From Phytoamicus setariae (lineage in GTDB: Bacteria > Pseudomonadota > Alphaproteobacteria > Rhizobiales > Rhizobiaceae): DNA of 64,000 nucleotides. The position numbers and the translations under genes were made by a program. Below are positions 1 through 64,000 of the stretch, piece after piece; the stretch's first letter is position 1; each line of letters opens with the position of its first letter. The stretch lies in assembly GCF_016722925.1 (NCBI RefSeq), contig NZ_JAEQNC010000008.1:124001-188000 (forward strand), read 5' to 3'. The notes beneath the pieces were generated by a model, which made no database searches, was not told where the DNA came from, and saw nothing but the letters and a program-made list of their open reading frames with translations.

Positions 1-1
1 C

Positions 2-184
2 CAGGTTCTGCTGAAGCAGACGTCGAGAAGCGTCATGCTCGCCGATCATTCCAAGTTCGGCAAGGTCGGCAATGTCATCACCGCACCGTTCGGCCGCGTC
101 CATACGCTCGTGACGAACCGGATACCGCCCGAAGACATCGTCGTGGCGGGCCGTGCGGAGCAACTGGAGATCGTCCATGGATAA
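2..184 (+). CDS. DeoR-family transcriptional regulator, C-terminal end (partial)
   Basis: The window opens inside a reading frame of 60 codons that ends at a TAA at 182-184. It contains the sequence VMLADHSKFGK, the hallmark of the C-terminal sugar-phosphate-sensing domain of DeoR-type repressors (usually v-x-L-A-D-x-S-K-F-G). These proteins bind DNA through an N-terminal winged helix, which here would lie before position 1, and are released by phosphorylated sugars. The stop overlaps the start of the next gene (ATGGATAA), so the two are probably co-transcribed and translationally coupled. The regulator may therefore control the hydrolase and kinase genes downstream; that is inference. Only the last third of the protein is visible. 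Confidence 0.72.
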   Translation, partial: QVLLKQTSRSVMLADHSKFGKVGNVITAPFGRVHTLVTNRIPPEDIVVAGRAEQLEIVHG

Positions 185-1454
185 CAGCGGGACGGTCGCG
201 GATCACGACGGGCTGTCGGCGATCTTTGACAGGATATCGGCCATCGGCGCGCACTCCGGCCAAGGCGTGACGCGGCTTGCGGCGAGCGCCGAAGACGGCG
301 CGGCGCGTGCCATCTTCGCCGAATGGATGACGCGTGGCGGCGCGCGCATGGCTGAGGATGCGGTGGGCAACCAGTTCGCCTGTTTCGACTGGGCGGGAGA
401 AAATGCGCCCTGGGTCTTCGCGGGCTCGCATCTCGACACCCAGCCGCGTGGCGGACGCTTCGACGGCACGCTCGGCGTGCTCTCCGCAGGCTGCGCCGCA
501 CTCGGCCTTCAAGCGGAAAAGCAGGCCGGGGGCTTCAAGTCAGCCCGCAATCTCGCCGTCGTCAACTGGACGAACGAGGAGGGCGCGCGCTACCAGCCGA
601 GTCTCACGGGCAGCGCTGTCTTCTCCGGTGCGTTACCGCTCGGCGAAGCCCTCGCGCTGCGTGACGGCGCGGGAATTTCGCTCGGTGACGCGCTTGCCGG
701 GATCGGCATCGTCGGCGAAACGGGCTCGGTTCCGCCGCGGCCGGAGGCCTATGTCGAACTGCATGTCGAGCAGGGCCGGACGCTTACGGAGGCGGGCTGC
801 CGCGTCGGCACCGTCGAAGGCACGTGGGCGGCGCGAAAGATGACCGTCCGCTGGATCGGCCGTGCCGCGCATACCGGCCCGACGCCCATGGCTGACCGCT
901 GCGACGCCCTTCTTGCGGCGGCGCTGGGCATTGCCGCGTTCGAGGCGGTGATGGCGGAACACTATCCGCGCCTTCACCGCTCCGCCGCGCGGCTTGTGGT
1001 CGAGCCGAATTCGCCGAATGTGGTGGTGGAGCGCGCCACCGTCTGGTTCGAATTGCGTGGCCTCGACATCTCAGAACTCGACAGGGCGGGGAAGGCGGTT
1101 CTCACCGCCTTCGAGACGGCGGCCGTCGATACCGGCACCCGGCTGGAGGTTTCCGCCGATGCGCTGCGGGCGCCGGCCGGCATGGATGGCGGACTTGTGG
1201 CAATCGTTGACCACACCGCGCGGTTATGTGGCTTTGAGCCACTCGCCATGCGGTCCGTTGCGGGCCACGATGCGGTCGCCCTCCAGAACAGCGGCATTCC
1301 CTCCGCCCTGATCTTCATTCCGAGCGTGGACGGCATCGCGCACCACCCGGACGAACTGACGCTTGCGGAAGACATGCAGGCCGGGCTGACGGTGCTGACG
1401 GCGGTGCTTCGGCATCTGGCGGAAGGCGGCTATGGCAACGGACAGGCACGGTAG
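177..1454 (+). CDS. M20-family Zn-dependent amidohydrolase (N-carbamoyl-L-amino-acid hydrolase / allantoate amidohydrolase type)
   Basis: This 425-aa protein belongs to the hydantoinase/carbamoylase group of peptidase family M20. The two-metal site is visible: GSHLDT (H85, D87), the FDG aspartate near 96, the tandem acid NEE (134-135), HVEQG (H196), and a final histidine in the AHHPDE stretch near the C-terminus. The GRAAHTGPTPM segment belongs to the dimerisation lid. Family members hydrolyse the ureido or amide bond of N-carbamoyl amino acids, ureidopropionate or allantoate in the cytoplasm. I chose ATG 177 over an upstream ATG at 153 because it has GGAG seven bases before it and overlaps the previous stop. 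Kinases follow rather than a hydantoinase, so the true substrate is open. Confidence 0.85.
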   Translation: MDNSGTVADHDGLSAIFDRISAIGAHSGQGVTRLAASAEDGAARAIFAEWMTRGGARMAEDAVGNQFACFDWAGENAPWVFAGSHLDTQPRGGRFDGTLGVLSAGCAALGLQAEKQAGGFKSARNLAVVNWTNEEGARYQPSLTGSAVFSGALPLGEALALRDGAGISLGDALAGIGIVGETGSVPPRPEAYVELHVEQGRTLTEAGCRVGTVEGTWAARKMTVRWIGRAAHTGPTPMADRCDALLAAALGIAAFEAVMAEHYPRLHRSAARLVVEPNSPNVVVERATVWFELRGLDISELDRAGKAVLTAFETAAVDTGTRLEVSADALRAPAGMDGGLVAIVDHTARLCGFEPLAMRSVAGHDAVALQNSGIPSALIFIPSVDGIAHHPDELTLAEDMQAGLTVLTAVLRHLAEGGYGNGQAR

Positions 1455-1464
1455 GAGGAGCGCC

Positions 1465-2394
1465 ATGCAGACGGACAATGCACTTCATGCCGCGCTCGAG
1501 CGGGGCGGCTTTCGCGGCGCGGTGCTCTCCCCGCCGATTGGCGGCGTCGTGTCTCCGATCCATCGGGCGGTCGAGAACCATTGCTGCTTTGCGACGGCAG
1601 CCGGCGCGAAGCCGGTCTTCGTCAAGCGCCGCCACGATGACATGGCGGCCTTCATCGAGCCTACGCGGGTGATGGAGGCAAGCCGCAAGGCCGGCGAACT
1701 CGGCATAGCGCCCCGGCTGCTGCATGCGGATCCGGACGATGGGGTTCTGGTGTTCGAGGCGCTCGGCGAGGATTGGCGATGGGGGCATGCGGACGTGCTG
1801 CGCCACCCGGCGGTTCTGGAAAGCCTGCTCGCTGCCAAGCGGAAATTCCATACGGCGGCGGCGCTTTCAGAAATGCGTAGCGTGTTCGATCTCGTCTTGG
1901 CCTATCGCCATTTGGCAGCATCGCCCGAGGTGACGTTGCCCGCTCCGGTCCAGACGGTTTCGGCGGCGGTCGATCGCATCGCGGCGGCGATTGCGGCTGC
2001 CGGTTTCGATACGGTTGCCTGCCATGCGGACGGGGCGTCGTCCAACGTCATGGTGGGGCCTGGTGATGCGGTTCAGCTTGTCGATTTCGAATGGGCGCGT
2101 CAGGCGGACCCCGCCCACGATCTCGGAACCGTGCTTGCCGAGCTGTTGCCCTTCGACGGCGAGGCGCTGCTCGCGGTGGAGATCGCGACGGGCAGGCCGG
2201 ACGCACAGATCCTTGCCCGCGCCCGGCTCTATGGCGCGGCCGACGATCTGATGTGGGCGATCTGGGGCTTCATCAATGCGGCGCACTCGCCGCGCAAGCA
2301 TGTTGAGTTTTTCAAATATGCCGAGTGGCGTCTGCTCAGGGCCCGCACGGTGATCGAGGGGCCGCGTTTCGAAACGTGGTTGAAGCAGGTCTAG
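1465..2394 (+). CDS. APH/choline-kinase-fold phosphotransferase, first of a tandem pair
   Basis: A 309-aa small-molecule kinase of the aminoglycoside phosphotransferase/choline kinase superfamily. The ATP-anchoring lysine is in VFVKRR (about K54). The catalytic loop is CHADGASSN (H187, D189, N194), followed by the metal-binding VDFEWA. Such enzymes phosphorylate a hydroxyl on choline, ethanolamine, sugars or antibiotics. The start at 1465 has a strong GGAGGAG seven bases upstream; an in-frame ATG at 1432 lies inside the preceding gene and is less likely. The next gene encodes a second kinase of the same fold, and a phosphatase-like enzyme follows. A catabolic kinase for an amino alcohol or sugar is more plausible than a resistance enzyme, but the substrate cannot be read from sequence. 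Confidence 0.8.
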   Translation: MQTDNALHAALERGGFRGAVLSPPIGGVVSPIHRAVENHCCFATAAGAKPVFVKRRHDDMAAFIEPTRVMEASRKAGELGIAPRLLHADPDDGVLVFEALGEDWRWGHADVLRHPAVLESLLAAKRKFHTAAALSEMRSVFDLVLAYRHLAASPEVTLPAPVQTVSAAVDRIAAAIAAAGFDTVACHADGASSNVMVGPGDAVQLVDFEWARQADPAHDLGTVLAELLPFDGEALLAVEIATGRPDAQILARARLYGAADDLMWAIWGFINAAHSPRKHVEFFKYAEWRLLRARTVIEGPRFETWLKQV

Positions 2395-2407
2395 CGGGAG
2401 AGATGCG

Positions 2408-3346
2408 ATGAGACGCAGGTTGGGTGAAGGGGCGGCCCCGGCGGAGCGGGCCATCGAGCAGGCGATTTGTGCCGTGGCGGACTGGCGGGAACGGGACATT
2501 TCCTACGAGCCGGTTCCCGGCGGCATCAGCAATCCGAACTGGCGTGTCCATGTCGGCGGCGCGGCGCACAGCTTCTTCGTCAAAATCCCCGGTGAGGGGA
2601 CCGCGATGTTCATCGACCGCCGGACCGCGAACGAGGCGGGCCGAAAAGCCCACGCAGCAGGGGTAGGTGCCCGCATCATCGATTTCTTCCCGGAGACGGG
2701 CGTCGAGGTCAGCGAATTTGTCGACGGTCTCAAGACGTCCACAAACGGCGATTTCCTCGATCCGGTCGTCCGCTTCAACGGGCTTCGGGCGCTGAAGGCC
2801 TTCAACGACAGCCCGCCGCTTTCCCAGGTCAAGACCACCTTTGACATGATCGACGAGCATTTCCAGCAGGTCCTCGTGCTCGGCGGCGAATTTCCGCCCG
2901 ATTTCGGCTGGCTCAATGCGCGCTACCGCGAGGCGCGGCAGGCGCTGGAAGCATCGGGCCTCGATCTGGCCCCTTGCATGAACGATACGCTCGCCGGCAA
3001 TTTTCTGTTGCATTCCGACCGGCGGGTGATGCTGGTCGATTTCGAATATGCGTCGACCAACGACCGGGCGGCCGAACTGGCGCTTTGGTTCAGCGAAATG
3101 TGCTTCTCGCCGGAGATCGAGGCGGAAATGATCGAGGAATATTACGGCCGCGCCGACCCGGCCGTGCTGGCTCGGGTGTCGCTCTTCAAGGCACTCGTCG
3201 ACCTGAAGTGGTCCACCTGGGCGATGGTCCAGAACCAGGTCTCCCGCCTCGATTTCGATTTCTTCAAATACGGCTTCTGGAAGCACATGCGGGCACGGTT
3301 CGTGATGAGCGATCCGCGCTGGTCCGAATGGCTCAGGGCCGTCTAA
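2408..3346 (+). CDS. Choline/ethanolamine-kinase-like phosphotransferase, second of the pair
   Basis: A 312-aa kinase of the choline/ethanolamine kinase branch. The N-terminal half carries a nucleotide loop region (PGGISNPNW) and the lysine in FFVKIPG. The catalytic loop reads CMNDTLAGN (D193, N198), with methionine where many relatives have histidine, and the magnesium motif is LVDFEYAS. The C-terminal part is aromatic-rich, as in choline kinases that form a cage for a quaternary amine. It starts 13 bases after the previous stop with GGGAGAG upstream, so the two kinases form one operon. They share the C-terminal pattern F-F-K-Y, which suggests an old duplication. A two-subunit or two-substrate arrangement is possible but not shown. 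Confidence 0.78.
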   Translation: MRRRLGEGAAPAERAIEQAICAVADWRERDISYEPVPGGISNPNWRVHVGGAAHSFFVKIPGEGTAMFIDRRTANEAGRKAHAAGVGARIIDFFPETGVEVSEFVDGLKTSTNGDFLDPVVRFNGLRALKAFNDSPPLSQVKTTFDMIDEHFQQVLVLGGEFPPDFGWLNARYREARQALEASGLDLAPCMNDTLAGNFLLHSDRRVMLVDFEYASTNDRAAELALWFSEMCFSPEIEAEMIEEYYGRADPAVLARVSLFKALVDLKWSTWAMVQNQVSRLDFDFFKYGFWKHMRARFVMSDPRWSEWLRAV

Positions 3347-3366
3347 AGAAATTCCAGAAAAATTGC

Positions 3367-3382
3367 GTAAAACATATAGATA
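3367..3382 (+). promoter_or_regulatory. 14-bp motif shared with the rpiR upstream region
   Basis: The short gap between the second kinase and the phosphatase-like gene is AT-rich and contains AAAACATATAGATA at 3369-3382. The identical 14 bases recur at 11939-11952 upstream of the RpiR regulator, both times preceded by GT. In a GC-rich genome an exact AT-rich repeat 8.6 kb apart, both times in front of a gene, suggests a shared operator or promoter element. This is inference from position only. Confidence 0.35.
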
Positions 3383-3406
3383 GAGCGAACAGGGAATGGT
3401 GGCGCC

Positions 3407-4183
3407 GTGGTAGTTTCTCCCGAATTCCTGCGCCGGATTGCGGCCGTTGCCGCGCGCGAGGCGCTGCCGCGTTTCCGCATGCCCGGCCTTGTCGCCAACA
3501 AGGTCGCGGGCGGGTTCGATCCCGTCACCGAGGCGGATCGGGAGACCGAGAAGGCGATCCGGGCCCTGATCCGGGCGGAGTTTCCTGAGCACGGCATTCT
3601 GGGCGAAGAGTTTGGCGCGGAGGGAGCCGATGCACGGCATGTCTGGGTGATCGATCCGATCGACGGAACGCGCTCCTTCATTTCCGGCATTCCGCTCTGG
3701 GGCACGCTGGTCGGCCTGACGGATGGCGGTGACGCGGTTGCCGGCATGATGGCGCAGCCCTTCATCGGCGAGCTGTTCTATGCGACCGGCGACGGCACCC
3801 ACTACGAAGGGCCGCACGGCAAGGCGCGCCTCGCGACCCGCACAACGGAAACCCTTTCCGAGGCAATGCTCTGCACGACGACGCCTGCGATCTTCGAGCC
3901 GGACCGGCGCAGCGCCTTCGACCGGCTGGAGCGGCACGTCCGCCTGTCGCGCTACGGCACCGACTGCTATGCCTATTGCATGCTCGCCGCCGGCCAGATC
4001 GATCTCGTGGTGGAGACCGGCCTGCAACCTTACGATATCGTCGCACTCGTCCCGATCATAGAGCAGGCGGGCGGCGTGGTCACGGATTGGGACGGTGGTC
4101 CTGCGGAGCGCGGCGGCGGAATCGTTGCCGCGGCAAATACGACGTTGCATGCCAAGGCGCTGGCCGTACTGCATTCGGGTTGA
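3407..4183 (+). CDS. Inositol-monophosphatase-family phosphatase (HisN-like histidinol-phosphatase subtype)
   Basis: A 258-aa member of the lithium-sensitive, magnesium-dependent phosphatase family. The metal ligands are visible: E67/E68 in GEEFG, DPIDGT (D83, D86), and the late aspartate in QPYDIVAL near 212. Family members remove phosphate from inositol phosphate, histidinol phosphate, PAPS or fructose bisphosphate. The pattern WVIDPIDGTRSF and the overall length match HisN-type histidinol-phosphatases most closely. The start is GTG, with AGGGA about a dozen bases upstream; the nearby ATG at 3396 is out of frame. It follows two kinase genes on the same strand, which would fit a kinase/phosphatase pathway acting on phosphorylated intermediates. 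The substrate remains unproven. Confidence 0.8.
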   Translation: MVVSPEFLRRIAAVAAREALPRFRMPGLVANKVAGGFDPVTEADRETEKAIRALIRAEFPEHGILGEEFGAEGADARHVWVIDPIDGTRSFISGIPLWGTLVGLTDGGDAVAGMMAQPFIGELFYATGDGTHYEGPHGKARLATRTTETLSEAMLCTTTPAIFEPDRRSAFDRLERHVRLSRYGTDCYAYCMLAAGQIDLVVETGLQPYDIVALVPIIEQAGGVVTDWDGGPAERGGGIVAAANTTLHAKALAVLHSG

Positions 4184-4199
4184 ACGCCTGAGAGAAAGG

Positions 4200-4467
4200 G
4201 GGCTTGTCGCAAACTTTCAGCCAGATCGCAATGAGCCCGAAACATCTCTTCCAGATCACGATAGCTGAGCGGATAGCGAAGCTACCAAGTCACCGCCTGC
4301 ATGACCAGCCATGCCTCGAAATGCCGGCCCTTGAAATCTTCTTTCGACCGGCGCTTCAGCTTTTCGGCAATGGCATTCAAAATCATCGGCCGCTCCGCAA
4401 TTTTTGGAGCGGCAATTTCTCTTCTGATGGTCAACATACCGTTAAGCGTGAAATTTGCGACATCACC
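4200..4467. mobile_element. Internally deleted IS6-family element (MITE-like, about 268 bp)
   Basis: The stretch between two convergent genes starts with GGGCTTGTCGCAAACTTTC and ends with the near-inverse GAAATTTGCGACATCACC. These are the same terminal repeats as the IS6-type copy at 60653-61540. Inside it, on the minus strand, only the N-terminal part of the transposase survives. It reads MILNAIAEKLKRRSKEDF, then KGRHFEAW and SYRDLEEMFR, and then stops being homologous. The catalytic core is missing, so it could move only with help from a complete relative. It fills almost the whole 318-base gap, and I see no other gene here. Confidence 0.68.
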
Positions 4468-4501
4468 GGTGAAACATGACAATTCCCGGCGAAGGCCATC
4501 T

Positions 4502-5545
4502 TTACAGTCGCACGACCTCGCCGCTGTGGATCGACTCGTCCGCCGCCAGAACGATGCGCAGGCTGTTGACGCCGTCTTCCATATGCTGCGACAGATCAAG
4601 TTCTTCCCGGATCGCCTTCAGGAGATAGCGCTGTTCGCGCTCGCAGAGGTCGTCATGGCCCGGCTCGTCGGTCATGTCGATGCGCTCGTCCGGCCTGGAC
4701 ATATCGGCATGGTGCCGCAGGATCTGGTTGGTCTTGGTGTGGGCGTTGATGTCGTCGGATTTCACCTCACCGGCCGTTTCCGCCATGACGATCGAGACCG
4801 AGCCCTTGGGCCCGAAAACATCCTTCACGAAGAAGGCCGTCTCCGAAACCATAGGGCCCCAGCCGGCTTCATACCAGCCGACTGATCCATCGTCGAACTG
4901 CACCTGCAGCATGCCGTAGTTGTTCTTGGCGACCTCGTCCGTCAGCTTGGCGCCGATGGCGTGCACCTTGACCGGCTTGGCGTCCGTCATCTGGCACATG
5001 ATATCGACATAGTGGACGCCGCAATCGACGATCGGCGGGAAAGAGTCCATCAGCCGCTTGTGCCAGGCCCAGGTTTCGCCATTCGACTGCTGGTTCAGGT
5101 TCATGCGGAACACCAGCGGCGTGCCGAGTTCGCGCGCGATCTCGATGAACTTCACCCAGCTCGGATGCTGCCGCAGGATGTAGCCGATCACCAGTTTGCG
5201 CCGGGTGCGCCTGGCCACCCTGACGACTTCCTCAGCATCGGCGACGGTCAGCGCCATCGGCTTTTCGACGAATATATGCGCTCCCGCTTCCATTGCCGCG
5301 ATCGCGTACGACGCATGGGTGTCGGGCAGCGTGTTGATCGATACGACATCCGGCTTGAGTTCGGCGAGTGCCGTGTGAAAATCGCTGAAGCGCCGGGTGC
5401 CCTTGAGGGCATCCGGCAGGTCGACCTTGTCGACATGGCGGGTGCACACGCCCACCACTTCGAAGCCTTCGATACGGGTATAGGCAAGGGCATGGCTCAT
5501 ACCCATATTGCCGAGCCCGACGACCAGAACGCGCAGCTTGTTCAT
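4502..5545 (-). CDS. Gfo/Idh/MocA-family dehydrogenase A
   Basis: A 347-aa NAD(P)-dependent oxidoreductase. It has an N-terminal Rossmann fold with VVGLGNMGMSHA (about residues 8-19) and the family signature VEKPMALT (about 93-100), whose lysine takes part in catalysis. The C-terminal Gfo/Idh/MocA alpha/beta domain contains a Y-x-D-I-M motif (HYVDIM) with the substrate-facing histidine. Family members oxidise or epimerise sugars, inositols and sugar acids. The start at 5545 has GGAGA upstream. It is the last gene of a leftward operon that also contains a paralogue directly upstream, an SDR and a TIM-barrel-like protein. A cyclitol or sugar substrate is therefore likely, but unproven. Confidence 0.85.
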   Translation of the reverse strand: MNKLRVLVVGLGNMGMSHALAYTRIEGFEVVGVCTRHVDKVDLPDALKGTRRFSDFHTALAELKPDVVSINTLPDTHASYAIAAMEAGAHIFVEKPMALTVADAEEVVRVARRTRRKLVIGYILRQHPSWVKFIEIARELGTPLVFRMNLNQQSNGETWAWHKRLMDSFPPIVDCGVHYVDIMCQMTDAKPVKVHAIGAKLTDEVAKNNYGMLQVQFDDGSVGWYEAGWGPMVSETAFFVKDVFGPKGSVSIVMAETAGEVKSDDINAHTKTNQILRHHADMSRPDERIDMTDEPGHDDLCEREQRYLLKAIREELDLSQHMEDGVNSLRIVLAADESIHSGEVVRL

Positions 5546-5555
5546 TGCTTGTCTC

Positions 5556-6557
5556 CTAACCGATCTTGATCACATTGCCGGAGCGTGCCGATTCCTCGGC
5601 CGCAAGCGTCGCTTCGAGTGCGGCTGTCGCATCCTCGGGGGTCCCGATCTTCGGTGTTTCACCCTTCAGCGCACAGTTGGCGAAATAGGAAAACTCGTCG
5701 CGGAGGGCGCCGCCGCGCACGCCGTCAAACATCGGCCAGTAGGTCGTGTCGGGGCTGTGGAGGCGGGTTCCGTCGACAATGCCGAGATTGGGGAATGTGT
5801 CCTGTACGTGGATGATCCCTTCGGTGCCGATGATCGACATGCGCTCATCGATGTCGAACGGCGTCTTCTCCGGCATGCACCAGACGGTTTCCAGTGTCGC
5901 AGTTGCCCCTCCGGCGAAACGATACATGGTCTGGCCGATGTCGGGATGCTTCAGCCCGCGCACATCAGTGGTCTGGGCATAGGCCGAGACGATTCTGTCG
6001 CCCGTCAGCCAGAGCATGATATCGGTGTCGTGGATGGCGTCGCCGACGATCGGGCCGATCTTGTTCAGGATGGTCGGCGTCCAGGCTGCAGGGATGTTCC
6101 GACGCGAGGAAAGTGCAACAATCTTGCCGATCCGTCCTTCGTCGATCGCCTGCTTGGCCATGCGGTAGCGCGGATTGAACCGCACGATATGGCCGATGAA
6201 GAGATTGCCTTTCGACTCTCTGGACGCCGCAAGGATCTTGCGGGCGTCCGCGACCGTCGAGGCAATCGGCTTTTCGAGGAAAACATGCTTGCCGGCCTTG
6301 AGGGCCGCGATCGCCGGTTCCGTGTGCTGGTCCCACATCGTACAGATGGATACAGCATCGATATCGGGATCGGCCAGCATCTCGTTATAGTCGGTGAAGG
6401 TCTTCTTGACGTTGAACTTCTTGCCAAGCTCGGCAAGCCGGTCGGGCTTCCGCGTGCAAAGCGCGGAAAGTTCTAGATTGGGCACGCCGACGATCGTTTC
6501 GGCGTGAATTTCGCCGAACCATCCAAGCCCGATAATGCCAATGCGAAGCCGTTGCAT
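5556..6557 (-). CDS. Gfo/Idh/MocA-family dehydrogenase B
   Basis: A 333-aa protein of the same oxidoreductase family as its downstream neighbour. It has the Rossmann motif IIGLGWFGEIHA at residues 8-19 and the signature LEKPIAST near 95-102. The C-terminal domain carries the substrate-binding sequence DAIHDTDIMLW. The two paralogues are clearly diverged, so they more likely act on successive intermediates than form duplicates; that is inference. The gene starts with an AAGGAGGG ribosome site and ends ten bases before the next gene, consistent with one operon. Cofactor preference cannot be decided by eye. Confidence 0.85.
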   Translation of the reverse strand: MQRLRIGIIGLGWFGEIHAETIVGVPNLELSALCTRKPDRLAELGKKFNVKKTFTDYNEMLADPDIDAVSICTMWDQHTEPAIAALKAGKHVFLEKPIASTVADARKILAASRESKGNLFIGHIVRFNPRYRMAKQAIDEGRIGKIVALSSRRNIPAAWTPTILNKIGPIVGDAIHDTDIMLWLTGDRIVSAYAQTTDVRGLKHPDIGQTMYRFAGGATATLETVWCMPEKTPFDIDERMSIIGTEGIIHVQDTFPNLGIVDGTRLHSPDTTYWPMFDGVRGGALRDEFSYFANCALKGETPKIGTPEDATAALEATLAAEESARSGNVIKIG

Positions 6558-6566
6558 GTTCCCTCC

Positions 6567-7346
6567 TTAAAAATCTTCCAGTGTGAGTTCGCGCGCCATG
6601 ACGATGTTGCCGGCGGTCAGCCCGCAATCGACCGGAAGTGCAGCGCCGGTGATGGCGCGCGCGGCGTCGGATGCGAGAAACACGATTGCCTCGGCGACAT
6701 CTTCGGGTTCGGCGACGCGCCCAAGCGGGTACCAGCGCTCGAGCCGCTTCAGCACGTCAGGATCCTTGCGGATGCGTTCGGTCCAGATCGGGGTGCGCAC
6801 GGTACCGGGCAGCACGATGTTCGCCCGGATTCCGTAGCGGCCATATTCGAGGGCGAGTGCCCGGGTCAGCGAGATCAGGCCGGCCTTGGCGGCGCTGTAG
6901 GCAGGATCTCCGAGCGCGCCGAGGCCGTTGACGGAACCGACCGTCACGATCGAGCCGGCCTTGCGCGCGACCATTTGCGGTAGAACCGCATGCACGCAGT
7001 TGTAGGCCCCGTTCAGATTGCCATCGACATGGCGCCGCCATCCCTCCGGGTCCGTCACGGCGAGCGTGCCCTGGTCCGAAAAGCCGGCATTGTTGACGAG
7101 CACGTGTACGTCACCAAAGGAAGCAAATGCAGCAGCGACGGCATGCTGATCGGTAATGTCGGCGATGGCACCCCTGGCTTCGATGCCTTCGCTGTTCAGC
7201 TGATCGGCGAAAGCCAACACCGCATCGCTTCGGTCGAGTGCTGCAATCCTTGCGCCGCGCGCGCCAAGCTGACGGCAGAGCGCCTGTCCGATCCCTCCCG
7301 ATGCTCCGGTGATCGCGACGGTCTTGTCTAAAAAGGTATTGGTCAT
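6567..7346 (-). CDS. Short-chain dehydrogenase/reductase (SDR)
   Basis: A classical 259-aa SDR. The glycine-rich cofactor loop is TGASGGIG at residues 13-20, followed by NNAG near 85. The catalytic set is serine in VGSVNGLG and the Y-x-x-x-K motif in AYSAAK. These enzymes interconvert alcohols and ketones with NAD(P). I place the start at ATG 7346 because GAGGTG lies six bases before it; an in-frame GTG three codons further up overlaps that site. It sits between the unassigned 397-aa gene and the two Gfo/Idh/MocA dehydrogenases, so three redox enzymes act in one pathway. Confidence 0.87.
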   Translation of the reverse strand: MTNTFLDKTVAITGASGGIGQALCRQLGARGARIAALDRSDAVLAFADQLNSEGIEARGAIADITDQHAVAAAFASFGDVHVLVNNAGFSDQGTLAVTDPEGWRRHVDGNLNGAYNCVHAVLPQMVARKAGSIVTVGSVNGLGALGDPAYSAAKAGLISLTRALALEYGRYGIRANIVLPGTVRTPIWTERIRKDPDVLKRLERWYPLGRVAEPEDVAEAIVFLASDAARAITGAALPVDCGLTAGNIVMARELTLEDF

Positions 7347-7356
7347 AACAGGCACC

Positions 7357-8550
7357 TCATGGAAGCATTCTCATCGCCTCGCCGATCCACTCCAGGTTGG
7401 AGCGGCGAAGGTGACCCCAATTGTAGAAAGCGAACTCCGTGACCCCGCCGTCACGAAGACCGGCGACCGCGTCGAGGAATTCCGCCTTCGTGTTGAGGTC
7501 CGGATGGGCCGGCCGCATGATCGCCCGGATGGCGCTGGTCCCGCGCAGGCGACGCTTGATGTCGAAAAGATCGGACCGGATGCGCGCAGCACTCGGCTCG
7601 TAGAAACAGGCTTCGATGATGCCGGTCGTTTCGGCGAGCGACTTGAGGTCGCTGCCTTCGTACCATGCGCCGCCGGTCGGCCGGGCGACCGATGGAATGA
7701 CCGCGACTTCGGCGTCGGGGCGGACGGCGGCGCGGATTTCCTGAACGAGCGAGGTGACTTCGTTGCTGCGGAAATCCAGGTAACGGCGAAGGTCGCCGTC
7801 CGCTTGCACGTCGGCCAGCCAGAAGGCTTCGGCCATGTCGTCGGGGAAGTCGATGTCGCTGGCGAGATAGGATTGCAGATCCTCGGCGACCTGTGCCCGC
7901 AGCCTTTCGGCATCGATGCCGACTTGCTTGGCACGAGAGATCGCGTGCGGCGAGAAATCCAATCCTAACAGGCAATCCATCCAGCGATTGTGACGGAACA
8001 GCGAGAACTCGTGGTGATAGCCATGCGCATAGGGCGCAAAGCCCGGGCTTTCCATCGAAATGCCGCGAACATTGTAGTTTTCGGTCACGTCGCGCGCGAG
8101 CCCGACAGCATAGGCACGTGCATCGGGATGCGATGGGCTGAGGCTGTAAATGTAGCGGTCGCCGAAGGCGTTCTGGCTGCACATGTCGGGGTTGGCTAGA
8201 CCGAGCCGTGAATTGTGCAGCAGCACCAGCCAGGCATTGGTGGCGACATCCTTGCGCTCGCACAGCTCGCGCAGCACGTCGCGCTGACCGACGATCGGGT
8301 TTACCACCGGCTTCAGGCCGCCATAGCGAGACGGATCGGGCCGAAAATAGACCGTCCCGTCATCGGGGAAATAGACCTTGCCGTTCAGGCCATGCGGTCG
8401 CAGGAATTTCCCGGCGTGATAGGAGGCCGCCATGGTGACGGTCTCCAGTCCAAGGCGCTGGAACTCGTTGACTGCAGCATCGACCCCGGCTTCCGCGAGA
8501 TCCCAGGCATAGGTGTAGAGCGCGCGATAGCGTCCTTTTGCAGAACTCAT
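7357..8550 (-). CDS. Unassigned 397-aa protein, probably TIM-barrel hydrolase-like
   Basis: I do not recognise a characterised family. The protein is soluble, with no signal peptide or membrane segments, and alternates short hydrophobic strands with helices as in a TIM barrel. Acid and histidine clusters at strand ends include GISMESPGF near 170, an ACFYEPSA segment and the C-terminal EFAFYNWGHLRR. The pattern resembles glycoside-hydrolase-like barrels with a glutamate after strand 4. I prefer ATG 8550; an in-frame TTG at 8568 would overlap the preceding stop but lacks a ribosome site. It lies inside the operon between the VOC gene and the SDR, so it probably acts on the same imported substrate. 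A glycosidase or lyase role is a guess. Confidence 0.6.
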   Translation of the reverse strand: MSSAKGRYRALYTYAWDLAEAGVDAAVNEFQRLGLETVTMAASYHAGKFLRPHGLNGKVYFPDDGTVYFRPDPSRYGGLKPVVNPIVGQRDVLRELCERKDVATNAWLVLLHNSRLGLANPDMCSQNAFGDRYIYSLSPSHPDARAYAVGLARDVTENYNVRGISMESPGFAPYAHGYHHEFSLFRHNRWMDCLLGLDFSPHAISRAKQVGIDAERLRAQVAEDLQSYLASDIDFPDDMAEAFWLADVQADGDLRRYLDFRSNEVTSLVQEIRAAVRPDAEVAVIPSVARPTGGAWYEGSDLKSLAETTGIIEACFYEPSAARIRSDLFDIKRRLRGTSAIRAIMRPAHPDLNTKAEFLDAVAGLRDGGVTEFAFYNWGHLRRSNLEWIGEAMRMLP

Positions 8551-8564
8551 GGAATTGTCCGTCC

Positions 8565-8903
8565 TCAATTGTCGAACCAGCCGTCTTTCAGGTAGCGCAT
8601 GTATTCGAAGACGGTGCCGTGCTTGAGCACGAACACGACTTCGAGGAAGTCACCGACAATGAATGGCGGGATGAGAATTTCGTCGACGGAGGCGAGCAAT
8701 GGCTCGATCGCATCGACGCGAAAGGCGACATGCGGATTGTCGCGCACCATCGCAGGCACGGTGCTATCGTCGCGATAGCGTAGGAACTCGATATGTTCGG
8801 GATGATTTCGCGGATTGGTGACCCAGATCTTGCTCTGCTCGACCCAGTCTTCCTGTGGTTGCTTATCTGTTGTGGTAATGCCGACGTGATCGAAGACAAA
8901 CAT
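8565..8903 (-). CDS. Small VOC-fold (glyoxalase-like) protein
   Basis: A 112-aa protein that begins FDHVGITTTD, the typical first strand of the vicinal-oxygen-chelate fold with its metal histidine. It continues with PHVAFRVD (second half-module) and ends with VFEYMRYL, where a glutamate is usually the last metal ligand. At this length it is a single two-module VOC unit that would dimerise. The fold covers lyases, isomerases and dioxygenases, so the chemistry is open. It lies between the ABC transporter substrate-binding gene and the unassigned barrel gene and shares their operon. A long overlapping frame upstream is not translated in my view because the ATG at 8903 fits the fold start. Confidence 0.72.
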   Translation of the reverse strand: MFVFDHVGITTTDKQPQEDWVEQSKIWVTNPRNHPEHIEFLRYRDDSTVPAMVRDNPHVAFRVDAIEPLLASVDEILIPPFIVGDFLEVVFVLKHGTVFEYMRYLKDGWFDN

Positions 8904-8959
8904 GCGCGCCTCGCAATTGGAACAGGCGTGGGGCGGCATGGGCCGCCCCACGGGATGCG

Positions 8960-10081
8960 TCAGAGAATTGTGCGAATGGCTTCGACGTCGACGGTCTCGT
9001 AGTCGCCCGCCAGCTTGTAGCCGTCGGCATCCGCCTTCACCTTGGCATGGTCGAAATCGTTGGCCGGCGCGACGAACTGGTTCGTCACAACGTCCTCGGC
9101 TTTGAACACCTTGCTGACCTGGCCGATTTTGGCGATGGCATCGAAGTAGGTCTGCCAGCTGTCCATCAGGTGGAAGCCCCAGGCATTGCGCCTGTCCCAA
9201 TGCGCGTGCATCAGGCCAAGCTGCTGCATCAACGATTCCGTTGCCACCGCCGGGTTCATCTGCGACGCCAGTCCCGGGAACTGCTCCATGGCGATCTGGG
9301 TGGCTGCGCGCGGGTTCTGCCAAGCGAATTCGAGACCCATCGCCCACCCGCGCAGATATTTCTCGTAAGCGGCCACCTTGGCAGCGTCATCGAGATCGGC
9401 TTTGCGGATGATGAAGGAATTGGCCGGGAATACCGACGTGTTCTTGCCGAGCAGATAGTCGAAATCGAGGCCCTGTCCGCGCCACTGGGCACGCAGGCCT
9501 TCCCATGAGAGCGCGGCATCGGCCTGGCCCTGAGCCAGAGCCTGGCCCCAAGCGCTGACCTCGACATACTTGATCTTGGACAGATCCACGCCGGCTGCGG
9601 CGAGCATCGGATCGGTGATCGACTGCCAGCCGGCCGAGCCGAGCACGATCGTCTTGCCTTCGAGCCCCTTGAGGTCCGCCGGCGCCTTGCCCTTCTGGAA
9701 AGCGAAGTCGAACACGTCGCCTGCCATGATGTGGAAAGCCGAAACCAGGTTCATGCCCTGCTCGAGACCGAGCGAGAGAATGCCCGGCGACGGATAGCCG
9801 AAGTCGGATTGGTTCTGGTCGACCAGCTTGACGGTCGCGGTGCCGTCCTGCGGGCCTGGCTCGATGACCGTTTCGAGATCGCCGAAATAGCCCATTTTCT
9901 TGGCGACCCAGTAGCCGAAGTCGTCGACGACCTCGAGCGTGCCGCGTGGAGAGACCCAGCGCACCGGCGCCGACTGCGCGAAGGCTGGCACCCCGCCGAT
10001 GGCGGTTATTGCGACCCCGGCGCCGGTCAATTGCAAGAACCTGCGGCGGTGCATGGTGGACATGGTATGCAAGTTAGTCAT
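8960..10081 (-). CDS. NitT/TauT-type ABC transporter substrate-binding protein (Tat-exported)
   Basis: A 373-aa periplasmic binding protein of the NMT1/THI5-like group that serves nitrate, taurine, sulfonate and thiamine-precursor transporters. The N-terminus has a twin-arginine signal (RRRFLQLTGAGVA, about residues 12-24) ending near AFAQSA. The mature part shows the usual KKMGYFGDLE and ADLKGLEGKTI segments. A GGGAGGAG ribosome site precedes ATG 10081. The permease and ATPase genes follow upstream on the same strand, completing a three-part importer. The ligand may be an organic nitrogen or sulfur compound, or a pyrimidine-like molecule. The enzymes in the same operon argue for a carbon source carrying hydroxyl groups. 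Confidence 0.82.
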   Translation of the reverse strand: MTNLHTMSTMHRRRFLQLTGAGVAITAIGGVPAFAQSAPVRWVSPRGTLEVVDDFGYWVAKKMGYFGDLETVIEPGPQDGTATVKLVDQNQSDFGYPSPGILSLGLEQGMNLVSAFHIMAGDVFDFAFQKGKAPADLKGLEGKTIVLGSAGWQSITDPMLAAAGVDLSKIKYVEVSAWGQALAQGQADAALSWEGLRAQWRGQGLDFDYLLGKNTSVFPANSFIIRKADLDDAAKVAAYEKYLRGWAMGLEFAWQNPRAATQIAMEQFPGLASQMNPAVATESLMQQLGLMHAHWDRRNAWGFHLMDSWQTYFDAIAKIGQVSKVFKAEDVVTNQFVAPANDFDHAKVKADADGYKLAGDYETVDVEAIRTIL

Positions 10082-10118
10082 GTTCAGCTCCTCCCTAAAA
10101 ATGAATGGGCTCCCTTAA

Positions 10119-10964
10119 TCAGGCGTCCCAGCTAGCCCATCTTTTTCCGACCCAGAAAAAGAAGACGTAAATCGAGATACCGATGGTCGCGAGCAGCGTG
10201 ATCACTGCGAAGAATTGCGGCATGCGGATCATCGATGAATAGTAGTTGAGGCGATTGCCTAGCCCCTCGGCGCCACCGACCATTTCGGCTCCCACGGTTG
10301 TCAGGAGCCCGAAGATGGACCCGACCATCAGGCCAACGATGATCATCGGCATGGCCATTGGGATGCGGATCTTGGTGAAAATCTGGAAGGTCGAGGCGCC
10401 GAAGGAACGCGCAAGCGCGATCTTGGCCAGATCGACACGGCGGAATCCCGTCGCGGAGTTGATCATCACCATCGGCCCGGATGCCAGCGCCACGGCGATA
10501 ATGCGGGGCTCGGAACCAAACCCCAGGCGCAGGATCAGAAGCGGCACCAGAGCCAGCATCGGCGTGGTCACCAAAAGCAGGATGTAAGGTGTGACGATCT
10601 TTTCGATGAAGGGAAATTGCGTGATGATCGCCGCCAACAGGAAGCCGATCGATGCTCCGATCGCAAAACCGACGATCAGCTCATAGAGTGTGACCAACAG
10701 ATGCGGCCAGATGAATTTCCACTCGCTGACCAGGGCGACGGCGATCTGGCTCGGCCTCGGCAGGATGTATTGCGGTACTTCGAACAGGGTGATCAGCAAC
10801 TCCGCGCCGCCGATGATGACGGCCGCAACGAGGATGATGATGAACGTTTCGAATGCGGTGCGACTGCCTCCCGAAGTCAGGGACGAAAGGCCGCCCGACA
10901 GACTGATATCGGCACCCTGCTTGGCGCCAAAAGTCGGGATCTGATCTTGTAGCTGGCTATCCAA
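10119..10964 (-). CDS. ABC transporter permease, NitT/TauT type
   Basis: A 281-aa inner-membrane permease with about six hydrophobic segments. The cytoplasmic EAA-type loop lies near residues 170-200 (LAKIALARSFGASTFQIFTKI), the contact point for the ATPase. The first 35 residues are polar and cytoplasmic. The predicted start is TTG at 10964, preceded by AGAGAGAAGAAG; no ATG occurs before the first membrane helix, so this unusual start is likely real. The gene sits between the ATPase and substrate-binding protein genes of the same importer. Confidence 0.82.
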   Translation of the reverse strand: MDSQLQDQIPTFGAKQGADISLSGGLSSLTSGGSRTAFETFIIILVAAVIIGGAELLITLFEVPQYILPRPSQIAVALVSEWKFIWPHLLVTLYELIVGFAIGASIGFLLAAIITQFPFIEKIVTPYILLLVTTPMLALVPLLILRLGFGSEPRIIAVALASGPMVMINSATGFRRVDLAKIALARSFGASTFQIFTKIRIPMAMPMIIVGLMVGSIFGLLTTVGAEMVGGAEGLGNRLNYYSSMIRMPQFFAVITLLATIGISIYVFFFWVGKRWASWDA

Positions 10965-10993
10965 TGTCTTCTTCTCTCTTCAACTCGCAGCCA

Positions 10994-11791
10994 TCAGGCC
11001 TTGCGGTGGTCGATCATGGCCTTGATGTCGTTGACGCGGGCGATGAATTCCGGCGTCGACTGAATCGAGACGGGGCGCGGGCGCGGGAAATCGACGTCGA
11101 CGATTTCCTGGATCCGGCCCGGCCGCGCGGACATCACGACGATCCGGTCGGCCAGAAACAGCGCTTCGGCGATCGAATGCGTGATGAAGATGATGGTCTT
11201 GCCCGTCTCCATCCAGATTTCCTGGATCAGCAGGTTCATTTCATCGCGGGTGAACGCGTCGAGGGCGCCGAAAGGCTCGTCCATCAACAATACGGACGGA
11301 TTGACTGCGAGGCTGCGCACGATCGACGCGCGCTGCTGCATGCCGCCCGACAGTTCGCGGGGAAACTTGTGCTCGAATCCGGCGAGCCCGACCCGCTGGA
11401 GGAGTTTCGCAATGCGCGCCTTGTCCGGCCGGGTCCGCTTCAGTTCGAATGGCAGGGCGATGTTGTTCTCGAGATTGCGCCAGGGCAGGAGATTTGCCTC
11501 CTGGAAGATCATGGCGATCTCGGGATGCGGCTTCTCGATCTTGTCCGAGCCGAGCCGGATTTCGCCGTTGGAAAGGCTGTGCAGGCCGGCCATGGACCAG
11601 AGCAAAGTCGATTTTCCGCAACCCGAAGGACCAAGAATGCAGAGGAATTCGCCCTCGCGCACCTGTAGCGAAACACGATCGAGCGCATGAACCGTGCCGC
11701 TGCGCGTGGCGTAGTGTTTTGACGCACTGGATACAGTCATCTTCGTCCCCGCAGCAGAGCTGCGCGGCTCGTATGTAGTCGAAGCGTTCAT
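10994..11791 (-). CDS. ABC transporter ATP-binding protein, NitT/TauT type
   Basis: A 265-aa ATPase that energises the importer encoded downstream. Walker A reads GPSGCGKST, the Q-loop is FQEANLLPW, the signature is LSGGMQQR, and Walker B is VLLMDEPFGALD, followed by the switch histidine in FITHS. This sequence set is typical of the TauB/SsuB/NrtD class. I chose ATG 11791 because GGGAGGAGG precedes it directly; an upstream ATG at 11812 overlaps that ribosome site. It is the first gene of the leftward operon, transcribed divergently from the RpiR regulator across a 377-base region rich in palindromes. Confidence 0.87.
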   Translation of the reverse strand: MNASTTYEPRSSAAGTKMTVSSASKHYATRSGTVHALDRVSLQVREGEFLCILGPSGCGKSTLLWSMAGLHSLSNGEIRLGSDKIEKPHPEIAMIFQEANLLPWRNLENNIALPFELKRTRPDKARIAKLLQRVGLAGFEHKFPRELSGGMQQRASIVRSLAVNPSVLLMDEPFGALDAFTRDEMNLLIQEIWMETGKTIIFITHSIAEALFLADRIVVMSARPGRIQEIVDVDFPRPRPVSIQSTPEFIARVNDIKAMIDHRKA

Positions 11792-12168
11792 GCGCCTCCT
11801 CCCAAAGTTCACATGCTGACCGGCTGTCCGGTTCCCTCTATTTCTGAAATTATGTTACATATCTCAGGAATTGCAAGCGCTATTTTTTGTGGGGTCTTCA
11901 AAAGTTTTTGAAAGTAAATTTCACATTATAAATGTGTAAAAACATATAGATAACCTCATAGAGATGGAGGATTTGCCTTCAATTGCACTGTCCGACGCGA
12001 GAAATTTCTCATGAAATCCCCTCTTGAAGATGCGCATAAAACATGTAATTTTGTTTCTAGATAAAGGAAGCAAAGCTCGTATCTCATGCGAGCGCAGCTG
12101 GGGAGAAACGTCAGGATGGTCAACGAATTTGCGGGCGCACCCGTCCCTCGCAAGCGTCGTGCGCAGTC
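11792..12168. promoter_or_regulatory. Divergent intergenic region with candidate RpiR operators
   Basis: This AT-rich region separates the transporter operon (left) from the RpiR regulator operon (right). It contains several palindromes built from the same half-site. ATTTCTGAAAT lies at 11840-11850, TGAAAGTAAATTTCA at 11909-11923 (arms TGAAA/TTTCA around five bases), and the perfect 12-mer GAGAAATTTCTC at 11999-12010. It also carries AAAACATATAGATA at 11939-11952, repeated exactly at 3369-3382. RpiR proteins bind palindromes with GAAA/TTTC-like arms as dimers of dimers, so these are good operator candidates for the adjacent gene product. The assignment is inference; no transcription start is visible with certainty. 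Confidence 0.5.
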
Positions 12169-13104
12169 ATGAGCAAGTCCGACAAATCGACGCCGTCGGT
12201 GGCTATCGATGTCGTTTCGCGTATTCAGCGGGCGGAACCCAATCTCAGTGCCGCCGAGCGCCGGGTTGCCGAAGCCGTGCAGGCCGACATGGAAGCTGCG
12301 ACGCTGATGACGATCGCCGAACTGGCGGAGCGAGCCGGCGTAAGCCAGCCTTCGGTGACGCGATTTTGCCGCTCGATCGGCTGCTCGTCGTTCAATGAGT
12401 TCAAGATCAGCCTTGCCACGACGCTCACCGTGGCCGCGGTCTATCTGCGCAGCGACCGGGTGTTTCGCGACGATACCGGCCAGCTGGCGCAGATGGTGAT
12501 GATGCGAGCGGCCAATACCGTGCGCGACAGCCTGGATCGCCTTGACACCAAGGCGGTCGAGCAGGCGATGGAAATTCTCTCATCCGCCCGCAGGATCGAC
12601 ATCTATGGACAGGGCGGCGGCTCCGCGAGCCTGGCCGACGACGCGCGGCTGCGTCTTTTCAGGCTCGGCATTCCCACGATTTCCTACGCCGACGGACATC
12701 AGCAACGCATGTCGGCTGCAACGCTGCAGCCCGAAGATGCCGTGATCGCCATTTCCAACAGCGGCCGTTCGAAGTCGGTCGTCCAGGCGGTCGAGATCGC
12801 CGGCAATTTCGGTGCAAGGACCATAGCGCTGACACGGCCGAACACACCGCTTGCAAAGGTGGCGCAGGTCGTTATCCCGATCGAGGTCTCCGAGGACGAC
12901 AACGTGCTTTTGCCGACGCCGTCCCGCTACGCCTTCATGGCGGTCATCGACACGATCGCGGCCGGTGTTGCGGCGCGGCTTGGCCAGCGTAGCCTCGAGG
13001 CCTTGCGGCGTGTTCGCTACACCGTCGCCAGCATCGGCATCGCAATACCGACGCCGACCACGGATCCTACGCCGCTGATGAAAAACTCCAAACCACAAGA
13101 GTGA
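12169..13104 (+). CDS. RpiR/MurR-family transcriptional regulator
   Basis: A 311-aa regulator with two parts. An N-terminal RpiR-type helix-turn-helix (about residues 20-90) contains the recognition segment AGVSQPSVTRFCRSIG. A C-terminal SIS sugar-isomerase domain (about 125-265) contains ISNSGRSKSVVQAVEIA, the phosphosugar-binding loop. RpiR proteins respond to phosphorylated sugars or amino sugars and control their catabolism. It is divergent from the ABC operon and leads the D-aminoacylase operon, so it most likely controls both. The phosphate-sensing domain fits the kinases encoded near 1.5-3.3 kb. The ATG at 12169 follows a weak ribosome site. Confidence 0.88.
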   Translation: MSKSDKSTPSVAIDVVSRIQRAEPNLSAAERRVAEAVQADMEAATLMTIAELAERAGVSQPSVTRFCRSIGCSSFNEFKISLATTLTVAAVYLRSDRVFRDDTGQLAQMVMMRAANTVRDSLDRLDTKAVEQAMEILSSARRIDIYGQGGGSASLADDARLRLFRLGIPTISYADGHQQRMSAATLQPEDAVIAISNSGRSKSVVQAVEIAGNFGARTIALTRPNTPLAKVAQVVIPIEVSEDDNVLLPTPSRYAFMAVIDTIAAGVAARLGQRSLEALRRVRYTVASIGIAIPTPTTDPTPLMKNSKPQE

Positions 13105-13108
13105 CCTG

Positions 13109-14608
13109 ATGACGGGTGAGCCAAACACAAAGGTCCCGGGATATGACCGGGTTTTTAGAAACGCGCTGATCTTCGACGGCAGCGGCCGTGCTTCCTTCCT
13201 TGGGGAGGTGGCAATCAAGGGCGAGCGGATCGCGATGGTCGGGTCAGCGGGCTCGATTCCAGCGGGTTCGGGTGCTGTGGAAGAAGACCTCGGGGGACTG
13301 GCGCTCGCGCCCGGCTTCATCGATTCCCACACCCATGACGACCGCCTGGTGCTCGACCAGCCCGATATGCTGCCGAAGATCAGCCAGGGCGTCACCACGG
13401 TCGTCGTTGGCAATTGCGGCATCTCGCTTGCGCCGGTCATCTTCGGCGACAAGGATCCTCCGCCGCCGATGACTTTGTTGGGCGGCTCGCAGGCCTATGA
13501 GTTTGCGAATTTCGCGGCCTATGCAAGTCGGGTCAACAGCACGCGGCCGGCGGTCAATGTCGCCGCCCTGGTTGGCCATTCCGCGCTGCGTCTTGCGACG
13601 ATGAAGGATATAGAGAAGCGGGCAAGCGACAGCGAGATCGCCGCAATGTGCTCCTTGGCCGACGAGGCGATGGACAATGGGGCAACCGGAATGTCCACCG
13701 GGCTGTTCTACCCGACCAATTCCGCTGCCGACATCAATGAGGTGGTGCCGATCGCCGCGCGTTTCGCCCGCAGGGGCGGCGTCTATGCGACGCATATGCG
13801 GGATGAATTCGACGATATTCTCAACAGCATCGACGAGACGCTGGAGACGGCCGGCAAGGCCGACATACCTCTGGTGATTTCGCACCACAAATGCGCGGGC
13901 GTGAACAATTGGGGCCGCACCAAACAAACCCTGCCGAAGATCGAAGGCGCCTCGGAGCATCAATGCGTCAACCTCGACGCCTATCCCTATTCGGCCGGCT
14001 CGACCTATTTGCGGGCGGAACTGGTCACCGACACCTATCCGATCCATATTGCCTGGTCGCAGCCCTATCCGGAGATGCAGGGGCGTGCGTTGACCGACAT
14101 CGCCACGGAATGGGGTGTCGACATTCACGAGACGGCACGCCGGCTGCAGCCGGCCGGGGCGATCTATTTCCAGATGGACGAGGCCGATGTCCGGCGTGTG
14201 CTGTCCTCACGCCTGACCATGATCGGATCCGACGGGCTGCCGCATGATGCCCATCCCCATCCGCGCTTGTGGGGCACGTTCCCGCGCGTGATCGGCCACT
14301 ATGCGCGCGACGAAGGATTGTTTTCCATCGAAACCGCGATCCACAAGATGACGGGCCTGACGGCGAGCGTCTTCCGGCTGCGAGACCGTGGCGAAATCCG
14401 TGCCGGCGCGTTCGCAGACCTGGTCGTCTTCGATCCGGCCCGGATTATCGACAAGGCCACCTATGACGAGCCCCTGCAATATTCCGACGGCATTGTTTCC
14501 GTCTTCGTGAACGGAGTAAGGTCCTATGTCTCCGGTGCCGGCGTTCTGGAAAGGGCCGGGCGGCTGGTGGGGGGCAATTCCGACAAACTTCACCACGGTT
14601 TTGAATGA
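13109..14608 (+). CDS. D-aminoacylase-like amidohydrolase (N-acyl-D-amino-acid deacylase family)
   Basis: A 499-aa metal-dependent hydrolase of the D-aminoacylase/dihydroorotase-like superfamily. The metal motif H-x-H appears as SHTHDD (H74, H76). GNCGISL (about C103) carries the cysteine typical of N-acyl-D-amino-acid deacylases. ISHHKCAG (about 256) and IGSDGLPHD near 374 supply the further histidine and catalytic aspartate. These enzymes release D-amino acids from N-acyl, N-formyl or N-carbamoyl forms. The gene lies four bases after the RpiR gene and overlaps the PLP-enzyme gene downstream by ATGA. Hydrolysis to a D-amino acid followed by PLP-dependent breakdown would be a coherent two-step route. 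Confidence 0.82.
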   Translation: MTGEPNTKVPGYDRVFRNALIFDGSGRASFLGEVAIKGERIAMVGSAGSIPAGSGAVEEDLGGLALAPGFIDSHTHDDRLVLDQPDMLPKISQGVTTVVVGNCGISLAPVIFGDKDPPPPMTLLGGSQAYEFANFAAYASRVNSTRPAVNVAALVGHSALRLATMKDIEKRASDSEIAAMCSLADEAMDNGATGMSTGLFYPTNSAADINEVVPIAARFARRGGVYATHMRDEFDDILNSIDETLETAGKADIPLVISHHKCAGVNNWGRTKQTLPKIEGASEHQCVNLDAYPYSAGSTYLRAELVTDTYPIHIAWSQPYPEMQGRALTDIATEWGVDIHETARRLQPAGAIYFQMDEADVRRVLSSRLTMIGSDGLPHDAHPHPRLWGTFPRVIGHYARDEGLFSIETAIHKMTGLTASVFRLRDRGEIRAGAFADLVVFDPARIIDKATYDEPLQYSDGIVSVFVNGVRSYVSGAGVLERAGRLVGGNSDKLHHGFE

Positions 14609-15906
14609 TGGACACGCAGCGTATTTCCGAAATTACCACCAGTCCCTTCGAGAAGGGGCTTCCCGCGGGCTGGGAATCCATGGCCGTTGCCGATATCGGC
14701 AAACAGGGGCTGTCGCTGTTCGACGAGACCCTGCCGATGCCATGTGCGGTCCTCAGGCAATCCGCGCTCGAACACAACAGCCAGTGGATGCGCTCATTTC
14801 TGGCGGCGAGCGGCGCTTCGATCGCGCCGCACGGCAAAACGACGCTGAGCCCGCAGCTCTTTCGTCGCCAGCTCGACGATGGCGCCTGGGGCATCACCTT
14901 GTCCAATATCCACCAGGTGAAGATGGCGCGCCATTTCGGCGTCGACCGGATCGTGTTTGCCAACCAGCTCGTCGGCAAGGCGGGCATGGACTACGTGCTC
15001 GACGAGATCGCGGCCAATCCGGCGGTCGATTTCTATTGCCTGGTCGACAGCGTCGAAAATGTCGAGGCGCTTGCCGCCGCAGCGCGTCGGCGCAAGGCCG
15101 GCCGGCCACTGCAGGTGCTGATCGAGGGCGGAGTGGTCAACCGTCGCACGGGCTGCAGGACGCTTGAAGACGCCATGCGGGTGGCGCGTGCGGTGGCGGC
15201 TCACAAACCCTATCTCAGCCTGCGCGGCGTCGAAGGCTTTGAGGGAGTTATCTCAAGTCCGGACCCGGAGGAGGCCGCGGCGTCGATTCGTCGGTTTCTG
15301 GCATTTCTCGTCGATATCGCGCTGGCTTGCGAGCAGGAAGGCCTGCTGGCGGATGAGGAAATCATCCTGAGCGCCGGAGGGTCGGCCTATTTCGACCTGG
15401 TTGCGGGTACGTTCGGATCGGCGGGCCTTCAGCGTTCATTCCGCGTCGTTATCCGTTCCGGTTGTTACCTGACCCACGATTCGAACATGTACCGCAAGCT
15501 CGCAGACCAACTCATGCAAAGGTCCGAGGTCGCAAAGTCGCTCCGCGAACCGCTGCGGCCGGCGCTCGAAGTCTGGAGCTACGTGCAATCGCGACCGGAG
15601 CCGAGCCTTGCAATCGTCACGCTCGGCAAACGCGACGCCACCCACGACGCAGGCCTACCGGTTCCTTTCGCCTGGCTGCGGCCGGGCGCAAAACTGCCGG
15701 CTACTCCGATTGGCGAAGGCTATGAAGCGATCGAGATGAACGACCAGCATCTCTTCCTTCGGGTGCCTGTCGATACACCTCTCGCCATAGGCGATTTCAT
15801 CGGCTTCGGGATTTCCCATCCCTGCCTGACGTTTGACAAATGGCGCGTCATTTCTGTCGTCGACGATGACTACAAGGTCGTTTCGGCGATTTCGACCTGC
15901 TTCTAA
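14605..15906 (+). CDS. PLP-dependent D-amino-acid enzyme (D-threonine-aldolase / D-serine-deaminase-like, fold III)
   Basis: A 433-aa fold-type III PLP enzyme. The N-terminal alanine-racemase-like barrel has the Schiff-base lysine in APHGKTT (K78). The C-terminal domain resembles DSD1/D-threonine aldolase, with a metal-binding H/C pair expected in the last 60 residues (GFGISHPCLTFDKW). Relatives deaminate D-serine or cleave D-3-hydroxy amino acids. The start codon overlaps the upstream stop in an ATGA junction, so translation is coupled to the D-aminoacylase. A RidA gene follows, which would remove the reactive enamine/imine formed by PLP dehydration. This favours deamination over aldol cleavage. 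Confidence 0.8.
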   Translation: MMDTQRISEITTSPFEKGLPAGWESMAVADIGKQGLSLFDETLPMPCAVLRQSALEHNSQWMRSFLAASGASIAPHGKTTLSPQLFRRQLDDGAWGITLSNIHQVKMARHFGVDRIVFANQLVGKAGMDYVLDEIAANPAVDFYCLVDSVENVEALAAAARRRKAGRPLQVLIEGGVVNRRTGCRTLEDAMRVARAVAAHKPYLSLRGVEGFEGVISSPDPEEAAASIRRFLAFLVDIALACEQEGLLADEEIILSAGGSAYFDLVAGTFGSAGLQRSFRVVIRSGCYLTHDSNMYRKLADQLMQRSEVAKSLREPLRPALEVWSYVQSRPEPSLAIVTLGKRDATHDAGLPVPFAWLRPGAKLPATPIGEGYEAIEMNDQHLFLRVPVDTPLAIGDFIGFGISHPCLTFDKWRVISVVDDDYKVVSAISTCF

Positions 15907-15921
15907 CTGGGGGATTGTTTC

Positions 15922-16299
15922 GTGAAAAAGAGTTTTGGCGGCCTGGGCGCAGGCGCGCTTCCGTTCTCGCAGGCCTATCGCGCCGGCGATTTCGTCTTCG
16001 TCTCCGGCCAGGTCGCATTCGGTCCGGACGGCAAAATCGTGCCAGGCGGCATCGAGGCGGAAACGCGCCAGACCATGGCCAATATCCAGGACAGGCTGGC
16101 GGCCGCCGGCTGCTCTCTCGCCGATGTGGTGAAAACCACGGTATGGCTGGCCAATCGCGATGATTTTCCGGCCTTCAACAAGGTCTATGGCAGCTATTTC
16201 CCAGACAATCCGCCGAGCCGCTCGACGGTTGAATCGAGGCTGATGATAGATGCCGCGATCGAGATCGAGGCCATCGCCTACCGACCGCTTGCCAACTGA
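15922..16299 (+). CDS. RidA/YjgF-family enamine/imine deaminase
   Basis: A 125-aa Rid protein with the family pattern GDFVFVSGQ near 26-34, GGIEAETRQTMANI and VVKTTVWL. The C-terminal part shows PPSRSTVES, where the arginine that binds the carboxylate of 2-iminoacids is R99-like, and ends with IEIEAIAY. RidA hydrolyses 2-aminoacrylate and other imines released by PLP dehydratases, protecting the cell and completing deamination to a 2-keto acid. The start is GTG with GGGGA eight to nine bases upstream. Its position right after the PLP-enzyme gene supports a joint function. Confidence 0.87.
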   Translation: MKKSFGGLGAGALPFSQAYRAGDFVFVSGQVAFGPDGKIVPGGIEAETRQTMANIQDRLAAAGCSLADVVKTTVWLANRDDFPAFNKVYGSYFPDNPPSRSTVESRLMIDAAIEIEAIAYRPLAN

Positions 16300-16331
16300 C
16301 TTTCTTGCGACCGCACATTGGGATTAATTTC

Positions 16332-17069
16332 ATGAATTTCGAAAACAGAACCGCCATTATCACCGGCGGCGCACAGGGTATAGGAGGCGCCGTTGCCGAG
16401 CGCATCGCCGCATTTGGCGCGCGCGTCGCAATCTGGGATGTCGACCAGAAACTGGCGTCCGGCATGGCCGAGCGTCTCGGCAATGGTTCAATAGCGCTTG
16501 GCGTAGATATTGCCGACTGGAACTCCGTCGAGCGGGCCATGCAGCAGACACTCGCGGCTTTCGAAAAGGTGGATATCCTCGTCAATTCGGCTGGTATCGC
16601 CGGGGCCAACGCGACAGTCGAGAACTATCCGGTCGAGGAGTTCCGCCGGATCGTCGATATCAATTTGCTCGGCACTTTCCACGTCAACAAGGCGGTGGTG
16701 GCGAGCATGCGGGCCAACAATTACGGGCGCATCGTCAACATCGCCTCGATCGCGGGCAAGGAGGGCAACCCGAACGCTTCCGCCTATTCCGCCTCGAAAG
16801 CCGCCGTCATCGGCTTCACCAAGTCACTCGGCAAGGAACTGGCGGGACTTGACATCGCCGTCAACTGCGTGACGCCGGCAGCGGCTCGGACACGTATCTT
16901 CGACCAGATGTCCCAGGAGCACATCGATTACATGCTCTCGAAGATCCCGCGCAACCGGTTTCTGGAGATGAAGGAAGCTGCCTCGATGATTTCCTGGCTG
17001 GTTTCGGAGGAAAACAGCTTCTCGACGGGCGCGGTGTTCGATCTTTCCGGCGGGCGCGCGACCTACTGA
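16332..17069 (+). CDS. Short-chain dehydrogenase/reductase, FabG-like
   Basis: A classical 245-aa SDR. It has TGGAQGIG at residues 11-18, the NSAG motif near 84, and a catalytic serine in NIASIAG. The Y-x-x-x-K triad is in AYSASKAA (about Y151, K155), and the PAAAR turn follows. It is the last gene of the rightward operon after the D-aminoacylase, PLP enzyme and RidA genes. It probably oxidises or reduces a hydroxy/keto acid product of that route. I prefer ATG 16332 to an upstream in-frame ATG at 16305 because the protein then begins two strands before the cofactor loop, as usual. Confidence 0.85.
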   Translation: MNFENRTAIITGGAQGIGGAVAERIAAFGARVAIWDVDQKLASGMAERLGNGSIALGVDIADWNSVERAMQQTLAAFEKVDILVNSAGIAGANATVENYPVEEFRRIVDINLLGTFHVNKAVVASMRANNYGRIVNIASIAGKEGNPNASAYSASKAAVIGFTKSLGKELAGLDIAVNCVTPAAARTRIFDQMSQEHIDYMLSKIPRNRFLEMKEAASMISWLVSEENSFSTGAVFDLSGGRATY

Positions 17070-17137
17070 AGGGCTGGGTGGCACCACATTCGACGTGACC
17101 TTGGTGCGCGACGGCCAGCCCAAACAAAAAACAAAGG

Positions 17138-17809
17138 TCAGGTAACGAAGACCTGATCTTTCATCGATGTGCCAAATCCGGTGATGACGCTGCTGACCTC
17201 GTCCCAATGTGGAAGCGCTTTCATCCGGCCCAGCCATGCCTGGACATTGGGGAAGCGCGAGAGGTCGTAACGGACAAGTTCACCACATGCGACGAAGCCT
17301 GCGCCCATGTAATCGGCGATGGTGATCTTGTCGCCGGCCAGGTATTTGTTGCCCTTGCCGAGATAATGATCGTTGAGCACCTGCAGCCAGAAGCCTGCCT
17401 TGTCGCGTCCCCATTCGACGGCCACCTTCTGGCCATCCTCGGTCGGCCGCTTGTGATGCGCAAAGACCTGCGGATAGACCATGTTGTAAGCCCAGTCGCG
17501 ATAGAAGCCGGTATTGAACCAGTCCATGATCTCATTGACGCGCGCGCGCGCTTTCAGATCTTTCGGATATTCCGGCATGTCGTATTTGTCGGCGAGGTAT
17601 TTCAGGATGGCGGAACACTCGGTCATCCGGAGGTCGCCATCCTCGAAAACGGGCACCTGGCGGCTCGGATTGATCGTTATGAAGGGTTCCTGATGGTGGG
17701 CGCCTACCATGAGATCGACCACCTCCTCGTCGACATCGAGGCCTTTCTCGGCGATGAGCAAACGGATCGGTCGGCTGGTTTGCGACACGGGATGCATATA
17801 AAGTTTCAT
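17138..17809 (-). CDS. Glutathione S-transferase
   Basis: A 223-aa soluble GST. The N-terminal thioredoxin-like domain (about 1-80) contains SQTSRPIRLLIAEKGL, NPSRQVPVFEDGD with the cis-proline, and the glutathione-binding TECSAILKYL. The helical C-terminal domain ends with the conserved TIADY near 167. The catalytic residue appears to be Ser9 or Ser11, as in theta/zeta-like classes. ATG 17809 is chosen because GGAGGAAACG precedes it. It is the last gene of a leftward operon with a VOC protein, an acyl-CoA ligase and a citryl-CoA-lyase-like protein. GST and VOC proteins can together open, isomerise or dehalogenate intermediates, but the reaction here is unknown. Confidence 0.85.
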   Translation of the reverse strand: MKLYMHPVSQTSRPIRLLIAEKGLDVDEEVVDLMVGAHHQEPFITINPSRQVPVFEDGDLRMTECSAILKYLADKYDMPEYPKDLKARARVNEIMDWFNTGFYRDWAYNMVYPQVFAHHKRPTEDGQKVAVEWGRDKAGFWLQVLNDHYLGKGNKYLAGDKITIADYMGAGFVACGELVRYDLSRFPNVQAWLGRMKALPHWDEVSSVITGFGTSMKDQVFVT

Positions 17810-17854
17810 CGTTTCCTCCATTGGCTGCTTTGAGCGAGAGCTAGCTTCGTCTTG

Positions 17855-18445
17855 TCATGCGATGGGGTACGGGTTCTTCGGGCTGCGGTCCGCCGACAGG
17901 CTGCCGCGGTGGCGCGCGGTCAGGCTCTCGATCGCATCGGCAAGGTGGATTTCGGCAATGTTGTAGTCGCCGCGCGCCACCCGGATCTTGTGGGCCTCAA
18001 GCATGACATCACCGTGACTGTAGCCCAACGGCGGCTCGAACCGGTAGGATGCCAGTTCGATCAGTAGCCCGAGCGGGTCCTCGAAGTAGATCGAATCCAT
18101 GAAGCCGCGATCCTTGGGCCCCGAATGCTTTATTCCCCGCTCGTCCAGGCGCTCTACCGCCTGCCGGAACGTCGCCTGAGAGACGGCGAAGGCAAGGTGA
18201 TGGACGCATCCGATTTCGGTCGGCGTGCGTTTCGGATCGGGCTTGCGGCTTTCGTCCGTGAAGATCGTGATCAGCCGTCCATCCCCGGGATCGAAATAGA
18301 GATGGCTTTCCGAGGCTTTGTCGAGATTGGGCTGCTCAAAGACGAACGGCATGCCCAGAATGCCTTCCCAGAAATCGATCGACGTCTGACGGTCGGCGCC
18401 GACAATCGTTATGTGATGCACGCCTTGTGTCTGCAGTTTCCTCAT
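17855..18445 (-). CDS. VOC-family ring-cleavage dioxygenase/glyoxalase-like protein
   Basis: A 196-aa VOC protein with two repeat modules. The first begins VHHITIVGAD (metal histidine about H10) and contains the SIDFWEGILGM helix. The second begins VHHLAFAV and ends PLGLLIELASY, whose glutamate is the usual third ligand. This H-H-E set is common to type I extradiol dioxygenases and glyoxalases. A GAGGAGACG ribosome site precedes ATG 18445. A roughly 40-residue tail after the fold (SLTARHRGSLSADRS region) is unusual. The gene lies between the GST and acyl-CoA ligase genes. Confidence 0.78.
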   Translation of the reverse strand: MRKLQTQGVHHITIVGADRQTSIDFWEGILGMPFVFEQPNLDKASESHLYFDPGDGRLITIFTDESRKPDPKRTPTEIGCVHHLAFAVSQATFRQAVERLDERGIKHSGPKDRGFMDSIYFEDPLGLLIELASYRFEPPLGYSHGDVMLEAHKIRVARGDYNIAEIHLADAIESLTARHRGSLSADRSPKNPYPIA

Positions 18446-18455
18446 CGTCTCCTCC

Positions 18456-19775
18456 TCAGGTCGCTGCACGAGTCCAGTCGACCAGCTTGGATTTGTAATC
18501 GCTGCGTGGCAGTGTATTCCAGGGTACCAATTCGATTTCGGTCGTCACCAGCAGAACGTCGCGGATGAGCTGCTTTATCTGGCCCGCCAGATCGCTTGTT
18601 GCACTGGCGCCTTCGGCAAGTTCGACGGTGACCGGCAGGGGCGGCGCCTGTTTCACGCCTTTTGCATTTGGTCGGATGGAGATGACGCCGCTGACATCGG
18701 GCTGAAACCGATTGACAACCTCGCGCAATGCGGTCGGGAAAATGTTGACGCCGCGTACGATCAGCATGTCGTCCGTGCGGCCGATGCACCGCACCCGTGG
18801 GGCCGTGCGACCACAGGCGCATCTGCCGATATGCAGGCGAACGTGATCGCGGCTGCGGAAGCGCAACAATGGCGCGGCCTGATGCTGAAGATGCGTATAG
18901 ACAAGCTCGCCTTCAGCGCCATCTTCGAGCGGCACGGGCGCACCGGTTTCCGGATCGATCAATTCAAAATGCACGAAACCGCGACCGGAGAAGTGCATGC
19001 CCGACTGCTCTTCGCATTCGCCCCAAAGGGAAACCGAAATGTCGCCGATGCCCATGGCTTCGGTGACACTTGCTCCCCAGGCCGCCTGAAGCCGGCCGCG
19101 CAGCGCGGGTTCGCCGCCCCCTGGCTCACCGGCGACTAGGATGCTCTTGATGCTCGAATTCGCAATATCGATGCCGTGTGTCTCAGCCCATTCGGCGAGG
19201 TGCAGCGCATACGAGGGCGTGAGCGCCAGGATTTCGGGTTTCAGCAATTGAACTGCAGCCATCAGCCGCTCGGTATTGCCGGCGCCGACAGGGATTTGGC
19301 AAAGGTCGAGCGCATTGAAGGCGTCGAGAGTGACGCCGGCGACGAACGGTCCGGCGTTGTAGGTCGAGACGATCTTCTGGCCCTTTGTGACCCCGGAGGC
19401 GGCGTAGCTGCGGCAGGAGGTCTCGATCCAGTTTCCAAGATCGGAACGGCTCAGCGGGATATAGCTCGGGGAACCGGTGGTGCCGCTGGTGGAATAGATG
19501 CGGACGACCTCGCTCATGGGCGACGCCAGATGCGTCCCGATCGGATTGTCAGCGGTGCGACTCGCGCGCAGTTCGTCCTTTTCGGTCATGGGAAGATTTG
19601 CGATGTCGGCGAGACCTCCGACTCTGGCGGCATCCCTGAAGCCTGAATCCGTCAGTTTGTCGCGATAGAACGCAGACCTCGCAACGAGGTAGGCGATCTG
19701 GGCGCGGTAGAGCCCGTCATCGGCCGCGAACTGCCGATCCCAAGGCAATGTTTCAACGGCGGGGCTGTGCATCAT
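18456..19775 (-). CDS. Phenylacetate-CoA-ligase-like acyl-CoA synthetase
   Basis: A 439-aa adenylate-forming enzyme of the short PaaK branch. It shows the P-loop YSTSGTTGSP (about residues 101-110) and a middle EAMGIGD region. The hinge segment LRFRSRDHVRL is followed by a Cys pattern (CACGRTAPR) that binds a structural metal in many PaaK proteins. The C-terminal lid begins GRTDDMLIVRGVNIFP. It activates a carboxylic acid with ATP and transfers it to CoA. It overlaps the upstream citryl-CoA-lyase-like gene by ATGA (first ATG at 19775), so both proteins are made together. That pairing suggests a two-step cleavage of a hydroxy-acid: CoA activation, then retro-Claisen splitting. Confidence 0.83.
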   Translation of the reverse strand: MMHSPAVETLPWDRQFAADDGLYRAQIAYLVARSAFYRDKLTDSGFRDAARVGGLADIANLPMTEKDELRASRTADNPIGTHLASPMSEVVRIYSTSGTTGSPSYIPLSRSDLGNWIETSCRSYAASGVTKGQKIVSTYNAGPFVAGVTLDAFNALDLCQIPVGAGNTERLMAAVQLLKPEILALTPSYALHLAEWAETHGIDIANSSIKSILVAGEPGGGEPALRGRLQAAWGASVTEAMGIGDISVSLWGECEEQSGMHFSGRGFVHFELIDPETGAPVPLEDGAEGELVYTHLQHQAAPLLRFRSRDHVRLHIGRCACGRTAPRVRCIGRTDDMLIVRGVNIFPTALREVVNRFQPDVSGVISIRPNAKGVKQAPPLPVTVELAEGASATSDLAGQIKQLIRDVLLVTTEIELVPWNTLPRSDYKSKLVDWTRAAT

Positions 19776-20563
19776 GGACCGGTTCCCGGATGATAGCTGA
19801 TCGCTTCCTCCGCATGCGCGGCCAAGAGAAAGCCGATCGGGTGCTCCTGCTCTTCCGCGAGATGGGCAAGCAGCCCACCGGTGCGAGCCAGTATGGGAAT
19901 GGCTTTGATCATCGCCAGGGGAAAGTCGAGGTCGAGCAGCACGGCGGCAATCGCCATCGATACATTCATCGGCAGCGGCTTGCCCCAAACCGCTTCGACG
20001 GACTTGGTCGCTTCGCGGGCAAGGCCGACATAGATGCCGGACACACCCCTAGCGTCTGCCAACTCGAAAATACGCTCAGCGCGAGGATCGGTCGGCTTGT
20101 GGAGCGGATGACCGAATCCGGGCACTTTGCCGCCCGCGGCACGGATTTGCGTGACAATCAGCTTCACGGCTTCCGCTTGGTCGAGCCCCTGCTCTGACAT
20201 CCTGTTTCTGACATCGGCCAGAAAGCTGCCGCAGAGTTCCGAGGTGCCCAGTACGATCGTGCCACAGCCGAGAATGCCGGCAGCGACCGCGCCCTGCAGC
20301 GACGACGGATCGGCGGCGTAGGTCATCCTTGCTGCCTGATTGGTCGGCACAAGGCCATGTTCGGCGATCGCCACCAGCAAGAGGTCGAGGAAATAGCATT
20401 GGGTTTCGGTGGGCTCGCGACCGGTCAGCAGCAAGTAAAAATAGGCGGTGAAGGAAAGCCGACCCATCAGATCCAAGCACAAGTCCTTACCGCGCACGGT
20501 CACGCTTGCCGCATCAGCGGTGCTGATCGACGTCGTCGCCGGTCCCGCCTTGCCGATCAGCAT
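19772..20563 (-). CDS. Citryl-CoA-lyase / citrate-synthase-like protein
   Basis: A 263-aa protein of the citrate synthase superfamily, much shorter than the 370-430 aa of true citrate synthases. It matches the C-terminal catalytic module found in ATP-citrate lyase and citryl-CoA lyase. The segment PGFGHPLHKPTDPRAERI (about residues 148-165) contains the catalytic histidine. GVSGIYVGLA and PLPMNVSMAIAAVLLDLDF form the substrate/CoA pocket. Such short proteins split citryl-CoA or citramalyl-type CoA esters into acetyl-CoA and a 2-oxoacid. A GGGGAGGAG ribosome site lies before ATG 20563. It is the first gene of the leftward operon with the acyl-CoA ligase, so activation and cleavage are encoded together. 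Confidence 0.78.
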   Translation of the reverse strand: MLIGKAGPATTSISTADAASVTVRGKDLCLDLMGRLSFTAYFYLLLTGREPTETQCYFLDLLLVAIAEHGLVPTNQAARMTYAADPSSLQGAVAAGILGCGTIVLGTSELCGSFLADVRNRMSEQGLDQAEAVKLIVTQIRAAGGKVPGFGHPLHKPTDPRAERIFELADARGVSGIYVGLAREATKSVEAVWGKPLPMNVSMAIAAVLLDLDFPLAMIKAIPILARTGGLLAHLAEEQEHPIGFLLAAHAEEAISYHPGTGP

Positions 20564-20633
20564 GGTGTCTCCTCCCCACACTTTTCGCTTCTTTGGGGCA
20601 ATACTGTTTACAAATAGAAGGTGCTGTCAATCG

Positions 20634-20672
20634 GGGCCTGTCGCAAACTTTCAGCCAGATCAGAATGAGCCC
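20634..20672. mobile_element. Solo terminal end of an IS6-family element
   Basis: GGGCCTGTCGCAAACTTTCAGCC at the start of this stretch, running on to AATGAGCCC, matches the left end of the miniature element at 4200 over about 39 bases. No transposase sequence or second end follows. It lies 70 bases upstream of the citryl-CoA-lyase-like gene and marks a past recombination or deletion endpoint. Confidence 0.55.
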
Positions 20673-20679
20673 ATTTCGT

Positions 20680-20800
20680 CCATGGCCTATGAGCTCGATG
20701 GCCAGACCACGACAATCGAGTATGCCAACAATGTCGAAACCAACTTCACCTACGATGCCAACCGTAGATGCACATGTGAAGTTGATGACGCCGATACTCA
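20680..20800 (+). pseudogene. RHS/YD-repeat protein fragment
   Basis: Directly after the IS end, the plus strand reads MAYELDGQTTTIEYAN, then VETNFTYDANRR and CEVDDAD. This is one RHS (YD) repeat: Y-x-x-x-G, T-T-x-x-Y-x-N-x-x, and T-Y-D-x-N-R-R. Full RHS proteins are over a thousand residues and act as polymorphic toxins or cell-surface shells. Only about 40 codons survive, without a start or a toxin domain. The remaining 290 bases up to the next gene show nothing I can name. The fragment abuts the IS end exactly, suggesting that transposition or deletion removed the rest. Confidence 0.55.
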
Positions 20801-21094
20801 GCACTTGCGCCGATCAGTGGGACCGGCCGGTTCCGGATGAGAGAGACGGCGTCACCTGCGGTCGGCTTACGCGGCCTCCCACACCCTATTTAGGATCTTC
20901 GCTGCCAGCGCGGCCTTATCTTGAGGCAGAAAACGCCCATAATGTTGCACGACCAAATCGGGGGTGTCCTGGATGGCATAACTTGCCTGCTCATACGAGC
21001 CGGTTTGCTTCAAGATGTAAGGCTATAGAAGGGGACGATGTTTACATTGGCGTGTTTCCGGACAGGCAGTGGATTGACTGCCCCCTGCACATGT

Positions 21095-21757
21095 TCATGG
21101 AGTGAGCGAGTAAGTCTGTGGCGACCTTCTGTAAGCCTCTTCGCACAGTGGTGAACAGAACCAGGGGCCCTCACACGCTGCTCGCTTATAGGGCGAATAA
21201 GGTGCATGCATCTTGCAGACGGGATCGATCCACGTCGGATCTACCGAGGGCGCGAGCTCGATCTCGAACAGGTCGACTTCGCCTGCCACAGATCGAAGTG
21301 CTGCCGGGCCAATCGTCTTGACCAAGATACCTCCAGCCTGAGCGGCCTCAGCAATTGGGCGAGTGGCGAGCAACTGACCGGGGGAAGCGCGTGCGGCAAC
21401 GCGGGCCGCAATGTTTACAGTCGATCCGAAAATATCGTGATCCCTACGGATGATTGGCCCATGATTTACTCCAGCGCGCGTCAATGGCAATCCCGATTCA
21501 TTGCGGCACGCCTGCAACAGTGCGCCAAGTGCCTGAATAGCCATATCGGGTGCCGGAAAGGCGAGCATCGCCTCGTCACCAATCCATTTGATTGGCGGCT
21601 GGTACCCTTCGAGGGAGGTCCCAACCATGTTCTCGAAAAGCTCGAGGGTGTAAATCGCAGACGCGTCTCCATAGACGTCGGCGATTGCACTGAACCCAGC
21701 TATGTCGACAAAGGCAACTGTGGCGTTTGCGTTGGAGTAGTTCCCCTTCGGCCTCAT
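21095..21757 (-). CDS. Class III adenylate/guanylate cyclase domain fused to a YHS domain
   Basis: A 220-aa soluble protein. Residues about 10-165 form a class III nucleotide cyclase homology domain: FVDIAGFSAI with metal aspartate D18, WIGDEAMLAF with the second aspartate D61, GVNHGPI, and GSTVNIAARVA. Residues about 175-218 form a YHS-like module, DPVCKM...FCSPLCEEAY...P-x-x-Y, with paired cysteines likely to bind a metal. YHS modules occur in copper and heavy-metal proteins and in some cyclase-like proteins. The combination suggests a metal- or redox-gated cyclase, or a degenerate sensor. There is no membrane segment. Its neighbours are the IS end/RHS scrap and a membrane protein, and no operon partner is evident. 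Confidence 0.75.
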   Translation of the reverse strand: MRPKGNYSNANATVAFVDIAGFSAIADVYGDASAIYTLELFENMVGTSLEGYQPPIKWIGDEAMLAFPAPDMAIQALGALLQACRNESGLPLTRAGVNHGPIIRRDHDIFGSTVNIAARVAARASPGQLLATRPIAEAAQAGGILVKTIGPAALRSVAGEVDLFEIELAPSVDPTWIDPVCKMHAPYSPYKRAACEGPWFCSPLCEEAYRRSPQTYSLTP

Positions 21758-21961
21758 AATATTCCCCGCTTTATGTTCTGTAAGACCCTATCGCAAATTG
21801 TGAGGATGTGATGGGACGAAGAGCCCCCGCCTTTCACTGTTACCGAAAACAGCGGCGAGTTCCGTTGTTGGTGGCTTGTTCGATTTCGCCTGCTGGTTCA
21901 AGAGGATCCGTACACACTGTCCGTTCCTGCTCGTCTTTGTAACTGTGCCCTGCAATGTGGG

Positions 21962-22723
21962 TTACCCAAACCGTAACCGCCCACGTTGTTCAGTTCGCCA
22001 GACGGAGAAGAAAAGCCAGACCATCCACACGAGGTTGAGCGCGAGAGAAAGCACGATCAGGATCGTGTGTTTCTCAGTGAACCCCTCCGTGCCAACCACC
22101 CAGCCTTGCATCAGAAAACTCATGCCGGAGGACCCCATGACGGATATTTGCGATCGCGCAACGAGTTTGCTTTGAGCCAGGGCGACTGCACAGAGCAGCA
22201 GGGCGATCCCCAACGCGTAATCCTGGTAGCTCCTTACGCCCCATTCGAGCCAGCGGATCGCTTCGACGTTGGCAAAGCGCTCCAGCTTTTCGGAGCTAGA
22301 AGCGGTGGCCCAGGCATGCGCCGCTTGCTTGAGCGCAATGCCATCCACGGCCTGCAACACTCCGTAAAGCGCGAACGCAGCTACGGTCGATGCAGCACCA
22401 AACCGAACAATGCATCTGCTGACACCCTTTTGAAAATCAAGTGCGGTCGAGAGCGTGAGCAGTCCGGCGAGCATAAGCGCCATCCCGACATACTGCCCCA
22501 GGTGGACCCCAGTCCAGACAATATCATCCGCATACTCCGCGAACACCGCAAAATGGTCGTTGGCTGCTTCTCGATGAGCGTGGAATTGACTGACAAAGAT
22601 GAAAAGGACTTGTCCTGAGACGAGTAGCGCCGCTGACAAGCGCAGTAACGTGCGATCGATCGCCTGGTTGTGGCCTTCTTTGATGTTCGCCGGCGTTACT
22701 TGGCCGCATCGTTTGTGGGGCAT
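21962..22723 (-). CDS. Polytopic inner-membrane protein, unassigned
   Basis: A 253-aa protein with about six hydrophobic segments: LLRLSAALLVSGQVLFIFV near 26-44, GMALMLAGLLTL, FGAASTVAAFALYGVL, YALGIALLLCAVAL, FLMQGWVV and ILIVLSLALNLVWMVWLFFSV. Histidines (FHAHREAANDHFAVFAEYADD) lie between the first two segments and face one side of the membrane. I do not recognise a named family; it looks like a DUF4386-type small integral membrane protein. ATG 22723 has an AAAGGAG ribosome site. The gene is followed at a distance by the divergent AraC-type regulator, which could control it. Confidence 0.65.
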   Translation of the reverse strand: MPHKRCGQVTPANIKEGHNQAIDRTLLRLSAALLVSGQVLFIFVSQFHAHREAANDHFAVFAEYADDIVWTGVHLGQYVGMALMLAGLLTLSTALDFQKGVSRCIVRFGAASTVAAFALYGVLQAVDGIALKQAAHAWATASSSEKLERFANVEAIRWLEWGVRSYQDYALGIALLLCAVALAQSKLVARSQISVMGSSGMSFLMQGWVVGTEGFTEKHTILIVLSLALNLVWMVWLFFSVWRTEQRGRLRFG

Positions 22724-22866
22724 GACTGGCTCCTTTAACGGCTCGCGTGATGCAGGGTAGGCGCCGTGATGCAGCCAGTTCACTGTTCAGGGCACAACTC
22801 CATGCGAGATCCTTACAAGGGCGACGTCTTAAACTGCGCTCGCGATCTTCCGCTTGTACGAAACGG

Positions 22867-23646
22867 CTATTTCTTTACGGATTTGAGGTTGAGCGATGCT
22901 GCAGAAACGCCGAACATACGTCGAAATGTCCGGCTGAAATGTGCGGAATCAGCAAATCCAGAGCTGTGGGCCGCCTCTGTAAGCTGCTTTCCGCTCGCAA
23001 TATGCTCAACAGCACGCATGAGGCGTCGCCAGAGGACAAAGGTTCGAAAAGGCAAACCGACTTGCTCGACAAAGAGGTGACTGAAGCGGCTTTCTGACAG
23101 GCAGGCCATACTTGCAGCCTCAGACGCAGATAGAGCAGTCTCCACATGCTCGTCCAAGCAATCCAACACTCTGATGATCCTTTGGTCAAGAACCTCGACC
23201 TGAGCGAGTAAACCGATGGTCCGCTCGAGTATCCACCTGCCCATTGCGATAAAAGCGTCGTCGGTTGGTGGCGGGTGCGCCCAGATTTCTGCCAGATGCG
23301 CCTCACGGCCGGTTGGGTCAGGAAGGCCTTTATATGGAGCGCCTTCGAGCAACTGCTTGAGGCTCGCACCGGCGCGACTCTCAGGTTCCACGAACAGGAG
23401 GGCAATCCGGCCCATTGGCTCGATGGCGTGCGGGATGTTTGGCGCAGTAAGTATGATTGGTCCCGGGATAAGTCCCTGAGCCGTCCGGATACCGACGACC
23501 CCGCCAGCAGCGAGCGTAAGTTGGTAGGCATGGTGTGAGTGCATGCGGCCCGCCAAGGGCTGGCTCTGTGGCGGCACGTCGAATGCCCAAAGGCTGGCCC
23601 CCTCCCAAAGCGCTATTCGCCCTTCTTTTGCTACTTTAACGACCAT
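22867..23646 (-). CDS. AraC-family transcriptional regulator
   Basis: A 259-aa regulator. The N-terminal half is a cupin-like sensing domain (HSHHAYQLTLAAGG near residue 35, typical of AraC/TetD members). The C-terminal half carries two helix-turn-helix units. The first contains SASEAASMACLSESRFSHLF. The second contains the AraC signature AAHSSGFADSAHFSRTFRRMFG. Start choice is uncertain: ATG 23646 follows GGAGAG at a long distance, while a GTG at 23682 would add twelve residues. It is transcribed divergently from the YtkA-like and di-heme peroxidase genes, so these are its likely targets. Confidence 0.83.
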   Translation of the reverse strand: MVVKVAKEGRIALWEGASLWAFDVPPQSQPLAGRMHSHHAYQLTLAAGGVVGIRTAQGLIPGPIILTAPNIPHAIEPMGRIALLFVEPESRAGASLKQLLEGAPYKGLPDPTGREAHLAEIWAHPPPTDDAFIAMGRWILERTIGLLAQVEVLDQRIIRVLDCLDEHVETALSASEAASMACLSESRFSHLFVEQVGLPFRTFVLWRRLMRAVEHIASGKQLTEAAHSSGFADSAHFSRTFRRMFGVSAASLNLKSVKK

Positions 23647-23767
23647 CTTTGCGAAAGCTCTCCAGTCCGACCACCGCTTCACTCGCGATCACCTTAGCCG
23701 TTTCGTTCAAGCGAGACATCCGCCGGGACTATATCGAATGCGCTCAATGTTCTCTCGGAGGTCGTTT

Positions 23768-24211
23768 ATGTTTCCCCATCTGTCACGCCGCGCCATCTTG
23801 TTTGGAATGCCGGCCGTCTTCGTTGCTACGACCACAGCTGCGGGGCTGTTTTCCCGCAGCGTACCAAAAAAACTCGACCTCGCGCTCAAGAAGCAGACGC
23901 TTGCAGGCCTTTATAGTGCGTCAATAAAACCCGAACATGAACCTGTGGTGGTCGGACGCATGCACGCGTGGGTCCTCACTCTGGCCGACAGTAGCGGCAA
24001 GCCCATCAAAAAGGCTGCCATCGGCATCAAGGGCGGCATGCCCCAACATGGTCATGGCTTGCCGACCGCGCCGACCGTCACAAGGTCGTTCGGCGATGGT
24101 CGTTTCCTCATCGAGGGCATTAAATTCAATATGCAAGGCTGGTGGACGATTAACCTTTCGATTGATGGGTCGCCCGGTGTCGATACGGTTACATTCAATA
24201 TTGTACTTTAG
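23768..24211 (+). CDS. YtkA-like exported protein
   Basis: A 147-aa secreted protein. The N-terminus has a twin-arginine-like signal (LSRRAILFGMPAVFVATTTAAG). The mature part is a small beta-sandwich of the YtkA/FixH-like type, recognised by WVLTLADSSGKPIKKA, GGMPQHGHGLPTAPTVTRS and NMQGWWTINLSI. Histidine-rich H-G-H-G loops can bind copper. The start at 23768 has CGGAGGT upstream. It sits ten bases before the di-heme peroxidase gene, so both products probably meet in the periplasm, with the YtkA-like protein serving in metal or electron handling. Confidence 0.75.
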   Translation: MFPHLSRRAILFGMPAVFVATTTAAGLFSRSVPKKLDLALKKQTLAGLYSASIKPEHEPVVVGRMHAWVLTLADSSGKPIKKAAIGIKGGMPQHGHGLPTAPTVTRSFGDGRFLIEGIKFNMQGWWTINLSIDGSPGVDTVTFNIVL

Positions 24212-24221
24212 GGGCGCCGCG

Positions 24222-25433
24222 ATGCGTAAGATCGTCTTGGCTCTGTCATTGCTCGCGGTCAGCATCCACGCTCACTCGGCTGATTTTTTGATGGCATCAG
24301 GCGTTTCCTGGAGTGAGGAGGAAATTGCGCTGGCACGTTCCCTCTCGCTGGATGCCTTGCCACCTATCCCTGAGGACCCGTCGAACAGGGTAGCCGATGA
24401 TCCGCGCGCAATTGAACTCGGCCGTGCATTGTTCCACGATACTCGACTGAGTTCGAACGGCAAGGTCGCCTGTGCGACCTGCCACTTGCCGAACCGACAG
24501 TTTCAGGACGACCGTCCATTGGCGCATGGAGTTGGCGAGACGAGTCGTAGAACAATGCCGATCGCCGGGATGGCGTACAGTCCTTTCCTGTTCTGGGACG
24601 GTCGCAAGGACAGCCTTTGGGCGCAAGCCCTAGGGCCGCTCGAAAGCGCAGTGGAACATGGCGGAAACCGTACCATGTTTGCCCACCTTATCTCAGCATA
24701 CTACCGGGACAGTTACGAAGCGCTCTTCGGCGCCCTTCCAGATATGGTGTCGTTGCCCGCTGACGCAGGGCCTATAGCAGAGGCAAAATCCGCATCGGCT
24801 TGGCAAGAACTCGATGAAGCGGACCAAGAGAGTGTGAACGCTGTATTCGCTAACATTGGAAAAGCCATAGCCGCCTACGAGCGAACGATCACACCTCCCA
24901 GGACCCGGTTTGACGACTGGATCGCCTCGCCGGCATTTCCCGCGCCTGGGTCACTAAACAAGGAGGAAATTGAAGGGTTGAGGGTTTTCGTGGGGAAAGG
25001 CCGATGCGTCACTTGTCACAACGGGCCGCTGTTTACGGACAACTACTTCCACAATACGGGCGTCTCTGAACCTAAAGGGCAGGCTCAGGATCGAGGGCGT
25101 GCGACTGGTGCGCGTCTCCTCGGAGAGGACATGTTCAATTGCCTTGGTCGATATAGTGATGCCGAACCTGATCAGTGCACTGAATTGCGCTTTCTCGTAA
25201 CAGAAGATCGATCGATGATAGGCGCGTTCAAAACACCGTCATTGCGCGGGGTCGCGGGGCGGCCGCCTTACATGCATGCCGGGCAAATCGAAAATCTATC
25301 TGATGTGGTCGATCACTATGTTGCGGCCAAAGAGGCGCCAGTGGGCCATAGTGAACTTCGCGCTTTGAGCCTGGACGCACAGGATAGAGCAGATCTTATA
25401 GCTTTCTTGAGGTCACTGGAGGAGGTCCGATGA
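24222..25433 (+). CDS. Di-heme cytochrome c peroxidase / MauG-type protein
   Basis: A 403-aa periplasmic protein. It has a Sec signal (KIVLALSLLAVSIHAHSA) and two heme c attachment motifs: CATCH at residues 84-88 and CVTCH at 262-266. The pattern FHDTRLSSNGKVACATCH and the later FKTPSLRGVAGRPPYMHAG are standard in bacterial di-heme peroxidases and MauG-like proteins, and MHAG supplies a distal methionine or histidine. Members reduce hydrogen peroxide or oxidise a partner protein to build a cofactor. It is co-transcribed with the YtkA-like gene and faces an AraC regulator. No peroxidase partner is encoded nearby, so a maturation role remains possible. Confidence 0.85.
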   Translation: MRKIVLALSLLAVSIHAHSADFLMASGVSWSEEEIALARSLSLDALPPIPEDPSNRVADDPRAIELGRALFHDTRLSSNGKVACATCHLPNRQFQDDRPLAHGVGETSRRTMPIAGMAYSPFLFWDGRKDSLWAQALGPLESAVEHGGNRTMFAHLISAYYRDSYEALFGALPDMVSLPADAGPIAEAKSASAWQELDEADQESVNAVFANIGKAIAAYERTITPPRTRFDDWIASPAFPAPGSLNKEEIEGLRVFVGKGRCVTCHNGPLFTDNYFHNTGVSEPKGQAQDRGRATGARLLGEDMFNCLGRYSDAEPDQCTELRFLVTEDRSMIGAFKTPSLRGVAGRPPYMHAGQIENLSDVVDHYVAAKEAPVGHSELRALSLDAQDRADLIAFLRSLEEVR

Positions 25434-25554
25434 AGGCCGATCCTTCATGGCGTTTAAATAGATGGAGTGGTTGCCGCCCTACCCACCCGACAACTCCTAT
25501 AGGAGAATAGTCGGTCTAAATCCAACGGGATGGAAGGACGGCGAAGATGACAAC

Positions 25555-25915
25555 AGGACAATGATCGGGATCGACCTGGCAAAGAACGTGTTCCAGGTGC
25601 ATGGAGCCTTGATGACCGGGGAGCTGAAGTTCCGCAAGAAGCTGTCTCGGGTGCAATTCCGCAGAGTTATTGCGGGGCATGCTGTGCCGAAGCGATTGTT
25701 GTCGCCGCGCAACGACCAGAGATGCGCTTTATCACGCTGAAGACAGAGAAGCGGCAAGCGCACGTGCTTCTCTTCCGCGGAAGAGAGCACGCACACACTG
25801 CGGCGGGATCGCTCGACAATCTGCCGCAGCTGAGACGGAATTTCTGGACGGCCGGGCGTTCTTCCCAACTGAGTACGCATACACACACGCATCAACATTA
25901 ACCGGCTGCTGGCAG
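25555..25915 (+). pseudogene. IS110-family transposase relic
   Basis: After the peroxidase gene, MIGIDLAKNVFQVHG opens exactly like an IS110/IS1111 transposase, followed by the family-typical LSRVQF. The frame then breaks down, and a stop occurs at 25738-25740. A second frame reads RFITLKTEKRQAH and LLFRGRE, which matches the region after the catalytic DEDD segment of the same family, again out of frame and shortened. The catalytic part between these pieces is absent. The relic forms the left flank of the GntR-controlled catabolic module. The 25434-25554 stretch before it shows nothing further. Confidence 0.68.
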
Positions 25916-25923
25916 CCTAGGTT

Positions 25924-26610
25924 TCAATCTTCTTTCTGCAGCAGCGACTCGGCAAGCCGTGCGGCGGCGGCAATGTGCTCGCGGCAGGCCTTGGCCGCCG
26001 CATCCGGATCGTTGCGTTCGATCGCCGCGAAAATCTCGCGCAGTTGCGCCGGACCGGAAACGCTCCGGTTCGTGGTTGAAAGCGTCATGACACGCAGCCG
26101 CGAAATGCGGCTGTTGAGTCGGGAGACGATTTCCCAGGCAATGTCGTGGCCGGCGGCAGCGAAAATGATCTCGTAGAAGCGGGTCGTCACGTCAAGGACC
26201 GTCGGCGGCTCGTTCCTGCGTGAGTTCTGGTCGAGTTCATCGAGGACCAGTCTCAGCTTGTCCTTGGTCTCGATGTCTGCAGCGCGGGCGCAATCGGCGA
26301 CCGCCGACGATTCCAGCGCCGCCCTGATGTCGTAGATCTGCCGTGCGCCGTGCCAGTCCATGCTGGCGACCACCGGGCCCTGTTTGGCGATGTCCACCAG
26401 CCCCTCCGCCTGAAGGTGGCGGATCACTTCGCGGATCACAGAGCGGCTGACACCGAGCTGATCGCAAAGCGTGCGCTCCACCAAACGCTGGCCGGGTGCA
26501 AACAGGCCGGAGATGATCGCATCGCGCATGCGCTCAAGCGCTATTTCGCGCAGCGTCACGGGTGGGCTGACGATCTTGAGGGACGCGATATCAGAGACTG
26601 TTTTGTTCAT
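25924..26610 (-). CDS. GntR-family regulator (FCD/VanR subgroup), left copy
   Basis: A 228-aa regulator. The N-terminal winged helix (about 20-85) has the segment LGVSRSVIREVIRHLQAEGL, and the C-terminal FCD ligand domain (about 95-215) has an all-helical make-up. GntR/FCD proteins usually repress catabolic operons and respond to a carboxylated metabolite. It closely resembles the protein of 39506-40213 along its whole length, with shared stretches such as LREIALERMRDA/LREMALDRLRNA, LVERTLCDQLGVSRSVIRE and RISRLRVMTLSTTNR. It is divergent from the AA_synth-led operon, and a perfect palindrome lies in the gap between them. Confidence 0.88.
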   Translation of the reverse strand: MNKTVSDIASLKIVSPPVTLREIALERMRDAIISGLFAPGQRLVERTLCDQLGVSRSVIREVIRHLQAEGLVDIAKQGPVVASMDWHGARQIYDIRAALESSAVADCARAADIETKDKLRLVLDELDQNSRRNEPPTVLDVTTRFYEIIFAAAGHDIAWEIVSRLNSRISRLRVMTLSTTNRSVSGPAQLREIFAAIERNDPDAAAKACREHIAAAARLAESLLQKED

Positions 26611-26648
26611 GGCTTTTCATAAACGCAGAAAAAGGAACTGACAAGGGC

Positions 26649-26683
26649 TTGACACTCGATCATATGGTATACCATGATACCAT
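26649..26683 (+). promoter_or_regulatory. Promoter with GntR operator, left copy
   Basis: TTGACA at 26649-26654 is a consensus -35 box. Nine bases later comes the perfect 12-bp palindrome ATGGTATACCAT (26664-26675), followed by a further half-site ATACCAT (26677-26683). A weak -10 (CATGAT) would lie about 18 bases from the -35, so a bound repressor would cover the core promoter. The same arrangement occurs in mirror orientation at 39442-39467. It points toward the operon starting at 26710. Confidence 0.68.
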
Positions 26684-26709
26684 CGCTTAATTAGACAAGG
26701 AAATACCTC

Positions 26710-27312
26710 ATGACGATTGCCATCCGCAAAACACTGCTGACAGTGGAAAAGACTTTCATCGAGGGCGGCAAGGAAGCCGCCGCCCCGTTGACGCTTTATG
26801 CAGCGATCGCCGTTGTGAAAAACCCCTGGGCGGGGCAAAGCTTCGTCGAAGACCTGAGGCCCGAAGTCCACGCCGCAGCACCAATCCTCGGCAAACTGCT
26901 CACAGGCATGATCCTCGACGCCGTCGGTTCCGGTGAAGCCGTCGAGGCCTATGGCAAGGCAGCGGTGGTCGGCACGTCAGGCGAAATCGAACATGCCTCG
27001 GCGCTGATCCACACGCTTCGCTTCGGCAACCATTATCGCGAGGCAGTCGGCGCGAAATCCTACCTCGCCTTCTGCAACACGCGCGGCCCGGCCAACGCCC
27101 CCATCATGATTCCGCTGATGGACAAGAACGACGAAGGCCGCCGGTCGCACTACCTCACCATCCAGACCGCAATCTCCGATGCCCCGGCGCCGGATGAGAT
27201 CGTCGTGGCGCTCGGTGCTTCCGTCGGCGGCCGTCCGCATCACCGGATCGGCGACCGCTACCAGGACCTCAAGGAACTTGGCCACAATGTTGACAATCCC
27301 GCAGCGGTCTAA
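26710..27312 (+). CDS. Amino acid synthesis (AA_synth/DUF1185) family protein
   Basis: A 200-aa protein of the family annotated as 'amino acid synthesis', identified by VEKTFIEGGKEAAAPLTLYAAIAVVKNPW and the later GEIEHASALIH, APIMIPLMDKNDEGRRSHY and SVGGRPHHRIGDRYQD. Despite the name, the function is poorly understood; members repeatedly occur next to flavin monooxygenase and amidase genes in catabolic clusters. The conserved His, Asp and Arg suggest an enzyme. It is the first gene after the operator-bearing promoter, and its 3' end overlaps the next gene by 26 bases. Confidence 0.78.
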   Translation: MTIAIRKTLLTVEKTFIEGGKEAAAPLTLYAAIAVVKNPWAGQSFVEDLRPEVHAAAPILGKLLTGMILDAVGSGEAVEAYGKAAVVGTSGEIEHASALIHTLRFGNHYREAVGAKSYLAFCNTRGPANAPIMIPLMDKNDEGRRSHYLTIQTAISDAPAPDEIVVALGASVGGRPHHRIGDRYQDLKELGHNVDNPAAV

Positions 27313-28087
27313 GACGCGCAGCGGCGTCGCTTATGTCGAGACGGGTTCGGGCGAAGCACTCGTACTCGTCCACGGCGTCGGCATGCGGCTGGAAGCGTGG
27401 GCGCCGCAGATTGCCGCGCTCCGTCACACCCATCGGGTCATCGCGGTTGATATGCCGGGCCATGGCGCAAGCGAGCGGATCCCATCCTCCTCGACGCTCA
27501 GCGATTTCGTCGCCTGGTTCGGCACCTTCCTGGATGAACTTGATATCAAACAGGCCAACGTCGCGGGCCATTCCATGGGTGCGCTGATCGCCGGCGGCGC
27601 TGCCGCCAGGTTCGGCGACACCATTCGCCGTGTGGCGCTGCTCAACGCAGTCTACAAGCGCGATGCGACGGCCCGGACGGCAGTCAGGCTGCGTGCCGCC
27701 CAGATCGAGAATGGCCAGATCGATCCGGAAGCGCCGCTCAAGCGCTGGTTTTCAGAGGAAGAAGTGACCAGCGAAGCCTACAGGTTGACGGGTTCCTGGC
27801 TCAAGCAGATAGATCGCCAAGGCTATGCGACTGCATATTCCGCCTTTGCCGATGGCGACGCGACCTATGCCGATGCCTGGCCCCGGATTTCGTGTCCCGC
27901 CCTGTTCCTGACCGGCGAGGACGATCCGAACTCGACGGCTGAAATGGCCGAGGTGATGGCAAAGGCAGCCCAGAACGGGGTTGCCAAAATCATTGCCGGC
28001 CACCGCCACATGGTCAACCTGACCGCACCCGACGTGGTCAATGAAATTCTGAAGGAATGGCTTAGTAGGGAGGCGAAACCATCATGA
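27287..28087 (+). CDS. Alpha/beta-hydrolase (RutD/esterase-like)
   Basis: A 266-aa alpha/beta-hydrolase. The oxyanion segment is LVHGVGM (about 24-30). The nucleophile elbow is AGHSMGA (about S97), the acid is in LTGEDDPNS, and the catalytic histidine is in AGHRHMVNL near the end. RutD, which hydrolyses aminoacrylate in pyrimidine breakdown, and many ester hydrolases belong to this class. I chose ATG 27287, with AAGGA upstream, which overlaps the previous gene; the longer upstream frame lacks a plausible start. It ends four bases into the next gene, typical of a tightly packed operon. Confidence 0.82.
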   Translation: MLTIPQRSKTRSGVAYVETGSGEALVLVHGVGMRLEAWAPQIAALRHTHRVIAVDMPGHGASERIPSSSTLSDFVAWFGTFLDELDIKQANVAGHSMGALIAGGAAARFGDTIRRVALLNAVYKRDATARTAVRLRAAQIENGQIDPEAPLKRWFSEEEVTSEAYRLTGSWLKQIDRQGYATAYSAFADGDATYADAWPRISCPALFLTGEDDPNSTAEMAEVMAKAAQNGVAKIIAGHRHMVNLTAPDVVNEILKEWLSREAKPS

Positions 28088-29016
28088 CCACGATCATTGA
28101 TCCGAGGACATTGCGCGACGCCTTCGGCGCCTTCATGACCGGCGTGACTGTCGTCACAACCCACGGTGCCGACGGCGAACCGGTGGGGTTCACCGCCAAT
28201 TCCTTCGCCAGCGTCTCGCTCGATCCGCCGCTGCTGCTGGTCTGCCTTGCCAAGACCTCGAGGAACTTCGACAACTTCACCAAGGCGACCCGCTTTGCGA
28301 TCAATATCCTCGCCGAGCAGCAGAAGGACATCTCCAATACCTTCGCGCGGCCGTCGGACGATCGCTTCGCCGGCTTGAAATGGCAAAGCGGACCGCACGG
28401 CTCACCGGTTTTCGAGGATGTCGCCGCATGGTTCGACTGCGCGACACACAATGTCATCGATGCGGGCGATCACGTGATCCTGATCGGTCATGTCGAGGCA
28501 TTCGAGAACGGCAACGCAAACGGCCTCGGCTATGCCCGTGGCGGCTACTTCACCGCAGCGCTCGCCCAGAAGGCGGTTTCGGCTGCGGCATCCGACACGC
28601 CGGTTCTCGTCAGCGCAGTCGCCGAACGCGATGGTCAGGTCCTGCTTGTGAGCGACGGCAACGGCAAGTTCCTCCTCCCCTCGTGCCCGCTGGTCGCCGG
28701 TGAGGGCCCTGATGTCTTACAGGCACATCTCGCCGCCATATCTGGGCTTTCAGCCTCGGTCGGCTATATCTACTCTGTCTACGAGGATAGGGCCGCCGGC
28801 ATCCAGCACATCATTTATCGCTGCGCGCTCGGTGATGGCGAGTCCCGGACCGGGCATTTCTTTCCCCTCGGTGCATTGCCCGCCGACAGCATCGCAAAAC
28901 CATCAACGATCGACGTATTGAAGCGCTATGCGACCGAGAGCGTGCTCGGTAATTTCGGCGTCTACGTTGGAAACGAACATACCGGCAAGGTTCATCCCCT
29001 TGCCAGAAAGGCCTGA
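28084..29016 (+). CDS. Flavin reductase fused to a Nudix-like domain
   Basis: A 310-aa two-domain protein. Residues about 1-165 form the split-barrel flavin reductase of the RutF/HpaC type, with FMTGVTVVTTHG, GFTANSFASVSLDPPLLLVCL and the HVILIGHVEAFE terminus. Residues about 175-305 look like a Nudix fold, with VSAVAERDGQVLLVSDGNGKF and a C-terminal extension, but the catalytic R-E-x-x-E-E box is not present. The reductase would supply reduced FMN to the luciferase-like monooxygenase encoded next. The extra domain may sense or bind a nucleotide or flavin. The fusion is unusual for this family. Confidence 0.8.
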   Translation: MTTIIDPRTLRDAFGAFMTGVTVVTTHGADGEPVGFTANSFASVSLDPPLLLVCLAKTSRNFDNFTKATRFAINILAEQQKDISNTFARPSDDRFAGLKWQSGPHGSPVFEDVAAWFDCATHNVIDAGDHVILIGHVEAFENGNANGLGYARGGYFTAALAQKAVSAAASDTPVLVSAVAERDGQVLLVSDGNGKFLLPSCPLVAGEGPDVLQAHLAAISGLSASVGYIYSVYEDRAAGIQHIIYRCALGDGESRTGHFFPLGALPADSIAKPSTIDVLKRYATESVLGNFGVYVGNEHTGKVHPLARKA

Positions 29017-30059
29017 TGATGAAGTTCTCCCTGTTTGTCCATATGGAGCGGCTGAACGCGGATCAGACCCACGAGAGCCTGTATCGCGAGTTCCTGGAAC
29101 TCTGCGAGATCGCCGATCGTGGCGGCATGCATGCCATCTGGACCGGCGAGCATCACGGCATGGATTTCACCATTGCCCCCAATCCGTTTATCAATCTTGC
29201 CGATCTTGCCAGCCGCATCAAACATGCGCGGCTCGGCACCGGTACGATCGTTGCGCCGTTCTGGAACCCGATCAAGCTTGCCGGTGAAGCAGCGATGACC
29301 GACATCATCACCAATGGGCGGCTCGACATCGGCATCGCCCGCGGCGCCTACAATTTCGAGTATCAGCGCCTGTCGCCCGGCCTCGATGCCTGGCATGCCG
29401 GCCAGCGGATGCGCGAAATGATCCCGGCGATCAAGGGTCTGTGGGCCGGCGACTACGTCCATGAGGGTGAATACTGGCAGTTTCCCTCGACCACGTCGGC
29501 GCCGAAACCGATCCAGCAACCGCATCCGCCGATCTGGGTGGCCGCGCGCGACCCCAACAGCCACGAATTCGCAGTCGCCAACGGCTGCAACGTGCAGGTC
29601 ACGCCGCTCTGGCTCGACGACGAAGAAGTCATCAGCCTGATGGGCCGCTTCAACGACGCCTGCGCCAAGCACCCGGATATTTCTCGACCGAAAATCATGG
29701 TGCTGCGCCACACCTATGTCGGCACGACCGAGGCCGATATCGAGCAGGCGGCCCGCGAGATCAGCATCTACTACAATTACTTCGGCGCTTGGTTCAAGAA
29801 CGAGAAACCGATCACGCAAGGTCTGATCCAGCGGCTGACCGAAGAGGAACTGGCTGCCAACGCCATGTATGCGCCGGATGCCATGCGCAAGAACAATGTC
29901 GTCGGTACGCCAGACGAGGTGATCGGTCGCCTCAAGTCCTACGAGGCACTCGGCTATGACGAATATTCCTTCTGGATCGACACTGGCATGAGCTTCGAGC
30001 GTAAGAAAGCCTCACTCGAACACTTCATCGCCGACGTCATGCCGGCCTTTGCGAGCTGA
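29016..30059 (+). CDS. LLM-class flavin-dependent monooxygenase (bacterial-luciferase-like)
   Basis: A 347-aa TIM-barrel flavoprotein of the luciferase-like monooxygenase class. It carries FSLFVHMERLN at the start, the AIWTGEHHG motif (about 41-49), and the flavin-binding RLGTGTIVAPFWNP and GRLDIGIARGAY. These enzymes use reduced FMN and oxygen to hydroxylate or open C-N or C-S containing substrates. It begins one base into the previous stop, directly after the flavin reductase gene, so the two form a classic two-component system. Together with the alpha/beta-hydrolase it resembles the RutA/RutD/RutF set. Confidence 0.85.
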   Translation: MMKFSLFVHMERLNADQTHESLYREFLELCEIADRGGMHAIWTGEHHGMDFTIAPNPFINLADLASRIKHARLGTGTIVAPFWNPIKLAGEAAMTDIITNGRLDIGIARGAYNFEYQRLSPGLDAWHAGQRMREMIPAIKGLWAGDYVHEGEYWQFPSTTSAPKPIQQPHPPIWVAARDPNSHEFAVANGCNVQVTPLWLDDEEVISLMGRFNDACAKHPDISRPKIMVLRHTYVGTTEADIEQAAREISIYYNYFGAWFKNEKPITQGLIQRLTEEELAANAMYAPDAMRKNNVVGTPDEVIGRLKSYEALGYDEYSFWIDTGMSFERKKASLEHFIADVMPAFAS

Positions 30060-30063
30060 TACC

Positions 30064-31527
30064 ATGAAGCAATTCCAACACTATATCGATGGCGCATTCG
30101 AGGATGGGGAAGCCCGCTTCGCAAGTATTGATCCCGCAACCGGCACGCCGTGGGCAGGGATGCCGGAAGCCCGCGAGGCCGATGTGAATCGCGCCGTCGA
30201 GGCGGCGTACCGTGCGCTGAATTCTGGCTCATGGCCCGCAATGACTGCGACTGCGCGAGGAAAACTTCTCTATCGGCTGGCCGATCTCGTGGCAGAGAAT
30301 GCGCAAAAGCTCGCCGAAATCGAAACGCAGGATACCGGCAAGATCATCCGAGAAACCTCGGCGCAGATCGCCTATGTCGCTGAGTATTATCGTTATTATG
30401 CAGGGCTCGCCGACAAGATCGAGGGCGCGCATCTTTCGATCGACAAGCCCGACATGGATGTCTGGCTGCGGCGGGAACCGGTCGGCGTCGTCGCCGCCAT
30501 CGTTCCCTGGAACAGCCAGCTCTTTCTCGCCGCGGTCAAGATCGGCCCGGCCCTGGCTGCCGGCTGTACGCTGGTGGTCAAGGCCTCCGAGGATGGCCCG
30601 GGTCCGCTGCTCGAATTTGCGCGCCTTGTGCATGAGGCCGGTTTTCCGGCCGGTGTGGTCAACATCATCACAGGGTTTGGCGCGACCTGTGGCGCGGCGT
30701 TGACGAAACATCCGAAAGTGGCGCATGTCGCCTTCACCGGCGGGCCGTCGACAGCCCGCCAGGTGGTACGCAATTCGGCCGAAAACCTCGCCACCACCTC
30801 GCTGGAACTGGGCGGCAAATCGCCCTTCATCGTCTTTGCCGACGCCGATCTCGAAAGTGCGGCCAATGCGCAGGTCGCCGGTATCTTTGCCGCCACCGGA
30901 CAAAGCTGCGTCGCCGGCTCGCGGCTGATCATCGAGGCGTCGGTCAAGGATCGCTTTCTCGCGATCCTGAAGGCCAAGGCGGAGGCCGTTGCCATCGGTT
31001 CGCCGCTGGAACGGTCAACCGAGGTCGGCCCGCTCTGTACAGACCGTCAGCGCAAGCTTATCGAAACTGTTGTCGCCAGTTCCATTTCCGCGGGTGCAAA
31101 GCTGGTCACGGGCGGCAAATCGCTTGATCGTCCCGGCTTCTATTATCCTCCGACCATCCTCGACTGCACCGGTGTGAATTCTCCCTCGGTCGAGACCGAA
31201 CTCTTTGGGCCCGTGCTTTCCGCGCTGACATTCGAGACTGAGGAAGACGCGCTGGCGCTGGCCAACGACACGCCATTCGGGCTGGCATCCGGCCTGTTCA
31301 CCCAGAACCTGACCCGCGCGCACCGGATGATCAAGCGTATCCATGCCGGCGTCGTCTGGGTCAACACGTACCGCGCCGTCTCGCCGATAGCGCCCTTCGG
31401 TGGTTACGGCCAGTCCGGACAGGGACGTGAGGGCGGTCTGGCGGCCGCGCTCGACTACACCAAGACCAAGACCGTCTGGCTCAGGACATCAGACGATCCG
31501 ATTCCAGACCCGTTCGTGATGCGGTGA
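30064..31527 (+). CDS. Aldehyde dehydrogenase
   Basis: A 487-aa NAD(P)-dependent aldehyde dehydrogenase. The general base is in LELGGKSPF (E248) and the nucleophile in GQSCVAGSR (C282). PWNSQLF forms the cofactor entrance, and the oligomerisation tail is normal. The family oxidises aldehydes such as betaine aldehyde, semialdehydes or aromatic aldehydes. A GMC alcohol oxidoreductase encoded in the opposite arm of the module would provide aldehydes, giving a coherent alcohol-aldehyde-acid path. The start at 30064 follows the preceding stop by a few bases, without a strong ribosome site, which fits coupling. Confidence 0.88.
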   Translation: MKQFQHYIDGAFEDGEARFASIDPATGTPWAGMPEAREADVNRAVEAAYRALNSGSWPAMTATARGKLLYRLADLVAENAQKLAEIETQDTGKIIRETSAQIAYVAEYYRYYAGLADKIEGAHLSIDKPDMDVWLRREPVGVVAAIVPWNSQLFLAAVKIGPALAAGCTLVVKASEDGPGPLLEFARLVHEAGFPAGVVNIITGFGATCGAALTKHPKVAHVAFTGGPSTARQVVRNSAENLATTSLELGGKSPFIVFADADLESAANAQVAGIFAATGQSCVAGSRLIIEASVKDRFLAILKAKAEAVAIGSPLERSTEVGPLCTDRQRKLIETVVASSISAGAKLVTGGKSLDRPGFYYPPTILDCTGVNSPSVETELFGPVLSALTFETEEDALALANDTPFGLASGLFTQNLTRAHRMIKRIHAGVVWVNTYRAVSPIAPFGGYGQSGQGREGGLAAALDYTKTKTVWLRTSDDPIPDPFVMR

Positions 31528-31532
31528 CGGCG

Positions 31533-31850
31533 ATGTTCTACGAAATCCGTACCTACAGGCTGAAGAACGGTGCGATCCCCGAATATCTCAGGGTGGTGGA
31601 GGAAACCGGCATCTCCATCCAGAAGAAACATCTGGGTACGTTGGTCGGCTACTACGCCTCGGAGATCGGGCCGATCAACGAGATCGTCCACATATGGGCA
31701 TTCAAGAGCCTGGACGACCGCGCCGAACGACGCGCCCGCCTGATGGCAGATGCTGACTGGCAGGCGTTCTTGCCCAAGATCCGCGACCTCATCGAAGTCG
31801 CCGAAAACAAAATCATGAAACCGGCCGCATTTTCGCCAGTGCACGGGTAG
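31533..31850 (+). CDS. NIPSNAP-family protein
   Basis: A 105-aa protein with the NIPSNAP pattern: MFYEIRTYRLKNGAIPEYL at the start, then GYYASEIGPINEIVHIWAF and RAERRARLMADADWQAFLP. These small ferredoxin-like-fold proteins are frequent in catabolic operons, probably helping with unstable intermediates or acting as subunits of oxygenases, but their role is not settled. A GTG at 31524 that overlaps the ALDH stop (GTGA) is an alternative start; I favour the ATG because family members begin with M-x-Y-E-x-R. It is the last gene of the rightward arm. Confidence 0.78.
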   Translation: MFYEIRTYRLKNGAIPEYLRVVEETGISIQKKHLGTLVGYYASEIGPINEIVHIWAFKSLDDRAERRARLMADADWQAFLPKIRDLIEVAENKIMKPAAFSPVHG

Positions 31851-31900
31851 TCCGCGCCAACCGAGAAACGCGGGTTCCTCGCGATCGACAGGACCAAGCC

Positions 31901-33400
31901 CTATCCGCGCGAGCTCGACCGTGCCGTCAAGAAGCTCGGCACGGTCAGGCAGACATCATCTGGTGGGCCTGTCTGTCCGAGACAAGGCCGCATGCACGGA
32001 ATTCCAGTTCCGCTGATAGATTCGGCCCAGTTGACTGACGCTTCAATTTGCCGGGACAATTGCAGGATCAGCAGATCGCGGTGTGGGGCCGCCATGATCT
32101 GTACGCCGACGGGAACTTCGTGCGCAGCCATCGGCAGCGGCAACGAGGCGGCCGGCTGGCCCGAAACATTGGCAAGGATGGAGAAGGGGGCAAAACTGTA
32201 GCCCGCTTCGGCCCACTTGTTCATCGAACCAAGATCGCTGAATCCGAGCGTGCCGAGGGGGCCGGGATCGCTGGCCAGGCTGGGGGTCAACAGAACATCG
32301 AATTGCTCAAACAAGGCCAGATGCGCCTTGGCCGTCTCCGCCCGCAGGCGCAATGCATCCGCGACCGCCCCTTCTCCTGCATCCCGCAGAATGTGCAGGG
32401 CCGCCCAAGTCATGGGTTCCAGCTCATCCGTTCGCGGGTCGAAGCCACACTCTTTGGCCTGTTCTGCCAATAGCGGGGCAATATCGTCGATCCAGAGCAG
32501 ATCAAACCAATCGCCAACGGCCGTAAGGGGCGACTTGTCGCGCAGCACGACGTCATGCCCCAGATCGCGCAGGATCGCCACGGCGTGTTCGACAGCTGCC
32601 ACCTGATTTGCACCGGCCATTGTGCCGTCTGCAGCGTGAACGGTCGCCACGATCCGCAGCTTTCCGGGGTCGTTGTAAAGCTTGCCAAGATAGTTTCCGG
32701 CGTCACGGCCGGATTCTGCGGTTACATCAAGGGAAGCGGCGCTATCGCGCACCGACCGTGTCAGCACATGGTCGGAGTTCAGCCCGTGGGCAATCTCCTT
32801 GAAATAGGGACCGCTTGAGTTCAACCCCGCCGTGGGCTTGAAACCGTACAGGCCACAACAGGCCGCCGGAATGCGGATCGACCCGCCGAGATCCGTGGCA
32901 TGCGCCAGTGGAACCATGCCAGAGGCCACGGCGGCTGCCGCGCCGCCACTGCTGCCGCCGACAGTCAGGCCAGCATTCCATGGGTTGATCGTCTTGCCAT
33001 AGGCCAGTGGTTCGGTGACGAATTCGGCTGCGAATTCAGGTGCGTTCGTCTTGCCCAGAATGGTCAGGCCGGCACGCCGCCATTGCTGCACCATCGTGCT
33101 GTCGGGGCGTGGCTTTGAGCCTTTGAGATAGCGGCTGCCCCACGTGGTCGGCATTCCCTCGGTATAGAGATAGACGTCCTTCAACAGGAACGGCACGCCC
33201 GCAAGCGGTCCGTCCGCTGGGCGTGATGCAGCTTCCAGCGCGCGCTCGTAATCCTTGCAAATCACCGCGTTGATCGTGGGATTCAGCGTTTCGATGATTT
33301 CGATCGCGGTCTTCGCCAGCTCGGTGGCGGTCACCTCTTTCGATGCAACGGCTTTCGCCAGCCCGACGGCGTCATGTTTCAGATAATCGGCTGTGTTCAT
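31901..33400 (-). CDS. Amidase (amidase-signature family)
   Basis: A 499-aa amidase-signature hydrolase. The Ser-cisSer-Lys triad is complete: K74 in FLLKDV, the GGSSGG loop (S150/S151) and nucleophile S174 in [10 protein letters not shown]. Members hydrolyse carboxamides, including aryl-amides and N-alkyl amides, to acids and ammonia. GAGGTCTACCG precedes ATG 33400. The last 25 or so residues (after [10 protein letters not shown]) do not look like a normal family ending and run into a perfect hairpin at 31917-31946, so the 3' end may have been altered. The gene closes the leftward arm and would release ammonia from the imported compound. Confidence 0.83.
31917..31946. terminator. Hairpin where the two arms of the catabolic module meet
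   Basis: GACCGTGCCG (31917-31926) and CGGCACGGTC (31937-31946) form a perfect ten-base-pair stem with a ten-base loop. It lies just after the NIPSNAP gene and inside the end of the convergent amidase gene. No T-run follows on either strand, so intrinsic termination is uncertain; it may simply block converging polymerases or be a repeat end. Confidence 0.35.
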
Positions 33401-33564
33401 CGGTAGACCTCGAATTCAAGTCGCAACAATCCGGAAATTTCCTTCAGTTCCATGACGCCAGTCACGCCGATGCACGAGCAGGACCGCATGACTAGCCTGA
33501 GGCAGTCAAGAAGACCGAAGATTCCCACACGGCAAGCGCGTCAGCACCGTGACGACCAGACGCG

Positions 33565-34722
33565 TCAAGCCGCCTGTCTGCTGCCTTCTTTGGCAGGCTG
33601 TTTGTGGGAGATGTCGGCCCAGGCTCCAGTCGGCGGCAGCAGAATGGCATCTTCAGGGCGGAAGCTTGCGACGACTGTCGATCCGACCCTGTCGGCGCCT
33701 CGAAAGCCACGTTGCGCATTCGTTGCACTGACCAGCACCGTTGTACCGTCTGCGGCCCGCATGTGGATATGGCTGCGGTCGCCATAATAGGCGGCGCTAG
33801 CGAGCATGCCCGCAATGCTGTTGATTTGCGCAGCATCGGCAGGCCCGACCGACAGTTTTTCCGGCCGCACCGCCACCGTGACGGCCACGCCTGGAGCGAT
33901 CTTGCCGCCTGCGCCCGCGATATTGACCTTCAGAAGACCTTTGCCCGGACTCCGGACATGCGCAAGTTGGCCATCAATCGTCTCGACCACACCGTCGAAG
34001 AAATTCATCGAGCCGATGAAGGCCGCCACTTCCCGGCTCGACGGCGCCTCATAGATGCGGTCGGGTGCATCGATCTGCAGCACGCGTCCGGCCGACATCA
34101 CGGCCATGCGATCGGAGAGCGCCAACGCCTCTTCCTGGTCGTGGGTGACGAAGATGAAGGTAATGCCCACCTGGCGCTGGATGCGCCGGAGCTCCATCTG
34201 CATCTCCTCACGCAACTGCTTGTCGAGCGCTGACAAGGGCTCGTCGAGCAGCAACACTTTCGGCCGCCGGGCCAGGGCTCGCGCCAGCGCCACGCGCTGG
34301 CGCTGGCCACCCGAAAGCTCATGCGGCTTGCGTCCGCCCAGCTGCGACAGCCGGATCATCTCGAGAGATTCCTTGACCACCTTCTCCTGCTCGGCCTTCG
34401 GCATATTAAGCGAGCGCAAGCCGTAGCCGATGTTTTCCGCCACTGTGAGATGGGGAAAGAGAGCGTAACTCTGGAACACCGTATTGGTCGGCCGCTTCTC
34501 GGGCGGCAGGCCCTCCACGGGTTGACCGTCGATCAGCAGTCGACCCGATGTGGGCGGCTCGAAACCGCCGATCAGCCGCAACAGCGTGGTCTTGCCACAG
34601 CCGGATGGTCCGAGCAGCGAGAAGAACTCGCCCTCGTGAATGTCGAAGCTGATGTTCTCCAGCACCGTAAGGGCACCGAAGGCCTTGCGGATTCCGTCGA
34701 TCTCAACGCTGTGTCGGGACAT
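33565..34722 (-). CDS. Spermidine/putrescine-type ABC transporter ATP-binding protein (PotA-like)
   Basis: A 385-aa ATPase. Walker A is GPSGCGKTT (39-47), the signature LSGGQRQR lies near 137, Walker B is VLLLDEPLSALD, and the switch region is FVTHDQEEALALSD. The C-terminal third is a TOBE-type regulatory domain (GVAVTVAVRPEKLSV), as in PotA/PotG and other polyamine, iron or sugar importers. The ribosome site AGGAGAA lies directly before ATG 34722. It is fifth of six genes in the leftward arm. The 164-base gap to the amidase gene shows no clear feature. Confidence 0.87.
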   Translation of the reverse strand: MSRHSVEIDGIRKAFGALTVLENISFDIHEGEFFSLLGPSGCGKTTLLRLIGGFEPPTSGRLLIDGQPVEGLPPEKRPTNTVFQSYALFPHLTVAENIGYGLRSLNMPKAEQEKVVKESLEMIRLSQLGGRKPHELSGGQRQRVALARALARRPKVLLLDEPLSALDKQLREEMQMELRRIQRQVGITFIFVTHDQEEALALSDRMAVMSAGRVLQIDAPDRIYEAPSSREVAAFIGSMNFFDGVVETIDGQLAHVRSPGKGLLKVNIAGAGGKIAPGVAVTVAVRPEKLSVGPADAAQINSIAGMLASAAYYGDRSHIHMRAADGTTVLVSATNAQRGFRGADRVGSTVVASFRPEDAILLPPTGAWADISHKQPAKEGSRQAA

Positions 34723-34749
34723 GGAATTCTCCTTGGATAGTACCCGGTC

Positions 34750-35541
34750 TCAAACCTGCTCAGCCGAGGCGCCGCTGCGCCTCAGCTTTTCGGCAACAAG
34801 AACGAGGATGAATGAAAAGGCCAGGATCAACGTGCTGAGCGCAAGCACGCCCGGCAGCTTGTTGGGAAAGCGCAGCTGCGACCAGATGAAGATCGGCAAT
34901 GTGTTGTCCGTGCCGGCGAGGAAGAAAGCCAGCACGAACTCGTCCAGCGAGACCGAGAACGTCAAGAGCAGGCTCGAAAGGATGCCGGGTGCCGCGATGG
35001 GCAGCACGACCCTGCGGAACGTCATGAACGGGCCTTCGCCAAGGTCGCGCGATGCTTCCTCCAGGCTGGGGTCCATGCCCTCGAAGCGCGGCAGCATGAT
35101 CATCATCGCAAAGGGCGTGCAGAACAGGATATGGGCAAACGCAATCGTCGAAAGCGAAAGCGTAACCCCGAGGCCGGAAGCGACGATCAGCAGGGAAATA
35201 CCGACCACGATGCCGGGCACCAGCAGCGGCAGGCCGATCAGGGCGAGGAATATGGTCCGGCCTGGCAGGCTGGGGCGGCTGACTGCCTTGGCAGCAAGCG
35301 TGCCCAGCAGGGTGCTGACAAGGCTCGCCGTGACCGCAACCCTGACGCTGTTCCACAGCGCTTCGAGAAGGGCGGGTGCGGCAAAGACCTGCTCGAACCA
35401 TTGCAGCGTAAAGCCTTTCAGCGGAAACGCGATCGACGTGCCGGAATTGAAGGCAAAGAGCGCGATGAACAGGATCGGTGCATAAAGTGCAGCGACATAA
35501 AGCGCGGAATAGGCGCCGAGGAATCTCAATCCGGTTTTCAT
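34750..35541 (-). CDS. ABC transporter permease, PotC-like
   Basis: A 263-aa inner-membrane protein with six hydrophobic segments. The coupling loop EEASRDLGEGPFMTFRRVVLP near residue 165 is the standard EAA motif. It begins with a cytoplasmic MKTGLRF and a first helix GAYSALYVAALYAPILFIAL. The start codon overlaps the stop of the other permease gene by ATGA, so the two permeases are translated as a pair and form a heterodimeric channel. Confidence 0.85.
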   Translation of the reverse strand: MKTGLRFLGAYSALYVAALYAPILFIALFAFNSGTSIAFPLKGFTLQWFEQVFAAPALLEALWNSVRVAVTASLVSTLLGTLAAKAVSRPSLPGRTIFLALIGLPLLVPGIVVGISLLIVASGLGVTLSLSTIAFAHILFCTPFAMMIMLPRFEGMDPSLEEASRDLGEGPFMTFRRVVLPIAAPGILSSLLLTFSVSLDEFVLAFFLAGTDNTLPIFIWSQLRFPNKLPGVLALSTLILAFSFILVLVAEKLRRSGASAEQV

Positions 35542-36461
35542 GCGCGGCCTCCCTTGGTGCTGCCGTAGCGGCTGGTCACCTGCAGGAAGATGCAGGCGGC
35601 GGCCGTGACCGCGATCATCGTCGCGACCGAGATGGCCGCGCCCAGCGGCCAGTTGTTTGCCCGTCCGAACATCGACTGGACAAGGTTGCCCACCATCAGG
35701 CCGGATGTTCCGCCAACCAGCTGGGGCGTCACGTAATCGCCGACGGTCGGGATGAAAATCAGCAGGCTGGCCGCGACCACGCCAGGGGTCGACAAAGGCA
35801 GAATAACCCGCCGGAAGACATGGAACATGCTGTCGCCAAGATCGCGTGAGGCTTCGATGAGGCTTTTGTCGATCCGGCTCAGGCTGATGAAGATCGGCAG
35901 CAGCGCAAATGGCGCCCAAGCATGCGCGAGCGTCAGCACGACGGCAAAAGGATTGTAGAGCAGGATCTCCAGCGGCTTGTCGATGATGCCGAGCGCAATG
36001 AGGCTGGAATTGATGACGCCGTTATAGCCGAGGATGATCTTCCAGGCGAAGACCCGGAGCAGATAGCTCGTCCAGAAGGGGATGGTCACGGCAAGCAGCC
36101 ACAGCGTCTTGTGCCGGTGGACGCCGAAAGCGATGTAGGCGGCGATCGGATAGGAAAACACCACCACGATAACGGTCGCGGCCAGGGACACGAGAAGCGA
36201 CTTGCCGAGGATCAGCAACTGGCTGGCGGAGCCGAGGAAGGTTGCATAATTCGCAAAGGTGAAGTCGCGGATGATATCGAGGCCTTCCTGGCGCCAGAAG
36301 CTGTTGAAGACCAGCAGCCCCAACGGGTAGACCAGCGACAGGCCGACGAACAGCAATGTCGGAAGAATGAGAAGATAGCCTCTCAACCGCGCATCATAGC
36401 TGAGGCGGGACAGAAAAGACCGTGACGAACGGACCGGCACAAGCTCCTGGGTGATGGTCAT
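35538..36461 (-). CDS. ABC transporter permease, PotB-like
   Basis: A 307-aa permease with six hydrophobic segments after a polar 30-residue N-terminus. The EAA loop is IEASRDLGDSMFHVFRRVILP near 210. It has the long periplasmic segment between the first two helices typical of PotB/PotH proteins. It overlaps both neighbours by four bases: GMC gene upstream and PotC-like gene downstream. Coupling to an oxidoreductase gene inside a transporter operon is notable, since it suggests the imported substrate is oxidised immediately. Confidence 0.85.
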   Translation of the reverse strand: MTITQELVPVRSSRSFLSRLSYDARLRGYLLILPTLLFVGLSLVYPLGLLVFNSFWRQEGLDIIRDFTFANYATFLGSASQLLILGKSLLVSLAATVIVVVFSYPIAAYIAFGVHRHKTLWLLAVTIPFWTSYLLRVFAWKIILGYNGVINSSLIALGIIDKPLEILLYNPFAVVLTLAHAWAPFALLPIFISLSRIDKSLIEASRDLGDSMFHVFRRVILPLSTPGVVAASLLIFIPTVGDYVTPQLVGGTSGLMVGNLVQSMFGRANNWPLGAAISVATMIAVTAAACIFLQVTSRYGSTKGGRA

Positions 36462-38113
36462 CGCTGTGCAAGCCTCCAGTCCTCGGCAAGAAAATAGGGT
36501 GTGGGTAACGCGTCGTGAAAATCCCGCCCGCGAATATGGTCCGCCGCCTTCTCGGCGATCATCATCGTCGGCGCGTTGAGATTGCCGCTGACGACGGAGG
36601 GCATGATCGAGGCATCGACGACACGAAGGCCCTCGACACCATTGACCCTGCAGTCGGGATCGACGACGGCTTTCGCATCGCTTCCCATGCGGCAGGTGCA
36701 GGACGGATGATAGGCGCTTTCCGCCGTCGCTCTGACATAGGCATCGATTTCGCTGTCGCTCTGGACCGACTTGCCGGGCATGAACTCCTCGCCACGATAG
36801 GGGTCAAAGGCCGATGCGGCAAACAGTTCCCGCGTCAGCCGTACGGCATCGCGCATCACCTGGCGATCGCCCTCCGTCGCGAGATAATTCGGATCGATGA
36901 TGGGTGCGACACGCGGATCGGCGCTGGCGATCGAGACATGTCCACGGCTTTCGGGCCGCAGTGCATCGGCATCGACCTGATAGCTCGGACCGATCTTCGC
37001 TGGTCCCAGTTCATGCTCGTAACCGACGGCGATCGGCAGGAAGTGATATTGCAGGTCGGGATGCTCGACTCCCGCGCGGCTTCTGATGAAGCCGCCAACC
37101 TCGAACTGATTGGACGCACCGGGACCGGATTGCATGAACAGCCATTCCGCTCCAATCCTGAGTTTGCCGAGGGGCGTGAGCCTTGAGGCCAGCGAGTCCT
37201 CGGTCAGGCAGCGATGCTTGATATAGATGCAGAGGTGGTCCTGAAGGTTGCGGCCTACATCCGGCGCGTCAACAATCACATCGATCCCGTGCGTCCTGAG
37301 CAGGTCGGCTGGCCCGATCCCGGAAAGCTGCAGCAGCTGCGGCGAATTGATCGCCCCACCGCAGAGGATCACCTCCCGTTCGGCGCGCACCGTCTGTTGC
37401 GCGCCGCCGCGATCAAAGCGAATACCAGTTGCCCGCCCCCGCTCAAACAGCACGCAGTGCACGAACGACCGGTCCAGCACTGTCAGGTTTTTTCGGGCGC
37501 GAACCGGCTTGAGATAGGCCCGGGCGGCACTCCAGCGTCGCCCGCGAGCGACATTCATGTCGAGCCGCGACAGGCCTTCCTGCCGGAAGCCGTTGACGTC
37601 GTCACTGATGGCATAGCCGGTTTGCGGCCCGGCTTCGAGCCAGGCCTCGCCCAGCCGGTCGGTCCGTCCGCGACGGGAAACCGGCACCGGCCCATCGCTG
37701 CCGCGATAACTGTCGGCGCCCGACTGGAAACTTTCGAGCTTGCGGAAATACGGCAATACGTCGGCGTAACCCCAGCCCGTTGCCCCCTCGCTGGCCCAGC
37801 GCTCGTAGTCCAACGCATGGCCGCGAATGAACACCATGCCGTTGATTGAACTGGACCCGCCGAGCACGCGCCCGCGCGGCCAATGCAGCGTCCGCCCGTT
37901 CATGTGTTTTTGCGGGGTCGTGTGGTAAGACCAGTTCAGCTTAGGATCCTGCATCGGGTAGGCCAGAGCCGCGGGCATGGTGATCCGCCAGTCGCGATCG
38001 CTCCCCCCTGCCTCGAGAAGGAGCACCCGGACATCCGGATCCTCGCTGAGCCGGGCTGCAAGCACGCAGCCCGCCGAGCCGGCCCCGACGATGATGTAGT
38101 CATATGCGGTCAT
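36458..38113 (-). CDS. GMC-family alcohol dehydrogenase/oxidase (choline-dehydrogenase-like)
   Basis: A 551-aa FAD-dependent oxidoreductase. The N-terminal dinucleotide motif is VGAGSAGCVLAARL (about 9-22). GMC signature 1 is WPRGRVLGGSSSINGM near 78, and signature 2 includes GAINSPQLLQLSGIG near 255. The catalytic region YHPSCTCRMG carries the active histidine near 480. Relatives oxidise choline, glucose, alkanols or polyethylene glycol to aldehydes. The aldehyde dehydrogenase in the opposite arm would take the next step. Choline chemistry is possible in view of the amine-type transporter, but no betaine-specific gene is visible. Confidence 0.86.
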   Translation of the reverse strand: MTAYDYIIVGAGSAGCVLAARLSEDPDVRVLLLEAGGSDRDWRITMPAALAYPMQDPKLNWSYHTTPQKHMNGRTLHWPRGRVLGGSSSINGMVFIRGHALDYERWASEGATGWGYADVLPYFRKLESFQSGADSYRGSDGPVPVSRRGRTDRLGEAWLEAGPQTGYAISDDVNGFRQEGLSRLDMNVARGRRWSAARAYLKPVRARKNLTVLDRSFVHCVLFERGRATGIRFDRGGAQQTVRAEREVILCGGAINSPQLLQLSGIGPADLLRTHGIDVIVDAPDVGRNLQDHLCIYIKHRCLTEDSLASRLTPLGKLRIGAEWLFMQSGPGASNQFEVGGFIRSRAGVEHPDLQYHFLPIAVGYEHELGPAKIGPSYQVDADALRPESRGHVSIASADPRVAPIIDPNYLATEGDRQVMRDAVRLTRELFAASAFDPYRGEEFMPGKSVQSDSEIDAYVRATAESAYHPSCTCRMGSDAKAVVDPDCRVNGVEGLRVVDASIMPSVVSGNLNAPTMMIAEKAADHIRGRDFHDALPTPYFLAEDWRLAQR

Positions 38114-38215
38114 TGCACTATCCAGCCCGCCGGTCCGGCGGGGTCGTAATGATCGATTGCCGGCAAAGTGCCGGCGTCAGTGGAAGCCGCGCCTGATATC
38201 GGCGCGGCCAAAGCG

Positions 38216-39331
38216 TCAAATGCCCTGTTTTACGGCTTCGAACATCTTCTGGATGTCGTCCTGGCTCTGCATCGGTCCCTGCAACACCGTTTTCTTGAGC
38301 AGGTCGGTGGGATCGCGCGGAATATCCAGATTGGCGAGCGTGGCGTCATCGACCTTGTCGAACCCGCCCTTGGTGGCGCTGCCATAGCCGAACTGTGTGA
38401 GGCCCAGTGCGCGCGATTCCGGCGAGAGATAGGCATCAATCAGTTCGTGTGCGAGCGCGCGATAGGGTGTTCCCTTGACGATCGACAGAACGCCGACCCA
38501 AGCCATCGTGCCTTCCTTGGGACGCATGTAGCGGATCGGAACCCCTTGCCCCTTCAGTGCGACATAGGTGTCGTTCCAGGTATTGGCTGCCACGATTTCA
38601 CCCGAAGTCAGTGCCTGCTGAAGGGTCGTCGGATCGTTGGAGTAGAACCGAAGCAGCGGCCGCTGCTCTTCGAGCGCACCGCGAACAGTCTCCATGTCGG
38701 CGGCCGACATCTGGTAGGCATTGATACCCTTGTAGAGGGCTGCCGCGCCGACGGCGTCGGCCATGCTGTCGAGTGCAGCAAGCTTGCCGGCATACTTGCT
38801 GTTCCACAGCAGTGACCAGCTATCATCATTGGGCGTTGCGGCTTCCGGGACGAGATCGGTCCGAACCGCGATCGAGCTGAGGCCCCAGTCGGTCGGCACG
38901 CAGGTGACATTGCCGTCGATGGTGACGCCGGGCATCTCGCGCAGGTTCGGGAAAATGTCGTTCCAGTTGCTGATCAGGCTTGTGTCGATGGGCTCGAGAA
39001 TGCCCGCATCGTACCAACGGCGGATCGTGTAGGACTGAGGATAGACGACATCGGCCTTGAATCCGTTGCGAACCTTGAGCAACGCTTCGTCCTGGTCGCC
39101 GAAAACGGCAAAGTTGGGCGCCGAACCGTTCTTGGCAACATAGGGCCCGAAGAACTCCGGAAGATCCATTGTCGCCCAGGTGAACATCAGAGGCTGTCCT
39201 TCCGCGGCCACGGTGCCCTTGACCCCTGTCGCCATGACGACACCCACAGCGGCAAACAGCTTGGCAAAGTCACGGCGCGATAATGCTCCTTTGCGAGCGA
39301 GCGATATGATTTCCTTGGTGTCGTTCATCAT
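38216..39331 (-). CDS. ABC transporter substrate-binding protein, PotD/PotF-like (Tat-exported)
   Basis: A 371-aa periplasmic binding protein. A twin-arginine signal LSRRDFAKLFAAVGV starts near residue 18. The mature protein follows the polyamine-binding pattern, with FTWATMDLPEFFGPYV, YPQSYTIRRWYDAGILEPID, TDWGLSSIAVRTD and the C-terminal LIDAYLSPESRAL. In related proteins, acidic and aromatic residues in this cleft bind amino groups. It is the first gene of the leftward arm, 136 bases from the promoter with the ATGGTATACCA operator. Two adjacent ATGs are possible starts. Confidence 0.82.
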   Translation of the reverse strand: MMNDTKEIISLARKGALSRRDFAKLFAAVGVVMATGVKGTVAAEGQPLMFTWATMDLPEFFGPYVAKNGSAPNFAVFGDQDEALLKVRNGFKADVVYPQSYTIRRWYDAGILEPIDTSLISNWNDIFPNLREMPGVTIDGNVTCVPTDWGLSSIAVRTDLVPEAATPNDDSWSLLWNSKYAGKLAALDSMADAVGAAALYKGINAYQMSAADMETVRGALEEQRPLLRFYSNDPTTLQQALTSGEIVAANTWNDTYVALKGQGVPIRYMRPKEGTMAWVGVLSIVKGTPYRALAHELIDAYLSPESRALGLTQFGYGSATKGGFDKVDDATLANLDIPRDPTDLLKKTVLQGPMQSQDDIQKMFEAVKQGI

Positions 39332-39441
39332 CCTACCCTTTCGTGATCTCTTTGATCATTCCGCTGCCGCCTGACGCGGCAGGCCGACTCCTGCCAGGAG
39401 CCTCCGCAACGGATCATGCTCCTTTATCCCAGTCCGTATGT

Positions 39442-39467
39442 TGGTATACCATCTTATTGCGTGTCAA
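39442..39467 (-). promoter_or_regulatory. Promoter with GntR operator, right copy
   Basis: Read on the minus strand, TTGACA (39467-39462) is followed after nine bases by ATGGTATACCAA, which contains the palindrome TGGTATACCA at 39442-39451. Spacing and order are the same as in the promoter at 26649. It directs transcription toward the transporter operon. The divergent GntR gene starts 54 bases away, so the operator could control both directions. Confidence 0.67.
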
Positions 39468-39505
39468 GCCTTGTTTTGAATATTTCTTGCAGCTATGGAT
39501 GAGAT

Positions 39506-40213
39506 ATGAAGCCGAAGCAATTTTCTGACCCCGTCGCCGATCATGCCACTGAGCGAAGCTCCCTTCGCATCGAGAACCCGCCGCTCACGCTTCGGGAAAT
39601 GGCGCTCGATCGTCTGCGCAATGCTGTCATCGCTGGCTTGTTCTCACCCGGCCAACGGCTGGTGGAGCGCGTCCTGTGCGACCAGCTTGGCGTTTCGCGT
39701 TCGGTCATTCGCGAAGTGCTTCGACACCTCGAGGCCGAAGGCCTGGTCGGCATAGCGCCCAAGCAGGGGCCGATCGTCGCGACGATCGACTGGCACCAGG
39801 CACGCCAGATCTACGACGTACGGCTAGCCCTTGAGACGACAGCGGTTGCCGATTGTGCCCGTTCAGCCGACACGGCGACCAAGGAGAAGCTATGCCAGCT
39901 TCTGGATCAGCTCGATGAGAACTCCACGAGGAACGATGCGCTCGCAATCCTGACCGTCACGAATAGCTTTTATGAAACGATCTTCCATGCCGGCGGCCAC
40001 GAAATTGCCTGGGATATCGTGGCGCGTCTCAATGGCCGTATATCGCGCTTGCGCGTTTTGACCCTTTCGACAACCAACCGCACCATCTCCGGACCCGCCC
40101 GCATGCGGCTGATCCTCGACGCGATCCTCGCCGTCGACCCGGACAAGGCCAGGGAAGCCTGCCGGGCGCACATCACCGAGGCCGCTCGGATCGCCAAAAG
40201 CTTGCTAGCGTGA
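39506..40213 (+). CDS. GntR-family regulator (FCD/VanR subgroup), right copy
   Basis: A 235-aa paralogue of the regulator at 25924-26610. The winged-helix domain contains LREMALDRLRNAVIAGLF and LCDQLGVSRSVIREVLRHL, nearly the same as in the left copy, including the recognition helix. The FCD domain follows with ISRLRVLTLSTTNRTISGP. It differs by one inserted residue after the helix-turn-helix and by scattered changes in the ligand domain. Equal recognition helices and equal operators imply that both proteins bind both promoters; different ligands are possible. Downstream of it, IS debris begins. Confidence 0.88.
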   Translation: MKPKQFSDPVADHATERSSLRIENPPLTLREMALDRLRNAVIAGLFSPGQRLVERVLCDQLGVSRSVIREVLRHLEAEGLVGIAPKQGPIVATIDWHQARQIYDVRLALETTAVADCARSADTATKEKLCQLLDQLDENSTRNDALAILTVTNSFYETIFHAGGHEIAWDIVARLNGRISRLRVLTLSTTNRTISGPARMRLILDAILAVDPDKAREACRAHITEAARIAKSLLA

Positions 40214-40308
40214 ACACGCCGCATAAAATTGGCATTAGGATCTGTCTTGCCGACTAGGCCGCCAACACGACTGCCTCAATTTATGGCGCTCTCCGGAAAG
40301 GAAGGCGC

Positions 40309-40413
40309 CTACTCCTTCTTGGAGCGACGCCCGACACCCGGCATGACTTCGCGCTTTGCTGCTCCATATGACCACAGATTATCGGTGAGGATACGTTTGG
40401 GGTGATGCTCTGG
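40309..40413 (-). pseudogene. IS6-type transposase core fragment
   Basis: On the minus strand the sequence PKRILTDNLWSYGAAKREV, followed by MPGV, matches the region after the second catalytic aspartate of IS6-family transposases (usual form V-T-D-K-L-R-S-Y-G-A-A). Only about 35 codons survive. It belongs to a different subtype from the copy at 60653. It is joined head-on to the IS30 fragment that follows. Confidence 0.6.
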
Positions 40414-40908
40414 TCCCCGCAACAGATTGCCGGCTGATTGCAGCTTGAGCGACATCCGGTTTCTGTCAGCCATGAGACGATCTACAAGTTCGCTTATTCC
40501 TCGGATGGCCACGCCATCAAGCTGTGGCGGCATCTTCCCGAGCACCGCGCCAAGCGCCGGCTAAGAAACGCGAGACGACGTCATGGCAAGCGTTTTGGAC
40601 CGAACGTCAACATTCTGAACCGGCTAGATGTCGTTACTGAGCGCAACCAGTTCGGGCACTGGGAATGCGATCTCATCCTGTCTCGCAAGAAGTTCGGAAT
40701 GGCCAACGTGACGTCGCTGGTCGAACGGGTCAGCCGCTTTGCCACCTTCCTGCGCAACAACGACCAGCAATCGAGGCCAGTGCTGGACGGGCTGATCCAG
40801 GTGCTTCAGTCACTGCTCCACCTTGCCCGGCGTTCGGTCACCTTCGACCGCGGTACCGAGTTTACCGACTGGCCCTACCTGTAGGCGAGCATTGGCGCGC
40901 AGACATGT
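40414..40908 (+). pseudogene. IS30-family transposase fragment
   Basis: The plus strand shows WSPQQIAG, an in-frame stop, then ERHPVSVSHETIYKFAY, FGHWECDLI (first catalytic aspartate), NVTSLVERVSRF and VTFDRGTEFTDWPYL. These are typical IS30 motifs in the right order. A TAG now interrupts the frame where relatives have glutamine, after which homology continues only as far as ASIGAQ. The N-terminal DNA-binding part and the C-terminal glutamate region are missing, so it is inactive. The next 245 bases (to 41155) contain nothing that I can name. Confidence 0.7.
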
Positions 40909-41155
40909 TCCCTGACGATCTGCGACTTCGATCGCTGACAGGCCGAAGTCCCCGCGGTGGTCGATCTTGATGGTGTCCATGTTCAGCCCTCGGATCAGTG
41001 AAGGCCGTAGTCTGCTGCCTCAGACCCGGATTGACCAGGGACGCCGTTGAACCGTCGCGTTCATCCATCACGCATCACACATTTGAATCGGATGCAGCGG
41101 ATCGATTCAAAACTTTCGTTGGACGTCGGCGGGCTTTGCAGCGATTCTTCCGGGC

Positions 41156-41437
41156 ATGTCGCTCTACCCGTACCAGCTTTACAGTCGGCGCATCGACGCG
41201 GACCAAAACATGGCTCGCTACTATTCGCTATCGATCCAGGCGACCTTGTTCGGAGAGATCGCGGTCACCCGCCGCTGGGGGCGGATCGGCGTGCGTGGCG
41301 GCGAAATGACCGAGACATTTGCCTGCGAGCGGCAAGCCGCCATCCACTTCCTTGATCTGGCGCGAAAGAAGCATCGAAAAGGTTATCGGCCCATTGGAAA
41401 CTGTGGAGATGACGCAGACAAACAGCCGCGCGCGTAA
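41156..41437 (+). CDS. WGR-domain protein
   Basis: A 93-aa protein consisting of one WGR domain. The diagnostic sequence VTRRWGRIGVRG is at about residues 37-48, followed by the helix with RQAAIHFLDLARKKHRKGY. WGR domains, known from poly(ADP-ribose) polymerases and from stand-alone bacterial proteins, probably bind nucleic acids. Many plasmids and integrative elements carry such short WGR genes near transfer or stabilisation genes. No strong ribosome site is present. The HU-like gene follows 61 bases later. Confidence 0.75.
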   Translation: MSLYPYQLYSRRIDADQNMARYYSLSIQATLFGEIAVTRRWGRIGVRGGEMTETFACERQAAIHFLDLARKKHRKGYRPIGNCGDDADKQPRA

Positions 41438-41498
41438 CGACGCGGTGATATCGCTCAAAATCGGTGAAATGGTTTTTCCCTTTCAACGAGGATACCTT

Positions 41499-41774
41499 AT
41501 GACCACCATCAACGAAATTGCAGACAGGGTCGCCGCCGACAATAGCCTCGCCAAGGCTCAGGGCAAGGCAATAGTCGGCGCCGTATTCGCGGCGATCACC
41601 ACAGCGGCAACGTCCGGTGCGGAAACTTCGATCGCCAGCTTCGGCAAGTTCAAGGTCAAGGACACCCCGGAACGTAAGGCACGCAATCCTTCAACCGGTG
41701 CGACACAGGTTGCTGCGGCAAGAAAACTTGCTTTCACGCCGGCCAAGGCGCTCAAGGATGCCTTGAACAAGTAA
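41499..41774 (+). CDS. HU-family DNA-binding protein
   Basis: A 91-aa HU/IHF-type histone-like protein. It starts TTINEIADRVA, has the beta-arm with GKFKVKDTPERKARNPSTG (about 48-66) and ends TPAKALKDALNK. The proline at the tip of the arm, which kinks DNA, is replaced in the usual context by a serine-threonine turn (N-P-S-T-G), so the motif is intact. It forms dimers that bend DNA. The ribosome site ACGAGG precedes ATG 41499. An accessory copy beside a WGR gene suggests plasmid or island packaging rather than the main chromosomal HU. The 223 bases after it hold no gene. Confidence 0.85.
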   Translation: MTTINEIADRVAADNSLAKAQGKAIVGAVFAAITTAATSGAETSIASFGKFKVKDTPERKARNPSTGATQVAAARKLAFTPAKALKDALNK

Positions 41775-41997
41775 GCCTGCAAATATTTAAGCATGGCGAG
41801 CGTGGTTCATGCCAACGCTTCTCTGTGGTCTTCATGCACGTGGAGCGAAGGCTGGAGAGCGGCATGATGCCGCCGGACTTGCGGCTAAACGCCCGGCAGG
41901 TCGTGCTGAAGAATTCTACGCATCTATCGCTGTCATTTTTCTGTTGCCAAACAAGGCTACCTACTCGCCAGCCCTAATCAAACGAGCTGAGAGTAAT

Positions 41998-43530
41998 ATG
42001 TTTCGCATTAAAATCGCTTCCACGTTGGCTACCCTCCTTCTCGCTACAGTTGCACACGCAGCTGACCTGACTATAGCGGTACAGAAAGTTCCGGATTTTC
42101 TCGATCCGCCTTATGACAATTCCAATGTCAACGAGCGGATAATGTGGTCGCTCTTCAATACGCTGATTGTCACAGACTATCGCGATGATGGAAAGCTCAA
42201 GCCAGGTCTTGCCACTGATTGGAAAGTCCTTGATGCGCAGACAATAGAATTCAAGCTGCGCCCGGGCGTTAAGTTCCATAATGGCGATAATTTTGAAGCC
42301 AAGGATGTCGTATTCACGTTCTCTCCTGAGCGTACAGGGCAGGCTGAAAATAACGCCCAGGCCGTTCTCTCGAAGCCATTTCTTGGCGGCATCGAGAAAA
42401 TCGACGTTATCGATCCGCTTACTGTCCGAATCCGTATGCGAAAGCCGGACGCGTTGATTGTTCAGCGTTTTGCCAATTACCCATCCCAGATCGTTTCCAA
42501 AAAGGGATTTGATGATGCGGGATCTGCGGAAGCCTATTCCAAGCGTCCTGTCGGTACCGGACCCTATAAGCTGGCCGATTTCAAGATCGGTGAGCGTGTT
42601 GTTCTCGAAGGATTTGACGACTATTGGGATCAGACCAAGGCTGCGGCCGATAAGGTTACCTTCACCGTCGTGCCTGAAACCTCGACACGTATCGCGGGCC
42701 TGCTTTCCGGGCAGTTCGATATCGTTACCGAGCTCAATCCCGATACATTTCAGCAAATAGAAAGCTCGTCCAACGCGGTCATTGTTGGCGGCGCGGTCGA
42801 GAACATTCGCGGTGTTGTTTATGACAGCACGGACTCTGTGCTTAGGGATCCTCGCGTCCGTCATGCGCTTGACCTGGCAATTGACCGCGATGCGATCGTA
42901 AAGTCGCTCTACAACGGTACAACCGAAGTGCCCAACGGTTGGCAGATGACGACTTTCGGCGATCTGTATCTGGCCGGCCGGCCCGCTCCCGAGTACAATC
43001 CAGACAAAGCACGTGAACTGCTGAAGGAAGCTGGGTATAAGGGCGAGCGTATTTCGTACCGCACGATGAACGCTTACTACACGAATGAAATTGAAACCGC
43101 ACAGATTCTGCAGGCCATGTGGTCAGCTGTTGGGCTGAATGTTCAGCTCGATGTAAAAGAAACCTGGGACCAAATTGATGAAGACAGCCCGGATCGGGCG
43201 ATCTTCAATGCGTCGTTCACGGCGTATTATCCTGATCCGATCGGTCAGTTCTGGCGTCGTTTTGGTGATGCATCCAGCTGGGCAGCAAGTAAGATCTTTG
43301 TTGTCGATCCTGCGCTCATTCCTCTGGGCCAAACCCTTGCAACAAGCATGAATACGGAAGAGCGCCAGAAAGCGTTTGGTGAAATGCTCGACCGGTTCAA
43401 TCAGAACCCTCACGGCTCAGTCCTGCATCTTCTGACCCAGTTTTTTGGCGTCAACAAGCAGCGTTTGGCACTGGACGTCATGCCGACAAACTATCTCGAC
43501 CTTACGACGGCCGGCGTTCAGTTCAAATGA
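41998..43530 (+). CDS. Peptide/opine-type ABC transporter substrate-binding protein
   Basis: A 510-aa periplasmic protein of extracellular-solute-binding family 5. It has a Sec signal (IKIASTLATLLLATVAHA) and the family landmarks GLATDWKVLDAQTIEFKLRPGVKFHNGD, ARELLKEAGYKG and HALDLAIDRDAIVKSLYNG. Proteins of this class bind peptides, opines, glycosides or nickel complexes. ATG 41998 follows GAGCTGAGAG. It starts a five-gene rightward operon with all components of the transporter. This block looks more AT-rich than neighbouring genes, suggesting a separate origin. Confidence 0.83.
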   Translation: MFRIKIASTLATLLLATVAHAADLTIAVQKVPDFLDPPYDNSNVNERIMWSLFNTLIVTDYRDDGKLKPGLATDWKVLDAQTIEFKLRPGVKFHNGDNFEAKDVVFTFSPERTGQAENNAQAVLSKPFLGGIEKIDVIDPLTVRIRMRKPDALIVQRFANYPSQIVSKKGFDDAGSAEAYSKRPVGTGPYKLADFKIGERVVLEGFDDYWDQTKAAADKVTFTVVPETSTRIAGLLSGQFDIVTELNPDTFQQIESSSNAVIVGGAVENIRGVVYDSTDSVLRDPRVRHALDLAIDRDAIVKSLYNGTTEVPNGWQMTTFGDLYLAGRPAPEYNPDKARELLKEAGYKGERISYRTMNAYYTNEIETAQILQAMWSAVGLNVQLDVKETWDQIDEDSPDRAIFNASFTAYYPDPIGQFWRRFGDASSWAASKIFVVDPALIPLGQTLATSMNTEERQKAFGEMLDRFNQNPHGSVLHLLTQFFGVNKQRLALDVMPTNYLDLTTAGVQFK

Positions 43531-45197
43531 GCCAAATGGTCAATTCGATGACAGGTAACCAGCAGGGGGCTCCCCTGCTGGAAGTGAGCAACCTGCGTAT
43601 TTCATTTGGTGCCACGCCCGTTGTGCAAGGCATAAACTTTGCACTTGGCGCAGGTGAAATTCTTGGAATAGTAGGTGAATCCGGTTCTGGTAAAACAGTG
43701 TCATGTCGTGTGTTGACTGGGCTGTTGTCAGATCAAGCCTCAAGTTCAGGCCAGATGACGTTCAATGGCCGCGACTATGATCTCTCAGACCGCTCGGCCT
43801 GTGCCGGCTTGCGCGGAAAACAGATTTCCATGATCTTTCAGGATCCCATGAGTGCGCTTGATCCGCTCATGAAAATGCGTCGCCAGCTTGCCCTGCGCGG
43901 CGCCGATCAGGCGCAGGCGGAGGCCCTGTTCAAACAGGTTGGATTTCCCGACCCCTCAGCAATACTCGACCGATACCCACATCAGCTCTCCGGCGGGCAA
44001 TGTCAGCGCGTGGCCATCGCCTGCGCCATGATATCACAGCCGCGGATACTCGTTGCCGATGAGCCAACAACTGCCCTCGATGTGACGATTCAAGCCGGTA
44101 TTCTCAAGCTGCTCAAAGAAACAGTGCAGCATATGGGGACAAGCATGATCTTCATAACGCATGATCTGAGCGTTGTGTCCGAGCTATGCAACCGGGTTCT
44201 GGTGATGCGCCGTGGCAGGATCGAAGAGGTAAGGCGTACCGCCGAGATGCTTCGTCATCCACACTCGACATATACACGCAGTCTGCTTGCCGCCATTCCG
44301 CGTGCGGAAAACAAGGGGCAGCGATTGCCGACTTTGGAAGATATCCAGTCTGGAAATCCGCCGCGACCGCTTCCCGCTGCGCCACATATCGACAAAAGCG
44401 GCGTGCCGGTCCTTAGCTTTCGCAATGTCGGTGTTGATTACCTGCGTGCCGGAGGAGGCAATTTTCGGGCAATCGATGACATCAACCTTGATGTATATGC
44501 CAATGAAATACTTGGTGTAGTCGGCGAATCCGGTTCCGGCAAAAGCACCCTGTCCAAAGCAGCCGTCGGTCTTGTAAAAACTGCGTCCGGCGAGATCAGG
44601 ATCCGTGGCCGTCAGGCAAACTGGCTACGCGCCAAGCGTAGCGAGCGGCGAGATGTCCAATACATATTCCAGGATCCTCGGGGCGCGCTCGATCCAGCAC
44701 GAAGGGTACTTTCGCAAGTGCGGGAACCCTTGGATGTTCACGGAATTGGTGAAAGAAGCCAACGTGATCGCATGGCTGGAGAGGAACTTTGTCGCGCGGG
44801 TCTTGAGCCGGAATTTCACCAGCGCAAGCCGGGGAGCCTATCTGGTGGTCAGCGCCAGCGTGTAACCATTGCGCGCGCACTTGCACTCAAGCCTAAGCTC
44901 CTTATCTGCGACGAGAGTGTTTCCGCTTTGGATGTCTCCGTTCAGGCGCGCATCCTCAACATGTTGCTCGAAATACGGGCTGAGAGAAACATTGCTATCC
45001 TCTTTATCAGTCATGACCTGTCGGTAATTCAACATCTCTGCGACCGCGTCATCGTGATGCGCGCGGGCAAAATAATCGAAACGGGGTCAGTTGGCGAGGT
45101 TTGGAACTCGCCTGTTGCGCAATATACCCAAGAGCTTTTGACCGCTTTGCCTCAATTGCCTGCAGTCCATAAACATTATGAGGATATCCCGGCATGA
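43527..45197 (+). CDS. Fused peptide ABC transporter ATPase (DppD-DppF type, two ATPase domains)
   Basis: A 556-aa protein with two ABC ATPase domains. Domain 1 (about 15-260) has GESGSGKT, LSGGQCQR and ILVADEPTTALD. Domain 2 (about 295-545) has GESGSGKST, LSGGQRQR and LICDESVSALD. Both contain an oligopeptide-type extension after the nucleotide domain (HPHSTYTRSLLAAIP in the first). In most peptide importers these two proteins are separate, while fused forms are common in alphaproteobacteria. In Walker B of domain 2 a serine follows the glutamate, which still keeps the catalytic glutamate. It overlaps the binding-protein gene by four bases. Confidence 0.88.
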   Translation: MSQMVNSMTGNQQGAPLLEVSNLRISFGATPVVQGINFALGAGEILGIVGESGSGKTVSCRVLTGLLSDQASSSGQMTFNGRDYDLSDRSACAGLRGKQISMIFQDPMSALDPLMKMRRQLALRGADQAQAEALFKQVGFPDPSAILDRYPHQLSGGQCQRVAIACAMISQPRILVADEPTTALDVTIQAGILKLLKETVQHMGTSMIFITHDLSVVSELCNRVLVMRRGRIEEVRRTAEMLRHPHSTYTRSLLAAIPRAENKGQRLPTLEDIQSGNPPRPLPAAPHIDKSGVPVLSFRNVGVDYLRAGGGNFRAIDDINLDVYANEILGVVGESGSGKSTLSKAAVGLVKTASGEIRIRGRQANWLRAKRSERRDVQYIFQDPRGALDPARRVLSQVREPLDVHGIGERSQRDRMAGEELCRAGLEPEFHQRKPGSLSGGQRQRVTIARALALKPKLLICDESVSALDVSVQARILNMLLEIRAERNIAILFISHDLSVIQHLCDRVIVMRAGKIIETGSVGEVWNSPVAQYTQELLTALPQLPAVHKHYEDIPA

Positions 45198-46126
45198 TCC
45201 GCTGGATTATCGGGCGGCTTGGGCGTGCAATTGTCACTTTGCTTTTGCTGATCGCTTTCACATTTTTTTCCCTGAAGATCAGTGCGGATCCCGCTCTGCA
45301 AATCCTTGGACCTGATGCAGGCAAGGCCGCGATCGAGGCTTTCCGTGCGAAGTGGCATCTCGACGATCCGCTTTGGCGTCAATTTCTGACCTATCTCGGG
45401 AATGTGCTGCAACTGGATTTCGGAACTTCGTACCGCACCAATGAATCCGCGCTCCAACTTGTGCTCTCGCGGGTTCCAGCGACGATGGCGCTCATGATAC
45501 CAACAGCGCTCTTCGCGCTGGCCATGGGCGTTCCCATGGGAATCCTTGCCGCTTACAAACGTGGGACCACTTGGGATCGTGGAATAACGATCCTCTCCAT
45601 CATGGGCTTCGCAATTCCGAATTTTCTGATTGGCGTCATGCTGATTTATCTCTTTTCGGTGAAGCTTGGCTGGCTACCTCCCTCCGGAATCGTCGATTGG
45701 CGTTCCTACATCATGCCGATGCTCACCATGGCCACCGCCGAGGCCGCGATTTTTTCACGCTTCACCCGCTCGGCCATGATCCAGGTGCTTGAGCATCCAA
45801 TGGTGGAAACTGCATTAGCCAGCGGCTTTTCCCGCGTGAAGGTCCTGTGTGTGCATGTTCTGCCAAATGCCGGTCTCCCGCTGCTGACGATTACCGGGCT
45901 GTTTCTCGGCAGTCTGATCGGCGGCGGTGTGGTGACCGAAAACGTTTTCTCGTGGCCCGGAACTGGACGATTGCTCGTGGAGAGTGTCGGTGCACGTGAT
46001 TTTACGGTCGTGCAGTGTTCAATCGTGTTGATCGGCATAACGATGATTGTCGCGAACTTGCTGGTTGACCTTTGCTACTTGTGGATCGATCCGCGGTTGC
46101 GCGATGCCAAACAAAGAGGTCGGTAA
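45194..46126 (+). CDS. Peptide-type ABC transporter permease (DppB-like)
   Basis: A 310-aa permease with six hydrophobic segments, beginning MIRWIIGRLGRAIVTLLLLIAFTFFSL. The first periplasmic domain carries DPLWRQFLTYLGNVLQLDFGTSY, which is typical of DppB/OppB proteins. The EAA loop is ALASGFSRVKVLCVHVLPNAGLP near 215. The start overlaps the preceding stop (ATGA), as do all junctions in this operon. Confidence 0.86.
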   Translation: MIRWIIGRLGRAIVTLLLLIAFTFFSLKISADPALQILGPDAGKAAIEAFRAKWHLDDPLWRQFLTYLGNVLQLDFGTSYRTNESALQLVLSRVPATMALMIPTALFALAMGVPMGILAAYKRGTTWDRGITILSIMGFAIPNFLIGVMLIYLFSVKLGWLPPSGIVDWRSYIMPMLTMATAEAAIFSRFTRSAMIQVLEHPMVETALASGFSRVKVLCVHVLPNAGLPLLTITGLFLGSLIGGGVVTENVFSWPGTGRLLVESVGARDFTVVQCSIVLIGITMIVANLLVDLCYLWIDPRLRDAKQRGR

Positions 46127-46992
46127 TGTCTGTCGTATCAGAAATTGCCCTGAGCAAAAAAAGTGCCGCAGCCGAACCTATACCGTTGCTGGTCAAGCTT
46201 TCCATTCTGTTCACGCTGCTGCTCATTTTTTGTACGATTTTTGCGCAGTGGATCATGCCCTATCCCGTGACTGGAACGGATCTGCTCAACCGTTTTGCGC
46301 CGCCAGTTCTGTTCGGGGGGAACTGGGCGCACCCGTTCGGCACCGATAATTTGGGGCGCGATATGTTGTCCCTGGTCCTGCGTGCGGTTCAGGTCAGCTT
46401 TGTGATTGCATTTATCGGAACAATTGGCGGAGCGATTGCCGGTACTATCCTTGGTTTGATCGCGGCGTGGTCGGGCGGGATCATCGATGACATCATCGGC
46501 ATTTTCGTCGATTTTCAGGCAACTATGCCATTTCTGGTGCTCGCACTCGCCCTGCTTGCGGTGCTGCCAAACGCGAACATGACGCTCTTCATCATTATCA
46601 TGTGTATTTACGGTTGGGAGCGTTATACGCGCCTGGCTCGATCCGTGGCATTGGCAGCCAAGGAGTCTACCTTTGTGCAGGCACTGGCCGTAACTGGCAC
46701 GCCCTCCTGGCGCATTTATAGTCTGCACATTCTTCCCAACGCGATGGGCGTGCTGCTTGTCAATATGTCGCTGAATTTTCCGGCAACCATTCTGGCTGAA
46801 ACGTCCCTGAACTTTCTTGGCATCGGTATTCAGCCTCCCGATACCAGCCTTGGTGTTCTGATGGGGATCGGTCGAAATCACATCTATAACGCGCCCTGGC
46901 TAGCTCTCATTCCAGGACTCATCATCCTGCTAGCGACCTTGTCAGTATCGATCATCGGAGATTGGCTGCGTGACAAAATCGACCAGAACTAA
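46126..46992 (+). CDS. Peptide-type ABC transporter permease (DppC-like)
   Basis: A 288-aa permease that pairs with the DppB-like protein. It has the OppC-type N-terminal extension, and the HPFGTDNLGRDMLSLVL segment near 80 is a hallmark of DppC/OppC proteins. The coupling loop is QALAVTGTPSWRIYSLHILPNA near 190. ATG 46126 shares its A with the preceding TAA (TAATG). A longer in-frame start exists upstream inside the dppB-like gene, but it is unlikely. Confidence 0.86.
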   Translation: MSVVSEIALSKKSAAAEPIPLLVKLSILFTLLLIFCTIFAQWIMPYPVTGTDLLNRFAPPVLFGGNWAHPFGTDNLGRDMLSLVLRAVQVSFVIAFIGTIGGAIAGTILGLIAAWSGGIIDDIIGIFVDFQATMPFLVLALALLAVLPNANMTLFIIIMCIYGWERYTRLARSVALAAKESTFVQALAVTGTPSWRIYSLHILPNAMGVLLVNMSLNFPATILAETSLNFLGIGIQPPDTSLGVLMGIGRNHIYNAPWLALIPGLIILLATLSVSIIGDWLRDKIDQN

Positions 46993-47009
46993 TCTCGAAA
47001 GGAAAGAAA

Positions 47010-47858
47010 TTGAAAAAGATAATCGTATTAAGTGACATCCATCTTGGTCCATCTGGCACCGTGAAGTTCGGTCTGGACACGGCAGTGAGATTTGCCCGCG
47101 CACTCGATGATATCAACAAACTGTATGGAGATGCCGATCTCTGCGTCTTCGCCGGCGATATAGCCGATGAGGCCAATCCGGCAGCCTATCAGCTGTTTGA
47201 AGACATGCGCACGCGCCTTTCGATGCCGCAATACGTGCTTCTTGGCAATCATGATGACCGACAAGTCTATCTGGATAACTGCAAGGCTCCGATGCTGGAT
47301 GTCGATGGCTTCGTGCAGGGCGCGCATGATCTGGGCGACACACGCATAGTCATGCTCGACAGCTCTGAGCCTGGTCACGTTGAAGGCATCCTGTGTCCGA
47401 AACGACTAAGCTGGCTCTCCGAGCAATTGTCAGCCGCCAAGGCCAAAAACCAACAGGTTGTTTTGATTATCCATCACAACCCACAGAAGCTATTTATGCC
47501 GGTGGACCGCTACAGTTTGGCGGAACCCGATATGCTTTTATCAGTTCTGAAAGAAAGTGGCGCTCGTATTCCTCTCATTATGGCGGGTCATTGCCATATC
47601 ACCACGGCCGGAAGTTGGGGTGGCTTTCCAGTCGTGACGATCAGCGGAAATCAGCACAGCGTTGCGCCGTTTCTGCCGGGCATGACGGGCCAGCAAGCTT
47701 GCTACGAAGGACCCGCTCAGTTCGGCATTATCATGTGCGAAGAGGAAAACTGCACAGTACATTTCCATAGCTATATTAACCGGAATGTTGAGCTGCCTGC
47801 CGCAATGTTTCCATGGAAAAAGGACCAGTGGCAGAAGGTTCCAGATTTCTTACAATGA
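47010..47858 (+). CDS. Metallophosphoesterase, class III cyclic-nucleotide-phosphodiesterase-like
   Basis: A 282-aa calcineurin-like phosphoesterase. The five metal-binding motifs are complete: SDIHLG (D9, H11), AGDIAD (D50), GNHDD (N80, H81), IHHNP and AGHCH. The spacing matches CpdA/Icc proteins that split cyclic AMP and related glycerophosphodiester phosphodiesterases. The start is TTG with AAAGGAAAG eight bases before. It lies 17 bases after the last permease gene, so it belongs to the transporter operon and may process the imported ligand once inside. The stop codon sits at the edge of an IS6 end, so the native C-terminus may have been trimmed. Confidence 0.84.
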   Translation: MKKIIVLSDIHLGPSGTVKFGLDTAVRFARALDDINKLYGDADLCVFAGDIADEANPAAYQLFEDMRTRLSMPQYVLLGNHDDRQVYLDNCKAPMLDVDGFVQGAHDLGDTRIVMLDSSEPGHVEGILCPKRLSWLSEQLSAAKAKNQQVVLIIHHNPQKLFMPVDRYSLAEPDMLLSVLKESGARIPLIMAGHCHITTAGSWGGFPVVTISGNQHSVAPFLPGMTGQQACYEGPAQFGIIMCEEENCTVHFHSYINRNVELPAAMFPWKKDQWQKVPDFLQ

Positions 47859-47912
47859 AAGGGCGTCGTTCAGGGGATAATCGCGACCTGTGTGAATGTT
47901 TGCGACAGGCCC
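47857..47912. mobile_element. Solo terminal end of the IS6-family element
   Basis: From about GGGCGTCGTTCAGGGG to GTTTGCGACAGGCCC this stretch is nearly identical to the transposase-3' end of the copies at 53327-53601 and 60653-61540. No other part of the element is present. The following bases to 48047 contain a frame ATGCCGAAGCAAGACC... behind GAAAGGA that starts like a gene but reads only 26 codons before a stop. I cannot assign it. Confidence 0.6.
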
Positions 47913-48047
47913 ACCGGGTAATGTCGGATTGGTTTCGTCAGAAGTTTGGACTTGCTTTGGAAAAGTGGAGGGGTTTCCCTTGAACTGAAAGGAAACCGGA
48001 ATGCCGAAGCAAGACCGCTCAGAAGGCGCACAGGCCTGGAAGGATAT

Positions 48048-49601
48048 TCAGCCGCGTGACAAATATGATCGAGAGCGATAGATGGGGCCACCATCAAATG
48101 CGTTGCGAAACAGCGCGGCCATCAATCCGATACCAAGCCCGAACATAAGGCCGCCAAAAAGCCCCGCAATCAAGAGCATGGCACGGCCAGGCGCATCAGC
48201 CGCAATTGGGGGAGTGGCTTCTGAAACGACTCGAATGTTGTTTTGTAAGAGGTTCTTCTCCTCGGTCGTCTCTCCTGCACGCTTGAGAACGGCCTCGTAT
48301 ATTTCCTTGTCGGCGGTGGCTTTGCGTTCAAGCTCCTTCAACTGCACCATCTCGGGTGAGATAGTCGATTGCAGCGACTTCTGGGCGGCAAGTTCACTCT
48401 GCAGGCTCTTCTCAGTTTTCGAGGCTTGATCGTATTCATCCTTGGCGCTCGACACCATGCGCGATAGCTCGTTTCTGAGCTCGCTCTTAAGCGTTTCCAT
48501 CGAGGCCTTGGCTGCAATCAGAGATGGATGCCTGGAACCCATCTGGCTTTCGAGCCTTCCGAGGCTCGACGCAAGATTGGCATATTGGACACGGAGGCTG
48601 CTGAGCGTGCTGGAAGCAACGGTGTCTTTCAGCGTACCGTTGACCACGTCATTCACGTTGATACGAGTGGCGGAATCGAGTTTGGACTTGGCAGCTATCG
48701 TCGCCTGTTGAGTGGTGACCAAAAGATCGTTGAGCGCCGTCAGGCGCTTGTCGGAGATTAGGTCGCCTTCTGCTTCGATCAGATCATTTTCCGACCGGAA
48801 TTGCTCCACCGCGCTTTCGGACTGTTCGACCTGCTTTCTCAGTTCATCCAACCGCCCTTGAAAGGCCGAGTTTATCGTCGCGTACTTGTCAAGCTTCCTC
48901 TGCTTCTCTTGATTGAGGAAAGTCTCGACCAGTGCATTCGCTATCTTGGCTGACTGTGTGGGCGAACCGGTCGTTACCTGGACTTCGGTGATGTAGGTAT
49001 CGTCCGCACGCGTGATCTTGATAGCTTTCTTTAGGGACCCAACGACATCCTCGACGGTTCCGCCGGCGCTGGGGAGATCTCTGGTAAGCCTCAGCTTCAT
49101 CACTACGGGCCAGACCACACTGTCGAGAGCAATGATTTTCGTTTGGCTGTCAATCGTCGCTTTCATGACTTCGGATTGCACACTCACGTCGCGACCTTCC
49201 TGGGAGGTGCGGATCGATGTAGGATCAAAATAGAGTGTCGATATAGCTGAATACTTGCTAGGAATTGTAATGGCGAACCCTGAACCACCCAACATGCCGG
49301 CGGCCACAAGACACAGCATCATGCCACGATAGGACCAGCCGATTCGCATCACAGAGAGAAGATCGATCAGGGGAATTCTTGTTCTGTGTTCGGCTGTCTG
49401 CTCATCGGCGGTTTCAAAGTAGTCCCGCTTTTCCGCCGAAGGATCTGGCTGTTCCAGCGATTTCGAGTCCGGCGCCTTTTTGGAAGCGATATACTGCGAG
49501 TATAGAACGACTGGCTTCTTGCTTCGAGTGTACGATCCGTCGGGGCGGATGCCTAATCGTGCCGTTGCAGCGGAAGGCGCTGTGCGATCTTGTTCTGACA
49601 T
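48048..49601 (-). CDS. Polysaccharide chain-length/export protein (Wzz/GumC/ExoP N-terminal type)
   Basis: A 517-aa inner-membrane protein. A cytoplasmic N-terminus of about 80 residues leads to the first membrane segment (GMMLCLVAAGMLGGSGFAI). A large periplasmic coiled-coil region (about 200-430) has Wzz features such as SPTQSAKIANALVETFL and LRVQYANLASSLGRLESQMG. The second membrane segment is RAMLLIAGLFGGLMFGLGIGLMAAL. Such proteins set polymer length and couple to the exporter. Many relatives add a tyrosine-kinase domain after the second helix; here the protein ends about 20 residues later, at the junction with transposon debris, so a kinase domain may have been lost. ATG 49601 is preferred to TTG 49649. 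Confidence 0.78.
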   Translation of the reverse strand: MSEQDRTAPSAATARLGIRPDGSYTRSKKPVVLYSQYIASKKAPDSKSLEQPDPSAEKRDYFETADEQTAEHRTRIPLIDLLSVMRIGWSYRGMMLCLVAAGMLGGSGFAITIPSKYSAISTLYFDPTSIRTSQEGRDVSVQSEVMKATIDSQTKIIALDSVVWPVVMKLRLTRDLPSAGGTVEDVVGSLKKAIKITRADDTYITEVQVTTGSPTQSAKIANALVETFLNQEKQRKLDKYATINSAFQGRLDELRKQVEQSESAVEQFRSENDLIEAEGDLISDKRLTALNDLLVTTQQATIAAKSKLDSATRINVNDVVNGTLKDTVASSTLSSLRVQYANLASSLGRLESQMGSRHPSLIAAKASMETLKSELRNELSRMVSSAKDEYDQASKTEKSLQSELAAQKSLQSTISPEMVQLKELERKATADKEIYEAVLKRAGETTEEKNLLQNNIRVVSEATPPIAADAPGRAMLLIAGLFGGLMFGLGIGLMAALFRNAFDGGPIYRSRSYLSRG

Positions 49602-49758
49602 TAGGTCGCTCTTCGAATTGTCTTCGTCTAGTCGATTGATAAAAATCAATAAACTTTTGTAGTTAATAATTGGTTTGCTCTGATCTGCTCTGATCCCTCA
49701 AAACGGGATCGTTTGTAATTGGGCACCGTGGGAAGATCCAAGGGCGGAGCCTTTACCG

Positions 49759-50829
49759 TTACTGCATGCTGCAGGCACCGGGCGCCTTGGAGGACGTGCC
49801 CATTTCTGAAAGCAGCGAGAGCAACTGCGGCTTATCGCCCGCTTCTGTCGGCTGTATGTTCATGTTTTCCGTTGGCGACCACCAGTCGCCGCCCGCCCAG
49901 TATGTCCAACCCAGCCAAACATCAGAGTTATCGCCGAGCGTTCTTACCGTCGATGCAATCGCTTCCAAACAGGCAGGCTGGTGCGACCCGCCGAATTCAC
50001 CGAGAAAGGCTTTTTGGCCATGCTGCCTCAGCCATGTCGTCATTTTATCAAATGACGCTGCGACTTCCGTGGCTTTCGTGCATTCCGCATGGGTTCCCGA
50101 GGAATCCTCGTCAAAATATGTGTGAACTTCGAAGGCATATCGGTCCAGCGAGTCTTTTACGCCGAGCATGACCTCGGCATTGGAGCCGCTGCCGAAATCG
50201 ACCTGCCAACTCCTGACACCGCTCCAATGCGTACCCGGCACTAAAATAAGGTTGCGAGCCTTCGCTGCCCTTATCCCGGTAATCGCTCCATTGACGGCCT
50301 TCAGCCAGTTCGTGGCACTGATATCGTAGGGCTCGTTCATCAACCCGAAAACAACGTGATCCTCATTGGCGAACTCGACGGCCAACCGAGTCCAGAAGTT
50401 AGCAAATTGACGAGTGGAGACCTTTTCTGACGTGACGCGATCGGGTCCGTAATAGCCGAAGTTATGAGGGTCGAGAACTACTGTGAACCCCTTTGCTCTA
50501 AGTCCATCGACCGCATTTCTTAGCCGCTCCATCTCAGCAGAGTCGAATCGCTCGCCCAATCTTGGTTGCAGTCTTTCCCACTTGAAAGGAAGCCTAACGG
50601 TGTCGAATCCTTTCTCCGCAAAATAGGTTTTGGTCTTTTCGGTCGGATATAAGAAATGGGTACCTTCAATACCGTCCACCTCACCATATTCGGCACCGGA
50701 CAGGTTGACGCCCCGGAAACAAAGATCATCGGATCCAGCATGGGCTGGAGAAAGCGGCATCAAGGCGACAGCCGTCGCAAATAGAGTCCTAAAGGCAGGC
50801 CAGGGCGCAGTCGCGCTACGAGAATCCAT
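49759..50829 (-). CDS. Secreted glycoside hydrolase family 5 (endoglucanase-type)
   Basis: A 356-aa exported glycosidase. The signal peptide is about residues 13-31, ending SPAHA. The GH5 core has GFDTVRLPFKWERLQP, DPHNFGYYG, the acid/base glutamate in LMNEPYD (E166), the HTYFD strand, and the nucleophile in FLGEFGG (E278). The family cleaves beta-1,4-glucans and similar polymers. ATG 50829 has GGGGACC upstream; the longer reading frame before it lies in the neighbouring gene. Genes for polymer synthesis surround it, so it likely trims the secreted polymer or aids its release, as reported for glycanases in rhizobial polysaccharide clusters. Confidence 0.86.
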   Translation of the reverse strand: MDSRSATAPWPAFRTLFATAVALMPLSPAHAGSDDLCFRGVNLSGAEYGEVDGIEGTHFLYPTEKTKTYFAEKGFDTVRLPFKWERLQPRLGERFDSAEMERLRNAVDGLRAKGFTVVLDPHNFGYYGPDRVTSEKVSTRQFANFWTRLAVEFANEDHVVFGLMNEPYDISATNWLKAVNGAITGIRAAKARNLILVPGTHWSGVRSWQVDFGSGSNAEVMLGVKDSLDRYAFEVHTYFDEDSSGTHAECTKATEVAASFDKMTTWLRQHGQKAFLGEFGGSHQPACLEAIASTVRTLGDNSDVWLGWTYWAGGDWWSPTENMNIQPTEAGDKPQLLSLLSEMGTSSKAPGACSMQ

Positions 50830-50845
50830 TATTGGTCCCCATTTC

Positions 50846-51919
50846 CTATTCGGTTGCAGCCGCAATCTTGTCCGGCGTCGATGATCGTCGGAGTGCGCCT
50901 CTGCGACTGAGATAACGATCGACCGGAGACTCGAAGAACGCGTGAACGAGTATCCCGACAAGCACGGATAGTCCGAGGGACATGCCGACGAAGAGGATCT
51001 CGTTCTTCAGCGCATCAAACGGTACAAGGCCGTAAAGCATCCTGGCACCGGCGAGTACGAAAATGTGCGTGATATAGATGCTATAGGATGCGTCGCCCAG
51101 ATAACGAAGCCAAGACAAAGTCGGCAACTTTGAGAAATTCATTGCCGTCGCAGCATACACGATGATCGCCGCGGGGACGCCCATCTTAAACAGTCTATCG
51201 ACGGGGAGATGGGAATAGTCGAGGACGAGCAGGACGATCGTCGCTACGGCAATCAGCGACAGCGACAGCGCCGGCTTGACGGCGAGCCGGTGTCCCGCGA
51301 CGTAGAAATGGCCCAATACCGTACCAGCTACGAATTCGAATACGACGAGATTGCCGTAGAACAGCGATGCCGTATTTTCGGTGGGCATCAACCAGCAAGA
51401 TACCGACATGAGGACGAAGGCGCCGATCATCGAAACTAGCCGGACTGCTCGAGGAAGCAGCAGCAGCGCACCGAACATGAGATAGAAATACATTTCGTAG
51501 TTTAGTGTCCATCCGGGCACGATAACAGGGGCTATCATTGCACCCGACGGATCTGCCGGGTTGATCCAGGGAATGAAGAACAACGAGGCCAGCATGTGCG
51601 GAGCATCGAAGACGGTTGAGCGCAGAATGGAGGGCACGATAAGCGCGATAAGCGCGGCGAGGATCGTGGCTGACCAATAGAGCGGAACGATACGCCGTAT
51701 ACGTTTCCAATAGAAATCACCCATGGAAATCTGCTTGCCGCTGGTAGTAATCCACATGACGAAGCCGCTCAGGACAAAGAAGAGGTCGACGCCACTTTCA
51801 CCGAAGGCCGCGCCGGCGAGCGCAGCATTAGGATCCAGCTTTTGAAGTTGAAGGATGGCGTGGAAATACACCACCAACAGTGCGGCGATCGCGCGTATGT
51901 ACTGAATTTGAACCAACAT
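50846..51919 (-). CDS. Acyltransferase family 3 membrane protein (exopolysaccharide modification)
   Basis: A 357-aa membrane protein with about ten hydrophobic segments. The catalytic histidine is in VVYFHAI near residue 20, and GVDLFFVLSGFVM near 43 is the signature of acyltransferase family 3 (ExoZ/OafA/NodX group). WKRIRRIVPLYW follows. These enzymes transfer acetyl or succinyl groups to sugars on the membrane. It lies between the GH5 and Wzy-like genes of the same leftward operon, in line with acyl decoration of the polymer. Confidence 0.86.
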   Translation of the reverse strand: MLVQIQYIRAIAALLVVYFHAILQLQKLDPNAALAGAAFGESGVDLFFVLSGFVMWITTSGKQISMGDFYWKRIRRIVPLYWSATILAALIALIVPSILRSTVFDAPHMLASLFFIPWINPADPSGAMIAPVIVPGWTLNYEMYFYLMFGALLLLPRAVRLVSMIGAFVLMSVSCWLMPTENTASLFYGNLVVFEFVAGTVLGHFYVAGHRLAVKPALSLSLIAVATIVLLVLDYSHLPVDRLFKMGVPAAIIVYAATAMNFSKLPTLSWLRYLGDASYSIYITHIFVLAGARMLYGLVPFDALKNEILFVGMSLGLSVLVGILVHAFFESPVDRYLSRRGALRRSSTPDKIAAATE

Positions 51920-51949
51920 CGAGCGTTCCCAATACGTTCTGTTGCCTGG

Positions 51950-53194
51950 TCAACGACGTATCTGCGGTGGCCGTCCGCCGTCCGAAACGTTCATATATCC
52001 GACTAACAACCACAAAAGCCCAGCGATCTTAATGGAAAAAACCGCTGTACCGCCGATCATCATGTTCATAAAAAAGAAAATAGAAAGTGAATATGCACAT
52101 CGCCTTTGAGCTGGCGTTCTCCCTACCGGGAAGAAACATACAAATAACCAAAGAGCTGTAAAGCCGAAGATTGTGCTCGCGACGACGACATAGACATAGC
52201 CGCTATCCATCAATTCGGCGATACTTGGAATGCCAAGGCCCAAGATAGCCGGAAAATCTAATTCTATTATCTTTTTAACTGTCAGAACTACTCGGCCATC
52301 CAAATCGTCTCCGACAGCCTCGGGCGACACGATGTAGACAAGGAAACCAGCAATCACCACCAGCGGCATGATCAGGAGCGAAAGAGACTTGTCTAGGCGG
52401 GGAAAAACAAAATAACCAACATAGCACATGCTGGCGAACATCAGCATCGTACGTGAGTCGTTCGTGACTAGGATTAGTGCAATCGTGAACATGAAGAGTA
52501 CACGATCGAAGATCCTCGTCTCCTTGAACATGGAAATCAAGAAAACCAGCAGCACGCCGGAAAAATTGGCAAGCGAAACCTGCTCGACGAACAAGGACGA
52601 TGTCCGATGGTCGGCGATATTGAACGAGAAGCGGCCTGGAATCTTGATCGAATTCTGAAAGAGCTTTGACCCACCGAAGGAAATCTGCTCGAGCCCTCTA
52701 GTGTTGCGAAAATAATTCGCCGGTTCGAACAGGTCTTCAAAGATCTTTGTCCACCATGTTTCGACAATAAGGACTCCGAGCACCAGCAAGCATGCGACGC
52801 GAAATGTGATAATTATGGTCTGCTTGTTGGCATAAGTGCCGAGAAGACCGAAGCAGCATATGATCAGTGTATTACGAAAAAAATCGACGAAGACAGTTTT
52901 GTTTATCACCGAGACGTAGCTAGCAATCAAGAGATTGAAGATCACGAAGATAACCACGATTATATCTTCTCGATAAATCCCGCGATTGAGGACATAGAGA
53001 AGTGCCGCCGCAAGAACGGCAATCTCCGTTACCGCGACATGCGCGAATGCCATCGGCATGACGTGAGCGTTTATGATGGATAGACCACCGTTATAAAGAA
53101 CGGCCGCTAACGCCATCGCACATATGGCAATGCTCGCCGCCTCTTTGTGCTCAAGTGTGGCGTAATGAACGGTAGAGTTGGTGAGCTGACTCAT
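51950..53194 (-). CDS. Wzy/ExoQ-like polysaccharide polymerase or ligase
   Basis: A 414-aa inner-membrane protein with roughly ten to twelve hydrophobic segments and one large periplasmic loop (about 160-215, RNTRGLEQISFGGSKLF...), as in O-antigen polymerase/ligase and ExoQ proteins. Sequence similarity in this family is low, so the assignment rests on topology, the loop position, and the neighbours (chain-length protein, acyltransferase, glycanase). The gene has lower GC than most of the window, which is normal for such membrane proteins. It is the first gene of the leftward polysaccharide operon; the promoter must lie in the short space before the IS debris. Confidence 0.72.
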   Translation of the reverse strand: MSQLTNSTVHYATLEHKEAASIAICAMALAAVLYNGGLSIINAHVMPMAFAHVAVTEIAVLAAALLYVLNRGIYREDIIVVIFVIFNLLIASYVSVINKTVFVDFFRNTLIICCFGLLGTYANKQTIIITFRVACLLVLGVLIVETWWTKIFEDLFEPANYFRNTRGLEQISFGGSKLFQNSIKIPGRFSFNIADHRTSSLFVEQVSLANFSGVLLVFLISMFKETRIFDRVLFMFTIALILVTNDSRTMLMFASMCYVGYFVFPRLDKSLSLLIMPLVVIAGFLVYIVSPEAVGDDLDGRVVLTVKKIIELDFPAILGLGIPSIAELMDSGYVYVVVASTIFGFTALWLFVCFFPVGRTPAQRRCAYSLSIFFFMNMMIGGTAVFSIKIAGLLWLLVGYMNVSDGGRPPQIRR

Positions 53195-53209
53195 GCGGTA
53201 TCGGTCAAA

Positions 53210-53326
53210 GGGCGCTGAGAGGGGGTGAATCGCCCCGGCTTTGCCGGAGACCGTTTGGTTTAAGTTATGCGGCCAATGCTGGTTTGTCCAGCATGGCGTA
53301 GTATCGTTTTTCCGCTTCGGCTGACC
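53210..53326 (-). pseudogene. 3' remnant of an unidentified transposase gene
   Basis: On the minus strand a frame ends EAEKRYYAMLDKPALAA and a stop (53325 down to about 53268), then a tail ACTTAAACCAAACGG leads into a G/C-rich end. The short peptide and the following end sequence look like the last codons and terminal repeat of an insertion sequence (IS3- or IS21-like), but too little is left to name it. It directly touches the IS6-derived element. Confidence 0.35.
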
Positions 53327-53601
53327 GGGCGTGTCGCAAACTTCCGTGTTTAACCCGATGGACCATCAGAAGAGAAATTCGCGCTCCAAATCTTGTGGAG
53401 CGTGCCGATGATTCTGGATGCCATTACCGAAAAGCTGAAGCGCCGGTCTAAAGAAGATTTCAAGGGCCGGCGGCGGCTGGACGATCAACGATCAGAACGA
53501 TCTGCTTGCGCGCCTCTTCGGACTGAAAAAGATTAACAAAGCATGAAAAGGGCGTCGTTCAGGGGATAATCGCGACCTGTGTGAATGTTTGCGACAAGCC
53601 C
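53327..53601. mobile_element. IS6-derived miniature element (275 bp) with internal deletion
   Basis: Both ends are intact: GGGCGTGTCGCAAACTTCC on the left and GTTTGCGACAAGCCC on the right. The left 140 or so bases carry the transposase start (MILDAITEKLKRRSKEDFKGR). The sequence then jumps directly to GGWTINDQNDLLARLFGLKKINKA, the last 24 codons. Compared with the 888-bp copy at 60653-61540, about 610 bases are missing. The breakpoints share CCGGC, and the remaining bases are nearly identical to that copy. This is how a non-autonomous element that can still be mobilised arises. The fused frame is not a functional protein. Confidence 0.78.
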
Positions 53602-53760
53602 GCTTTGGTCTCGCTAAATGGAGCGTCACCCTTCGCACGCACAGCACCTCCAACGTCCCTTCAACAAGATTGATTTCATATCTGCGTACCAGGGTGAGAA
53701 CTACTGATGAAGACGACGGCTTGCTTTCACAACTTCCACCGATCGCAATCAGTTAACCAC

Positions 53761-53844
53761 TTGACCTGGCTCAGTCATGCAACGGGCAGGCGGTAACGGC
53801 CCGTTATCTTCTGAGCGATAACGTCGGTCGATAAGGAGGTCCCT
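53761..53844 (+). promoter_or_regulatory. Leader of the amide-biosynthesis cluster
   Basis: Upstream of the asparagine-synthase-like gene, TTGACC (53761-53766) resembles a -35 box. AACGGGC (53781-53787) and GCCCGTT (53799-53805) form a perfect seven-base inverted repeat with eleven bases between, which could be an operator or leader hairpin. The near-perfect Shine-Dalgarno AAGGAGGT at 53833-53840 is four bases before the ATG, predicting strong translation. The stretch 53602-53760 shows nothing clear. Confidence 0.4.
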
Positions 53845-55776
53845 ATGTGCGGCATCGCCGGGTATTTCGGACACGTTCCAGACGGAGCGAATTTGCTTTC
53901 CCGTATGGCCGGCGCGATCGTGCATCGCGGACCGGATGGGCAAGGCGTGTCTTCGTGGCCGAACGCCGGTTTGGCGCACCGCCGCCTCGCGATTGTCGAC
54001 CTCGCGAATGGCCAACAGCCGATGTCGACCGAGGACGGCAGGTTCTCAATCTCGTTCAACGGCGAGATTTTCAACCACGTCGAACTACGGCGGGAGCTTG
54101 AGGCCAAGGGACGCCGCTTCAGAACCGCGACAGACACCGAAGTCATCCTGCATCTCTATGAGGAACTCGGAGAACGATCCCTTTCCCTGCTGAACGGCGA
54201 TTTTGCTTTCGCGGTCTGGGATTCTGTCCGGGAACAAATGTTTCTCGCACGCGACAGGATGGGCGTGAGGCCGCTCTTCTACACCCGTCATCGCGCGGCT
54301 GTATATTTCGCCTCCGAGGTGAAAGCTTTGTTGCAGGTGCCGGGGCTTCAGGCCACGCTTGACACCGTTGCCCTCGACCAGATTTTCACGCTCTGGGCAC
54401 CGTTGGCCCCGCGGACGGCATTCAAGAATATCTTCGAACTGGAGTCTGCGACATATGCCATCGTGGATCGAGACGGCGTAAGGACCAGCCCCTACTGGAG
54501 ACTGGAATTTCCGGACCATGGTGACCACTCGCCGACAGATGCAACCGACGAACTCGGCGATCTCTTGGCTGATGCAGTCCGGCTACGGCTCAGGGCGGAC
54601 GTCCAGGTCGGCTGCTATCTTTCCGGCGGCCTCGATTCTTCCCTCGTGGCGGCGATTGCCTCTGAACAGGGCGGCCAGCCTCTGCGAACGTTCGCACTCG
54701 CCTTCGAAAGCTCGGAGCACGACGAGCGCCTTTTTCAACAGATCGTGGCCGACCGATTGGGTACGCGGCATGTTCAGACGGTGATCGCTAATGGCGATGT
54801 GGCGCTGGATTTTCCTGATGTCGTCCGCCATACGGAACGGCCCGTCATCCGTTCAGCTCCAGCCCCTCTTTTCTCGCTCGCCCGGACAGTGAGAGCCGAC
54901 GGAATCAAAGCCGTTCTGACGGGAGAAGGAGCCGACGAGATCTTCGCCGGATACGATATCTTCAAGGAGGCGAAGGTGCGGCGGTTTTGCGCTCGTCAGC
55001 CCGCTTCGAAAAAGCGTCCGCTTCTGTTCCGAAAACTCTATCCCTATCTTCCGAATCTCAATCGGCAGCCAGCCGAGTACCTCTCGGCCTTTTTCTCCGT
55101 TGGAGCGGAAGACCTCGCCGATCCGCTGTTCTCGCACCGACCGAGGTTCAAGTCGACAGCCGCGTCGAAGATGTTCTTTTCCGAAGACCTGCGACGAACG
55201 CTTGGACGTTACGACGCGGCCGAGGAGATGGCGTCCCTCCTGCCCGACGACTTCCGCCGCTGGCATCCGCTGCACCAGGCGCAGTACCTCGAAACACGCT
55301 TCCTGCTCCCCGGTTACATCCTTTCCAGCCAAGGGGACCGGATGGCCATGGCGCACGGTGTTGAAGGACGCTTCCCCTTCCTCGACCATCGGCTGGTCGA
55401 GTTCGCTGCCCGGCTTGCGCCTGAACGGAAGCTCCGGGGACTGGACGAAAAACACATCCTGCGCCGCGTTGCCAGAGACCGTCTGCCCGAGGTGATCGCC
55501 GAACGCAGGAAACAGCCTTATCGAGCGCCTGACAGCGAAGCCTTCGTCGGAAGAGGCACGCATGGATTCGTCGACGCGGCACTTCGGCCGGAAACCGTCA
55601 AGGAGTTCGGGGTCTTCGATCCGGCGAAAGTGAAAAGGCTGCACGAGAAATGTGCGGCAAACCCTTCATCCGGGTTCAGGGACAATTCGGCGTTCATGGG
55701 AATATTGTCGACCCAGCTTTGGCAGCAGACCTTTTCTGAGGGATCGGCGGCAAGGGCCGCCACCTCGGCAGCGTAA
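53845..55776 (+). CDS. asnB: Asparagine-synthase-type glutamine amidotransferase (AsnB family)
   Basis: A 643-aa class II glutamine amidotransferase. The N-terminal glutaminase begins MCGIAGYF, giving the catalytic Cys2 after removal of Met. It contains the glutamine-binding RLAIVDL and FNGEIFNH elements. The synthetase domain has the pyrophosphatase loop YLSGGLDSS near residue 260 and later GEGADEIFAGYD. It transfers ammonia to a carboxylate via an acyl-adenylate, normally aspartate to asparagine. Biosynthetic clusters often use variants that amidate other acids, for example sugar acids or carrier-bound acids. It is the first gene of six that also include an acyl-carrier protein and a ligase, so an unusual substrate is probable, though not demonstrated. 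Confidence 0.83.
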   Translation: MCGIAGYFGHVPDGANLLSRMAGAIVHRGPDGQGVSSWPNAGLAHRRLAIVDLANGQQPMSTEDGRFSISFNGEIFNHVELRRELEAKGRRFRTATDTEVILHLYEELGERSLSLLNGDFAFAVWDSVREQMFLARDRMGVRPLFYTRHRAAVYFASEVKALLQVPGLQATLDTVALDQIFTLWAPLAPRTAFKNIFELESATYAIVDRDGVRTSPYWRLEFPDHGDHSPTDATDELGDLLADAVRLRLRADVQVGCYLSGGLDSSLVAAIASEQGGQPLRTFALAFESSEHDERLFQQIVADRLGTRHVQTVIANGDVALDFPDVVRHTERPVIRSAPAPLFSLARTVRADGIKAVLTGEGADEIFAGYDIFKEAKVRRFCARQPASKKRPLLFRKLYPYLPNLNRQPAEYLSAFFSVGAEDLADPLFSHRPRFKSTAASKMFFSEDLRRTLGRYDAAEEMASLLPDDFRRWHPLHQAQYLETRFLLPGYILSSQGDRMAMAHGVEGRFPFLDHRLVEFAARLAPERKLRGLDEKHILRRVARDRLPEVIAERRKQPYRAPDSEAFVGRGTHGFVDAALRPETVKEFGVFDPAKVKRLHEKCAANPSSGFRDNSAFMGILSTQLWQQTFSEGSAARAATSAA

Positions 55777-55786
55777 AGAGAGAAAA

Positions 55787-56050
55787 ATGTTCAGCAATCC
55801 AGTGGTAGAGATAAGAAGATTCATCGTCGAAAACTTCTTGTTCGGAGACGAAAGCGCCATGACCGGCGACAAGGAATCCCTGATAGACAACGGGATCCTG
55901 GACTCCACCGGCGTGCTCGAACTCGTGGCGTTCATCGAGGAGACCTACGACTTCACGATGGCCGATGAGGAAATCATTCCCGCAAACCTCGATTCCGTCG
56001 TCCGGATCGCGGGCTTCGTGATGTCGAAGACGGTACGCCAATCGGCGTAA
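55787..56050 (+). CDS. Stand-alone acyl/aminoacyl carrier protein
   Basis: An 87-aa four-helix carrier protein. The phosphopantetheine site is in GILDSTGVLELV (Ser40), in the D-S-x-G pattern typical of ACPs and of DltC-like aminoacyl carriers. It continues with helix II/III residues FIEETYDFTMADEEI and IAGFVM. The chain is acidic, as expected. It is encoded eleven bases after the amidotransferase gene and fourteen bases before an adenylate-forming ligase gene, which would load it. No ketosynthase or condensation domain is nearby, so the carrier probably supports a single tailored building block. Confidence 0.8.
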   Translation: MFSNPVVEIRRFIVENFLFGDESAMTGDKESLIDNGILDSTGVLELVAFIEETYDFTMADEEIIPANLDSVVRIAGFVMSKTVRQSA

Positions 56051-56063
56051 GCGGAGGTCGGCG

Positions 56064-57617
56064 ATGCGCTTCGAACGGTTCCTGGACGATAGTTCAAGGC
56101 GTTTCGCCTCCAAGACGGCGATCGTCGCCGGATCCACGCGAATGACCTATCAGGAGTTGGACCCTCTCTCGCAGGGGCTCGCCAATGTCCTGTTCGAGCA
56201 TGGCGTGCGCAGCGGCGACCGCGTGCTCGTCTTCATGGACAATTGCGCCGAAGCGGCTGTTTCCATTTTCGGCATCTTGCGGGCCGGTGGCGTGTTCAGC
56301 GTTATCAACCCTTCCACCAAGGCCTCGAAGCTCGCCTACATCATCGACGATTGCGAACCCGCTGCCATCCTGACGTCGGGTCGTTTGCTGCAGATCGCCC
56401 GGCAGGCTCTTAAAGAAGCCGCGACACCCCGCCCGCCGTTCGTGCTGGCGACAGGTATCGATGCGGAAGAGATGACCACCAGCAGGATCGGGTCGTTCGA
56501 AGCCTGCCGTTCCGGGCCTTCCGGTCCCGTGAGGCATGGGGGTACGGAAGATGACCTCGCGATGCTCGTCTACACGTCGGGTTCCACCGGGCGGCCCAAG
56601 GGCGTGATGATGACGCATCGCAACGTCGAGGCGGCTTCGAAGTCCATTATTTCCTATCTCGAGAGCACTCCCGACGACATCATTTTCAACGTGCTGCCAC
56701 TTGCCTTCGACTATGGCCTCTACCAGTTGCTGATGTCGGTCCGCCTCGGCGCGACGCTGGTGCTGGAGAAATCCTTCGCGTTTCCTTCCGCGATGCTCGA
56801 CATGATGCGCCGCGAGAAGGTCACCGGCCTCCCTCTGGTCCCGACGATGGCGGCAGTCCTGCTGCGCATGCGCGATCTTGCCCCGGGATCGCTGCCAACG
56901 CTGCGTTACATCACAAACACGGCGGCGGCGCTGCCCGTCGACCACATTGCCGATTTGCAACGGCTGTTTCCGGATGCGCTTCTCTATTCGATGTACGGGC
57001 TTACGGAATGCAAGCGCTGCACCTACCTGCCTCCTTCGGAGCTGGGACGGAGACCGGATTCGGTGGGCATCCCCATTCCCGGCACGGAGGCGTTCGTGGT
57101 GGGCGGCAAGGGAGAAATCGTAGAGCCCGGCGAAATCGGCGAATTGGTCGTGCAGGGACCGCATGTCATGCGGGGCTACTGGCGCGACGAGGTCGCCACC
57201 GCTGACGCTTTGCGACCCGGACCGAACCCGCTGCTCCCGGCACTGCACACGGGAGACCTCTTTCGTCGAGACGAGGATGGCTTCCTGTATTTCGTCGGGC
57301 GTCGGGACGACATCATCAAGACAAGGGGTGAGAAAGTCGCTCCCAAGGAGGTGGAAGCGGTTCTCCATACCCATCCCGGCGTCGCCGAAGCGGTGGTGAC
57401 GGGCGTCGCCGATCCCGTCCTGGGCCAAGCCGTCTCCGCTTTGGTGGTCATCCGCGACAAGAGTGTCACGGTCGGCGAACTCATCCGCCATTGCCAACGC
57501 GATCTCGAGGATTTCATGGTTCCGAAACACCTGGCTCTCACCGAAAGCCTGCCGAAGACCGATACGGGCAAGGTCAGCCGGAGGCTTGCAGCGGCGTTAT
57601 TGGAGGCGGACCTTTGA
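56064..57617 (+). CDS. Adenylate-forming acyl/aminoacyl ligase (AMP-dependent)
   Basis: A 517-aa stand-alone adenylation enzyme. The P-loop is YTSGSTGRPKGVMMTHR (about residues 170-186), the core motif YGLTECKRCTYL lies near 310, the TGDLFRRDEDGFLYFVGRRDD hinge near 395, and a C-terminal catalytic lysine in TDTGKVSRR. These match acyl-CoA synthetase/DltA/NRPS A-domain relatives. The neighbouring carrier protein is its likely acceptor in place of CoA. A cysteine-rich active-site stretch (ECKRC) replaces the usual E-A-x and may reflect an unusual acyl group. The start is at 56064, and the final TGA overlaps the TTG of the next gene. Confidence 0.83.
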   Translation: MRFERFLDDSSRRFASKTAIVAGSTRMTYQELDPLSQGLANVLFEHGVRSGDRVLVFMDNCAEAAVSIFGILRAGGVFSVINPSTKASKLAYIIDDCEPAAILTSGRLLQIARQALKEAATPRPPFVLATGIDAEEMTTSRIGSFEACRSGPSGPVRHGGTEDDLAMLVYTSGSTGRPKGVMMTHRNVEAASKSIISYLESTPDDIIFNVLPLAFDYGLYQLLMSVRLGATLVLEKSFAFPSAMLDMMRREKVTGLPLVPTMAAVLLRMRDLAPGSLPTLRYITNTAAALPVDHIADLQRLFPDALLYSMYGLTECKRCTYLPPSELGRRPDSVGIPIPGTEAFVVGGKGEIVEPGEIGELVVQGPHVMRGYWRDEVATADALRPGPNPLLPALHTGDLFRRDEDGFLYFVGRRDDIIKTRGEKVAPKEVEAVLHTHPGVAEAVVTGVADPVLGQAVSALVVIRDKSVTVGELIRHCQRDLEDFMVPKHLALTESLPKTDTGKVSRRLAAALLEADL

Positions 57618-58609
57618 ACGGTCGCGGCACGCAACAGGCGGATGCGGCGTTTCTCGATATCGATAGCGCCGCGGAAATCGACCGCATCGCGGTGGCCATG
57701 CGCAGCCAATTGCGGGCAATGAAGAAGCGCGGGCTGATCCTGGGGCTTTCCGGCGGCATCGACTCCAGCGTCTGCGCGACTCTCGCGGTCAAGGCGGTCG
57801 GAGCGAAGAACGTGCTAGCCCTGCTGATGCCGGAGCAAGACTCGGAGTCCGACAGCGGCCGGCTGGGCAGGCTTGTCGCTGATCGGCTGGGGATTGAATA
57901 CGTTGAAGAGGACATCGCACCCACTCTTGCGGCGCTAGGGTGCTATGCACGGCGGGACGCCTTTATCAGGCAGGTCGTGCCGGATTATGGTCCAGGATGG
58001 CGTTCCAAGGTCGTCATTGCCGAACTGGCCTCACATGACGGCTTTCGCCTATCATCGCTGGTCGTCGAGGACCCGGACGGAAACAAGGAGACGCACCGCC
58101 TGTCCTTGTCGGCGTATCTGGGCATCGTCGCTGCCACCAGCATGAAGCAGCGCACCAGGAAGCTGATCGAATATTACCACGCCGATCGGCTGAATTTCGC
58201 GGTGCTCGGCACGCCAAACCGCCTTGAGTTCGACCAGGGCTTCTTCGTCAAGAATGGCGACGGCGCTGCGGACCTGAAACCTATCGCGCATCTTTACAAG
58301 ACCCAGGTCTATGCACTGGCGGCATCACTCGGGATCCCCGATGAAATCCAGCGCCGTCCGCCGACGACCGACACCTACAGCCTGTCGCAGACGCAGGAGG
58401 AGTTCTACTTCTCCCTGCCATACGCCCAGATGGACATCTGCCTGTTCGGCTTGAACAACGGCCTCTCGGCCGATAGCGTCGGATTTGCCGCCGGGCTGGC
58501 ACCCGAACAGGTGGAGCGCGTCTGGCGGGACATTCGCTCCAAACGGAAAACGACCGCCTATCTGCACTCCAAGGCGCAACTCGCAGGAGAGGTTCCCGAA
58601 GTCTCCTAG
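57614..58609 (+). CDS. NAD-synthetase-like ammonia ligase (ATP-pyrophosphatase family)
   Basis: A 331-aa protein of the NadE fold. It has GLSGGIDSSV (about residues 44-53, the pyrophosphate loop), the LGTPNRLEFDQGFFVKNGDGAADLKPIAHLYKTQV core and LGIPDEIQRRPPTTD. True NadE forms NAD from deamido-NAD and ammonia. Here the loop following the core reads DTYSLSQTQEEFYFSLPY, and about 30 residues at the N-terminus and tail differ from housekeeping NadE. Inside a biosynthetic cluster it may form an amide or similar N-acyl bond on another substrate. I chose TTG 57614, overlapping the ligase stop (TTGA), because GGAGG lies seven bases upstream. The TAG stop is shared with a palindromic repeat element. 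Confidence 0.78.
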   Translation: MNGRGTQQADAAFLDIDSAAEIDRIAVAMRSQLRAMKKRGLILGLSGGIDSSVCATLAVKAVGAKNVLALLMPEQDSESDSGRLGRLVADRLGIEYVEEDIAPTLAALGCYARRDAFIRQVVPDYGPGWRSKVVIAELASHDGFRLSSLVVEDPDGNKETHRLSLSAYLGIVAATSMKQRTRKLIEYYHADRLNFAVLGTPNRLEFDQGFFVKNGDGAADLKPIAHLYKTQVYALAASLGIPDEIQRRPPTTDTYSLSQTQEEFYFSLPYAQMDICLFGLNNGLSADSVGFAAGLAPEQVERVWRDIRSKRKTTAYLHSKAQLAGEVPEVS

Positions 58610-58711
58610 AGCAATTCCAGCAAAAGAGCGCAGCGGTTTTGTGTTCGGGATTGCGTTAAAATAGAGGGCTAGAGCGCTTCCGCGATTCGGAGAAAAGCGG
58701 AAATGCTCTAG
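58606..58711. repeat. Rhizobial palindromic repeat (CTAGAGC ... GCTCTAG)
   Basis: A 106-bp element bounded by CTAGAGC and GCTCTAG, with the internal blocks AATTCCAGCAAAAG, GCAGCGGTTTTG and AGAGCGCTTCCGCG that are typical of dispersed repeats in Rhizobiaceae. Its arms can fold into long hairpins. It supplies the TAG stop of the NadE-like gene and separates it from the convergent GNAT gene, so it may also end transcription from both sides. It points strongly to the host group. Confidence 0.65.
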
Positions 58712-58717
58712 GGTCTG

Positions 58718-59812
58718 TCAGTCGAACTTTCCGCCGATGTGGCGACCCCAGCTTTCTCCGGCGAGGCCGTTCACAAAGGCTTTTCCTGCAGCGAAGCAAT
58801 CGAGGACCGCTTCATCACGCGAAAACACGATGGTGGAGGAGGCGTTGGCAAAGAATATGCCCTTGCCGAGCATGGCATGCAGAAACGCCTGCTGTGTACG
58901 TCCGCGCAGGCCCGCCGCTCCGCGCTGATCGGCGTCATGGAGCATAATATCGACTACCGTTCCCTCCATCCCGGGTCGGGCGAGTATTTGCAGCACGCGG
59001 CCCACGCCGCCCTCGTGGAGATGATAGAGAACTGCTCCGACCGGCACGCCATCCGGCCTCGTGACCAGCACGGCGACAGGTTCCCCGTAGAGGGGCTTTT
59101 CAAATGCCTCGCGCACCGTATACCGCAGCAGTCTTTCTTCCCAAGAAAGCCGCAATTCGTAATGCGTCGTCAGGGGCACGATGGCATCTGCGAACTCGCC
59201 CGCATCGACACGCGTGACGAGGAGCCCGCCCATCGCGCTTCGGGCCTGCTCCTTGCCGGGGCCGCCTCGTTTGTACAGGCGGTCCAGGGTGCGGGCAGCC
59301 GGAAGCACCAACTTGCGAAGCGGGGATTTCCTCAAGACCATGTCGCAGCCGAACGCCGCGGGTCTGAGGATGCGCATCCACTCCAGGCTGTAGGGAGCGA
59401 GTACCGTGCCCCTCAGGGCGCGGGCCATATCGAGCGAAGTCTTGTTTGCCGTTTCGCTAAGCGACAGGTCTTGTGGCCCCGACAGGAAGGACTTCAGCAA
59501 CCTCGCGCCCGCGGTAGGGTTTTTCTCGCGGTCCCGCACCATCAGCGCGCCACAAAAGGCGGCCTTCAACGTGCTGCCCTTGAACGTCATCGGCACAACA
59601 TTGACGCCGACGAAACCCGAGACGACGCCTCCACCGTCGACGTGAACCAGCGACGGGATCTCGGCATCCACGGTCGGCCCGCCGAGATAGAACTCACCAA
59701 GGCATTTCGCCAAGCCGGGCGACGGCGTGGCACGCGGCTTAAGAAACGTGTCCTGGTAGAGAGCCGCGACCTCGCCGATATCTCTCTCCTGAAGCGGCCG
59801 GACATGACTCAC
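58718..59812 (-). CDS. GNAT-fold acyltransferase-like protein
   Basis: A 364-aa protein. The N-terminal part (about 1-150) looks like a GNAT acetyltransferase: VRPLQERDIGEVAALYQDTF at the start, GFVGVNVVPMTF in the core, then FCGALMVRDREKNPTAGARLLKSFL, with the acyl-donor loop region. The C-terminal half (about 190-355), with LLVTRVDAGEFADAIVPL and DGVPVGAVLYHLHEGGVGRVLQIL, may form a second degenerate GNAT domain. These enzymes move acyl groups from CoA or carrier proteins to amines or alcohols. It overlaps the methyltransferase gene by four bases, so both form one leftward pair facing the amidotransferase operon. The acyl donor may be the loaded carrier protein. Confidence 0.65.
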   Translation of the reverse strand: MSHVRPLQERDIGEVAALYQDTFLKPRATPSPGLAKCLGEFYLGGPTVDAEIPSLVHVDGGGVVSGFVGVNVVPMTFKGSTLKAAFCGALMVRDREKNPTAGARLLKSFLSGPQDLSLSETANKTSLDMARALRGTVLAPYSLEWMRILRPAAFGCDMVLRKSPLRKLVLPAARTLDRLYKRGGPGKEQARSAMGGLLVTRVDAGEFADAIVPLTTHYELRLSWEERLLRYTVREAFEKPLYGEPVAVLVTRPDGVPVGAVLYHLHEGGVGRVLQILARPGMEGTVVDIMLHDADQRGAAGLRGRTQQAFLHAMLGKGIFFANASSTIVFSRDEAVLDCFAAGKAFVNGLAGESWGRHIGGKFD

Positions 59813-60513
59813 GCTGTCGATCTCCCATTCGGTTCTCCCGCGGGAGCAAAGCGCCGCGCGACGGCGACGCGAGGCACGCCGTTGGCATCCGCTATGAATT
59901 CGGCGGGATGATACGCCTTGCTGCGTGCGATGAGCGTGCCGACCTGCCGAGCCTGCCCCTCCCCGAATTCACACAGCAGAAAACCGCCGGGCTTGAGGAA
60001 AGCGACGGCTTCACGAACCAGCCGTTGATGGACCGAGATACCGAAGGGACCACCGTCGAACGCCTCACGCGGTTCGTCAACCAGAAGATCGGCTTTCGGC
60101 CCGTCGAGCCGCGACGTCGAAATATAAGGAGGATTGCAGACGATCATGTCGATCGTTCCCTCGAGCCTGTCATCCGTGAAGGCGGCAAACAAGTCGCCCT
60201 GGCGGACCTCGATTCGGTCCGCCAGGGCGTTGAGTTCACAGTTGAACTTCGCAACTTGCATCGCAGCAGATTTCAAGTCGGCAGCCCACACCTTGCAGTG
60301 GGCAACCCGCGCGGCGATCGCGACCGCCAAATTGCCGCTGCCGCAGCACATGTCGATCACCCGAAGAGTCCTGTCCACCGGGAACTCGAGGAGGCATTGC
60401 ACGGCGTGGTTCCCCAGCGTTTCTGTTTCGCGGCGCGGCTTGAGGACGCCTTCCGGCGCGATAACATCGACGCCCATGAATTTCATCGAGTTTCGTTGTT
60501 CGTCCGTCGGCAT
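59809..60513 (-). CDS. HemK/PrmC-like class I SAM methyltransferase (NPPY motif)
   Basis: A 234-aa soluble methyltransferase. The SAM-binding motif is VIDMCCGSGNLAVAIA (about 52-67), and the catalytic NPPYIS (127-132) is the sequence used for methylation of planar amide or amino nitrogens. PrmC of housekeeping type carries an extra N-terminal helical domain and acts on release factors; here that domain is nearly absent. Within this cluster a small amide product of the amidotransferase is a plausible target. The short PREAFDGGPFG stretch matches the PrmC core. It is the first gene of the leftward pair. Confidence 0.78.
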   Translation of the reverse strand: MPTDEQRNSMKFMGVDVIAPEGVLKPRRETETLGNHAVQCLLEFPVDRTLRVIDMCCGSGNLAVAIAARVAHCKVWAADLKSAAMQVAKFNCELNALADRIEVRQGDLFAAFTDDRLEGTIDMIVCNPPYISTSRLDGPKADLLVDEPREAFDGGPFGISVHQRLVREAVAFLKPGGFLLCEFGEGQARQVGTLIARSKAYHPAEFIADANGVPRVAVARRFAPAGEPNGRSTA

Positions 60514-60652
60514 GGCTGTCCCGTGGTGTATGAACCGATCTAGGCAGCATCGAACACGAATCCTACTAAATTCGTACTAATACGGCGGCGATTCTGCTTT
60601 ACGAGCTCCCTGGGAAAGGGAATCTCTCACCGCAGTTGTTTACATCGCAGAC

Positions 60653-61540
60653 GGGCTTGTCGCAAACATTCACACAGGTCGCGATTATCCCCTGAACGAC
60701 GCCCTTTTCATGCTTTGTTAATCTTTTTCAGTCCGAAGAGGCGCGCAAGCAGATCGTTCTGATCGTTGATCGTCCAGCCGCCGGAAAAGCCGAAGCCCTT
60801 CCTCAGCCACAGCATCGCTTCAAAACCGGCAATCGTTCGCCTCGCCGTTTTGAAGGTCTGGAAACCGCCGATTCTAGGCATGTTCTTCTTCACCCGAAAT
60901 GGTCGCTCTCGATGCCTTGCTGGAGATGCTTGGTGACGCAATGCACGGGATCTGGATGCAACAGTCCATCATCGACTGACGTTTTGATCGCCGACGGGAA
61001 GGTATTGGCGCCATCCGTGCCGATCTTTTCAGGCGAGAGCAAGGGCTCGTTCTTCAGCATCTTGCGGAAGACGCGCTTGGCAGCATCCAGATCACGCCTT
61101 GCAGTCAGCAGGAAATCGACGGGGTTTCCGTGCTTGTCGATGGCTCGATACAGATATCGCCATTTGCCGCGTATCCTGATGTAGGTTTCGTCAATCCGGA
61201 CCGATCCGCAATGGGGCCGGCGGAACTGGCGAAGCCGCTTCTCGATCATCGGCGCAGAGGCCAGAACCCACCTGTTGATCGTGCTGTGATCGACCCAAAC
61301 CCACGTTTGCGAAACATTTCTTCCAGATCCCGATAGCGGAGCGGATAGCGCAGATTACCATGCCACCGCCTGCACGATCAGCCGTGCCTCGAAATGCCGG
61401 CCCTTGAAATCTTCTTTAGACCGGCGCTTCAGCTTTTCGGTAATTGCATTCAGAATCATCGGCACGCTCCACAAGATTTGGAGCGCGAATTTCTCTTCTG
61501 ATGGTCCATCGGGTTAAACACGGAAGTTTGCGACACGCCC
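60653..61540 (-). mobile_element. IS6-family insertion sequence, 888 bp, frameshifted transposase
   Basis: The element begins GGGCTTGTCGCAAACATTC and ends in the inverse of GGGCGTGTCGCAAACTTCC. The transposase reads leftward from ATG 61459: KRRSKEDFKGRHFEA, SYRDLEEMF, then RIDETYIRIRGKWRYLYRAID with the first aspartate, GTDGANTFPSAIK with the second, and FKTARRTIAGFEAM with the glutamate. Two single-base shifts interrupt it, near 61287 after DLEEMFRKRG and near 60895 within SDHFRVKKN. No eight-base target duplication is visible. The copy is probably inactive, yet its ends match the miniature elements at 4200 and 53327. Confidence 0.82.
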
Positions 61541-61695
61541 GAATTCGGGCTTGGACCGATGCTGATGGCTTTGCTCAAGGCAAATGGCGGCAACGCGCGG
61601 AAGGCGGGGTAGGGGATGATTTATGGTTGGAGGTCGTGGGAGTTCAAATTGAATCGCGACGACGGATCTCGCCTGGAATGTGACTGCGGCAAGCG

Positions 61696-62370
61696 TTACG
61701 TCACCAGTCGGCCGGCCCATAGCTTGGCAGTTGCCGCCATCGTTGCGAGATGGTCGGATGCGCTAAAGCCGGAAATGGCCTTGCGCGGCTTGAGATCATG
61801 ATCGCCATCCTCGAGCCAGAGAAACGCTATCGCATTGGAGAGCCTGTAATTGGCAACTTCGTCCCTGGTTCCAAACTGGTCGCGTGTTCCCTGGCAGATC
61901 AGCGCAGGCGTCTTGATCTGCTCCAAATGCCGCGTGCGCAGACTTTCTGGCTTGCCTGGCGGGTGGAACGGATAACCGAGGCAGAGCAGACCGGCAATTT
62001 GCCGGGAGGCGTAGAGTTCATCGGCGACCATGCTGGCCACGCGACCGCCCATCGATTTGCCGCCGATGATCAACGGGGTTTTTGCATCAAGAGCCGCAAT
62101 CGCTGCCAGGTACTCTCCCTTCAGAGTTTCTGCTTTCGGTGGAGGCTTGCGCGTGCCGGCGTTTCGGCGGGCTGCCATGTAGCCGAACTCAAATCGCGCG
62201 ACGCGAAAACCGGTAGCAACAAGCGCTGCGGTAGCGGCAGTCATCGCTGCCGAATCCATCGGCGCGCCTGCACCATGCGCGAGCAGGATTGTCACGCGAG
62301 CATGATCGAGTCCATCAACGAGAAACATTTGATGCAAAAGGCTCTCCATCGCTAAAAACTTACCGTTCAT
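61696..62370 (-). CDS. Alpha/beta-hydrolase, dienelactone-hydrolase/Tex30-like
   Basis: A 224-aa cytoplasmic hydrolase. AHGAGAPMDS (about 31-40) forms the oxyanion loop, GGKSMGGRVAS (about 103-113) the nucleophile elbow with serine, QGTRDQFGT the acid turn, and DGDHDL the catalytic histidine. The pattern matches the KANL3/Tex30 alpha/beta-hydrolase group, whose substrates are unknown. Start alternatives exist at 62349 and 62328; no clear ribosome site decides. It is flanked by the IS6 copy and a dead integrase, with no operon partner. The 61541-61695 stretch shows nothing. Confidence 0.72.
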   Translation of the reverse strand: MNGKFLAMESLLHQMFLVDGLDHARVTILLAHGAGAPMDSAAMTAATAALVATGFRVARFEFGYMAARRNAGTRKPPPKAETLKGEYLAAIAALDAKTPLIIGGKSMGGRVASMVADELYASRQIAGLLCLGYPFHPPGKPESLRTRHLEQIKTPALICQGTRDQFGTRDEVANYRLSNAIAFLWLEDGDHDLKPRKAISGFSASDHLATMAATAKLWAGRLVT

Positions 62371-62412
62371 CAGGCCCGTGACAATCTTGGTCGCAGCAAT
62401 GCCCTGGACGTA

Positions 62413-63210
62413 TCACAAACCGGCTGCCTTGGTGAGATTAATCCTGAACCGGTCGGGTCGGCGCTGATACTTGCGCGTCATTTCTGCCGATGCATGCCCA
62501 AGCTGCTTTTGCACATAGCGTTCGTCGACCTCGGCCGACGAAGCGAGACCCGCGCCTAGCGAATGGCCGGCAAATTTCTGCGCTCGTTCGGCTTCGCTGA
62601 GATCACCGCGCACGCCCGCCGCCAGCGCTGGGCGCTTTACCAGCTTTGCCACTTCCTGATCATGCAGGCGATCGGGGCCGACAGCCTTGCCTTGCCCGGT
62701 CACGCGGCGAAAAATCGGGCCATGGTGAATTTTTGCGAGTTTGAGCCAAGTCTGGACGGCAACAACCGGGCAGGTGGCATCGGATGAGCCACGACCAATC
62801 TCGACTTCGCGCCACCCAGTCTTTTCCCGGATCGTGAGCGGAATGCCCTTATCCAAAATCTCGATCCAGCCCGAACAATCGTCGGTTTGGTCGCGACTGA
62901 CGTCAAGGTCGACGATTTCAGAGCGTCGTAAGCCGCCGGCAAATCCCACAGCAGCATGGCGCGATCCCGCAAGCCTCGCAGAGTGCCACGGTCGAGCGTT
63001 TCAAGCATGGCCAGGATGTCTTCTGGCAGCACGGCTTCCTTCTGGCGGGGAGGGGATGCATGCGTGTTGCGGATACCGGCGAGCACGGTTGCAATATGCC
63101 GATCCTTCCGGTCCAACGACAAGCCGCGCTGGGAAAAATTCCAGATGAGCGAGGACAGCCGCCTTTCGATCGTCGCCACCGAATTCGGTTGCTGCTCGCC
63201 CGGAGTTACT
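62413..63210 (-). pseudogene. Tyrosine recombinase/integrase, frameshifted and mutated
   Basis: On the minus strand an integrase of the rhizobial plasmid type can be followed: SVATIERRLSSLIWNFSQRG, RDRAMLL, then a one-base frameshift near 62950, then GLRRSEIVDLDV (catalytic arginine), KTGWREVEIGRGSS, EVDERYVQKQLGHASAEM and the terminal tyrosine in TRKYQRR. The normal HSLRAG box reads HSLGAG, so the second catalytic arginine is lost. Frameshift and missing residue mean the enzyme is dead. The 5' end is cut off by the scpB fragment that follows. An attachment site is not visible. Confidence 0.75.
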
Positions 63211-63215
63211 CCCCC

Positions 63216-63353
63216 CCGAAGCCGGGCGCGCCTTACACCTATGTGACGACGAAGCACTTCCTTTGCGCATTCGGCTTCGACACGCTGCGTGACCTTCCGG
63301 ACATCGGGGCGATGGAGGATGCAGGACTGTTGAGCCGCCGGCCGATAGAGTGA
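63216..63353 (+). pseudogene. scpB: scpB 3' fragment
   Basis: A 46-codon stretch reads PKPGAPYTYVTTKHFLCAFG, then FDTLRDLPDI and EDAGLLSR. This is the conserved C-terminal end of ScpB, the segregation-and-condensation partner of SMC, where the usual form is G-R-P-x-x-Y-G-T-T and L-R-D-L-P. The other two thirds of the gene are missing, and the integrase relic abuts it. The intact gene must be elsewhere in the genome; this piece was copied or moved by recombination. Confidence 0.62.
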
Positions 63354-63444
63354 AAGGTATCGGGCGCAGCACTATTACGCCTGTAGGTGGCATAGAGGTC
63401 AAAGCGTCAGCGACGGTTTCCGCGGCTGATTTCAAGGGGGCACA

Positions 63445-63540
63445 GACTTCCGTTTGGGTGTCGTGCTCTACGACGGCGATGCAGTTCTCCCCTTTAGGGA
63501 CCGCCTCTGCGCCGCGCCGCTCTCAGGCCTTTGGAGCTAG
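63445..63540 (+). pseudogene. C-terminal fragment of a DUF4143-type ATPase
   Basis: The plus strand reads DFRLGVVLYDGDAVLPFRD, then RLCAAPLSGLWS and a stop, matching the ending of DUF4143-type AAA ATPases (normally G-V-V-L-Y-D-G-x-x-V-L-P-F-G-x-x-L-x-A-x-P-L-S-x-L-W). No upstream part is present. The remaining 340 bases to 63887 contain no gene that I can support, only an AT-rich promoter-like stretch with TATAAT at 63843-63848. Confidence 0.55.
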
Positions 63541-63887
63541 GCAATCTGGCTACCGAAACCATCATCAATTAGGACCTCCGTTCGAATTCCCTGAAAGCGG
63601 GCTCAGGCTGCGGAGCTGACTTCCGCATTGGCCAGCTTGGCTTGGTACGAAGTACCTCAACCACAGGATTGTTGGTCGTGGTTCCGTTCCTCTCACGCGA
63701 TATTGCCTAGGTCGGTTTTCCACCATCGAACCAAAGGCCGGGCCACGACAGTTCCGCCTATTTCACAATTGCTAAGTTGTGCAGAAGATTCCTTCCGCTT
63801 CTGTGCGGAAAATAGAAACTCATTTCTCGTTTCATAGCATCATATAATACATAAAAAATATAGAAAATATGTTTTAAGGATTTGGCA

Positions 63888-64000
63888 ATGGCAATTGAAA
63901 CTGTTGACCCGCACGACGGGTGGATGTCGAATTCCCGTTTGCCGGACGGAGCTGTGGCCGGCACTCTGCGTTTGCTGGAGCCGGTGTTTCGCAATTGTCT
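63888..64000 (+). CDS. Start of an unassigned gene, cut by the window end
   Basis: ATG 63888 has AAGGA eight bases upstream and a TATAAT box about 40 bases before it. The frame stays open to the end of the window (37 codons, beginning MAIETVDPHDGW). The stretch after the AT-rich promoter returns to coding-like GC. I cannot recognise the product. A minus-strand frame covers the same bases, so the call is provisional. Confidence 0.4.
   Translation, partial: MAIETVDPHDGWMSNSRLPDGAVAGTLRLLEPVFRNC

Follow-up and report, generated by a model that had tools for sequence, protein, structure and literature searches.

The region spanning 53845 to 60513 of the window (the whole 64,000-nucleotide stretch of DNA that was analysed) contains a real cluster of six genes, and all six open reading frames of the original prediction were found at the place given there. 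The forward strand encodes an AsnB-like glutamine-dependent amide synthetase of 643 amino acids (53845–55776; TIGR01536), a free carrier protein (ACP) of 87 amino acids with a DST serine site (55787–56050; weak NCBIfam matches), a VinN-type adenylating ligase of 517 amino acids (56064–57617; TIGR03098 as best NCBIfam match, and pocket similarity) and a NadE-like amide synthetase of 331 amino acids without a glutaminase domain (57614–58609; NF002048). The reverse strand encodes a tandem GNAT acyltransferase of 364 amino acids, assigned from a structure model (58718–59812), and a HemK/PrmC-type methyltransferase of 234 amino acids without the N-terminal part of PrmC (59809–60513; TIGR00536). The ACP start was picked within a longer ORF, the NadE-like start was set by choice at a TTG where a longer ORF was also listed, and the GNAT start codon is GTG. 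Gaps of 10 bases between AsnB and ACP and 13 bases between ACP and ligase separate the first genes. Gene overlaps of the TTGA and ATGA types had been predicted; the TTGA was found between the ligase and NadE-like genes, no ATGA was seen, and the methyltransferase and GNAT genes instead overlap by GTGA, a deduction from the GNAT start codon and the gene positions. Family searches in Pfam and NCBIfam were concordant for the AsnB-like protein, ligase, NadE-like protein and methyltransferase. The conserved catalytic residues, together with a four-gene order that recurs across genomes, indicate that the six genes are not a chance assembly.

Conservation of the cassette

The order AsnB-ACP-ligase-NadE was kept in 80 of 80 loci obtained from 342 relatives. 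In 17 further loci, four of them from outside the class and one (L160) a duplicate of L046, ligase and ACP were near a NadE-like gene in all 17 and AsnB was present in 16, which brings ligase and ACP near NadE-like to 97 of 97 loci, one a repeat. The counts were made by tblastn because simple ORF calling overlooked the ACP or NadE gene at some of the loci. These four genes are thus a conserved and widespread cassette, and the finding that would have counted against the original prediction, genes that occur only separately, was not obtained. The co-occurrence, including that from the search across genomes which the prediction had proposed, supports a single carrier-protein pathway; the set is not confined to this genome. 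The GNAT was detected at an identity of at least 35% in 76 of the 80 cassette loci and the methyltransferase in 52, being absent in 28. When genomes of the phylum were sampled, the NF002048 cut-off was exceeded in 15 of 398, as it was in 1 of 14 control genomes. The GNAT family was absent from 8 of these 15 NadE-like genomes and lay on another contig in 3 of the 7 having both, and three genomes with the GNAT had no NadE-like protein.

The AsnB-like protein scored 509 bits with TIGR01536 (cut-off 267) and is the sole protein over this cut-off in the window's genome. It remained under the cut-offs of the XrtA model TIGR03108 (440 < 817) and of AsnB PRK09431 (328 < 499), and its top PDB match was the hydroxyamidotransferase 7ylz. 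Cys2 was present in 95 of 99 alignment rows, the remaining four being gapped there, and the PP-loop with its Asp and the equivalents of E348 and K449 were found in all 99, with one loop glycine differing in one row. An asnO/ngg locus for N-acetylglutaminylglutamine amide was ruled out, in agreement with the original prediction, as the AsnO model TIGR03104 gave 372 bits (cut-off 570) and NCBIfam and Pfam searches of the six cluster proteins returned no match to an ATP-grasp Ngg gene. The serine of the ACP was conserved in 100 of 100 rows. All its NCBIfam matches were below cut-off, the best being an ornithine-lipid ACP model (51 < 130) followed by AmcB, and the Pfam search gave no match. Below E 0.001 its PDB matches comprised 6cxt and two peptidyl carrier proteins; carriers of aminoacyl, PigG, D-alanyl and acyl type were among the weaker matches.

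The ligase and its VinN-type pocket

The top NCBIfam match of the ligase, TIGR03098, reached 441 bits against a cut-off of 592, which places the protein outside the XrtA-module ligases as that model delimits them. A 160-residue pocket stretch matched VinN (3wv4 and 3wvn) with 104.8 and 104.4 bits, the next other protein scoring 45, and the motifs TECKR and TN[ST]AAALP are common to both enzymes. With residue correspondence taken from the VinN alignment, the ligase has the amine-binding Asp, the bulky residue at 236 and the loop Lys-Arg that characterise VinN-type enzymes. Among 100 rows of cassette ligases the Asp was present in 88 and both the Arg and Lys517 in all; the substrate may differ in the 12 rows without this Asp and in the 12 without the Lys of Lys-Arg. 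VinN charges a free ACP with 3-methyl-aspartate, which it handles as a beta-amino acid. AfcQ is described as activating L-Asp at its side chain (PMC12186527), and the roles of the pocket residues are treated in PMC11253843 and PMC12186527. Because the pocket is of the VinN type, activation of an acidic amino acid through its side-chain carboxyl is the most likely prediction for the substrate. This sharpens the original prediction, in which the acid to be activated and loaded on the ACP was a generic one.

Proposed amidation in place of decarboxylation

The NadE-like protein passed NF002048 with 498 bits (cut-off 313), has the NAD synthetase fold and retains the ATP loop, and other positions conserved in NadE are altered. 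In the tree that the original prediction had suggested, 35 NadE-like rows were split from 28 canonical rows by a branch with 100/100 support, and a canonical NadE is encoded separately elsewhere in the window's genome. On these two results a housekeeping NadE was rejected, as had been anticipated. None of 32 control loci of canonical NadE contained AsnB, ACP, ligase, GNAT or methyltransferase within flanks of about 1.5 kb. Despite its present label of NAD synthase, the cluster enzyme is very likely a relative that serves another purpose.

The closest kin found for the cassette is the XrtA ligase/decarboxylase module, consisting of a TIGR03098 ligase and a TIGR03099 PLP decarboxylase, both tagged as hypothetical equivalogs in NCBIfam. 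Counts over 30 ligase loci, uncorrected for relatedness, gave a decarboxylase in 20, a NadE-like gene in 6, neither in 4 and both in none. Searches of two sets of NadE-like loci, of 80 and 19, located no TIGR03099-type decarboxylase at E 1e-10, and a PLP decarboxylase was absent from the window by tblastn at E 1e-3. The related ligases of XrtA type had the pocket Asp, Met, Arg and Lys in 20 of 20 and Lys-Arg in none, with Phe-Arg in 19 and His-Arg in 1. One locus (L159) holds the NadE cassette inside an XrtA-like polysaccharide cluster with an XrtA deacetylase over cut-off. As no locus had both decarboxylase and NadE-like genes, amidation seems to replace decarboxylation of the carrier-bound acidic amino acid.

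The GNAT and the methyltransferase

The GNAT protein had no Pfam or NCBIfam match. Its structure model (pLDDT 89.5) matched N-myristoyltransferases first, then Eis2 and a Kribbella GNAT in Foldseek, with TM scores of about 0.44–0.59, and FemX was absent from the best 50 matches. Two GNAT domains are indicated by alignments of the model to NMT and Eis2 over most of its length, at rmsd 5.6–8.7. This tandem GNAT is probably the transfer enzyme that brings the product to the polysaccharide. The methyltransferase belongs to the HemK-type superfamily, as it passed TIGR00536 (152 bits, cut-off 115.5) and contains the NPPY motif, NPPYIS being found in 57 of 57 rows. It does not classify as a PrmC release-factor methyltransferase, with 166 bits against the 199 of TIGR03534 and an alignment that begins at profile position 52, leaving the N-terminal domain part unmatched. 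It probably methylates the product of the pathway.

Polysaccharide context and the Sinorhizobium meliloti counterpart

Genes of a polysaccharide probe set were found near 40 of the 80 cassette loci and near none of the other 40, which bears out the suggested link to a polysaccharide for half of them. Genes for Wzx, Wzc, Wzy, deacetylases and glycosyltransferases were met repeatedly at these 40 loci and in S. meliloti. The window itself encodes on the reverse strand a Wzc/GumC-type chain-length protein (48048–49649; TIGR01005 at 125 bits, under its cut-off of 412, and PF13807 at 32.6 over 27.7) and, outside the core, a hydrophobic protein (51950–53194) that resembles Wzy or O-antigen ligase by eye only and had no NCBIfam or Pfam match. 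At one cassette locus (L050) the adjoining deacetylase best matched HfsH, at 170 bits (cut-off 400). Membership of the window's genome in an HfsH/holdfast system was rejected, the HfsH-like match there being just 25.8 bits. A polysaccharide cluster of Zoogloea/Aquincola is described as holding two asparagine synthetase genes (PMC9012009).

In S. meliloti, pSymB carries an ACP and a ligase gene next to those for AsnB and NadE-like, as in the cassette, and the methyltransferase and GNAT differ from our cluster in lying about 10 kb off, adjoining a Wzx-type gene. The ACP and ligase are annotated beside AsnB and NadE-like in strain RCAM1115, and identity of the locus with the SMb20650/SMb20651 tags of strain 1021 was inferred; this pair is probably the ortholog of the cassette ligase and ACP. 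SMb20650, termed a predicted long-chain enzyme, is reported to give acylated SMb20651 in E. coli and not to replace FadD for oleate (PMC7232532). SMb20651 was flagged in 2017 for further investigation (PMC5686131), and smb20650 is listed as down-regulated during Myxococcus attack (PMC10315480).

A proposed pathway and its alternatives

The gene set, its conservation, the pocket residues, the clade and the exclusivity were computed, and from them we infer the substrate, each reaction and the acceptor. The reading that we prefer, at a probability of about one half, is a carrier-protein-tethered amino-acid amide pathway that serves a surface polysaccharide. The VinN-type ligase would take aspartate or a closely similar acidic amino acid, adenylate it at the side-chain carboxyl and load it on the free ACP so that the alpha-amine and alpha-carboxylate stay free. 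At XrtA-type loci, a PLP enzyme would decarboxylate the carrier-bound group to a beta-alanyl-type group; in the cassette the carboxylate would be kept and capped as an amide by the NadE-like enzyme. AsnB may share the amide step, supply ammonia or amidate a second carboxylate, for example of a uronic acid. The PrmC-type enzyme would methylate a product nitrogen and the tandem GNAT would move the product from ACP onto an amino sugar. Beyond the cassette order, the VinN-like pocket and the exclusivity, the XrtA-like setting of L159 and the reported acylation of SMb20651 speak for this scheme. Against it count the cassette ligases without the Asp or the Lys, the lack of Lys-Arg in the 20 XrtA-type ligases, the ornithine-lipid model at the head of the ACP matches, the loci without probe-set polysaccharide genes or methyltransferase, the 25.8-bit HfsH-like match and the uneven pairing of GNAT and NadE-like in the phylum sample. 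The presence of two amide synthetases in one pathway is not fully accounted for by this scheme. A more specific version can be offered tentatively, in which a VinN-type aminoacyl-ACP entry shared by proteobacterial polysaccharide loci branches into decarboxylation of the aspartyl group at XrtA loci and its amidation by the NadE-like enzyme in the cassette, NF002048 is an aspartyl-ACP amide synthetase (isoasparaginyl-ACP synthase) misnamed as NAD synthase, and the polymer carries (N-methyl) isoasparaginyl amino sugars.

Uronic acid amidation is the role commonly assigned to AsnB-type enzymes at polysaccharide loci, and two separate modifications might be encoded here, with AsnB and perhaps NadE-like amidating uronic acids off the ACP and ligase, ACP and GNAT adding an acyl or aminoacyl group. 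The polysaccharide genes near half of the loci fit such a division, as do L176 and L197, where an AsnB relative lies near the ligase without NadE or decarboxylase. We consider it unlikely, since the constant nearness of ligase and ACP to NadE-like, along with the mutual exclusion of NadE-like and decarboxylase, suggests that NadE-like acts on the carrier-bound group. The 40 loci without nearby probe-set polysaccharide genes would agree with a secreted or stored small molecule (an amide osmolyte, metallophore or signal) in place of a decoration, and thioesterase-domain proteins adjoin NadE in L147, L153 and L156, that of L153 being fused to an amino-acid adenylation domain. The polysaccharide genes beside the other 40 loci and in S. 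meliloti, the flippase-type gene of L156 and the XrtA-like setting of L159 make this rather improbable.

Loading of a fatty or hydroxy-fatty acid, with the GNAT making an N-acyl sugar or lipid, would suit the annotation of the ligase as acyl-CoA ligase, the long-chain label of SMb20650, the ornithine-lipid model that leads the sub-cut-off ACP matches and the N-myristoyltransferases that lead those of the GNAT model. It is disfavoured by the VinN-like pocket, the peptidyl carriers among the best PDB matches of the ACP and the reported failure of SMb20650 to substitute for FadD on oleate (PMC7232532), and we regard it as very unlikely. That paralogs of housekeeping asparagine and NAD synthetases are adjacent by accident is highly improbable: the NF002048 name and the standing of AsnB-like as the only TIGR01536 protein of the genome would allow it, and the separate NadE clade, the canonical NadE elsewhere and the fixed neighbours speak against it.

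Should the amino-acid amide pathway be correct, a family annotated as NAD synthase has another function, and rhizobial surface polymers are expected to bear a new amino-acid amide group, where charge could influence adhesion and host contact. A testable function is offered both for rhizobial genes of the SMb20650/SMb20651 type and for the ligase and decarboxylase of XrtA loci.

Comparison with known systems

The likeness of the NadE-like cluster protein to the NAD(+) synthase NF002048/PRK00876 consists of the family cut-off, the fold and the ATP loop, whereas it falls in another clade, has other fixed residues and coexists with a canonical NadE. The Caulobacter holdfast system, as described in PMC5362036, resembles the cluster by description in the logic of its tandem GNAT HfsK and deacetylase HfsH. 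The vicenistatin system VinN/VinL/VinO and AfcQ of AFC-BC11 handle an acidic amino acid with a stand-alone adenylating enzyme and a free ACP, as is predicted for the cluster, and the ligase shares with VinN and AfcQ the pocket Asp, the bulky residue and the Lys-Arg. In contrast to vicenistatin, the six cluster proteins had no decarboxylase or PKS match in NCBIfam and Pfam, and amide synthetases, a methyltransferase and a GNAT are present instead. The XrtA/PEP-CTERM exopolysaccharide module has in common with the cassette a related ligase, the pocket Asp, Met, Arg and Lys and the polysaccharide context. It differs in that the cassette has NadE-like and AsnB, with a decarboxylase in 0 of the 99 NadE-like loci searched, and carries Lys-Arg in the pocket loop where the XrtA-type ligases have Phe-Arg.

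Conservation of the gene set

The cassette in the window is conserved and is predicted to amidate an acidic amino acid tethered to a carrier protein, substrate and product both being predictions, and the amidated group is probably put on a polysaccharide, the acceptor likewise being predicted. The plus strand carries AsnB, ACP, ligase and NadE-like genes (53845–58609) and the minus strand carries the methyltransferase and GNAT genes (58718–60513), the two sets lying tail to tail. The original prediction had ATGA and TTGA overlaps inside the sets; TTGA was found, and GTGA in place of ATGA. AsnB was of asparagine-synthase type by TIGR01536 and scored under the cut-offs of AsnO, XrtA AsnB and PRK09431. 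The ligase matched TIGR03098 best, under its cut-off, and the NadE-like protein exceeded the cut-off of NF002048. The methyltransferase was HemK-type and did not reach the PrmC cut-off. All family matches of the ACP were under cut-off, the best being an ornithine-lipid ACP model, and its PDB matches at E <0.001 were two peptidyl carrier proteins and 6cxt. Family searches with the GNAT gave no match.

Scanning genomes with the NadE-like protein returned 342 relatives. In the best 80 loci of these, which are nearest relatives and include the almost identical L044 and L048, the order and strand of AsnB, ACP, ligase and NadE were constant (80/80); within the flanks retrieved, of at most 10 kb per side, the GNAT was found in 76/80 at ≥35% identity and the methyltransferase in 52/80. 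This co-occurrence supported the original prediction of one carrier-protein pathway. The NF002048 cut-off was exceeded in 15 of 398 sampled genomes of the phylum. Seventeen further loci, 14 from this sample (the window's own genome excluded) and 3 from the search of relatives, with L160 duplicating L046, all contained ACP and ligase, and 16 contained AsnB, L152 being the exception. Four cassette loci (L154, L157, L158 and L159) came from outside the class. The gene order was NadE-AsnB-ligase-ACP in L146, L148, L151, L153 and L156 and AsnB-ligase-ACP-NadE in L154. In three reordered cassettes an ORF of 911–930 aa adjoins NadE (L153:6260–8995, L146:2359–5115 and L151:9954–12746); the one scanned, in L153, has an amino-acid adenylation and a thioesterase domain, and the ORF may encode an additional enzyme for loading or release.

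The GNAT family was present in 10/398 phylum genomes, including 7 of the 15 NF002048-positive ones (Fisher p 2.5e-9, and p 0.003 within 17 genomes of the window's family, kinship not being accounted for in either). In these 7 the GNAT was near the cassette in 4 and on a separate contig in 3; 8 of the 15 had no GNAT family member, and 3 GNAT genomes had no NadE-like protein.

Mobile-element remnants around the cassette

Inverted remnants of one IS element bracket the cassette (53326–53602 and 60652–61541), sharing 132 identical bp and 146 bp at 98.6% identity, and the right copy contains an IS240-type DDE domain. A search of eight other genomes of the genus, four of them <90% complete, found no close NadE-like match (best E 9e-9), which makes the cassette patchy in this genus and, together with the bracketing remnants, fits acquisition by a mobile element. 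Further pieces resembling the remnant lie at 4238–4470 and 47858–47911, and a phage-integrase-type fragment (30.9 bits, cut-off 27.1) lies right of the cassette at 62413–62949. Elsewhere in the window, two similar ORFs, classed by eye as GntR-type regulators and opposite in orientation (25924–26610 and 39506–40213), flank a region of transporter and oxidoreductase genes.

The NadE-like enzyme and the ligase pocket

A housekeeping role of the NadE-like protein was rejected on the basis of a canonical synthetase elsewhere in the genome (250 bits) and its separate clade, in line with the original prediction. In a 63-row tree, built after removal of four canonical loci that lacked a recognisable motif and flagged by the program for long branches, a 100/100 branch ~4.4 changes long split 35 NadE-like from 28 canonical rows. 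In its structure model (pLDDT 83.8) the protein adopts the NAD synthetase fold. In a comparison with 13 ammonia-dependent NAD synthetases, the ATP loop is retained and several positions invariant in those enzymes carry other fixed residues, from which we infer that the enzyme would use a different acceptor acid.

Against the PDB, the full-length ligase scored highest with multidomain linear gramicidin synthetase chains and then with VinN, the vicenistatin ligase, whereas its 160-residue pocket stretch matched VinN at 104.8 (3wv4) and 104.4 bits (3wvn), the next other protein reaching 45. By this sequence comparison the ligase is VinN-like. The available text of PMC11253843 gives D230 of VinN as the amine-binding residue and F231, S299, K330 and R331 as key pocket residues, with 3-methyl-aspartate held as a beta-amino acid. 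In 100 cassette ligases this Asp and the Lys of the pocket-loop Lys-Arg pair were each kept in 88, and Arg and Lys517 in all. Asp and methyltransferase occurred together in 61 loci, Asp alone in 27, neither in 12 and methyltransferase alone in none. Thus all 12 ligases without Asp were in methyltransferase-free loci (kinship ignored, some loci ending at contig edges), and the methyltransferase may target the amine instead of an amide.

An ACP-ligase pair lies on pSymB of S. meliloti in a record without gene names, and its make-up and location on pSymB identify it as the probable SMb20650/SMb20651. In the available part of PMC7232532, SMb20650 is cotranscribed with the ACP SMb20651, yields acylated SMb20651 in E. 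coli (credited to an earlier paper) and cannot replace FadD; that of PMC5686131 calls for further investigation of SMb20651. The literature searched, partly accessible and exclusive of the 2009 SMb20651 paper (doi 10.1099/mic.0.022079-0), gave no description of the cassette or its product.

Relation to decarboxylase and polysaccharide systems

TIGR03098 at E ≤ 1e-120 matched 30/249 genomes. Six matches were NadE cassettes (the window, L149, L150, L151, L153 and L155), and the remaining 24 ligase loci were fetched as sets of 20 and 4. A TIGR03099-type PLP decarboxylase was found in 17/20 and 3/4 of their fetched stretches (TIGR03099 was the best match of all eight candidates scanned, above cut-off in three) and a NadE-like protein in 0/24, whereas PLP decarboxylases were absent from 80/80 and 19/19 NadE-like loci and from the window. 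Neither protein was found in four of the ligase loci, L176, L187, L193 and L197; an AsnB relative is present in L176 and L197, and L193 contains a short AsnB-like fragment. The 20 ligases of the first set all carry the pocket Asp, Met, Arg and Lys; in place of Lys-Arg, 19 read Phe-Arg and the other His-Arg. The ten-residue code of the L195 ligase is identical to that of the window ligase, and its locus has a decarboxylase. In vicenistatin synthesis, according to the available text of PMC11284099, VinN loads 3-methyl-aspartate onto VinL and VinO then decarboxylates it there, the same step order, ACP loading and then decarboxylation, as is predicted for the XrtA-type ligase/decarboxylase loci. 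The NadE cassette of L159 adjoins an XrtA polysaccharide deacetylase above cut-off (391 vs 276 bits), with XrtA-type kinase, ATPase and outer-membrane proteins under cut-off. The NadE-like enzyme thus seems to stand in for the decarboxylase.

Of the 80 loci, 40 contained one or more of Wzx, Wzc, Wzy and deacetylase (≥30% identity to the L050 proteins), and the L050 deacetylase matched the holdfast HfsH family best, under cut-off. The S. meliloti RCAM1115 genes for a class I methyltransferase and for a protein annotated as hypothetical adjoin a lipopolysaccharide-biosynthesis (flippase-type) gene, with GumC, O-antigen ligase, deacetylase and glycosyltransferases a few genes further. Upstream in the window are Wzc, GH5, acyltransferase 3 and a hydrophobic protein. 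HfsK is described in the available part of PMC5362036 as a tandem GNAT and possible acylator of amines exposed by HfsH, its acyl group not being known; the window GNAT, by its structure model, is likewise a tandem GNAT.
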